Assembly: GCA_030538705.1 (NCBI GenBank) | Contig: JAUNTL010000029.1 | Location: forward strand, 1-32,349 | Length of the DNA stretch: 32,349 nt | Direction of reading: 5' to 3' | Source: Paracoccus sp. (in: a-proteobacteria) | GTDB taxonomy: Bacteria > Pseudomonadota > Alphaproteobacteria > Rhodobacterales > Rhodobacteraceae | In this document: positions 1-32,349 of the stretch, piece after piece | How the letters are laid out: every line of letters starts with the position of its first letter | How positions within the stretch are numbered: position 1 is the stretch's first letter | Translations under genes and position numbers: made by a program | The notes under the pieces: generated by a model | Databases searched by the model: none | Told to the model about the DNA's origin: nothing | The model's input: the letters and a program-made list of their open reading frames with translations, nothing else

Positions 1-93
1 ATAGCGGATGCAGGCGTGGTGAACCAGCTCTTGCGGGTGCTGCGGGGTGCCGCGCTGGGCGAAATAATCGGGCGCGCCGACCACGGCGATGCG
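1..93 (-). pseudogene. LysR-family regulator fragment, substrate-binding domain
   Basis: Reading the minus strand downward from about 93 gives an open frame containing VVGAPDYFAQRGTP followed by HPQELVHHACIRY. This is the characteristic stretch of the LysR substrate-binding domain just before its second half. LysR regulators are DNA-binding proteins that sense a small metabolite. The frame runs off the left edge of the window, so the C-terminal part may continue outside. On the other side the similarity stops at about 94, where phage tail sequence begins on the opposite strand, so the DNA-binding half is not here. I read it as a regulator gene cut by a recombination or deletion event. The product is recognisable but the gene cannot be complete on this side. 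Confidence 0.7.
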
Positions 94-94
94 G

Positions 95-334
95 GGGGGC
101 GGGCGTAACAGTGTCGATATCGGCACCAATCTGCATTATGCCGCAATCCATCAATTCGGCGGCACGATCCAACCCAAAGCGGGCGGCGCGCTGACCTTCA
201 TGCTGGCAACCGGCCAGATGATTTTGGTCGGCGCCGTGACGATGCCCGCGCGACCCTATCTCGGGATATCGACGGATGACGAGGAACAGATCCGCGAATT
301 CGTCGAGATCCATTTCGGGATGGATGCGGCATGA
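95..334 (+). pseudogene. Mu-like virion morphogenesis (gpG-type) protein, C-terminal fragment
   Basis: The frame carries VDIGTNLHYAAIHQFGGTI, the conserved core of phage Mu gpG-like virion morphogenesis/tail completion proteins. After it come the usual proline- and alanine-rich stretch with PARPYLG and an acidic end. Family members are about 150 residues long and here only about 75 remain. The N-terminal half is missing because the sequence switches to a LysR fragment at about 94. The ATG at 89 lies at or before the junction, so it is unlikely to be a native start. The stop overlaps the next start in an ATGA arrangement, which is typical of phage tail operons. This is a prophage relic, probably non-functional. 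Confidence 0.65.
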
Positions 335-486
335 GCTGGTTCGAAGCTCGCCTCGTCGCAGAGCGCCTTCAGGGGCGGGTGCCCGATCTGGTCAGCGTCG
401 GGCTGGCCCGGGATTTTGGGGCGGCGCGGATCGAGACGATCCGCACCCCGTCCGCTTGGGTTCCCGAACGGCGCGACGGCGGTTGA
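331..486 (+). pseudogene. Short phage tail-region protein, possibly gp37/DUF1834-like N-terminus
   Basis: A 51-residue frame starts with MSWFEARLVAERLQGRVPDL at an ATG that overlaps the preceding stop (ATGA). The order, a gpG-like gene followed by a protein with an ERL...VPDL...VG...DF pattern, resembles Mu-like tail operons in which a gp37-type protein follows. The usual protein is well over 100 residues, so this one looks cut short. From about 450 a different phage protein is read in another frame, which suggests an internal deletion. The assignment is tentative because little sequence remains. Confidence 0.35.
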
Positions 487-1003
487 TACCAGCGCCGCCG
501 AATATCGTGTGACCGATCTTCCCGCGATCAATCCCGACGCATGGTCGATTTTCGCGGTGATGCGGCCCGTCTCTGAATCAATCGTAGGCGTGACCTATGA
601 CGTAGGCAGCTCGGTGGCCGATGCCCCGTCCAGCAGTCTGTCGTTACGCACAGGGCTGAACGCAGGCGGCGGTCGCGCGACGATTTACGTAGGCAGTGCT
701 GAGGTGCGACTTGGCTATCAGCCGTCCGACTCGTTCATCGGTCGCACGGTGTTTTTGCTGTTTACTTTCTCGACCCGCGACGGACTGCGGATTTTCGAGA
801 ATGGCCAAGAGGTTGCCGCCGCACCTGACGATAAGCGGCTGCTCACGCAGGGCTATGGGGCGAACGAATGGTTGATGTGGCGGGCAAACCGGGGCCTGAT
901 CGGTGTGTCGGGCATGTTGTCGATCGATCTGGGCTGGCCCGAGCATCGCGCCTATCGCCGTCAGATGGCCGAATTTTTCGCGACGAAATACGGGATCGCG
1001 TGA
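450..1003 (+). pseudogene. Phage structural protein fragment, LamG/concanavalin-like
   Basis: The frame is open from before 450 to a stop at 1003, about 180 residues. It contains alternating beta-strand-like segments with polar turns, a pattern seen in concanavalin/LamG-type domains of phage tail or receptor-binding proteins. Near the end are WPEHRAYRRQMAEFFATKYGIA-type residues, resembling the C-terminal signature of such phage proteins. The first apparent methionine (416) lies in sequence belonging to the preceding gene in another frame, so the true start has been lost. Exact virion role unknown. It belongs to the same prophage relic as its upstream neighbours. Confidence 0.45.
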
Positions 1004-1062
1004 TGGCGACGATCACTCATCGCGCAGTGGGGGCTCGGATCGGAAGCTTTAAGAGGCGTTAA
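1003..1062 (+). pseudogene. 19-residue stub after the phage relic
   Basis: An ATG overlaps the stop of the preceding phage fragment (TGATG) and opens a 19-codon frame that ends at 1062. The coupling suggests that a phage gene once started here. The frame then leaves recognisable phage sequence, so this is probably the 5' remnant of a gene lost by deletion. No function can be given. Confidence 0.25.
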
Positions 1063-1547
1063 AGGCGGGTATTAAACCCTACCACAATGCCCGCCACGCC
1101 CAAAAGCGCGTGCTGCAAATATCCGTGTCAAACTCTGCAAATTTCGCTGTCAGGCTACAGCCACGCTTTGGCCCCTCGATGAAGGGTCAGCGGGCCGGGC
1201 GCGATGTCAACAAATGGACATGAGGTCCATGTGCCGCCAAATCGCCGTTAAGACATTGATTTCAAGAGATATGGCTCCGGCGGTAGGGGCCAGAGAAATC
1301 GTCAAACCAGTTTGGAATCAAGGAGGGAATCCACTCCGAGCCTGTATCGAATCCAGCGATGTGCAAACGTAGGTGACATGATCTGTGCATACGGTCAAGA
1401 GGTATGCCAATCGCAACTAGCAGGACTTCGGCTCCAGCATAAAATAGGCTGCTGCTCTACGCGGCTATAGAAGAATATTGGGCCGGAGCCACACAGCAGT
1501 CGACGATCGATGGATATGCATATGTTCAGTCCAACCCGGAGGCAGAA
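1063..1547. other. 485-bp interval without a recognisable gene
   Basis: I see no convincing coding frame here. The base composition is less GC-rich than the phage relic. Two small features stand out. One is a perfect 6-bp inverted repeat, ATGGAC at 1214-1219 and GTCCAT at 1225-1230. The other is a 16-bp stretch at 1272-1287 whose reverse complement reads like the 3' acceptor end of a tRNA ending in GCCA. Neither can be assigned a function. The right part presumably holds the promoter of the broken parD-type gene that starts at 1548. Confidence 0.5.
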
Positions 1548-1564
1548 ATGGCGACACGAAATGT

Positions 1565-1573
1565 TCATCTAAC
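1565..1573 (+). repeat. 9-bp target-site duplication, left copy
   Basis: TCATCTAAC directly precedes the left end of the IS903-type element. An identical copy follows its right end at 2618-2626. Nine-base duplications are the known signature of the IS903 group. Confidence 0.9.
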
Positions 1574-2617
1574 GGCTCTGTTGCACAAATCGGCTGGGTG
1601 GATTCATCTCCAGGGTGATAGCTGGGCTGCATGAGCAGACCTATACCGCCGACCTACAAGACCAGGAACTGGCCAAGCTGCAACGAGGCGCTCAAGCGCC
1701 GCGGTTCGCTGGCGATCTGGTTCGATCCCGCCATGACGTGGGGGGCCGCGCCGACCGGCAAGCGCGGGCGACAGTGTGACTATAGCGATGCCGCGATCCA
1801 GACCTGCCTCACGATGAAAGTGCTGTTTGGGATGGCGCTCAGGCAGACGACCGGCTTCGTCGAGAGCCTGTTGCGGCTGGCCGGCCTGGACTGGGATGTG
1901 CCGGACTTCAGCACGCTGTCGCGGCGCCAGAAAACCTTGAAGGTCAACATCCCCTACCGCGGTTCAGACGGCCCATTGCACCTGCTGGTCGACAGCACCG
2001 GGATCAAGGTCGAGGGCGAAGGCGAGTGGAACGCCCGCAAGCATGGTGGCACGAAGCGGCGCATCTGGCGCAAGATCCACATTGGCATCGACGAAAAATC
2101 CTTGGAAATCCGTGCGGCTGAGTTCACCACCAGCGACGTGGGCGATGCACCCATGCTGCTCGAGTTGCTGGACCAGATCCCGCCCGACCAGGAGATCGCC
2201 AGCGTCACCGCCGACGGTGCCTTCGACACGCGCAAGTGCCACGATGCCATCGCCGCCCGTGGCGCCGCGGCAATCATCCCACCCCGCAAGAACGCCAAAC
2301 CGTGGAAACCCGATACCGCCGGGGCCATCGCCCGCAACGACATCCTGCGAACATCAAGGCGTGTCGGGCGAACGATCTGGCGACGATGGAGCGGCTATCA
2401 TCGCCGAAGCCGCGCTGAGACCAAGATGCACTGCGTCAAACTCTTGGGGCAGCGCCTGTCCGCCAGGGACTTCGACCGTCAGGTCGCCGAGTTCCAGGTC
2501 CGTGTCGCCGTGCTCAATGGCTTCACCGCGCTCGGCATCCCAGTCACGGAAGCCGTGGGATGAGGCTGTCTCGGGAAAGGACTACTCCGACCCGCAGCCG
2601 ATTTGTGCAACAGAGTC
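1574..2617 (+). mobile_element. Complete IS5-family (IS903 group) insertion sequence, 1044 bp
   Basis: The ends are 23-bp inverted repeats. The left end reads GGCTCTGTTGCACAAATCGG at 1574, and the right end matches its reverse complement with one mismatch at the second base, ending at 2617. The termini resemble those of the IS903 group, and the element is flanked by an exact 9-bp direct repeat. It carries one intact transposase gene. Perfect duplications and an intact frame indicate a relatively recent insertion compared with the decayed elements elsewhere in the window. Confidence 0.93.
1631..2563 (+). CDS. IS5-family (IS903 group) transposase
   Basis: This is a 310-residue DDE transposase, the normal length for the IS903 group. 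It cuts and pastes the element that carries it. The RNase H-like catalytic acids are visible: D121 in LLVDSTGIKVEGEGEW, D195 in TADGAFDT, and E263 in the YHRRSRAETKMH signature. The N-terminal 90 residues form the family's DNA-binding region, including the QTCLTMKVLFGMALRQ segment. The gene starts 57 bp inside the left inverted repeat and ends 54 bp before the right one. It has no frameshift or stop and is probably active. It reads in the same direction as the parD gene it interrupts. Confidence 0.93.
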   Translation: MSRPIPPTYKTRNWPSCNEALKRRGSLAIWFDPAMTWGAAPTGKRGRQCDYSDAAIQTCLTMKVLFGMALRQTTGFVESLLRLAGLDWDVPDFSTLSRRQKTLKVNIPYRGSDGPLHLLVDSTGIKVEGEGEWNARKHGGTKRRIWRKIHIGIDEKSLEIRAAEFTTSDVGDAPMLLELLDQIPPDQEIASVTADGAFDTRKCHDAIAARGAAAIIPPRKNAKPWKPDTAGAIARNDILRTSRRVGRTIWRRWSGYHRRSRAETKMHCVKLLGQRLSARDFDRQVAEFQVRVAVLNGFTALGIPVTEAVG

Positions 2618-2626
2618 TCATCTAAC
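2618..2626 (+). repeat. 9-bp target-site duplication, right copy
   Basis: TCATCTAAC, identical to 1565-1573, directly follows the right inverted repeat of the IS903-type element. It restores the parD reading frame when the element is removed in silico. Confidence 0.9.
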
Positions 2627-2842
2627 AGAAAGTCAATCAGATCTTGGCGATAAACTGGTAGCATCTGGTCATTATCAGAGCGCTTCCGAAGTATTGAGGT
2701 TAGGCTTGTGTAGACTGGAGCGCGAAGAGGCGGAAATCCGCGATATACCCGCGCGGATCACGGCTGGATTGGACCGGGCGCGGCGCGCTGATCTCGCAGA
2801 AAGCTCTGGTGAAGATGCGATCTCCCCGGCATTTGCATCAGC

Positions 2843-3190
2843 CTTTGGCTGAATTTTATACCCAAGCGTCGGCGGCTGAGGCGAAAAGCCGCCGCCTCGC
2901 TCGAACAAATTGCCGTCTGACGAACGGGACATTCGGCCAGCGACATGCAGCCACCTATGAGGAGGAACTAATTTCGTCTTGCCAGAAAATTGCGACCGTC
3001 AGCGCCGCTACAGAATATTGCCGCCTATGATCAATACAGCTTTGAATGAGGATTTCCGGATTGACCGAGGAGGCAGCATTTCGTGACCTTGTCAAGGTAG
3101 CCGGGCAGGTGATCATCATTGACTTCCTGCATGGACGGCCCGGCTCGCCGCGGCGGTTGACTGGTTCTACGAGGGAAGAAATTATATGAT
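2843..3190 (+). pseudogene. parE: ParE-type toxin remnant with frameshifts
   Basis: Pieces of a RelE/ParE-type toxin are spread over different frames just after the antitoxin stop. They are SLEQIAV near 2896, then GTFGQRHAATYEEELISSCQ between about 2924 and 2985, and near the end VIIIDFLHGRPGSPRRL (about 3109-3160). ParE toxins are about 100 residues and poison DNA gyrase. The pieces are in the right order and cover most of that length. At least two frame changes and an internal stop prevent a full product. No ATG lies near the expected start; a TTG at 2846 is the closest candidate. The pairing with parD is clear from position, but the toxin is dead as read here. Confidence 0.6.
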
Positions 3191-3214
3191 AATATATCGA
3201 TCCGCATATTATTA

Positions 3215-6200
3215 TTATTTTTTATTGGTCGAGTTCCTCCAATTTCGGCACAGGCTAAGGTAGTCACGGGCGTCCTTGCTCAGCCGAGCAATTCCCACAA
3301 GGCGTGCCAATTCCAATTCCGGGTCATCGGCCGCGTCAATATTCGCCGAAAACCGGTCGATCAGTTCGGCAATTTCGGCGCGTGATATTTCGCGCAAAGC
3401 GCGCTGTTGAAGCCCGCGAAAGGGAACGCGGTCACGCAGGCTGTCTTTGGTCCATAGAAATACGATCTCGTTCTCGACGGTTTTATCAAACATATCATGA
3501 TGGGCAGCTATACGTGCCTGAATGCGGCCACCCGTCCGCTGCCAACCATGTTTTTGCGCAATTGCGCGGGCAAGTGTCGCTTCTGGCATCGGGCCGCTAT
3601 TGGCAATCACATCTTGCATCATCGCGGCCAGATAGGGGGCATAATCGCTATCGAAAAAACGGCTGGCGTCGGGGCTGGTCGTCATCTGTGGCGGGGCCGC
3701 TTGCGCCGTTGTCGCACTTGCGGCACTGTCGGGTTCTTCAGCGCGGTGGGGGGCGGTGGAGTCGGCTTCGGGTCCCTCGTCTGTCTCAGCTATTGGAGCC
3801 TGGGCTCTTTTTGCGCGGTCCGCTTCAAGTATGGCGTGCAGTTGTTCGTCGATCCGCGTCAACGTTGCGTCAGCCTGCCTGAACCAATCGGTTGACCAGA
3901 TGCGCAGGATCGACCAGCCCAGACCTTCCAACACGGCTTGGCGGATGCGGTCACGGTCGCGCGCGGTCGCGGATGAATGATAGCGCGCGCCGTCGCATTC
4001 CACGCCGGCCAGCCAAACGCCCGCATAATCGGGGTGACGCACGCCGAGGTCGATGCGGAAACCGGACACGCCGATCTGCGTGTGAACCTCCCATCCTTTG
4101 GCCGTCAGGGCATCCTGAACCGCCTGCTCAAAGGGCGAATCCACTGGACCGAGCGAGCCGCTATCCCGCGCCCCAAGCGCGACCGGTCCGCGTTCCGCAA
4201 AATCCAGAAACGCCTTAAGGTCAGCGACGCCTCGCGCACGGGTGCGGGACAGGTCGATCTGGTCGGCGGTGATCGAGGCGAACACATGCAATTCGGCACG
4301 GGCACGAGTGATCGCAACATTCAGCCGTTTTTCGCCGCCATCCTTGTTCATCGCACCAAAGTTCATTGTGAACTTGCCCGCCTGATCCGGGCCGAAGGTG
4401 ATCCCAAACAGCATAATATCGCGTTCATCCCCCTGAATATTCTCAAGGTTCTTGACGATCAGCGGCTCTTCACGTTCGTCGGCAAAAAACCATTCCAGCG
4501 CTGGGTTGGCCTTTCGCTCGGCATCGAGCAGATCAAGGATTAGACCCTGCTGCTGAGCATTGAACGTGATCACCCCTAGTGTCGGTCGGCGGTCTTCTGG
4601 CAGTTTCAGCCATTGGTTCAGCCGGGTGCGCATAAAGCCGATCATCGCCCGCGCCTCGTCCGGGTTTGTCGAGCCGCTGCCCCGCTGGTAAACGCCCTTG
4701 ACCTTGTGCAGCCGCACCGCATTGCCGGATGCGTCTGGCGACGGAAAGGTGACCAGACCGCCATCGTAGTAATGTTGGTTGGAAAAGGCGATCAGAGCCT
4801 CATCCCGGCTGCGGTAATGCCAATTCAGGCGATGCGTAGGGATTCCGGCCGCTGCCACCTCATCCAGAATGGATGGCATATCCTTTTCGTAGTCTTCAAG
4901 ACCTGCGGCCTCATCCACACCATCGTCGCTGCGGCCAAAGAAATTGGTGGGAGGCAGCTGTTTCGGGTCTCCGACGATGATCGCCCGACTGCCGCGCGCA
5001 ATTGCACCAATCGCGTCCCAGGTCGAAATTTGCGAGGCTTCATCAAAGATCACCAGATCGAATTGCGCCTGTCCTGCGGGCAGATATTGAGCAACCGACA
5101 GCGGCGACATCAGCACACATGGCGCCAGCTTTGGAAAGGCGGTCGGCATGTCGCCAATCAGGCTGCGAATGGCGCGCGTGGGACGTTGCAGTCCAAGTTG
5201 ATGTCGCAAGACGCCCAGTTCAGAATTGCGTGGCACGGAATCGCGGGTAGGCAAGTCATTGCCAAGTCGGCGCATTACCTCGCCCGAGGCTATACCAGCA
5301 AGCGCTGCGTCCAATTGGCGAAAGCGGCCGATCAGCGCCTCGTGTTCCCAATGGGCAAAGCCGCGCAGGCAGAGTTCGGCATCCATCGCCAGACGCAGCC
5401 ACCACGCCATGTAAGCCTGCTGGAACGCCTGTTCCGCGTCATTTGTGACGGTGCCGTCCTCTAAGGCATCAACCAATGCAGCCAGACCGGCATTCACGGC
5501 TCTGGCCCGGCTATCGCGCCATTTCAGCCAATCCGCAAAGCGATGCTGCAAAGGTTCCAACGTGCCAAGCAAAGTCTCGGCACCTTGCTGTGCCGTGCCG
5601 CCGAGATCGGTGAAGAGGCTTTGCGCATGAAAGGCCTTCTGATCGGTATCCACAAGCGATTGCAGGAAGGGCTGAAACAGGCCGCCAGATGCTGATGTCA
5701 GTTCGCTACGGTGGTCTTCCAGACGGTCAGACGGAATGCCAGCCCTTCGTAAGCCCCGTTCCAGTTCGAGATAGGCCAGCGCCGCATCATGTTCGGCACG
5801 GATCCGCTTTGCATCGCTGACCTCGCCCGCGAAACCGGGCCAAGCGATCAGGGTCGATGCCGCGATTTCCTGCCGCGCGCGCAGCAATTGCCGCAAGGCG
5901 GGCAGGTCGCGTTCCGGGTCGGCCTGACCAGTGGTCGCATAACTTTGCAATAATCGCTGCTGTTTCCGCTGCGCCACGCCGCGCAACAGCCAACCCTTGC
6001 CAGATGCCTCTCGCCATTGCAGGTCCAGTGTATCCAGCGGTATGTCCGCTAATCGGTCGTCTGGATAGGTGGCCGACAGCGCTTTTCGCGCGGAGGCGGC
6101 GCTTTGCTGCGCATCTTGCAAACGGATGAATTGTTCATCAAACGCAGCAGTGTTTTGCATGGCAGCCGACGAAATGGCCGGCTGACCCAGCCGCTTGGCC

Positions 6201-8971
6201 GCCAACAGATTTAGCGCCGCTGCAATTTCAGGCGTTTCCTCGGACAGCCCCAATCGCGCCGAAAGCGCGGCGCGCGCGCCCTTTGCTGCCGATAAAGCTC
6301 CTCGTAAAGTGCGGGCACTGTCCAGAAAGCTGTCTTGCCAGCCAAAGGACCAGTCACCACGATCCAGCAGAGACAATGGCCCCGCCGGGTCAAGATCGGA
6401 AATTATTTGATGTCGCACACCCAATTCAGCGGCAAGCGCGCACAGACGCTGCCAGCTTTCCGTGTCATGGCAATCCTTGTTGTCAAAGCGCAGTGCGAAA
6501 GGCGCGGCGCGGCCAGCCACCTTGCCAATAGCCTGATACACGCTGAAACCCTGTGTGCCGGGGCGGTGCAGCGCATCAACATAGGCGTTCAACTGATCTC
6601 GGGTCAGCCGTAGATCATCGGCAACACGGATCCAGTTAGCGGCTTTTGCTGCGCTTGCCCGTTCCCATGACCGGCCAAGTTGTGTCAGCACGCTTTTGCG
6701 GTCGGCCTTGCTGGAGTGAAGCTCTAACACCGCGTCGCCTAAGCCGTGCTGTTCCAAACGGCGATGGACGACATCCAGCGCCGCCGATTTTTCCGCGACG
6801 AACAGCACCGTGCGCCCGCGTCCAAGCTGATCGGCGATGATGTTGGCAATGGTCTGACTTTTGCCAGTGCCGGGAGGGCCGATCAGCACGAAATCGTGGT
6901 TCTGCTTGGCCGCCAGCACCGCCGAAAGCTGCGAGCTGTCCGCAGGCAGCGGCGCCAGAATATCGCCGGGCGCATATTTGCGGTCGATATCGGAAGGGCA
7001 TGGCATGGCCGTTCCCGACCCTTCAAAGCTCTCCGTCGGGTTGTCGACCAGATGCGCAACCAGCCGGCTTTCGCGAAGGCTGTCCATGCGATCGACCAGA
7101 TCCTTCCACATCAGATACTTAGCGAATGAGAAGGTCGAAAGCGCGCATTCCTCGACGATCTCGAAGCCGGCCACATCGCGCACGCGGTGACGCAGGATGT
7201 CCATGATGCGGGGAATATCCAAGCCACTTTGATCGCGCGGCAGTTCGCCTTCCAGTTCGGGAATGCGCAGCTCGAAATCTCGCTTCAGCATTTCCAGCAG
7301 AGTCGAGTTGATACGCACCTCGTCCTCAAGCTGGCTGAGCCGGTATTCGGATTGCGCCGACCGCCGGTCAAGTTTGGCTGGCAATAGCAGCAGAGGCGCG
7401 CGATAGCTGCGCTGATCCGTAGCGGTGCGTTTCCAGCGCAGAAAGCCGACAGCCAGAAACAAGGTGTTCGTACCGCCCTCGGCCAGATCGCTTCGGGCTT
7501 TGCGATAAAGTTCGGTCAGCCGGTTCGTCATCTCGCGTTCGGTCAGCGGCACCGCAATCTGGCCGCGTAACAGCGCGTCCAGCGCAAGCTCGGATTCGAT
7601 CTGCCGCGCCGCTTCTGCCGAAAGATCGCGGCCAGAGATGGCATGTTCGTCTTTCAGCGCCAGCAGACGGAACACTTCTCCACCGGCCAAACGATCCTCG
7701 GTCCCGGCAATATCAGGACAAAACATCGGCACCGTGCCGCGCGTTTCGCGAAAGTTCAGCAAGCGGTTAACCAAAGACAGGTCCAGCAACTTGCGCTGCC
7801 ATCGTTCAATTCGGCCCATCGGCGTGCTGGGCGTTTCATCCGCGATCTCGCCGGGCAGCAGTCCAAGATCCAGCGGGCGCGGCAGAGCAGCGGGTGCGGC
7901 CTCGATCACCTCTGTCGGTCCCGCGTCTTGAATCCGGTGACTGGCCAAGGGGCGGATACGCGCAGCGCGGGCGCGGTTGATGTCAACAACCTGCTCGAAC
8001 TCGACTTCGCGCGCCTCGGAAAGCCGATCCGTTCCGCTTTGCACCGCTTGATCAAAGCCAATCGCGGGCCGCTGGCACAGCAAGGTGGTTTCAATCGGCA
8101 CAAATTCGCGGGCGACCACGGCCTTGCGCACCGCGACGACATCCGGTTCAACCAAGCGGCCAAAGTCCTTTTTCACCAACCAGACGCCAGCCCAAGCGTG
8201 ACCGTGCGAGAACAGGACCGCCGTGTTCAGCCCCGCCGCCTCATAAGCGGCGACCAGCAATAGTGTGCTGTCCAGGCAGGTTGCTAACCCTTCGGACAGG
8301 ATGCGTTCCGGGTCGCGGATTTTCTGGCCGATGCGCTCGAATGAGGCAGGGGGCACGGCATAGCTCAGGCCCAGCCCTGTTGCCGCTGACCAGATCGCCC
8401 CAGCCAGCATCCAGACCCGCAGCGGATCGGCCGACTGATAACCGTCCAGCGCACCGGAATGACCTGCCGCCTCCAGCAAGCTTGACGCAGTTTTCAGCAT
8501 GCGCGCCACCGATGGCTGATTGGGAGAAACAAAGGCGGCGAGGATGTTGTCCATCTCGACGATCCCGCCCCATTCATCACGGGCCAGCATCTCAACGGGG
8601 TGGGTGGTCGTTTCGCCGTCAACTCCTTGGGCAGAAATGGTAAATTGCAATTGTCCGATTTCAGCTTCATCCAGCCCCGCCAGTATCGCAATATCCAACG
8701 GCGTTTCCAGATCGGTCAGATGGATCGTCGCGCCCGCCGCAATTCGGTCGATGGTCCAACGCTTTTCGCGCAGGATTGCGGGGCTTGCGGTCAGGGTCAG
8801 AGTGACCTGTTCCGCGGCGGCTGCGCCCATATTCTCGACCGACAGCTTTTTGATGACCGCCACACCGTTCTGCGCCGTCGCAAAGTTCACCTTGGCCGCC
8901 AATGTCGGATGCAGCGCAAGCACGGGCTGCGGTGTGGCGGGCGCGGGATCGGGCATGTCGGGGGTGTGCAT
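3215..8971 (-). CDS. Large SF1 helicase-nuclease: transglutaminase-like, DUF4011, helicase, Vsr-like nuclease, DUF3320
   Basis: This 1918-residue multidomain protein probably unwinds and cuts DNA. An N-terminal region (about 185-295) looks transglutaminase-like, with C232 in ATCLDS, H258 in GHAWAGVW and an acidic residue in VPIETT near 294. DUF4011 (about 387-640) carries the RWQRKLLDLSLVNRLLNFRET signature. The helicase core has Walker A GPPGTGKS (698-705), a long helical insert, Walker B FDLVIFDEAS (1304-1313), GDPKQLPP (1334-1341), NWHYRS, QGDERDI and NVAITRAR (1551-1558). A Vsr/MTES_1575-type nuclease follows with D1641, E1658 and D1660, then a DUF3320 domain (about 1775-1830). I chose the ATG at 8971 over the in-frame one at 9043 because GAAGG precedes it and it lies 11 bp after the upstream stop. 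It is the last gene of a three-gene operon. As I recall, DUF4011-helicase-Vsr proteins were reported as single-gene anti-phage systems (Hhe). Confidence 0.88.
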   Translation of the reverse strand: MHTPDMPDPAPATPQPVLALHPTLAAKVNFATAQNGVAVIKKLSVENMGAAAAEQVTLTLTASPAILREKRWTIDRIAAGATIHLTDLETPLDIAILAGLDEAEIGQLQFTISAQGVDGETTTHPVEMLARDEWGGIVEMDNILAAFVSPNQPSVARMLKTASSLLEAAGHSGALDGYQSADPLRVWMLAGAIWSAATGLGLSYAVPPASFERIGQKIRDPERILSEGLATCLDSTLLLVAAYEAAGLNTAVLFSHGHAWAGVWLVKKDFGRLVEPDVVAVRKAVVAREFVPIETTLLCQRPAIGFDQAVQSGTDRLSEAREVEFEQVVDINRARAARIRPLASHRIQDAGPTEVIEAAPAALPRPLDLGLLPGEIADETPSTPMGRIERWQRKLLDLSLVNRLLNFRETRGTVPMFCPDIAGTEDRLAGGEVFRLLALKDEHAISGRDLSAEAARQIESELALDALLRGQIAVPLTEREMTNRLTELYRKARSDLAEGGTNTLFLAVGFLRWKRTATDQRSYRAPLLLLPAKLDRRSAQSEYRLSQLEDEVRINSTLLEMLKRDFELRIPELEGELPRDQSGLDIPRIMDILRHRVRDVAGFEIVEECALSTFSFAKYLMWKDLVDRMDSLRESRLVAHLVDNPTESFEGSGTAMPCPSDIDRKYAPGDILAPLPADSSQLSAVLAAKQNHDFVLIGPPGTGKSQTIANIIADQLGRGRTVLFVAEKSAALDVVHRRLEQHGLGDAVLELHSSKADRKSVLTQLGRSWERASAAKAANWIRVADDLRLTRDQLNAYVDALHRPGTQGFSVYQAIGKVAGRAAPFALRFDNKDCHDTESWQRLCALAAELGVRHQIISDLDPAGPLSLLDRGDWSFGWQDSFLDSARTLRGALSAAKGARAALSARLGLSEETPEIAAALNLLAAKRLGQPAISSAAMQNTAAFDEQFIRLQDAQQSAASARKALSATYPDDRLADIPLDTLDLQWREASGKGWLLRGVAQRKQQRLLQSYATTGQADPERDLPALRQLLRARQEIAASTLIAWPGFAGEVSDAKRIRAEHDAALAYLELERGLRRAGIPSDRLEDHRSELTSASGGLFQPFLQSLVDTDQKAFHAQSLFTDLGGTAQQGAETLLGTLEPLQHRFADWLKWRDSRARAVNAGLAALVDALEDGTVTNDAEQAFQQAYMAWWLRLAMDAELCLRGFAHWEHEALIGRFRQLDAALAGIASGEVMRRLGNDLPTRDSVPRNSELGVLRHQLGLQRPTRAIRSLIGDMPTAFPKLAPCVLMSPLSVAQYLPAGQAQFDLVIFDEASQISTWDAIGAIARGSRAIIVGDPKQLPPTNFFGRSDDGVDEAAGLEDYEKDMPSILDEVAAAGIPTHRLNWHYRSRDEALIAFSNQHYYDGGLVTFPSPDASGNAVRLHKVKGVYQRGSGSTNPDEARAMIGFMRTRLNQWLKLPEDRRPTLGVITFNAQQQGLILDLLDAERKANPALEWFFADEREEPLIVKNLENIQGDERDIMLFGITFGPDQAGKFTMNFGAMNKDGGEKRLNVAITRARAELHVFASITADQIDLSRTRARGVADLKAFLDFAERGPVALGARDSGSLGPVDSPFEQAVQDALTAKGWEVHTQIGVSGFRIDLGVRHPDYAGVWLAGVECDGARYHSSATARDRDRIRQAVLEGLGWSILRIWSTDWFRQADATLTRIDEQLHAILEADRAKRAQAPIAETDEGPEADSTAPHRAEEPDSAASATTAQAAPPQMTTSPDASRFFDSDYAPYLAAMMQDVIANSGPMPEATLARAIAQKHGWQRTGGRIQARIAAHHDMFDKTVENEIVFLWTKDSLRDRVPFRGLQQRALREISRAEIAELIDRFSANIDAADDPELELARLVGIARLSKDARDYLSLCRNWRNSTNKK

Positions 8972-8982
8972 AAGCGTGGCCT

Positions 8983-11900
8983 TCAAGCGGTTTGCAGGTC
9001 GATGATGTTGACGTTCGAACAGGTCGCGCGGGCGATGTCGCACAGGTGCCGGTGATGGGTCAGATAGATGACCTGACCCACGCGGGACATCTCGCCGAGC
9101 AGCGAAAACGTCGCTGTGGCACGGCTGTCATCAAAGGTTTCCATGATGTCGTCGGCGATGAAGGGCACCGCCGGGCGGCTTTGCGCCAGTTCGTGATAAC
9201 CCGCGATACGCAGCGCAAGATAAAGCTGAAAGCGCGTCCCCTTGGACAGATCGGCGGCCAGCTTGGTGCCGCCTTGCGCGGCAGTTGCGACCAGCAGCTC
9301 TTTCGCGCCGTCGGGTTGCGTCGAAAGGCCGGTATAGGCGCCGCAGGTCAGACGGCTGAACGCATCTGACGCGCGCGACAGCATCGCGCTGCGATGTTGT
9401 TCGCGATAGCGGCGCAGCCCGGCTTCAAAGGCCATCAGCCCCAGACGCCGCGCCATATGCTGTTGAACGCGATCTTGCATCTCCAACAGCAAATTGGCGC
9501 GCTCTGCCGCAATCTGTGCCAACGCGTCATCGCCCCCGACTGCCTCAAGCCGCGCATTCGCTTGCAGAAAGGCAGCGTGCTTGGACTCACTTTCGTCACG
9601 TCTGACTTGGAAGTCTGTCTCGATGGCGTAGATCTTGCTGCGTAGTATCTCGGTATCGTCATCGCCTGACGAGGGCATATCACGCAAATCATCGTCGATG
9701 CTATCGATCTGTTGTCGCAGCCGCATAGCTGTCAAACATTTGTCGATATGGGCTTGCAGCGGGCCGTCATCTGGCACCCAGCCAAGCGCATTGCCCAAGG
9801 CATCGTGCTCCGCTTGCCGCGCATCGCGCAGGTGGCGGTCATCGGCGTCCTGCTGCGTCTCGTCGGCGATCTGTTGATCAAGCGTCGCCCGATCACGGGC
9901 GCGGTCCTCGGCCTGACGCAATCGCGACAAAATCAACTCCCAAGGATGCGTCATGGGCAGGTCCAACGCGGCGCAGATCGCGGATTTGGCGGCTGAAAAG
10001 CGGTCGCGATTGGCCTCCATCTTGGCGATGCGGTCATCCAAAAGGGCCAATGCGCGATGCTCGGTGCCCAATTCGTCCAGCTTGTCCAGCATCGTGCCAA
10101 GTGCGGGGGTGTCGTCGGGTTGGCCGGCAAGCGCGCTGTCCTTGCTGGCCTCGGCCCAGGTGCCGCGCCATGCATTCAGTGCAGTTGCGGCATCCTTTTC
10201 GTTTCTCTCGCGCTCTCGCAGATCGGCGGTCAGGGCGGTTAACCGGCGCCGTGTTTCGCGGCGCCGCTGGGTGGCCTCGACCCTCGCGGTGGCGGTCGCC
10301 AAAAGGGTTTCGTAATCGCCTGTCAGACCCAGCAGTGCCGCAAGGCTGTGAGCGGCCTGCGCCAGATCTGTCTCGCTGCGTGACAGCGCCGCTTTTGCCT
10401 CGGCCCACGCTTTATATTCTGTCAGCGCAGTCTGACGAAGCGTCAACCAGCGGGCCAACTCAGTCAGCCCGGCCCCGCTAAGCGCAAGCGGCGTCAGAGC
10501 GGCCTCAATGTTGGCCGTGGTTGCCGCGCGGTCCTGCCGTGCAGCCTGCGCCGCCGCTTCGGCCTGTGCAAGGCGCGCGGTCAGCCTGTCTTGTTCCGCG
10601 CCCCGTTGCGCCACGCGGCGTGCCTCGGCCATGGTTTCCGCCAAAAGGGCCGAGATGCGGTCATCCTCGCGCAGCGCCTTTTCGAACCGGTCGGCGCTGT
10701 CGCCGTCCAGCGCCGCGCGATGGGCGGACCATGCTGCCTCGCGCCGCGCCCGTGCGACCCCGGCATCGGCAAGGCTGATCCCCGCAGCCGCCGCGCCCTG
10801 TGCCTGATCCGACAAATCGGCCTGCATCTGCTCAAGCTGTTCGCGCAGCGTTTCGATCTGACGGTCAGCGTTGGCCTGTTGTTGTCGCGCGCTCTCGGAT
10901 GCGGTCTGCCACGCCTCGATCTGCCAAGGCGGCGGCGGGGTCAGCGCGGCCAAAGCCTCGGCATCGCCCGACCAAGGCGCCAGCGCGGCAATCGCAGCGG
11001 CTAGGCGTGCGCTTGCCTGATCGTGGTCGCGCCGCGCACGGGCCAGCGCGTCGGCGGGGTCTTGTATGCGCAGACGGGTCAGCCGGGCGGCCAGTGCGTC
11101 GTCATCTTGATCGGGCGCGGTGTCCTCGGCATTATCCTGTTCCCGCGCCAAAGCATCGGCGGCCTTTTGCGTTTCGGCCTTTGCTCCCGATGCGGCGGTT
11201 ACCAAGCCTGACCGTTCGGCCAATAACCCGCGCATCCGCGAAATCGCGGCAGGTGCAAGGACGGTCTCCGCAACATCGTCGTCTGAGCAGCCCAGTTCCG
11301 ACATCAGCGCCGCCAAGCGTGAGCGGCTGTCGCGGGCTTCGTTCAGACGGCGCGGCAGATCCGTAATCGCGGTGTCATGCTCGGCCCGCACAGCTTCGGC
11401 AGCTCGCACCGCTTCGGCCTGCGCCAAGATCGCCGGATCGGCGGGCAGGGCATCTTTTTTAGCGTGGAATCCCGCAAGCCTCAGCGCTCGGTCACCGATG
11501 CGGCTGTCAAGCGCGGCCAGATCGGCGCAAAGCCGCACGGCGTTTTTGTGCTGTGAATCATCAACCTGCGCAAGGTCGCGTAGAGGCCCAAGTTCCTCTG
11601 TTAGCGCTTCCCGCTTGACGCGCAACGGCACGGCCGCAGCAATTTTGCGCAGCTGATCCAGCTCAGCCTGCGTCTCGGCCTCAAGCCTTCGCGCATCGCG
11701 CCAATCCTGTTCACTGGCCTCAACCTCGCGGGTCAGCGCCTTTAGTGTGGGCGCAGAAGTTTCAATCGCGCGGTGCTGCTTTTCCAGCTCGGCCAGTTGG
11801 CGTTTCGCATCAACCAGCCAGCCGCTGCGCGCTTTTGGGCGGTGAAAGCCGTCAAGCTCTTTGCGGATCGTTTCCAGCCGTGGGACCAGACCCGCCAGAC

Positions 11901-12366
11901 CCGCGCTGGCCGAAAACAGCATTTCGCCCAGATCGCCATCACTGGCCAAAATACTGTCGCCCCCCTGTTCCAGCGTATCATCATCCAGCGAGAACATCGC
12001 GGAATACCCCTCGCGCGAGAGATTCCCCAGCAGCGGGCCGAGGCGCGCCTCAGGCACCGCCGCGTCATGCTGATCGAACAGGCTGGCGCCCCTGTTCTTT
12101 TGCCGCCTGAGTTCCAGCGTAGCGCCATTCCCCGACAGCCGTGCGCCGATTTGCATGGTCGGGCCGGGATGCAAAAAATCATAGCGGCTGCGCTGCGGGA
12201 TGCCGAATAGCAGATCGAGCCATGCCAAGAACAGCGTCGATTTCCCCGCCTCGTTCGGGCCAAATATGATATGCAGATCGTGACCGCCTAGCGCCGGTTC
12301 CGCAAAGTGCAGCGCCTTGTCGGTAAAGGCACCATAGCGGGTCAAATCCAAACGTTCCAGCCGCAT
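8983..12366 (-). CDS. SbcC/YhaN-type ABC ATPase with long coiled coils
   Basis: This 1127-residue protein resembles the YhaN (COG4717) branch of the SMC/Rad50/SbcC ATPases. These ATPases partner an Mre11-type nuclease and act on DNA ends. The N-terminus is MRLERLDLTRYGAF, with Walker A GPNEAGKST at 36-44. Most of the middle (about 170-1000) is Ala/Glu/Arg/Gln-rich, consistent with antiparallel coiled coils. The C-terminal lobe has a signature-like LSKGTRFQLYLALR (about 1040-1053), Walker B VPFIADDIMETFDD (about 1067-1080) and the LTHHRH switch region (about 1102). I see no CxxC zinc hook in the middle, unlike classical SbcC. The ATG at 12366 overlaps the preceding stop (TGATG); a TTG one codon earlier is possible. 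Coupling to the nuclease gene upstream suggests a complex. Confidence 0.88.
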   Translation of the reverse strand: MRLERLDLTRYGAFTDKALHFAEPALGGHDLHIIFGPNEAGKSTLFLAWLDLLFGIPQRSRYDFLHPGPTMQIGARLSGNGATLELRRQKNRGASLFDQHDAAVPEARLGPLLGNLSREGYSAMFSLDDDTLEQGGDSILASDGDLGEMLFSASAGLAGLVPRLETIRKELDGFHRPKARSGWLVDAKRQLAELEKQHRAIETSAPTLKALTREVEASEQDWRDARRLEAETQAELDQLRKIAAAVPLRVKREALTEELGPLRDLAQVDDSQHKNAVRLCADLAALDSRIGDRALRLAGFHAKKDALPADPAILAQAEAVRAAEAVRAEHDTAITDLPRRLNEARDSRSRLAALMSELGCSDDDVAETVLAPAAISRMRGLLAERSGLVTAASGAKAETQKAADALAREQDNAEDTAPDQDDDALAARLTRLRIQDPADALARARRDHDQASARLAAAIAALAPWSGDAEALAALTPPPPWQIEAWQTASESARQQQANADRQIETLREQLEQMQADLSDQAQGAAAAGISLADAGVARARREAAWSAHRAALDGDSADRFEKALREDDRISALLAETMAEARRVAQRGAEQDRLTARLAQAEAAAQAARQDRAATTANIEAALTPLALSGAGLTELARWLTLRQTALTEYKAWAEAKAALSRSETDLAQAAHSLAALLGLTGDYETLLATATARVEATQRRRETRRRLTALTADLRERERNEKDAATALNAWRGTWAEASKDSALAGQPDDTPALGTMLDKLDELGTEHRALALLDDRIAKMEANRDRFSAAKSAICAALDLPMTHPWELILSRLRQAEDRARDRATLDQQIADETQQDADDRHLRDARQAEHDALGNALGWVPDDGPLQAHIDKCLTAMRLRQQIDSIDDDLRDMPSSGDDDTEILRSKIYAIETDFQVRRDESESKHAAFLQANARLEAVGGDDALAQIAAERANLLLEMQDRVQQHMARRLGLMAFEAGLRRYREQHRSAMLSRASDAFSRLTCGAYTGLSTQPDGAKELLVATAAQGGTKLAADLSKGTRFQLYLALRIAGYHELAQSRPAVPFIADDIMETFDDSRATATFSLLGEMSRVGQVIYLTHHRHLCDIARATCSNVNIIDLQTA

Positions 12367-13622
12367 CAATCTGCCAATTCTGCCGCAAGTGCCGACAGGA
12401 TGGCCGGCGTTCCCTGTGCCAGAAGATCGCGGCAGATTTCGGCCTGTTCGGCCTCGCTTTGTCCCAGCAAACCGCGCATTTCCGCCGGCAAGGCATTTGC
12501 CAGCTCTTGCGCGGCCAATGTGATCGCAGCGATCAGTCCGGGATCGTCCGGCAGGTCGTCATGCAGGATCCGGATCAGATCGTCAGGCAGATCCGAAACG
12601 GGCGAGTGACCGTCACCATGATCCGTCTGAATCTCAAGCTTGTCGATCCAGATGCCTGCATCACCTGCAAATGCGCGGACCTCTTCGGTCAGCTTGTCGT
12701 AATCTCGCGCAATGCGCCACGCCTGCCAAGTGTTGCCGTGCAAAACCGGGCGGATGACAAGCTGTTCGTCGGGCAACCGGTCGCGCGCCGCCCCCTCGAT
12801 TGCGCGCTGCAATGCAGTCAGCAGGTCCGCCCAATCGCTGATCCCGTTGCAATCAACCATCGCGCGCTCGAACCGCAAGGGCGCGACGACCCGCTGTTCC
12901 AGTGTGAGGCTGTTGTCATCCGCCACACTGACCAAAGTGACCGAGCAACACCCCGCCTCGCCAATATCGCGGCCTTGCGGAATGCCCGGCATAACGATGG
13001 TTGCAGCCCCATTATGTTCCGCGCGGCGGTGGATATGCCCCAGGGCCCAATAATTATAGCCATGCGCCATCAGCGCCGCGGGCGGGCAGGGCGCATAATT
13101 GTCATGGCCGGGACTACCGCTCAGGCTGGTATGCATCATGCCTATGTTGAATGCCCCCGACTTAGGTGCGGGATAGCGTGGCAACAGGCTTTCCGATGCT
13201 TGACTCTCGCGAAAGCTCAGACCGTGAATGGCGATGTGATGACCGTTCACCTCTATTTCTGCAGTAGAGGCACGGGCACCGAATACGGTCGTATCGTCGG
13301 GTGCATCCAATTCTCCGGTGCGGCGGGCGAGAGCATCGTGATTACCGCGAATGATGAAACAGGAAATCCCGGACCGGTGCAGGCGCAGCAGCTCCTGCTT
13401 TAGAAAGCGCGGGGTTTTTGTGGAGCTGTATTCGCCGTCCCAAAGATCACCTGCGATCAGCAGAAAAGCCACGCCTTCCGAGATGCACAGATCAATAATG
13501 CGGGTAAACGCTGTCCTTGAGGCGGTGCCGATCTCCCGAGCAAGTTCGCCATCGCGAAATGCCATCGCCCTAAGGGGCGCGTCGAGATGCAAATCGGCGG
13601 TATGTATGAAACGAAAGCTCAC
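12366..13622 (-). CDS. SbcD/Mre11-type DNA nuclease (YhaO-like metallophosphoesterase)
   Basis: This 418-residue calcineurin-like phosphoesterase belongs to the SbcD/YhaO group, which cleaves DNA with two metal ions in partnership with an SbcC-like ATPase. All metal-binding motifs are present: D10 and H12 in TADLHLD, D59 in AGDLWDG, N94-H95-D96 in RGNHD, H164 in MMHTSLS, and H196/H198 in GHIHRR. The start is GTG at 13622, because the first motif would otherwise be lost and no upstream ATG is in frame. The C-terminal 200 residues would be the ATPase-binding cap. It is the first gene of the three-gene operon, and its stop overlaps the next start. An inverted repeat lies 34-49 bp upstream of the start and may be an operator. 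Confidence 0.88.
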   Translation of the reverse strand: MSFRFIHTADLHLDAPLRAMAFRDGELAREIGTASRTAFTRIIDLCISEGVAFLLIAGDLWDGEYSSTKTPRFLKQELLRLHRSGISCFIIRGNHDALARRTGELDAPDDTTVFGARASTAEIEVNGHHIAIHGLSFRESQASESLLPRYPAPKSGAFNIGMMHTSLSGSPGHDNYAPCPPAALMAHGYNYWALGHIHRRAEHNGAATIVMPGIPQGRDIGEAGCCSVTLVSVADDNSLTLEQRVVAPLRFERAMVDCNGISDWADLLTALQRAIEGAARDRLPDEQLVIRPVLHGNTWQAWRIARDYDKLTEEVRAFAGDAGIWIDKLEIQTDHGDGHSPVSDLPDDLIRILHDDLPDDPGLIAAITLAAQELANALPAEMRGLLGQSEAEQAEICRDLLAQGTPAILSALAAELAD

Positions 13623-13655
13623 CTGAAGCGACCTGCTTGGATTTCTCTGAAGCTT

Positions 13656-13671
13656 AGTAGAACCAACTACT
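13656..13671. promoter_or_regulatory. Inverted repeat upstream of the nuclease-helicase operon
   Basis: AGTAG (13656-13660) and CTACT (13667-13671) form a perfect 5-bp inverted repeat around AACCAA, 34-49 bp upstream of the GTG start of the first operon gene. Its position would suit a repressor site in the operon promoter. I could not recognise convincing -35 and -10 boxes, so the role is only suggested. Confidence 0.3.
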
Positions 13672-13714
13672 TTACCACAAGCATATGGACTTGCCCCGCC
13701 TTAGTGAAGTGCGA

Positions 13715-14100
13715 TTAGCTCATCTCTTCGGCGTTTCGCTCGCAGGCAACAGGGCTCTGGAAGCCGCGCGATGTTTGTCGTCTGACGGGGTTATGGAACC
13801 CGTCGATCTATCTTGGACTGCGTTTTCGGCTTGCTGGCGAGATTGCCAGGCTGTCGGTCAGATCAACTCCGACTTGATGGTCTTGAAGATGGAGCGGTTG
13901 AACGCCACCGATCCGAGGGAACCCGCGACGCTCGGCCATCGCATGATCACAGCAGTTTCCGCGCCCGCTCATTGAGATCAGGATGCTGCGTTTGCGGAGC
14001 AGCGCCTGATCGTCGACAGAGCAGTATTGCGACCCGAGGTCCGAATGGCGCCAACAGAATGGTGAGCGGCAAAAGCCAGTTGCATTTGTCGCCGAGACAT
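13715..14100 (-). pseudogene. IS3-family transposase (OrfB) C-terminal relic
   Basis: On the minus strand, pieces of an IS3-family OrfB integrase domain occur in the correct order but in different frames. They are RHSDLGSQYCSVDDQALLRK (from about 14048), ISMSGRGNCCDHAMAE, then RSIFKTIKSELI and TAWQSRQQAENAV after a frame change and a stop, and finally GFHNPVRRQTSRGFQSPVACE. In an intact element these lie around the catalytic D and E of the rve domain. Two frame changes and missing N-terminal parts show long decay. No terminal inverted repeats were recognised. The relic separates the nuclease-helicase operon from the recombinase module. Confidence 0.75.
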
Positions 14101-14221
14101 ATCGCGCTGTTATCCGTTAAGGCGTAAGGCATATTATAATGCACTTCGGTCACACATGGGGTGTGTGGCGCTAGGCGCTCTTATTATTTTTTCTCGAACC
14201 GAAAAAGACCCACCTTTTCCG

Positions 14222-14227
14222 TATAAT
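14222..14227 (+). promoter_or_regulatory. Candidate -10 box of the recombinase module
   Basis: A consensus TATAAT lies 16 bp upstream of the ATG at 14244, with AGAAGG (14233-14238) acting as ribosome site between them. A second TATAAT occurs at 14135-14140. Between the two lies a perfect repeat, CACAC (14151-14155) and GTGTG (14161-14165), which could bind a regulator. No good -35 hexamer is visible at the ideal spacing, so which TATAAT is used is uncertain. Confidence 0.35.
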
Positions 14228-14243
14228 CACGCAGAAGGTTGGC

Positions 14244-14861
14244 ATGGACAAAACACATCAATTCAGCGCGCGCGAGAGCCTCAACAAGGCGGAATTGGCG
14301 AGGCATCTGGGCGTCGAGCGGTCCGGTTTGGCGCGGATACTGGTGGATACCGGGCTGACCGATGTTGCCGGTCGCTATCCTTCGCGGCGGTTCATCCGGT
14401 TCATCCATCGCACCGAGGCGGCGTGGCTGCACGAGCATCTCGTGCAATTGAAGCGGAAGCACAACTCACCGATCTTGGACTGCATCACCGATCTGCAAGC
14501 AGAACTGATGAAGCCGCTGATGAGCTTTGACGAGATGGCGCGCGCCTTGGGCCGGTTGCCCGACACGCTCTCTCGTGCGCTGCGCGAGGGCCGGACCACC
14601 TTGCCGTTCCCCGAAATCCGCCTCGGTCCGCGGCTACGGCGCTACAGGCCGATTGAGGTCACTCTGTGGCGAGATGAGGGGATCCTGCTGGATCTGCCTG
14701 CAGTGATGATGACTGGCGAAAAGCGCGGCGAGGCAATCGCGGAGGGTCCAGAAAGAACGCCCGGAAACGCCGCCTCAGATTGCCCCGCCGGGACACCCCA
14801 AAAAGCTCTTTTCGGGGTGTTTGCGCGGCATAACGGGAAGGTTGTGGGACAGTCGGAATAA
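14244..14861 (+). CDS. Small DNA-binding protein preceding the recombinases
   Basis: This 205-residue protein has helix-turn-helix-like features near its N-terminus (LNKAELARHLGVERSGLARIL, about 13-33) and a second similar segment in the middle (SFDEMARALGRLPDTLSRALREG). The last 50 residues are low in order-promoting sequence and overlap a hairpin at 14793-14820, so the native protein may once have ended earlier. It stands directly before two tyrosine recombinases on the same strand. It could be an accessory or directionality protein for recombination, or a repressor of the module. I do not recognise a named family. The start is supported by AGAAGG six bases upstream. Confidence 0.65.
   Translation: MDKTHQFSARESLNKAELARHLGVERSGLARILVDTGLTDVAGRYPSRRFIRFIHRTEAAWLHEHLVQLKRKHNSPILDCITDLQAELMKPLMSFDEMARALGRLPDTLSRALREGRTTLPFPEIRLGPRLRRYRPIEVTLWRDEGILLDLPAVMMTGEKRGEAIAEGPERTPGNAASDCPAGTPQKALFGVFARHNGKVVGQSE
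14793..14820 (+). terminator. Hairpin inside the 3' end of the small DNA-binding gene
   Basis: ACACCCC at 14793-14799 pairs with GGGGTGT at 14814-14820. The inner AAAAG and CTTTT extend the stem to about 12 bp with one mismatch and a two-base loop. Only a short T run follows, so it may be a weak terminator, an mRNA stability element, or a protein-binding palindrome. It lies inside the coding frame, about 40 bp before the stop. Confidence 0.4.
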
Positions 14862-14873
14862 AGCGAAACTCCC

Positions 14874-14903
14874 GCTGATTTTCGGCGTGGGAAAATAATC
14901 AGC
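14874..14903 (+). promoter_or_regulatory. Inverted repeat between DNA-binding gene and first recombinase
   Basis: GCTGATT (14874-14880) and AATCAGC (14897-14903) are perfect 7-bp arms. With one bulged base the pairing extends to about 10 bp (GCTGAT-TTTC against GAAAAT-ATCAGC). It sits 57 bp before the likely ATG of the first recombinase. It could be a binding site for the DNA-binding protein or the recombinase, or a terminator/attenuator. The sequence alone does not decide. Confidence 0.35.
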
Positions 14904-14960
14904 AATTCCGCTTTCGTTGCGGATTTAATGGCCAATATTCAGTTTAGGAAGAAAAACATC

Positions 14961-16790
14961 ATGGACATGAGCATGAATCTCTTTACCAAAGCAACGCCGA
15001 AATCCCGTCCCGTCAATATCGAGACGATGGAGGATGTGAAGCAGTATATCGAGGTCGAAGGACCTTCCTATCTGCTTCAGTCACTGCGCACGCTGCGCTC
15101 GCATACGATGGATCAGCCGCTGACGACGATCCCCGCTGATCCGGAATGGATCGAGCATCATTTCCCCAAAGTGAAGCGTGGCGTTCATCCGCGCCCGGAT
15201 CTTGACCAGAAGGTCGAGCCCTATAAGAAATGGCGCGCCGATCTGCTGCGCGCCGTCGCAATGGCCACCGGTGCGAAGGCGACCAAGGCCGCGCTGCGCG
15301 CCCGCGAAGATTCCTGGGCGTCGCTGATCGAAGGCGCGATGCTGCACACGAGCAATGGCGGGATCATCCACAAAGCCTCCGCGTCGCTGGTCATCAGAAT
15401 GGCGGATATTGCCCGGCGGGCCGAGGTCGAACCATGGGAATTGGCGGAGCCGGATGTCGTGGCGCGTCTGGAAACCGGGTTCGCATCAAAAGTTGATCGT
15501 GACAGCCTGCGCCGGGCCTTCCGCTTTCTCCAAAACTGGCGGTTCCTTCCCGAGATCGGCGCGCATCTGCCCGAAGCAGATCTGGCCGAGGTTCCGCGCT
15601 TGCGCGACCTGACCGCGCTGCCAGCTCATATCGACAAGGCGATTCTGGACCTGGCCGAAACGGCAGCCTCCAGCCGCGACGAGGTGGCCGAAGAGGACAG
15701 CAGGCAGGTCAGCGACAGCACGCTCGCGGTCTATCTCGCGGCGCTGCGTTATCATGTCCGCACTCTCTCCGACGCGCTCGATGAGCCTGATAAGGGCTTT
15801 CGCAACAGCTTCCGGGATCTCGATCAGGTGAACGACGTGCTCCAGCTCTTTTCGATCGAGAATATTTCGGCCGCGATTCGGCATAGCCAGAGCCGCGAGG
15901 ACGAGCCGGGCGCCCTCTCGCAAGTTTCCGTCGCCAGCTATTACAGCACAATCCTGGTGGTGCTTTCGCGAAACCAGATCGACGTGGCGGCATTGGTCAA
16001 GGCCATCAAGTCATCGCGATACATTCAGGAGGGACGCGAACTGGATCAAGGCATGCGGCCCGAGACCCAGAAATGGTGCGAGGCGCTGCTGGCCAATCCC
16101 GAGCGGGAACAACGATTCCGGAATTTGCACCGGATACTCAAGGCGAAGGCGGATACCATACTTGATCAGGCGGCAGCGGAGCGTCGTCCGCTGACGGCAC
16201 TCGAACTGACCCGAGCGCGTTCGCTTGGCACGGCGGCCGCCGCCTCGGCGATTGAGTGGGCTGGTCGGCCTATCCGGCTGGGCAGTGTGCTGAGCCTGCG
16301 GCTGCGCGGTGCCGGCGCCAATTTTTTTCTTCCATCAAAGCACAAGCCGGATTTCCGGTTCGTCTTAAAGGCCGAAGATACCAAGGCGAAGAAAGAGGAA
16401 CCGGAGACCATTCTTCGGCGCGAGCTTCACGGCCATGACGTGATGAGCTGGTATCTGGCCAAGATCCGGCCGCTGTTTCCGCATGCCGAGCGCAACATCT
16501 TCCTGTTCCCCGCCGTCGAGACTGGCGGAAAGCCGCTCTGCAGGGGAGTGTTCGATACCTGGTTCCAGCGTGCCGCCACCGAGGCCGGACTGCCGATGAC
16601 GTTCCACCGCTGGCGCCACGGCTATGCAACCCTGCTCTTGGATGCGGATTTCACGAACCTGCAGGTGGCCGCCGACATGCTCGGCAATACGACAGCGGTC
16701 TGCGCCCGTAACTACGCATGGATCAACAAAACGAAGCTTTTCCAGCAGGGGCAGGACATCCTGATCGCCCGCAGCCGAGGGAAGAAGTGA
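14961..16790 (+). CDS. Tyrosine recombinase A, 609 residues
   Basis: This is a large integrase-type site-specific recombinase. The C-terminal catalytic domain shows an arginine around 436-439 (GRPIRLGSVLSLR), H549 and R552 in TFHRWRHGYATLLL, a helical stretch ending ADMLGNTTAV where other integrases have a His or Trp, and the probable nucleophile Y585 in ARNYAWI. The N-terminal 350 residues would hold the core-binding region and an unusual extra segment. The ATG at 14961 is preferred over the in-frame one at 14928 because AGGAAG (14946-14951) precedes it with a 9-nt gap. Its stop overlaps the start of the second recombinase. At over 600 residues it is longer than most phage integrases. Two adjacent recombinases recall Tn554-type elements. 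Confidence 0.8.
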   Translation: MDMSMNLFTKATPKSRPVNIETMEDVKQYIEVEGPSYLLQSLRTLRSHTMDQPLTTIPADPEWIEHHFPKVKRGVHPRPDLDQKVEPYKKWRADLLRAVAMATGAKATKAALRAREDSWASLIEGAMLHTSNGGIIHKASASLVIRMADIARRAEVEPWELAEPDVVARLETGFASKVDRDSLRRAFRFLQNWRFLPEIGAHLPEADLAEVPRLRDLTALPAHIDKAILDLAETAASSRDEVAEEDSRQVSDSTLAVYLAALRYHVRTLSDALDEPDKGFRNSFRDLDQVNDVLQLFSIENISAAIRHSQSREDEPGALSQVSVASYYSTILVVLSRNQIDVAALVKAIKSSRYIQEGRELDQGMRPETQKWCEALLANPEREQRFRNLHRILKAKADTILDQAAAERRPLTALELTRARSLGTAAAASAIEWAGRPIRLGSVLSLRLRGAGANFFLPSKHKPDFRFVLKAEDTKAKKEEPETILRRELHGHDVMSWYLAKIRPLFPHAERNIFLFPAVETGGKPLCRGVFDTWFQRAATEAGLPMTFHRWRHGYATLLLDADFTNLQVAADMLGNTTAVCARNYAWINKTKLFQQGQDILIARSRGKK

Positions 16791-18232
16791 TGAACATGGC
16801 GGTTTGTCCGGTTCAGAAAGCACTGTCCCAGGATCACGAACGCGGCCTGCCACGTTCAGTGATCTTGCGGCAGCCACATATGGAGCATCTGCTGGATCAC
16901 ACGGCGATCCACGCGATGACGGATCAGGAACTGGCCGCCCTCGAACGGCTGATGCGGTTCTGCGGCGCGCACGCGCTGGCCGATCCCGACCGGATCGACA
17001 TCGCCGCCTTTGCTACTTTGGCCGAACAGGATGGCAATGACCTGACCCTGCTGGGACAGGCGCTGGCAGCACTGGCCGCGCCGGTTGAACTGGTGGGCGC
17101 CATGCAAGTGGAGGCGGACAGGATCCGCCATCGCGAAGGGTTTGATGGCATCAGCCATCGCGCCCGTCCGAAAGAGCGGCGGGTGTCCGTCAATCCCGCG
17201 GACTTACCGCAGCAATGGAAGGACAAGCTGGCAGAACTGGACAGAGACAGAGCATTCGCACCCTCGATCCTCGGCCGCATGCGCCAAAGGCTGTGTCTGT
17301 TTGCGTGGAGTGCCAAGGAAGCCGGGCTGCCGCCCGATCTGACATCTGTCCCGGCGCTGAAAGCACTCTATCGCGATATTCGCAGCCGCTCGGCCGGCAA
17401 GAATGAGGACGGGCCGCGCTTTGCCTATCTCCGATCAACATGGGAGGAACTCAACCGCGTCGCGATCGCGCTGGGCCTGACGGATGATGCGCGGGGGATC
17501 CTCACCGGAACGCTGAACGAGCTGGAACGTCTTGAACAGGGCCAAACGCCGCGCAAGTTCACCTGGCTCGCGGGCGCACCTCAGGCCAGCGACCTCATCC
17601 GCCGCGCCGGGAAGATGCTGGAAGAGGCCAGCAAACCCACGCGACCGGATCATCGTCATGCCCGCCGCAATGCTGCAGCAGCCATTGCTCTTGCCAACAT
17701 CGTTCCGGCCCGTCCCGGCGATGTCTTCACGCACCATGTGTTCGGTAAGGGCTTACATTTTGATCCCGGACGCGGGGCTTGGCGGTTCAGCTACACACCG
17801 AACAAGACCAGAGGAATGATCCCGGATCCCCTCGAACTGCCGCTCGATCCATTCTGGAACCGGTATATCGACGCGCTCATTCTGCAAGACCACGAGCCTC
17901 GCTGGCTTGGCGAGCTCCGGCAAGCGGCGATCGAGCGGCAACGCCCACTTTACATGAACTACGATGGATCCCGCTGCTCGCCGCGCTGGTACAGCCGGAT
18001 TTGGGCCAAGCACATTGGCACCGGCGGGCATATCGCGCGCAGCCTGATCTATGACGAGATGTCCGATCTGGGTGAGCTCGGCATCCAGTACGCCAAACTG
18101 GTAAATCACCACCGCAGCGAAACGATCCCGGAGAAATATCGCGGGCAGAACGCTATCAGGAAAAGCTACAACCGCGGCCAGGAGGCAATGATCCTGCGGG
18201 CCGGGGATGAAGATATCAGCGGACTGGTGTAG
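16790..18232 (+). CDS. Tyrosine recombinase B, 480 residues, divergent
   Basis: The start ATG overlaps the stop of recombinase A (TGATG), so the two are translationally coupled. The protein carries a divergent but apparently complete tyrosine recombinase set: an arginine in VPARPGDVFTHHV, a lysine in TPNKTRGM, the H and R of HIARSLIYDEM, and NHHRSETIPEKYRG, which supplies a second histidine and the presumed nucleophilic tyrosine. The N-terminal half is rich in helices and probably binds DNA. It would act with recombinase A, perhaps as a heteromeric complex that inserts or excises the surrounding island. Spacing between the H-R pair and the tyrosine looks somewhat unusual, so it could also be a structural partner without activity. 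Confidence 0.7.
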   Translation: MNMAVCPVQKALSQDHERGLPRSVILRQPHMEHLLDHTAIHAMTDQELAALERLMRFCGAHALADPDRIDIAAFATLAEQDGNDLTLLGQALAALAAPVELVGAMQVEADRIRHREGFDGISHRARPKERRVSVNPADLPQQWKDKLAELDRDRAFAPSILGRMRQRLCLFAWSAKEAGLPPDLTSVPALKALYRDIRSRSAGKNEDGPRFAYLRSTWEELNRVAIALGLTDDARGILTGTLNELERLEQGQTPRKFTWLAGAPQASDLIRRAGKMLEEASKPTRPDHRHARRNAAAAIALANIVPARPGDVFTHHVFGKGLHFDPGRGAWRFSYTPNKTRGMIPDPLELPLDPFWNRYIDALILQDHEPRWLGELRQAAIERQRPLYMNYDGSRCSPRWYSRIWAKHIGTGGHIARSLIYDEMSDLGELGIQYAKLVNHHRSETIPEKYRGQNAIRKSYNRGQEAMILRAGDEDISGLV

Positions 18233-18321
18233 TCGGGTTTTGCATCGGGTGTAAGGTTAAACGTGAACTGGAGCTGAGATCGGACCATAGGCGATATCTG
18301 CTGAAATGGCAGTTATCGGCC

Positions 18322-19110
18322 GAGGCTGTGTCAAAACTGTCTGGCGAGTGCCGTTTGATCGCAGATTTCCGAGGCTGGGGAAACCTTCAGCGCAAATCGT
18401 CCAGTCGCTCGCATGATGTCTGGAGCAGGCTTGATGGGCCCTGTGAATCTAACCAGTACGAACAAGATTGGGCAGAACGGTCTGATCAGGCCGGAATAGC
18501 CTGCATCAGAGGCCGGATACCGATCAGGGAGATCACTCGCTTTATGTTGTAGGCCAGAACGTTCAGGGCCATTTCGGTGCGCACGTTTTTCAGCGTGCGG
18601 GTCAGGAAATGGGTGTGTCCCATCCAGGCCTTGATCGTGCCGAAGGGGTGCTCGACGGTGCAGCGGCGAAGCGTCATCGGATCGATGTCCCGACTCAGCC
18701 TTTCGCTCATCGCGTCGATCAGATGCTCATGCTTCCATCGGGTGATGCGGCGTTCCGTGCCGGTTGTGCATCGGCTTTGCAGCGGGCAGGTCTGGCATTC
18801 GTTGATCCAGGATCGCCGGACCTGAACACCGCGCTCCTCGGTGGTGTAGCGGTAGATGAGTTCCGCACCCGCCGGGCAGACATAGACGTCGCGCTCGGGA
18901 TCATAAGAGAAATCAGCCTTCACATACATGCCCTTGGCCGCATTGCCCGAGGTGGCCGGTCGCCGCACGGTCGTGTTGATGCCTGCCTCATGGCAGGTAA
19001 GGATCTAAGGTCCGCTGAAGTAACCCTTGTCGGCGATGGCATGCAGTTCTTCGCGATGGAGCACGTCTTTAGCCGCAATCGTCATCGGGCTGAGCTGTTC
19101 GCGGTCATCG
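18322..19110 (-). mobile_element. IS1182-family element remnant
   Basis: The outer end is recognisable at 18322-18338, GAGGCTGTGTCAAAACT, a typical end of this kind of element. The inner part up to about 19110 encodes the C-terminal two thirds of the transposase on the minus strand. At about 19110 it is cut by the end of an IS256-type element, and the missing N-terminal portion is not found beyond that element, so a deletion must also have occurred. Confidence 0.65.
18486..19110 (-). pseudogene. IS1182-family transposase, truncated with a nonsense codon
   Basis: From about 19110 downward the frame reads DDREQLSPMTIAAKDVL, then ADKGYFSGP, a TAG, and ILTCHEAGINTTVRRPATSG. It goes on through CxxCPLQSRC-type zinc-like spacing to the family signature VEHPFGTIKAWMG and the end at 18486. 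The TAG stands where the family has a glutamate codon, so a single G-to-T change explains it. Frame is kept on both sides, which makes this a fairly young inactivation. The N-terminal catalytic part is missing. It cannot produce active transposase. Confidence 0.8.
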
Positions 19111-19788
19111 GGGAGTGTCTTTAACTCTGTGTATCTGTCCTGGCCCATGCGGTTTTCAGATACAATCAGGCGTCGAAGCGCCCGGCGAACATTATGGCCA
19201 GCTGATTGCGGGCCGCAACCCATTCCCGGACGGCGCGGCCGCCCTTCTCGAAGTTGCGGGTGGCCAGGAAGATCAGCTTCGTGGCCGCCTCCTCGGTCGG
19301 GAACGAGCCCTTCGTCTTCAGCGTTTTTCGCAGCACCCGGTTCAGCGATTCCACGGCGTTCGTAGTGTATATGATCTTCCGGATCGCGGCGCTGAAGGCA
19401 TAGAAGGGGGTGACCTCGGCCCATGCCCGACGCCAGGCTGGGGCGATCGAGGGGTATTTCCCGGCCCATTTCTCTTCGAAGTCATCGAGCTGGCGGGCGG
19501 CCTCCTCGGCGGTAGGAGCTTCGTAGATCGGGCGCAGGCCGGCAGCCACGGCCTTGCGGTCCTTCCAGCTGCAGAAGTTCATCGAATGGCGGATCAGATG
19601 CACTTATTCTTGATACAGGTCTGGACCGTGGCCTCTGGAAAAGCGGCCGTGATGGCCCCCGGGAAGCCCTTCAGCCCGTCCAAGACGGCGATCAGGATGT
19701 CCTGAACCCCACGGTTACGCAGTTCGTTCATCACCGACAGCCAGAATTTGGCGCCCTCGTTGTCGGCGATCCAGAGGCCCAGAGGCAC
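19111..19788 (-). mobile_element. IS256-family element remnant
   Basis: The right end is at 19111, beginning GGGAGTGTCTTTAACTCTGT, a typical IS256-family terminus located 55 bp past the transposase stop. The other side ends abruptly at about 19788 inside a rhodanese gene, with the N-terminal half of the transposase missing. The element therefore lies between an IS1182 remnant and a truncated host gene, which points to insertion followed by a deletion. Confidence 0.7.
19166..19788 (-). pseudogene. IS256-family transposase, truncated and frameshifted
   Basis: The minus strand encodes [19 protein letters not shown] and [20 protein letters not shown], then after a frame change [18 protein letters not shown] and YTTNAVESLNRVLRKTLK. 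These are the middle and end of a mutator-type (IS256) transposase. The break is an 8-bp insertion at 19604-19611 (TTATTCTT on the plus strand) between the codons for TCI and VHLIRHS; removing it restores the frame exactly. The N-terminal half is absent. The downstream part reads open to the normal stop at 19166. Confidence 0.82.
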
Positions 19789-20077
19789 AATAGAAGACGT
19801 AGGTCTTACCCTCGGCGAATTGGGGTTTATGATAGGGGCTTTCCGGGTCAATCCAGAACTCGAGCATCCCCCACGGTGCATGGGACGCTCCGTGGATCAT
19901 GCCATCACGCTCCAATTCCCGCGGGTCGCGGATATCGACGAGCAGGAAATTTTCGGTATCGGTGCGCTCGGCAATTTCCGCCGCGCTGACCGAAGTCACG
20001 ATTGCCTCCGCATCGGCGAGCATCTGTTTGTAACCAATGGCTATGCGTTTCGTCCTTCGAGGCTGTGTTTCTGTCAT
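19788..20077 (-). pseudogene. Rhodanese-like protein, truncated by IS256 remnant
   Basis: The frame from the ATG at 20077 encodes about 96 residues of a rhodanese (sulfurtransferase) domain: AEIAERTDTENFLLVDIRDPREL, then [17 protein letters not shown] and KTYVFYC. The catalytic cysteine of YVFYC is still present, but the active-site loop and the C-terminal helices that should follow are replaced by IS256 sequence. Rhodaneses transfer sulfane sulfur and are common in sulfur metabolism. This one is not expected to fold. It lies near a possible sulfonate-degradation operon, but no functional link can be shown. Confidence 0.7.
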
Positions 20078-20264
20078 GGACAGTTATGAGGAATACAGGT
20101 CTGCCGCAGATTCGACGGTTTGACAATCTGTGTCGATGGCCGATGACCTGAGACCGATAAGAATAGTGCAGCTGCGAACTATTCAGCCATTTTGCGTTAC
20201 GCCTAAAGGAAGGCTTTGGACTCAGTTGAACATCCGCACCGCCAGCCGACGGCGCAGCCGCCCA
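20078..20264. other. Interval upstream of the truncated rhodanese gene
   Basis: This 187-bp stretch holds no convincing gene. It should contain the promoter of the minus-strand rhodanese gene. The right part merges into the IS6 relic, whose exact left limit is unclear. Confidence 0.4.
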
Positions 20265-20584
20265 TTGCCCTGAATGGCCTGCCTCGCAAGATCGTCATCG
20301 AATGCAGCAGAGCCAACACGGCTGCGATCACCGCAGTCAACCGTATGCTACGGAGCTTTTGCTGCCCGATCCCGATTGAGATGGTTCGGATCAAATATCT
20401 GAACAGCATGGTTGAACGGGATCACCGAACGATCAAAAAGCGCATTCGACCAATGCTGGGGTTTAAGTCCTTCGTCTCTGCGTCAGTAACGCTCGAAGGG
20501 ATCTAAGTGGCGAACATGATCCGCAAGGGTCAGATCTTGCTTGGACTCTGTCCGTTTGCCCAGTTTGCTTCCCTGGCAGCGTAA
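20265..20584 (+). pseudogene. IS6-family transposase C-terminal relic with nonsense codon
   Basis: The frame contains LPRKIVIECSRANTAAITAV, then PIEMVRIKYLNSMVERDH and IKKRIRPMLGFKSFVSA, which form the DDE region of IS6-type transposases around the second aspartate and the glutamate. A TAA follows LEGI, where the family has a glutamate codon. The same frame then continues as VANMIRKGQILLGL to a normal end at 20584. Two defects are therefore visible, a missing N-terminal half and one nonsense change. It is inactive. Confidence 0.8.
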
Positions 20585-20638
20585 CGAAAAGAGGTAAATG
20601 GGCCCATACTGCTCAAAGTGAAACTTTGCGACAAAACC
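20265..20638 (+). mobile_element. IS6-family element remnant, 3' part
   Basis: The right inverted repeat GAAACTTTGCGACAAAACC lies at 20620-20638 and resembles the IS6/IS26-type end. The preceding sequence codes for the C-terminal half of an IS6-type transposase. The left end and the N-terminal half are missing. Confidence 0.7.
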
Positions 20639-20850
20639 CATATAGGCGCCGGGGGGCAAATTCCGCCTGCTCATCCAGCAGCGGCTGGACAAAAAACGGC
20701 GGCTCGGCCCCGCCTGCTTCCCAGATACTGCGCCGCAGCAGCGATGGTCAGCCCACGGGCACCAGACAGACCTTGTGCGATATCCTTGGCCAAGGGCAAT
20801 TTCGGATGACGGCGATCAGCGCGGTCCACTCGCGCTGACGCATTTCCTAT
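20639..20850 (-). other. Possible decayed gene end behind the catabolic operon
   Basis: Between the IS6 remnant and the acyl-CoA ligase gene, the minus strand has patches with coding-like codon use but in two frames. Examples are PKLPLAKDIAQGLSGARGLT and, in another frame, GGAEPPFFVQPLLDEQAEF. I do not recognise the family. It may be the remnant of a ninth gene of the catabolic operon, cut by the IS6 insertion and then frameshifted. No terminator is obvious behind the ligase stop. Confidence 0.2.
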
Positions 20851-20876
20851 GTGCCGAATTCCAACCGGCCTTTCGG

Positions 20877-22502
20877 CTACCGACCTTCGCTCAATATCCC
20901 CCCGAATTCCCGCCGCAGTCGGACTTTCTGCACCTTGCCCGTTGCGCCCATCGGCAGTTGCTCGACGAAAACCACTCGGTCGGGCACCTGCCATGTCGGC
21001 ACTTTGCCGCTGTAAAAGTCCAGCATCTCATCTTCGCTGACTTCGCCGTCACCGGCGCGAACGGCGATCAGAACGGGCCGCTCGTCCCATTTCGGATGGC
21101 GGGCGGCGATCACGGCGGCATTCGCGATGCCGGGGTGGGCGATGGCGATGTTTTCCAGTTCGACCGTGGAAATCCACTCGCCGCCCGATTTGATGATATC
21201 CTTGGCCCGGTCGCGGATGACCATATAGCCGTCGGCGTCCAGCGTCGCCACATCGCCGGTATCGAACCAGCCGTCATCGGTCAGCGCGCTTTCGGGATGG
21301 CCATAGTAACTGCTGACGATCCAGTGGCCGCGGATCTGCAAATGCCCCTGCGCGGTGCCGTCCTGCGGCAGCACGGTGCCGTCCTCGTCCACGATGCGCA
21401 GGTCCACCCCCCACGGCGGACGGCCTTGGCCCAGCCGGACGTGGGCCTGTTCGTCGGGCGGCAGGGCCTCGTGCTTTTGCAAAAGCTGGTTCAGCGTGCC
21501 AAGCGGAGAGGTTTCCGTCATCCCCCATGCATGGATCAGTTCAACCCCGTATTTGTCGCGAAACGCCGGGATCATCGAGGGCGGCAGCGCCGCGCCGCCG
21601 ACCACGGTGCGCTTCATGGTGGCAGCACTTGCGCCGGTCTTTTCCAGACCCGCCAGCAGCCCCATCCAGATCGTCGGCACGCCCAGCGAAATGGTCACGC
21701 CCTCGGCCTCGATCAGCCGGGCAAGGCTTTCACCGTCCAGATGCGGGCCGGGCATGACCATTCGTGCGCCGACCTGCGCGGCGATATAGGGCACGCCCCA
21801 GGCGTTGACGTGGAACATCGGCACCACCGGCATCACCGAATCGCGGGCCGAGATCGCCAGCCCGTCCGGCTGGTTGCCACCGATGGAATGCAGCACGATC
21901 GAGCGGTGCGAATATTGCACGCCCTTGGGATTGCCGGTCGTGCCCGACGTGTAGCACATCGCGGCCGGGGTATTTTCGTCCAGTTGCGGCCATTGATAGG
22001 CCGGATCGCCACTGGCAATCAGCTCGTCGTGAAACAGCAGCCCCTCGATCTTGGCGGCGGCGGCATCGTCGCGCGGTCCCATCAGCACAAGATGGCGGAC
22101 CGTATCCAGATGCGTCTGCATCAGCACCACCAAGGGCAGGAAGGTGGCGTCGAAGAACAGAGCCTCATCCTCGGCATGGTTGGCGATATAGGCGATCTGT
22201 TCGGGGGACAGGCACGGGTTGATCGTATGGGTCACACGCCCGCTGCCGCCGATGCCGAAATAGCATTCCAGATGGCGCTGATTATTCCATGCAATCGTGC
22301 CGACACGCGCGCCGGGCGCGACGCCTAACTGATCGAGCGCCGAGGCCAGACGCCGGGCATTTTCAGCCACCTGCGCCCAGTTGCTGCGTTGAACGCCGCC
22401 CGTCGTTTCAGCCGAGACAATTTCCGTGCCGCCGTGAAACCGCGCCGCGTGATCGATCAGCGACGTGATGGTCAACTGGTCATGCATCATCTTGCCAGAC
22501 AT
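20877..22502 (-). CDS. AMP-forming fatty-acid/acyl-CoA ligase
   Basis: This 541-residue member of the ANL superfamily makes an acyl-adenylate from a carboxylic acid and ATP, then an acyl-CoA. Motifs in order are the P-loop YTSGTTGNPKGVQ (184-196), WGMTETSP (about 335), GWFDTGDVATLDADGY (about 425) with the hinge RDRAKDIIKSGGEW, and the C-terminal catalytic lysine in MGATGKVQK (about 520). The length and motif set fit medium- or long-chain ligases and the DmdB-like group. The ATG at 22502 is preceded by GGGAGGAG and is chosen over a much longer upstream extension. It is the last gene of the eight-gene operon, 41 bp behind the RibB-type gene. It probably activates the acid made by the operon's aldehyde dehydrogenase. 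Substrate unknown. Confidence 0.88.
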   Translation of the reverse strand: MSGKMMHDQLTITSLIDHAARFHGGTEIVSAETTGGVQRSNWAQVAENARRLASALDQLGVAPGARVGTIAWNNQRHLECYFGIGGSGRVTHTINPCLSPEQIAYIANHAEDEALFFDATFLPLVVLMQTHLDTVRHLVLMGPRDDAAAAKIEGLLFHDELIASGDPAYQWPQLDENTPAAMCYTSGTTGNPKGVQYSHRSIVLHSIGGNQPDGLAISARDSVMPVVPMFHVNAWGVPYIAAQVGARMVMPGPHLDGESLARLIEAEGVTISLGVPTIWMGLLAGLEKTGASAATMKRTVVGGAALPPSMIPAFRDKYGVELIHAWGMTETSPLGTLNQLLQKHEALPPDEQAHVRLGQGRPPWGVDLRIVDEDGTVLPQDGTAQGHLQIRGHWIVSSYYGHPESALTDDGWFDTGDVATLDADGYMVIRDRAKDIIKSGGEWISTVELENIAIAHPGIANAAVIAARHPKWDERPVLIAVRAGDGEVSEDEMLDFYSGKVPTWQVPDRVVFVEQLPMGATGKVQKVRLRREFGGILSEGR

Positions 22503-22543
22503 GTTCTCTCCTCCCCTCGCGGCAATGCCGCGTTCATTTCTGC

Positions 22544-23617
22544 TCAGTAGATCGGACGCGTCCCCGCGATCCTGATCCCGTAATCCTGCGCCTCTGCTGC
22601 GTCCCGTGTCAGCAGGACAATTTCGCTGATATCCATTGAAGCAAAGATCCGACCCATCAATTGCCGATCCGCCGCCAGATTGTGCTGACAAGGCGTCAGC
22701 CCGCCCGGCAGCACCACGAACCCGGCGCCTTCCTCTTCAATCAGCTGCATGATCCGAGACAGCGTTGCGCCGCTCATCGGCTGTTTCGGCTGTGCGCCCA
22801 TGCCGTAGATACAGGTCAACGCCGCCTTGCCGGGCATCACCCTGCCTTTTTGCAGAATGAGCGCCTCTTGCCCGTCCAGTGGATCATGCAGCCTGTGGGC
22901 GATCCAATCGCCGCCCGATTTACTGGTAAAATCCTGCTGCGCCAGCCTGTCCATGCCTCTGTCATGGTGCTGCCGCCATTCGATCAGATCGCGGATGGTG
23001 CCGATTTTCATGTCATGCGTCGCCGCAAAGCCGATCAGATCGTCCAGCCGCGCCATTCTGCCATCGTCGCGCATGATCTCGCAAATGACCCCGGCGGGTG
23101 TCAGCCCGGCCAGCCGGGCGACGTCCACGGCGGCCTCGGTATGGCCGGGACGGGTCAGCACGCCGCCCTCGCGCGCGATCAGCGGAAAGACATGACCGGG
23201 GGAGGCGATGTCGCCTGCCGTCCGGGCCGGATCAATGGCGGTCAGGATGGTATGAGAGCGATCAGCCGCCGAAATCCCGGTCGTCACCCCTTCCCGCGCC
23301 TCGATCGAGACGGTGAAGGCGGTCTGGTGTCTGCCGGAATTGCGCTGCGGCATCCGCTCCAACCCCAGGAGATCGGCCCGCCCTTGCGTCAGCGCCAGAC
23401 AGATCAGCCCGCGACCATGCCTGGCCATGAAGTTGATCGCCTGCGGTGAGGCCATCTGGGCGGAAATGACCAGATCGCCCTCATTCTCGCGGTCCTCATC
23501 ATCGACAAGGATGAACATGCGCCCGGCACGGGCCTCGGCAATGATCTCGTCGGTGGATGCCAGCGCCGGATGGCGATGGGCCGTGTGGCTCAGTAGATCT
23601 TGGCTTTGATCAAACAT
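22544..23617 (-). CDS. RibB-type DHBP synthase with degenerate GTP cyclohydrolase II domain
   Basis: This 357-residue protein starts with a full 3,4-dihydroxy-2-butanone 4-phosphate synthase domain (about 20-217): FILVDDEDRENEGDLV, the catalytic TGISAADR, PGHVFPL, and GHTEAAVDVARLAG. This enzyme makes the four-carbon precursor of riboflavin from ribulose 5-phosphate. The C-terminal part (about 225-357) keeps only the overall length and a distant ending (EIVLLTRDAAEAQDYGI). It lacks the GCHII zinc cysteines and the ECLTGDVFGS-type motif, so cyclohydrolase activity is unlikely. Such proteins have been called RibBX. TAGGAGGG supports the ATG at 23617. In this operon it would raise flavin supply for the FMN-dependent monooxygenase. 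Confidence 0.85.
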   Translation of the reverse strand: MFDQSQDLLSHTAHRHPALASTDEIIAEARAGRMFILVDDEDRENEGDLVISAQMASPQAINFMARHGRGLICLALTQGRADLLGLERMPQRNSGRHQTAFTVSIEAREGVTTGISAADRSHTILTAIDPARTAGDIASPGHVFPLIAREGGVLTRPGHTEAAVDVARLAGLTPAGVICEIMRDDGRMARLDDLIGFAATHDMKIGTIRDLIEWRQHHDRGMDRLAQQDFTSKSGGDWIAHRLHDPLDGQEALILQKGRVMPGKAALTCIYGMGAQPKQPMSGATLSRIMQLIEEEGAGFVVLPGGLTPCQHNLAADRQLMGRIFASMDISEIVLLTRDAAEAQDYGIRIAGTRPIY

Positions 23618-23628
23618 GACTTTCCCTC

Positions 23629-24651
23629 CTATGTCAGGATAATCAGTCCCGCGAGGATCACCCCGGCAAGGACCAGCGTTTCGATGACCAGCAGCGCGAC
23701 GGGCCGCCAGCCGAGTTCCCCCAATTGCCTGAACGAGGTTTTCACCCCCAGAGCGGCGATGGCGATGACCAGACACCAGCGCGATGCCTCGGTCGCGGCG
23801 GTGACGGCGATGGCGGGCAGAAACCCAAGGCTGTTGATGGCCGCCAGCACAACGAAGGCCAGCAGAAAACCCGGCAGCAAGGGCGGGCGCGGGCCGTCCG
23901 CAGTTGCCTCGGCGCGAAACATCAGCGCATAGGTCATCACGATGGGAACCAGCAGGGCCACGCGGAACAGCTTGACCACGATGGCCGTATCCCCGACCTG
24001 CGGCGAAATCATATAGCCCGAGGCCGCAACCTGCGCGACATCATGGATCGTACCGCCCAGAAAGACCCCCATTTGCTGCGCATCAAGGCCCAGCACGCCG
24101 CCGATCAGCGGATAGGCAATCATCGCCAGCGTTGACAGTGTGGTCACACCCACCACGGTCAGCAGGGTGAAGCGTTGTGATTGCGGCGTGCGCGGCAGCA
24201 CCGCCGACAGCGCCAGCGCCGCAGATGCACCGCAGATCGCCACCGCGCCGCCGGTCAGCATCCCCTCGGCCCGGCTGTGGCCGAAACGCCGGCCCAGCCA
24301 TCCCGACAGCAGGATGGTCAGCATCATGGACGCGGGCACCAGCAGCAGAACCACGGGTCCAAGCCCCGTCACCAGGTCCAGCGTGATCCGCGCGCCAAGC
24401 AGCGCAATCCCCAGCCTGAGAATGTGGCGGCCCGCGAAATCAAGCCCTTCGCGCACTTTCGGCCCTTCGGCGGCAAAGTTGAATGCCATGCCGAACAGCA
24501 GCGCATAAAGAAGCTGCGGCCCGCCGTGATGTTCAGCCAGAAAGCTGGCGGCAAGCGCGATGGCAATCGCGGTCATCACGCCGGGCAGCTTGGCGCGCCA
24601 GACCTCACTGTGCCAAAGGCTGCGGGAACGGGACAGGATCGCGCGTGCCAT
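23629..24651 (-). CDS. YeiH/TauZ-type membrane protein, putative sulfate/sulfite exporter
   Basis: This 340-residue integral membrane protein has about ten hydrophobic segments. It belongs to the UPF0324/YeiH family, with the family motifs GGAVAICGASAALA, GVFLGGTIHDVAQV and ALGVKTSF. TauZ of Paracoccus, proposed to export sulfate or sulfite formed from taurine, gave this putative sulfate exporter family its name, as I recall. The ATG at 24651 lies five bases after the upstream stop and gives the usual family length; a longer form from 24690 would overlap the upstream gene. In this operon it could remove sulfite or sulfate released by the SsuD-like monooxygenase. Function in the family is not firmly proven. 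Confidence 0.82.
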   Translation of the reverse strand: MARAILSRSRSLWHSEVWRAKLPGVMTAIAIALAASFLAEHHGGPQLLYALLFGMAFNFAAEGPKVREGLDFAGRHILRLGIALLGARITLDLVTGLGPVVLLLVPASMMLTILLSGWLGRRFGHSRAEGMLTGGAVAICGASAALALSAVLPRTPQSQRFTLLTVVGVTTLSTLAMIAYPLIGGVLGLDAQQMGVFLGGTIHDVAQVAASGYMISPQVGDTAIVVKLFRVALLVPIVMTYALMFRAEATADGPRPPLLPGFLLAFVVLAAINSLGFLPAIAVTAATEASRWCLVIAIAALGVKTSFRQLGELGWRPVALLVIETLVLAGVILAGLIILT

Positions 24652-24656
24652 ATCGG

Positions 24657-25073
24657 TCAGGCCGGGACCGGCAGATTGGCGTCGAAACAAGCCGCTTCAG
24701 CGCCCATCTGCACCCACGGCAAGGCTGAGCCGCACCAGATATTCATCTGCGGCTGCGCCCATGACGGATCATCCAGCGTGCCGGCCTTTATTAGCGCCAC
24801 GCCGGGCATGGCATCGGCGTCGGAAAAGACCGGGCTGCCGCAGGTGGCACAGAAATGCCGCCGCAGGGGCAAGCCGCTATGGCCAGTGTCGTCGAATGTG
24901 GCGGGTGCGCCTGTCATCCGCAGCGCAGCCATCGGCACCGCCACATTCACCGAAAACGCCGCGGCCGATTGCTTGCGGCATTGGCTGCAATGGCACGCGA
25001 CGATCATCATCGACTCGGTGTCGGTTTCATAACTGACCGCGCTGCACAGGCAGGCGCCTTTAACCTTGGTCAA
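24657..25073 (-). CDS. GFA-family zinc protein
   Basis: This 138-residue protein has the cysteine pattern of the GFA (glutathione-dependent formaldehyde-activating enzyme-like) fold: CLC near residue 8, CHCSQC near 27, and CATCGSPVF near 75. These cysteines bind one or two zinc ions. Most family members have no proven activity and not all act on formaldehyde. It lies 15 bp behind the aldehyde dehydrogenase gene and five bases before the exporter gene, so it is co-transcribed. It might help detoxify or channel an aldehyde, or bind a thiol adduct. The specific role is unknown. Confidence 0.82.
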   Translation of the reverse strand: MTKVKGACLCSAVSYETDTESMMIVACHCSQCRKQSAAAFSVNVAVPMAALRMTGAPATFDDTGHSGLPLRRHFCATCGSPVFSDADAMPGVALIKAGTLDDPSWAQPQMNIWCGSALPWVQMGAEAACFDANLPVPA

Positions 25074-25088
25074 GATATTTCCTTTCCG

Positions 25089-26534
25089 TCATGCGATCTT
25101 GTGAAGGATGCGCAGCATCCTTTCGAACATCCGGCCATAAGGCGGGCGCAGCAGCGCGGTTCCGGCCAGCTTGGACTGGATGAATACCGGCTTTTCCTTG
25201 CTGAAGGCGCGGAACCCCCATTCGCCGTGATAGGCGCCCATGCCGCTGGGGCCGACGCCTCCGAAAGGCTGTTCCTCCTGCGCGATGTGCCACAGGCAAT
25301 CGTTGATCGTCACCCCGCCCGAGATCGTTTCGGCCAGCACCCGGTCGCGGTTGGCATGGTCGCGCCCGAACCAGTAAAGCGCCAGCGGGCGGTCGCGGTC
25401 GTTGATGAAGGCGATGGCATCGTCCAGCCGGTCATATTCGACGATGGGCAGGATCGGGCCGAAGATCTCCTCGCACATCAGATCCATGGCGGGGGTCGCG
25501 CCCAGAACCAGCGTCGGGGCCAGCTTGCGCAGCACGTCCGGCAAGACCTCGGCATCGCGGTTGGCGGCGATCAGCACGGCACCCTTGGCCTTGGCATCGT
25601 CCAGAAGGGCGCGCAGGCGGGCATAGTGGCGGTCGCTGATGATGCTGGTGTAATCGGGGTTGGTCGCGAGCGTCGGATACAGCGCCTCGGCGGCCTGACG
25701 GAGGGCCTCGGCTGCGGCTTCAGCGCTGCCGCGCGGGACCAGAACGTAATCGGGCGCGATACAGGTTTGCCCGGCATTCAGCAGCTTGCCGACCATCAGG
25801 CGCGGCGCGGCCATGGCCAGATCGCAGCTTTCGTCGATGATGGCGGGCGATTTGCCACCCAGTTCCAGCGTCACCGGGGTCAGGTTCTGCGCCGCTGCAA
25901 CGGCAACCTTGCGCCCCACCTGAGTCGAGCCGGTAAAGACCAGATGATCGAAGGGCAGTCCGGTAAAGGCCCGGCCCGTTTCGGCATCACCATTGACGAC
26001 AAGCATCTCATCGGGCGCAAAGCTGGCGGCGATCAGGCGCTCCAGCAGCGCGGAAAGGCGGGGCGTCAGCTCGGACGGTTTCAGCATGACGCGGTTGCCT
26101 GCGGCGAGGGCACCGATCGCGGGGGCCAGCGTCAGTTGCAGCGGATAGTTCCACGGCGCGACGATACCAACCACGCCCAAGGGTTGGCGGATCAGCCGGT
26201 TGCGGCCGGGACGGAAATGCAAGGCGGTGGGCGCGGAACGTTGCGCCATCCAGCGTTTCAGATGCCGTTTGGCATGGCGGATCGTGCCGCCGAGGATCAG
26301 CAGTTCGGCAAGGCGGGTCTCGTGCGTCGAGCGGTGGCCGAAGTCCTGCGAGATGGCTTGCGCCAGATCGGCAGCGTTCTGTTCCAGCAGCGCCCCCAGC
26401 CGGTTCAGCCTGTCAATGCGCAGGGCGGCACCTGGCATCATATCGGCCCGGAACGCGGCCCGCTGCACCTCCAGCGCGGCAAGCAGTCCGCTGGCTTCGG
26501 TCGCGTTGGTGGCAGGGTTTGGATTGTCACGCAT
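25089..26534 (-). CDS. Aldehyde dehydrogenase, coniferyl-aldehyde-dehydrogenase-like
   Basis: This 481-residue NAD(P)-dependent aldehyde dehydrogenase oxidises an aldehyde to an acid. Visible residues are N129 in VAPWNYPLQL, E224 in LELGGKSP, and the catalytic C258 in NAGQTCIAPDY. The end FGGVGPSGMGAYHGEWGF is typical for the class 3/coniferyl-aldehyde group. An AGGAAGGA ribosome site precedes the ATG. It sits in the middle of the operon, after the MFS gene (63-bp gap) and before the GFA gene. It would take up the aldehyde produced by the monooxygenase. Family motifs give no firm substrate, and the coniferyl label should not be taken literally. Confidence 0.88.
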   Translation of the reverse strand: MRDNPNPATNATEASGLLAALEVQRAAFRADMMPGAALRIDRLNRLGALLEQNAADLAQAISQDFGHRSTHETRLAELLILGGTIRHAKRHLKRWMAQRSAPTALHFRPGRNRLIRQPLGVVGIVAPWNYPLQLTLAPAIGALAAGNRVMLKPSELTPRLSALLERLIAASFAPDEMLVVNGDAETGRAFTGLPFDHLVFTGSTQVGRKVAVAAAQNLTPVTLELGGKSPAIIDESCDLAMAAPRLMVGKLLNAGQTCIAPDYVLVPRGSAEAAAEALRQAAEALYPTLATNPDYTSIISDRHYARLRALLDDAKAKGAVLIAANRDAEVLPDVLRKLAPTLVLGATPAMDLMCEEIFGPILPIVEYDRLDDAIAFINDRDRPLALYWFGRDHANRDRVLAETISGGVTINDCLWHIAQEEQPFGGVGPSGMGAYHGEWGFRAFSKEKPVFIQSKLAGTALLRPPYGRMFERMLRILHKIA

Positions 26535-26597
26535 CTGGGCGTCCTTCCTCTGGGCCGGGGTCGCCGGGCTGGCGTTGCGGGCCAGCCCGGCAGCGTG

Positions 26598-27998
26598 TCA
26601 TCTGGTTGTCGTCGGGACCGCAGGCAGCGCCCCGGCCATGTCATCCGCCGAGGCGTCCGGGTGCCAATGGGCGGCATGGTCGCAGGTCTTTGCATAGCTG
26701 ACGACCCCACGCCGGAACAGGACCAGTCCGATCAGGGACGAGGTAACGCAGGTCAGCACAAGAGATGCCCCGATCATCGCCGGATCGCGAAACCCGTAAT
26801 CGGTGATCGCCCCGGCCAGAACCGGGCCAAGCCCCACGCCGATGATGTTCAAAACGCCCGTAAACAGCGCCGCAAGCTGCCCGCGTATCGGCACGGGCGA
26901 ACATTCCTGTATCATCAGAGAGCCAAGCCCGAACGGCACAAAGCACAGCATCGCAGCCGCAATCAGCGCCACGACCGAGACTGTCGTGCTGCCGCCGAAC
27001 ACCATAAGCGTGGTGGCACTCGCCATGCCGGCGCAGGCCAGCATGGCCACGCGCAGATTGGCATGACCCACACCCGTTTGCCGCAGACGGTCCGCCAGCC
27101 ACACCCCGCTGACAGTGCCAAGCGGGCCTGCCACGACCAGAACGATGCCCATGACCTTGCCAATTTGCGGATAGGTCCAGCCCAGTTCACGCACGAAGAA
27201 GGTGGGCGTCCACGCAGCCCAAGCATAGGTTCCGGTGTAGAAAAAGCCGGTGCCAAGAATGACGGCGGCAAAGGTGCGGCGGTTGGTCCTGACATATTCC
27301 ACCGCCGCGCGAACCGGGACCGCCGGGGCGGCAAGCCCCGCGCGCGCCCGGTTGCGGCGTGGTTCGGGCACCAGCAGCACCATCAGCGCGACCACGACAC
27401 CCGGCAACCCAACAGCGATGAAGGTCGCCTGCCATGCCGTCAGCGCGCCGATACCGGGCAAGACCGGCGGGGCGGCGGTGAAGATGCCAAGCAAGATGCC
27501 GCCCGCCAGCAGGCCCATCCCGGCGCCAACCGGCCCGGCTGCACCGAAGATGCCCATAGCGCGGCTGCGCTTTTCGGCGGTGAACAGATCGCCCAGTAGA
27601 GAAACCGCGCCGGGGATCAGCACGGCCTCGCCCACGGCGACGCCAATGCGGGCGACGAACAGGTGCCAGTATTCGGTGGCCAGACCGCCCGCTGCGGTCG
27701 CAAGGCTCCACATGGCGATGCCGATGGCGAGGATGACGGGGCGGTGGCCACGGTCGATCATCCGGGCGATGGGAAATCCCATGATCGAATAGAATGCCGC
27801 GAAGGTAAAGCCGTGCAGCAAGCCCATCATGGTGTCATTGACGCCAAGGGATTTCTGGATCGGCCCGACCATCACCGTCAGGATCTGCCGGTCCATGATC
27901 GAAAACACATAGGCCAGCACCAGAACGCCCACGGCATACCATGCCCGCGCTGATTGCCGCTCTACGGTGGCGGATGTCGCCGCGTTGCCCGCGATCAT
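26598..27998 (-). CDS. MFS transporter, probable substrate importer
   Basis: This 466-residue membrane protein of the major facilitator superfamily has about twelve transmembrane segments. It includes the early YVFSIMDRQILTVMVGPIQ segment typical of organic-acid and Spns-like carriers, and the family loop FPIARMIDRGHRP between helices 2 and 3. The C-terminal 40 residues are hydrophilic with several histidines. The start codon overlaps the stop of the flavin reductase (ATGA), so the two are coupled. It probably brings the operon's substrate into the cell, though export of a product cannot be excluded. Confidence 0.85.
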   Translation of the reverse strand: MIAGNAATSATVERQSARAWYAVGVLVLAYVFSIMDRQILTVMVGPIQKSLGVNDTMMGLLHGFTFAAFYSIMGFPIARMIDRGHRPVILAIGIAMWSLATAAGGLATEYWHLFVARIGVAVGEAVLIPGAVSLLGDLFTAEKRSRAMGIFGAAGPVGAGMGLLAGGILLGIFTAAPPVLPGIGALTAWQATFIAVGLPGVVVALMVLLVPEPRRNRARAGLAAPAVPVRAAVEYVRTNRRTFAAVILGTGFFYTGTYAWAAWTPTFFVRELGWTYPQIGKVMGIVLVVAGPLGTVSGVWLADRLRQTGVGHANLRVAMLACAGMASATTLMVFGGSTTVSVVALIAAAMLCFVPFGLGSLMIQECSPVPIRGQLAALFTGVLNIIGVGLGPVLAGAITDYGFRDPAMIGASLVLTCVTSSLIGLVLFRRGVVSYAKTCDHAAHWHPDASADDMAGALPAVPTTTR

Positions 27999-29017
27999 TG
28001 GCTTGCCCCTTCGTGAATTGTCAGATCAGCCGCGGCGGCACCCCGGATATTGTTCTGCCGCCAGAAGTTTTCCTGCCGCCATGCCTCGGGCAGCACCGCA
28101 TGGGTCTGGCCGATCACGCGCTTGAGCAGGATTTTCAGCAACCGGGCTTCCTGCGCGTCAAGACCGCGTTCGACGTCCTCTTCGATGGATTTACCGGCGG
28201 CCAGCAGGCTAACGGCGAAATCGCGGCCCGATGGCGTGAAGCTGATCCGCTCATCCGCATCAATCGCGATCAGCCCCTTCGCCGCAAGCGTGTGAAACGC
28301 CGCCTCGGGCGGGCGATGGCCGGTGATGGCGACCAGTTCGGCGACATCCTGCATGGTTCTGTCGTCACCCATGCTGAGCACAGATAGAATGTTGTAATGA
28401 ACATCGCTCAGGCCCTGCCGTTCGACATGGCCCCGCAGCGGCAGGTGCATCTGGTAAAACGCCCGCGCCAGCAGAAAACCCAGCCAGTCATCGCCAATCG
28501 CCGGCGGCTCATCCAGATCGACGGGCTTGTTCAGCACCAACCCGTATTTGCCACTGTGAAACACCAGAGGCCGCCGGTCGGATGCGTCGAATGACAGCAC
28601 TTCGCCGACGAAAATGATGTGGTCGCCGCCCTCATAACGATGCGTCGTGCGGCATTCCAGTCGCGTGGCGCAACCTTCCAGCAGCGGCACATCGCCATGC
28701 CCGCGCGCGAATTCCAGCCCGGCAAAACGGTCGGTGCCCTTTTTGGCAAAGCCGTCCGATACGGTCTGCTGATCGGCGGCGAGGATATGGACGGCGAAAT
28801 GCTCGGCTGCCATGAAATGATGCAGATTCGAGGATGATTTCCCCAAGCTCCATAGCACCATCGGCGGCTCCAGCGAGACCGAGTTGAAGCTGTTGGCGGT
28901 CAGTCCGACATCCGTGCCATCCGCGCCGCAGGCGGTCACAACCGTCACGCCAGTGGTGAATGCCCCCAATGCCTGACGAAACTGGCGCGGGTCGATTTCC
29001 GATATGGCGGCCATCAT
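27995..29017 (-). CDS. Flavin reductase with C-terminal MarR-like domain
   Basis: This 340-residue fusion has a flavin reductase domain at about 8-162 (RQALGAFTTGVTVVTA, GLTANSFNSVSLEPPMVLWSL, HFAVHILA, HRYEGGDHIIFVGEV) and a winged-helix MarR-like region at about 175-305 (LSDVHYNILSVL, MQDVAELVAITGH, HTLAAKGLIAI). The reductase part passes electrons from NADH to FMN or FAD for a partner monooxygenase. A known precedent is the C1 reductase of p-hydroxyphenylacetate hydroxylase in Acinetobacter, whose MarR-like tail binds the substrate and controls flavin release. The start overlaps the monooxygenase stop (ATGATG; two ATGs, the first chosen). The pair forms a two-component monooxygenase. Confidence 0.87.
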   Translation of the reverse strand: MMAAISEIDPRQFRQALGAFTTGVTVVTACGADGTDVGLTANSFNSVSLEPPMVLWSLGKSSSNLHHFMAAEHFAVHILAADQQTVSDGFAKKGTDRFAGLEFARGHGDVPLLEGCATRLECRTTHRYEGGDHIIFVGEVLSFDASDRRPLVFHSGKYGLVLNKPVDLDEPPAIGDDWLGFLLARAFYQMHLPLRGHVERQGLSDVHYNILSVLSMGDDRTMQDVAELVAITGHRPPEAAFHTLAAKGLIAIDADERISFTPSGRDFAVSLLAAGKSIEEDVERGLDAQEARLLKILLKRVIGQTHAVLPEAWRQENFWRQNNIRGAAAADLTIHEGASQ

Positions 29018-30090
29018 GCACCCCCGTTCCGGGCCTTCAGCAAAGGCATGACCAGACGGCCAAAGATTTCGGCCTCGGTATGGTGGGGATAGCCCGACAG
29101 ACAAAAGCCCGAGCAGCCAACGTCGATGAAGTCCTGCAATTGCTGGGCGACCTGTTCGGGATTGCCGACCACGGCCACACCCGCGCCGGGGCGGACCTCG
29201 GTGATGCCGGTCCAAAGATGCGGGGTCATCTTGCGCCTGACGGTGTTCGACAACTGCTTCATCCGCTGGTTGGCGACCGATTCGGCCATCATCTCTTTGA
29301 CCTGCGCTTTCCAGCTTTCATCCGCGCCCGCGATCAGTTGATCGGCATGTGCCCATGCGTCGGCCTCGTTCTCGCGGCAGATCACCTGAAGGCGCATGGC
29401 GAAGCGGATCTCATCGCCGCGCCCATATTTCGCGGCGCGCTGGCGCATTTCCGCAATCTGCTCGCCGATTTTTTCGGGATAGTCGCCCCAGAACAGATGG
29501 ACGGCAGAATGTTTTGCCGAAATCTCGGCCGCCTGTTCCGAGCCGCCGCCCAGAAAGAAAGGCGGGTGGGTCTGCTGAAATGGCCGGGGCAGGACTTTGG
29601 GGCCATGCACCTGATAATATTGGCCTTCGTGTTCTACGCCTTCTTCGGTCCATAGGCGGGTCAGTAGTTCGACCTCCTCGGCCAGCTGGTCGTAGCGCGC
29701 CTCTTTCGAGACGATCTGACCTTCCGCATAGGCGTCCTTTTCGCTGAGACCGGCGATCAGGTTGACATAGATGCGGCCCTTGGACATCTGGTCGAAGGCC
29801 GTCACCATCTTGGCCTGCGCGACCGGATGGATAAAGCCGGGCTTGATCGCAACCAGCGCCTTCAGTCGCTGCGTGCGCGCCACGATGAAGGACGCGGTGA
29901 CCCATGCGTCCCAGCAATAGGGCGTGACTGGGATCAGCGCGTAATCAAAACCAGCATTTTCCGCCGCAAGCGCCACCCTCTCGAAATGTTCGAGAGATTG
30001 GGGAATGTCATTGCTGGGGTCGCTAAAGCTGGATGTGTCGCCAAGGGTTGGAATGAACCAGCCCATCGACAACGGCATATGCGTCGTCAT
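29014..30090 (-). CDS. SsuD-like FMNH2-dependent monooxygenase
   Basis: This 358-residue luciferase-like (bacterial luciferase, TIM barrel) monooxygenase is closest in pattern to alkanesulfonate monooxygenase SsuD. Visible are MGWFIPTLGD at the start, GFDYALIPVTPYCWDAWVTAS, IVARTQRLKALVAIKPGF, KGRIYVNLIAG, HPPFFLGGGSEQA, AMRLQVICRE, and the end CSGFCLSGYPHHTEAE. SsuD enzymes split a carbon-sulfur bond with oxygen and FMNH2, giving an aldehyde and sulfite. Related enzymes use other substrates. It is the first gene of the operon, with GGGAGGAG before its ATG, and is followed without a gap by its reductase. A divergent LysR gene faces it across 76 bp. Confidence 0.87.
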   Translation of the reverse strand: MTTHMPLSMGWFIPTLGDTSSFSDPSNDIPQSLEHFERVALAAENAGFDYALIPVTPYCWDAWVTASFIVARTQRLKALVAIKPGFIHPVAQAKMVTAFDQMSKGRIYVNLIAGLSEKDAYAEGQIVSKEARYDQLAEEVELLTRLWTEEGVEHEGQYYQVHGPKVLPRPFQQTHPPFFLGGGSEQAAEISAKHSAVHLFWGDYPEKIGEQIAEMRQRAAKYGRGDEIRFAMRLQVICRENEADAWAHADQLIAGADESWKAQVKEMMAESVANQRMKQLSNTVRRKMTPHLWTGITEVRPGAGVAVVGNPEQVAQQLQDFIDVGCSGFCLSGYPHHTEAEIFGRLVMPLLKARNGGA

Positions 30091-30166
30091 TTTTCGTCTC
30101 CTCCCTGATGCTTGCAGGTTAGCGGGACTCGCGGTATTACGAAAATGAAGTGTATGAATTGTGTGT
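30091..30166. promoter_or_regulatory. Divergent promoter region between LysR gene and catabolic operon
   Basis: A 76-bp gap separates the operon start (minus) from the LysR regulator (plus). LysR regulators usually bind such gaps to control both directions. Two exact copies of TGTATGA occur at 30151-30157 and 30164-30170, spaced by six bases, the second spanning the regulator's ATG. These could be half-sites, although a clear T-N11-A palindrome is not evident. Confidence 0.5.
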
Positions 30167-31093
30167 ATGAGCAGATTTAATATCAGATCGCTGGACCTGA
30201 ACCTGCTGTCGGTCTTTGTGGTGCTGTGGGATCTGCGCAGCGTCAGCCGCGCGGCGGATCAACTGGCGCTGACCCAGCCCGCGATCAGCCATGCGCTGAA
30301 GCGGTTGCGCGACCGGCTGGAAGATCCTTTATTCGTGCGCGGCCAACATGGGCTGATGCCGACGCCACGGGCGGCTGAACTGATTGATCCGGTGCGCAAG
30401 GCACTTGACCAGATCGAACGCGCCCTGACGCAAACCCCGCCTTTCGATCCCGCAAGCACGGTGCGCGAATTCCGCATCGCGACGCTGGACCTGCTGGAAC
30501 TGTGGCTGCTGCCGCCCTTGCTGGAAAGGCTTGCGCGCGAGGCGCCGGGCCTGCTCATCCGCTGCGTCCCGATGCCCGCGCGCGGCACCGGGCGGGCCCT
30601 GCTGGAGGCGGGCGACATCGACATCATCGCCGATGGCCGCCAGCGCACCGGCATGTCGATCCACAGCGAGAAGCTGACCGAGGTGCGGCTGTCCACGCTC
30701 ATCTGGCGGCGCGAGGGGGTGGCAGAGGGCCGCTTTCCGCTGAATCTCTACCTGGACCGCCCGCATGTGCTGTTTCAGGGCCATGACAAGATCGGCAGCG
30801 TGGTGGACGAAACACTTGCCGCGTATGGTCAGAAGCGGCGGATCGGCGCAGTCGTGCAGACATTCTCGGGCATGCCCGCCGTCGCCGCCCGCACCGGCTT
30901 TATCTGCAATCTGCCGCGCAGCATCGCCAACAGCCTCGCGGAGATTTACGATCTGAGCGTGCATGAGCCGCCGCTGGACTTCCCTTCAACGCCGGTTTTC
31001 TGTTCAAGGCACAGCCGATTTGGCGCCGACCCGGCGCTGAAATGGCTGCTGGAATGTATGCGGGATGCGGTTGGCGGGCGTGCTGATGGCTGA
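30167..31093 (+). CDS. LysR-family transcriptional regulator
   Basis: This 308-residue regulator has the LysR winged helix-turn-helix at residues 1-65 (LDLNLLSVFVVLWDLRSVSR, then LTQPAISHALKRLRDRL and DPLFVRG) and a two-lobed sensor domain from about 90. It starts in the opposite direction to the catabolic operon 76 bp away, the usual arrangement for a regulator that activates its neighbour when bound to an inducer. The ATG at 30167 is preferred; an in-frame GTG at 30161 would add two residues. Its inducer is unknown, but the operon's substrate or a pathway intermediate is most likely. Downstream lies the left end of an IS21 remnant, so the gene itself is intact. Confidence 0.88.
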   Translation: MSRFNIRSLDLNLLSVFVVLWDLRSVSRAADQLALTQPAISHALKRLRDRLEDPLFVRGQHGLMPTPRAAELIDPVRKALDQIERALTQTPPFDPASTVREFRIATLDLLELWLLPPLLERLAREAPGLLIRCVPMPARGTGRALLEAGDIDIIADGRQRTGMSIHSEKLTEVRLSTLIWRREGVAEGRFPLNLYLDRPHVLFQGHDKIGSVVDETLAAYGQKRRIGAVVQTFSGMPAVAARTGFICNLPRSIANSLAEIYDLSVHEPPLDFPSTPVFCSRHSRFGADPALKWLLECMRDAVGGRADG

Positions 31094-31144
31094 GACTGGA
31101 GGCAGACGCTCACCTCACTTAAACCCTTGAATTCGCCGAGGCGT

Positions 31145-31860
31145 TGATTTCCACCCAGAACTGACCCGGGTTGGCGCGTAATTTCCATTGAGATTTGACC
31201 CATGTGCCCCTTCCGCAACGCGATGAGCGGCGGGGATAACGGAGTGATCCACATGGGACTTTTGAATGTCATTCGGCGGATGGCGCTGCGTGAGAAGCTG
31301 CCCATCCGCGAGATAGCCCGCCGGACTGGCCTATCTCGGAACACGATCAAGACGTATCTGAACGTGGGCACAATTGAGCCGAAGTTCTCGGTGCCCGACC
31401 GCCCGAGCAAGCTCGATCCGTTCGCCGAGAAGCTCGCGGCCTGGCTGAAGACCGAGACCACCAAGGCGCGCAAGCAGCGCCGGACCTTGAAGCAACTCCA
31501 CGCTGATCTGGTCGCGCTCGGCTATACCGGTTCCTACAATCGCGTGGCCGCCTTTGCCCGGGACTGGCGCACTGATCGGCAGCGCGAGCAGCAGACCACG
31601 GGACGCGGCACCTTCGTGCCCGTGGCTTTCCATCCGGGGGAGGCCTTTCAGTTCGATTGGAGCGAGGATTGCGCGGTTCTGGGTGGCGAGCGCAGCAAAC
31701 TGCAGCTCGCCGATATCAAGCCGTCGCACAGCCGGGCCTTTCTGGTCCGTGCCTACCTCCTACAGACCCACGAGATGCTGTTCGATGCCCATTGGCATGG
31801 CTTTCGCGTCTTCGGCGGTATTCCTGAACGCGGCATTCACGTGCAGCAAGCGCCGGCTTC
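31145..31860 (+). mobile_element. IS21-family element remnant, left part
   Basis: The left end has two imperfect 22-bp direct repeats, 31146-31167 and 31180-31201, both of the form TTTCCA...AGA..TGACCC. Such multiple terminal repeats are the transposase-binding sites of IS21 elements. They precede an istA gene that breaks off at about 31845. istB and the right end are missing, so the element is truncated. Confidence 0.75.
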
Positions 31861-31876
31861 GCCGCGCGTTGCTTGA
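31254..31876 (+). pseudogene. istA: IS21-family transposase IstA, C-terminally truncated
   Basis: The frame from the ATG at 31254 encodes an N-terminal helix-turn-helix (MALREKLPIREIARRTGLSR, NTIKTYL) and the start of the DDE integrase domain (AFQFDWSEDCAVLGG, with the first catalytic aspartate). It continues to HWHGFRVFGGIPERGI at about 31840, after which family similarity stops and unrelated residues run to a stop at 31876. Full IstA proteins are about 500 residues, so more than half is missing, including the later catalytic acids. Inactive. Confidence 0.85.
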
Positions 31877-31958
31877 ATGACTGCTTTTATGGTGTCGCTG
31901 CGACCGCCACGCTGCACCGCCGTCATACGGTTTTCCGCCCACATCTGGCACAAACCGC

Positions 31959-32140
31959 TCACCACAACCGATCGAACCGCCGCGGCGCAGTACGCGTATA
32001 GTGCGCCGTGTCTCGGGGATGTCGGTGGCCAAGATAGCCTTGGATGAGTCGCAGGTCATAGCCCCGATTGGCTAGATCGACGCCGCAGGAATGGCGCAGC
32101 ATGTGCGGCTGTCCAAAAACTGCGGACTGATACACCTCAT
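31959..32140 (-). pseudogene. Tyrosine recombinase, C-terminal end only
   Basis: The minus strand encodes PHMLRHSCGVDLANRGYD, then LIQGYLGHRHPRDTAHYT to the stop at 31959. These carry the HxxRH motif, the later GHR histidine and the Y nucleophile of a short tyrosine recombinase similar to FimB/FimE or small integron-type integrases. Upstream of about 32125 the frame is open but no longer resembles the family, and the N-terminal half is absent. It is the remnant of a different mobile element from the recombinases at 14.9-18.2 kb. Confidence 0.75.
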
Positions 32141-32195
32141 AAGAAACCCCATGCATGCGCAAAATTCCATGCCATAATCCCCGCGTGGGGGAACC

Positions 32196-32349
32196 ATGCA
32201 AGACAAAGAACACGCCGCTGAAATTGAACGGGTCATGCGTGGTCAGCAGACAGGCCGCGATGGGGTCGTGCTGGACAGCTGGCGCCGCTGCATTGAAACG
32301 CATGGGCTGGACCCGGCGCGGCCCTCGCCCGCGCATATCGTCACCGATG
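32196..32349 (+). CDS. AcoR/Fis-type sigma-54 activator, N-terminal start (cut by window edge)
   Basis: An ATG after GGGGGA begins a frame that stays open to the edge, giving about 51 residues. The segment GVVLDSWRRCIETHGLDPARP is the hallmark of the N-terminal sensor part of AcoR-type activators of the sigma-54/Fis family, which bind a small molecule through a GAF domain and switch on catabolic operons. Only this short start can be seen, so the AAA+ and DNA-binding parts are unverified. Confidence 0.7.
   Translation, partial: MQDKEHAAEIERVMRGQQTGRDGVVLDSWRRCIETHGLDPARPSPAHIVTD

Follow-up and report, generated by a model that had tools for sequence, protein, structure and literature searches.

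A Mre11–Rad50-type pair recurs beside the anti-phage protein ProA as a candidate accessory module serving DNA ends

A three-gene operon of Paracoccus sp. joins a member of the anti-phage family ProA to a Mre11–Rad50-type nuclease–ATPase pair, and on balance we favor reading the locus as a ProA anti-phage gene with an accessory module that serves DNA ends. What appears new is the partnership, the effector being already known. The preliminary description proposed a candidate new defense system, in keeping with the recurrence of the trio in other genomes, but the effector falls in a known family (NF058533; PDC-S37); because ProA is curated and stands alone in many genomes, the locus is better described as an accessory-bearing form of a known defense protein than as a wholly new system. 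No published report of the partnership was found in the literature searched, which also missed the source paper of NF058533.

The operon lies on the minus strand of the window, by which we mean the whole 32,349-nucleotide stretch analyzed (contig JAUNTL010000029.1), and comprises the following genes and domains.

12366..13622, minus strand: Mre11/SbcD-like metallophosphoesterase (418 aa from a GTG start), the operon's first gene
8983..12366, minus strand: YhaN/Rad50-like coiled-coil ATPase, ATG start within the TGATG overlap
3215..8971, minus strand: ProA helicase-nuclease, 1918 aa, ATG at 8971
8054..8446, minus strand: ProA transglutaminase-like domain, about aa 200-330 (C256, H282, E318)
7286..7792, minus strand: ProA DUF4011 domain (PF13195, 152.8 bits)
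4271..6940, minus strand: ProA split SF1 helicase, its profile matching SMUBP2, Sen1, Dna2, and Upf1 structures
3839..4132, minus strand: ProA MTES_1575 (Vsr-like) nuclease domain (PF18741, 8.4e-35)
3518..3661, minus strand: ProA DUF3320 domain (PF11784, 4.8e-12)

All three minus-strand ORFs are intact and tightly packed as claimed, the sequence shows the TGATG overlap as well as the 11-bp gap, and the motifs said to be intact (Mre11, YhaN Walker A, helicase, and REase residues) were all located. The YhaN-like ORF (8983-12369, minus) encodes 1128 aa, and the ProA ATG (8971) is 11 bp downstream of its stop; the longest ProA ORF (3215-9043, minus) starts at GTG 9043 and gives 1942 aa. Values of dN/dS (NG86) were 0.11-0.17 for ProA, 0.12-0.32 for Mre11, and 0.25-0.36 for YhaN.

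Judged by its profile match, the giant protein is a full-length member of the curated family NF058533, "anti-phage protein ProA" (2070.5 bits against a cut-off of 1500, profile positions 1-1903 of 1903), and it matches the PADLOC candidate PDC-S37 with 1141.5 bits. Its earlier assignment to Hhe is rejected, since its NF042953 score of 767.9 bits is below the cut-off of 2000. The linked ProAs of R. beringeri, M. loti, and G516 also pass the ProA cut-off, and six proteins tested pass in all, two of which (Pseudomonas L168 and Klebsiella L274) have no pair nearby. In PMC10250203, a DUF4011 gene is conserved beside a P. aeruginosa defense hotspot.

Pfam AAA_11/AAA_12 were found in the giant protein, and the helicase residues K728, D1334/E1335, and R1580 are present, as are the REase residues D1665, E1682, and D1684 (all in 1942-aa numbering). 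E1682, the E1658 of the preliminary description, is glutamate in only 51 of 76 relatives; D1665 (74/76) and D1684 (71/76) are steadier. The transglutaminase-like residues are kept in most aligned relatives (C 72/76, H 72/76, E 70/76). Of 40 ProA members, 21 matched DUF553 and 17 matched Transglut_core at E<=1 (best about 1e-4), the window ProA's own transglutaminase-like Pfam match being E 0.07 only and PDB matches of the domain E 0.66 or worse. A transglutaminase-like domain is described for the relative MTES_1575 in PMC3710099, and the DUF3320 region overlaps a winged helix given there.

The Mre11-like protein matches Pfam PF00149 Metallophos (1.3e-13) and archaeal Mre11 structures (E 6.5e-12). 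Its Mre11-type phosphoesterase motifs carry the residues that we take to bind metal and substrate: D10, D59, N94, H95, H164, and H198 are invariant in a 14-row alignment and H12 is kept in 90% or more. The protein scores 46.1 bits against the SbcD (TIGR00619) cut-off of 77.65; it is the only SbcD match, itself sub-threshold, in the window's genome (assembly 86.6% complete). Its partner matches PF13514 AAA_27 (E 1.2e-66, 224.7 bits, cut-off 22) and has the Walker A motif GPNEAGKS, with a Walker B region, VPFIADD, that reads DD as if without the usual catalytic glutamate. No CxxC zinc hook was found in this ATPase, and none of the Rad50/SbcC curated cut-offs was reached, the sole match scoring 23.9 bits against 700. 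A housekeeping SbcCD role is unlikely because few genomes carry a Mre11 match over 140 bits (16/124 in the genus and 28/386 in the class, window aside).

The surroundings agree in part with the preliminary description. There are transposase fragments (18486-18968, 19594-19881) and a DDE transposase ORF (1631-2563) that is full-length. Of the supposed recombinase pair, ORF 14928-16790 is tyrosine-recombinase-like, though below the Pfam cut-off, and its neighbor 16718-18232 had no match at E 0.001 in four libraries. On the toxin–antitoxin side there is a ParD-antitoxin match (E 7.6e-5).

The trio is not unique to the window's genome, its order and spacing being conserved in other species and families. 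Among the loci examined, 30 have a Mre11–Rad50-type pair next to ProA, and four arrangements are represented; in nine of the 30, a gene is broken or cut off by the contig end. The window's order recurs in G049, G107, G111, G356, G486, UBA6273, Cypionkella, and R. beringeri; ProA precedes Mre11 and a short Rad50 in 13 loci, with gaps of 2-14 bp in all 13; ProA precedes Mre11 and YhaN in Bosea and G516; and the two units are divergent in six loci. The 11-bp gap between pair and ProA is found in four loci of the window's order. A premature stop in the G049 YhaN gene, suggested by the genome search, was discounted, the ORF being open for 1130 aa. The count omits a convergent canonical SbcCD (L162), a lone weak phosphoesterase 440 bp downstream (L183), and a Mre11-like gene 6.4 kb away (L169). 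A Rad50-looking 881-aa ATPase beside the M. amorphae ProA was left uncounted because its Mesorhizobium YC-39 copy matches PDC-S06; the seedR2 profile included this ATPase and so mixes two families.

Mre11-like proteins are the most frequent neighbor family around ProA (13/77 loci), in a scan of 80 loci biased toward ProAs near the window's; three loci (L200, L204, L235) dropped out because no ProA ORF passed there. The next neighbor cluster, from 11 loci, comprises ABC transporters in the three members scanned. Among the other class genomes holding both ProA and the pair, the two are adjacent in three of four, with about 0.03 expected under uniform placement. ProA-linked pairs come from two distantly related pair families, and the Mre11 tree, built without rows below 180 bits or 200 aa (G027, L162, L169, and L183 removed), contradicts a single linked clade, with at least six linkage changes forced by its starred branches. 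Rows below 1900 bits were removed from the ProA tree, and plasmid loci L265-L274 are in neither tree. Some relatives have defense-like neighbors, with ThiF, E2/UBC, multiubiquitin, and Mov34 genes near ProA, but several other linked or single loci lie amid metabolic genes.

The pair is optional and can vanish while ProA stays intact, as beside the remnant pairs of G027 and R. rhizogenes. ProA is alone in 18 rows of a 44-row ProA clade (L169 and L183 being scored as alone) and in 20/20 determinable rows outside it; long ProA matches occur in 17/124 genus genomes, window aside. Conversely, 25 of the 28 class genomes with the Mre11 match have no adjacent ProA match. Both ProA and the pair occur on plasmids. 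Some unlinked pairs lie beside defense-like genes (Shedu, R-M-like), and clustering the neighbors of 33 such pairs revealed no outstanding partner, the largest cluster coming from six loci (Paracoccus in the members shown). ProA together with a pair on viral contigs is rejected: no pair was found near 29 ProA relatives there, including 13 that hit the ProA profile with E below 1e-200.

These solitary occurrences, the shared plasmid settings, the defense-like neighbors of some pairs, the survival of ProA after pair loss, and the two cut-off passers without a nearby pair would all fit two independent defense or repair modules that repeatedly land together in islands, the operon being a convenience of co-transfer and co-transcription. 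We consider this unlikely, while giving it appreciable weight, as the contact is often immediate, no other specific neighbor family is nearly as recurrent around ProA in the 77 loci, and ProA linkage is seen in two Mre11–Rad50 families that are only distantly related. An end-resection repair operon of host or plasmid, in which the pair substitutes for a missing SbcCD and ProA is its repair helicase-nuclease, would suit the domain set, which is that of end resection, and a genome where no SbcD match exceeds the cut-off. It is nonetheless improbable given the patchy presence of both components in the genus, the decay in several loci, the plasmid settings, and the NCBI label of ProA as anti-phage. 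Least probable is a Lamassu-like abortive system: YhaN would be the sensor of DNA structures, and ProA, with its transglutaminase-like domain, would kill the cell or arrest it. The Walker B DD of YhaN brings to mind the substituted Walker B described for LmuB in PMC10586767, and LmuB is matched by YhaN as well as by the short Rad50, but weakly (17-33 bits for these ATPases; 17.4 bits in a coiled-coil stretch for the window's YhaN). Lamassu is called on a full LmuB match with LmuA and LmuC, neither of which was matched by PADLOC among the seven window ORFs scanned, and here a Mre11 nuclease accompanies the ATPase.

The accessory reading is preferred: other bacteria show the same partnership, with several gene orders, suggesting that DNA-end recognition aids ProA defense, and by analogy the pair most likely locates DNA ends or readies them for ProA. 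The substrate would be phage or plasmid DNA, whether incoming or replicating; the Mre11–YhaN complex would recognize its ends, or its hairpin or protein-blocked ends, and would trim or open them. ProA would then load and unwind the DNA through its Dna2/Upf1-like helicase, and its Vsr-like nuclease would cut the unwound DNA. Such a scheme would be the immune equivalent of end resection by Mre11–Rad50 with Dna2. More speculatively, the transglutaminase-like domain may control activation through protein cleavage or cross-linking. A bolder version, possible but doubtful, makes ProA with a swappable Mre11–Rad50-type module an immune end-resection machine, in which different pairs have been gained and lost again and again, each able to replace another as the end sensor licensing a Dna2-like helicase-nuclease; the transglutaminase-like domain would be a further control switch. 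The literature searched yielded nothing on what ProA senses, and the repeated pairing offers a direct, testable clue, namely DNA ends or blocked ends. G049, with a complete pair, and G027, with a remnant, provide a natural with/without comparison. If the accessory reading is true, Mre11–Rad50 would be a portable sensor in prokaryotic immunity, alongside Lamassu and Wadjet.

Among the closest known systems is ProA itself, of which the window protein is a full-length member; the family model names ProA alone, whereas the window ProA sits in an operon with the pair. Hhe (DUF4011-helicase-Vsr), reportedly from Gao et al. 2020, has the helicase-Vsr part in common with it, and two stretches matched, but in PADLOC the window ProA scores 526 for Hhe versus 1141 for PDC-S37. 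With Mre11–Rad50/SbcCD the window shares a metallophosphoesterase and a coiled-coil ABC ATPase encoded by overlapping genes, the Mre11 active-site residues being kept; in contrast, the window pair falls under every listed SbcD, SbcC, Mre11, and Rad50 cut-off, its ATPase is YhaN-type and hookless, and its distribution is patchy. In end resection, Mre11–Rad50 works with Dna2 in eukaryotes or HerA–NurA in archaea, and the latter association appears in PMC12977600. The likeness to these machines, by analogy, is one of logic (an end-sensing complex, a helicase or translocase, and a nuclease), and Dna2 is among the matches of ProA's helicase profile, but ProA has a different nuclease and additional DUF4011, transglutaminase-like, and DUF3320 domains. 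PADLOC's Jet models matched none of the three operon proteins. According to PMC10586767, the immune operons of Lamassu (LmuABC) and Wadjet (JetABCD) combine a SMC/Rad50-like ATPase with a nuclease or effector. The window operon likewise joins such an ATPase to a nuclease/effector, differing from both in its Mre11-like nuclease and in having ProA as the effector.

The window constitutes complete contig C141 (32,349 bases) of genome G000, whose assembly is 3.40 Mb and 86.6% complete. The three open reading frames, the TGATG overlap and the 11-bp gap reported in the preliminary description are present as claimed:

12366-13622, minus strand, Mre11/SbcD-like nuclease
8983-12366, minus strand, YhaN/Rad50-like ATPase
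3215-8971, minus strand, ProA helicase-nuclease (1918 aa from ATG)

Pfam matches to the trio were, in this order, Metallophos, AAA_27 and the chain DUF4011, AAA_11-12, MTES_1575 nuclease and DUF3320. No SbcD, SbcC, Mre11 or Rad50 model was matched above its cut-off by the first two proteins, so "SbcCD-like" describes the pair and confers no membership. The giant protein, originally assigned to Hhe, reached 767.9 bits against a cut-off of 2000 for that family, and has to be reassigned to NF058533, "anti-phage protein ProA" (2070.5 bits over the full model, cut-off 1500); its top PADLOC match was PDC-S37 (1141.5), and the helicase profile matches structures of SMUBP2, Sen1, Dna2 and Upf1. The N-terminal part likely holds a transglutaminase-like domain, to judge from C256, H282 and E318, conserved in 72/76, 72/76 and 70/76 aligned relatives, and from Pfam matches at E up to 1 among 40 ProA members (DUF553 in 21, Transglut_core in 17), the best transglutaminase-like matches being about 1e-4 and that of the window 0.07. 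The MTES_1575 architecture described in PMC3710099 agrees with these matches; against solved structures the region gave matches at E 0.66 or worse.

All three genes look constrained in pairwise comparisons with homologous trios, YhaN least, with NG86 dN/dS of 0.11-0.17 for ProA, 0.12-0.32 for Mre11 and 0.25-0.36 for YhaN (YN00 0.36-0.54 for YhaN, without result in 8 of 15 pairs), values that are rough as dS exceeds 1 in all pairs. Elsewhere in the window (14928-18232), a tyrosine-recombinase-like ORF of 620 aa and an overlapping one of 504 aa, the latter with no match at E 0.001 in Pfam, NCBIfam, PADLOC or PHROGs, possibly form a two-gene recombinase element. Part of a phage tail-completion/virion morphogenesis gene close to the contig edge (89-334; phrog_26, PF05069) is likely a prophage remnant.

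The trio extends beyond this genome. Among the 125 genomes surveyed in the genus, G049, G107 and G111 carry it as adjacent genes in the window's order, the last with YhaN split by a 1.37-kb insertion; G027 has an intact ProA next to an in-frame remnant of the pair, and in G031 both the pair and ProA are fragmented and lie about 25 kb apart. Leaving aside shared descent (G356 and G486 are of the same genus) and island clustering, which the p-values ignore, pair (Mre11 match >140 bits) and ProA occur together in 6 of the 124 other genomes of the genus against 2.2 expected (17 genomes with long ProA matches; Fisher p 0.009), and in 4 of the 386 genomes other than the window's among the 387 of the class survey against 0.87 expected (besides the window, 28 with Mre11 >140 bits and 12 with ProA above the curated cut-off; p 0.007), or in 6 with an alternative protein-search list of 11 ProA genomes (p 3e-5). 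Three of those four (G356, G486 and G516) have them adjacent, where uniform placement predicts about 0.03; contig breaks may conceal neighbours.

A scan across other ARRANGEMENTS took one genome per species and a 16-row ProA alignment as query (9/16 rows from linked loci); of 578 confirmed relatives the best 80 were kept, so that the sample leans to ProAs resembling that of the window. Mre11-like genes were found in 15 loci of these best 80, 12 counting as adjacent pairs, with a profile seeded mainly with linked families that divergent Mre11 in distant phyla could escape. Adding 7 loci from the genus and class surveys, the window among them, and 11 from plasmids gives 30 linked loci, some near-duplicates, which fall into four arrangements:

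I, Mre11-YhaN then ProA: 9 loci (window, G049, G107, G111, G356, G486, UBA6273, Cypionkella, R. beringeri)
II, ProA then Mre11-Rad50(short): 13 loci (Mesorhizobium, Rhizobium, Sinorhizobium, Aliihoeflea, Sphingomonas, Neoroseomonas, Methylobrevis)
III, ProA then Mre11-YhaN: 2 loci (Bosea, G516)
IV, divergent: 6 loci (five Mesorhizobium, one Hyphomicrobiales)

With start codons picked by eye, the YhaN stop lies 11 bp from the ProA ATG in the window, G356, G486 and G111, 13 bp in G107, 20 bp in G049, 22 bp in Cypionkella and about 330 bp in R. beringeri, the two ORFs overlapping in UBA6273; Mre11 and YhaN share TGATG in 6/8 loci including the window (TAATG in G107, another junction in R. beringeri), and the ProA-Mre11 gap of arrangement II is 2-14 bp in 13/13 loci.

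A gene is broken or contig-cut in 9/30 linked loci:

YhaN broken: G111
Rad50 broken: L153, L157, L271
ProA in two ORFs: Bosea L113 and L177
Rad50 cut at or near a contig end: L158, L161
Mre11 only, ProA in pieces: L206

ProA stays open despite a broken Rad50 or YhaN in G111, S. alkalisoli and Rhizobium C104. ProA-like matches occurred in 456 plasmid records, 49 with coverage of 80% or more, and a Paracoccus yeei plasmid encodes a ProA near-identical to the one of G038, a genome from the genus of the window. Among 21 plasmid ProA loci examined, 9 carry a complete adjacent pair (in Bosea ProA itself is split), 3 a decayed one (H12, H19, H23), and in 9 neither profile nor tblastn found one (H1, H5, H6, H17, H24, H26, H27, H28, H32), H26 having just, at 3.7 kb upstream, a weak Mre11-like match. 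On viral contigs no pair was found near 29 ProA relatives, 13 of them strong matches. Since the pair is absent or decayed beside ProA in many loci, it is either a helper that ProA can do without or a module of its own, counter to a strict three-gene system. Large genes at these loci (L271, L153, L268, L115) are repeatedly struck by insertions; two loci have IS21 within or next to Rad50, R. leguminosarum L268 has it within ProA, and the 1.37-kb insert in the YhaN of G111 is a further case.

Clustering of 627 ORFs around ProA, without any preset family, in 77 loci from the best 80 of 578 relatives placed the Mre11-like family first (13/77 loci). A second cluster (11/77) consists of ABC transporters, to judge from the 3 members scanned, and others comprised short Rad50 (8 loci), YhaN (4) and helicase-MTES_1575 proteins or ProA halves (5; 2 scanned). 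Two Mesorhizobium loci with divergent pairs encode an 881-aa ATPase 30 bp downstream of ProA (L163:15929-18574, plus strand; L114:3707-6352, minus strand), a possible further partner whose L163 copy matches PADLOC candidate PDC-S06 (556 bits). In several Rhizobium/Sinorhizobium loci (L155, L153, L266, L271), ProA lies beside genes annotated as ThiF, E2/UBC, multiubiquitin or Mov34/MPN and helicases, surroundings that look like ubiquitin-like defence clusters. Akkermansiaceae locus L169 has an Mre11-like gene (2442-3608) 6.4 kb upstream of ProA and an ORF clustering with short Rad50, which may be a pair outside Pseudomonadota.

The Mre11 tree, a quick IQ-TREE run on 60 rows with SH-aLRT as its only support measure and several long branches, requires at its starred branches six or more switches between unlinked and other rows, whether gains or losses. 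Eight arrangement-I rows and G031 form an exclusively linked clade, and arrangement II is a separate, distant family of nine rows, all linked, with an unlinked sister row (G026). Given this separation, it is difficult to manage with fewer than two recruitments of Mre11 pairs, and the existence of four arrangements points to further ones. A FastTree phylogeny of ProA (76 rows) puts all 24 linked rows, the G027 remnant included, in one 44-row clade. Of the other rows in that clade, 18 were scored as alone, a call that required 2.5 kb of sequence upstream and 1.5 kb downstream, one adjoins canonical SbcCD and one is unknown; beyond the clade, linkage is seen in 0 of the 20 rows for which it could be determined, with 12 more unknown. 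Linkage is therefore a trait of one mainly alphaproteobacterial ProA clade, often changing within it. R. rhizogenes, scored as alone, has a remnant of Mre11, 43 aa long, immediately after ProA.

The Walker B motif usually reads DE. It reads DD in YhaN (window 8983-12366) and in a short Rad50 (L152:14048-16681), the latter with alanine for the first glycine of Walker A, substitutions that from the motifs could be slow-ATPase switches. Mre11–Rad50 complexes detect DNA ends and process them, hairpin and protein-linked ones among them (PMC10586767), and that of E. coli attacks phage N15 hairpin ends unless shielded by TelN (PMC12624138). Beyond the gene content, motifs, linkage, constraint and optional nature of the pair, which are established here, the pair would prepare DNA ends and ProA would degrade DNA from the ends made ready. 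Self DNA might be spared if, as we guess, many invaders have more free ends than the host does.

Titles and abstracts found on Mre11–Rad50 or SbcCD in phage defence report no ProA partnership, and searches on ProA or its domain names did not find the source paper of NF058533, so that novelty, resting on literature and profile searches, is provisional in that partners may already be reported there. The proposal of a new defence system survives in part: the recurrent partnership of ProA with Mre11–Rad50-type pairs is one for which we found no report, but its effector, NF058533, is already known as an anti-phage protein.
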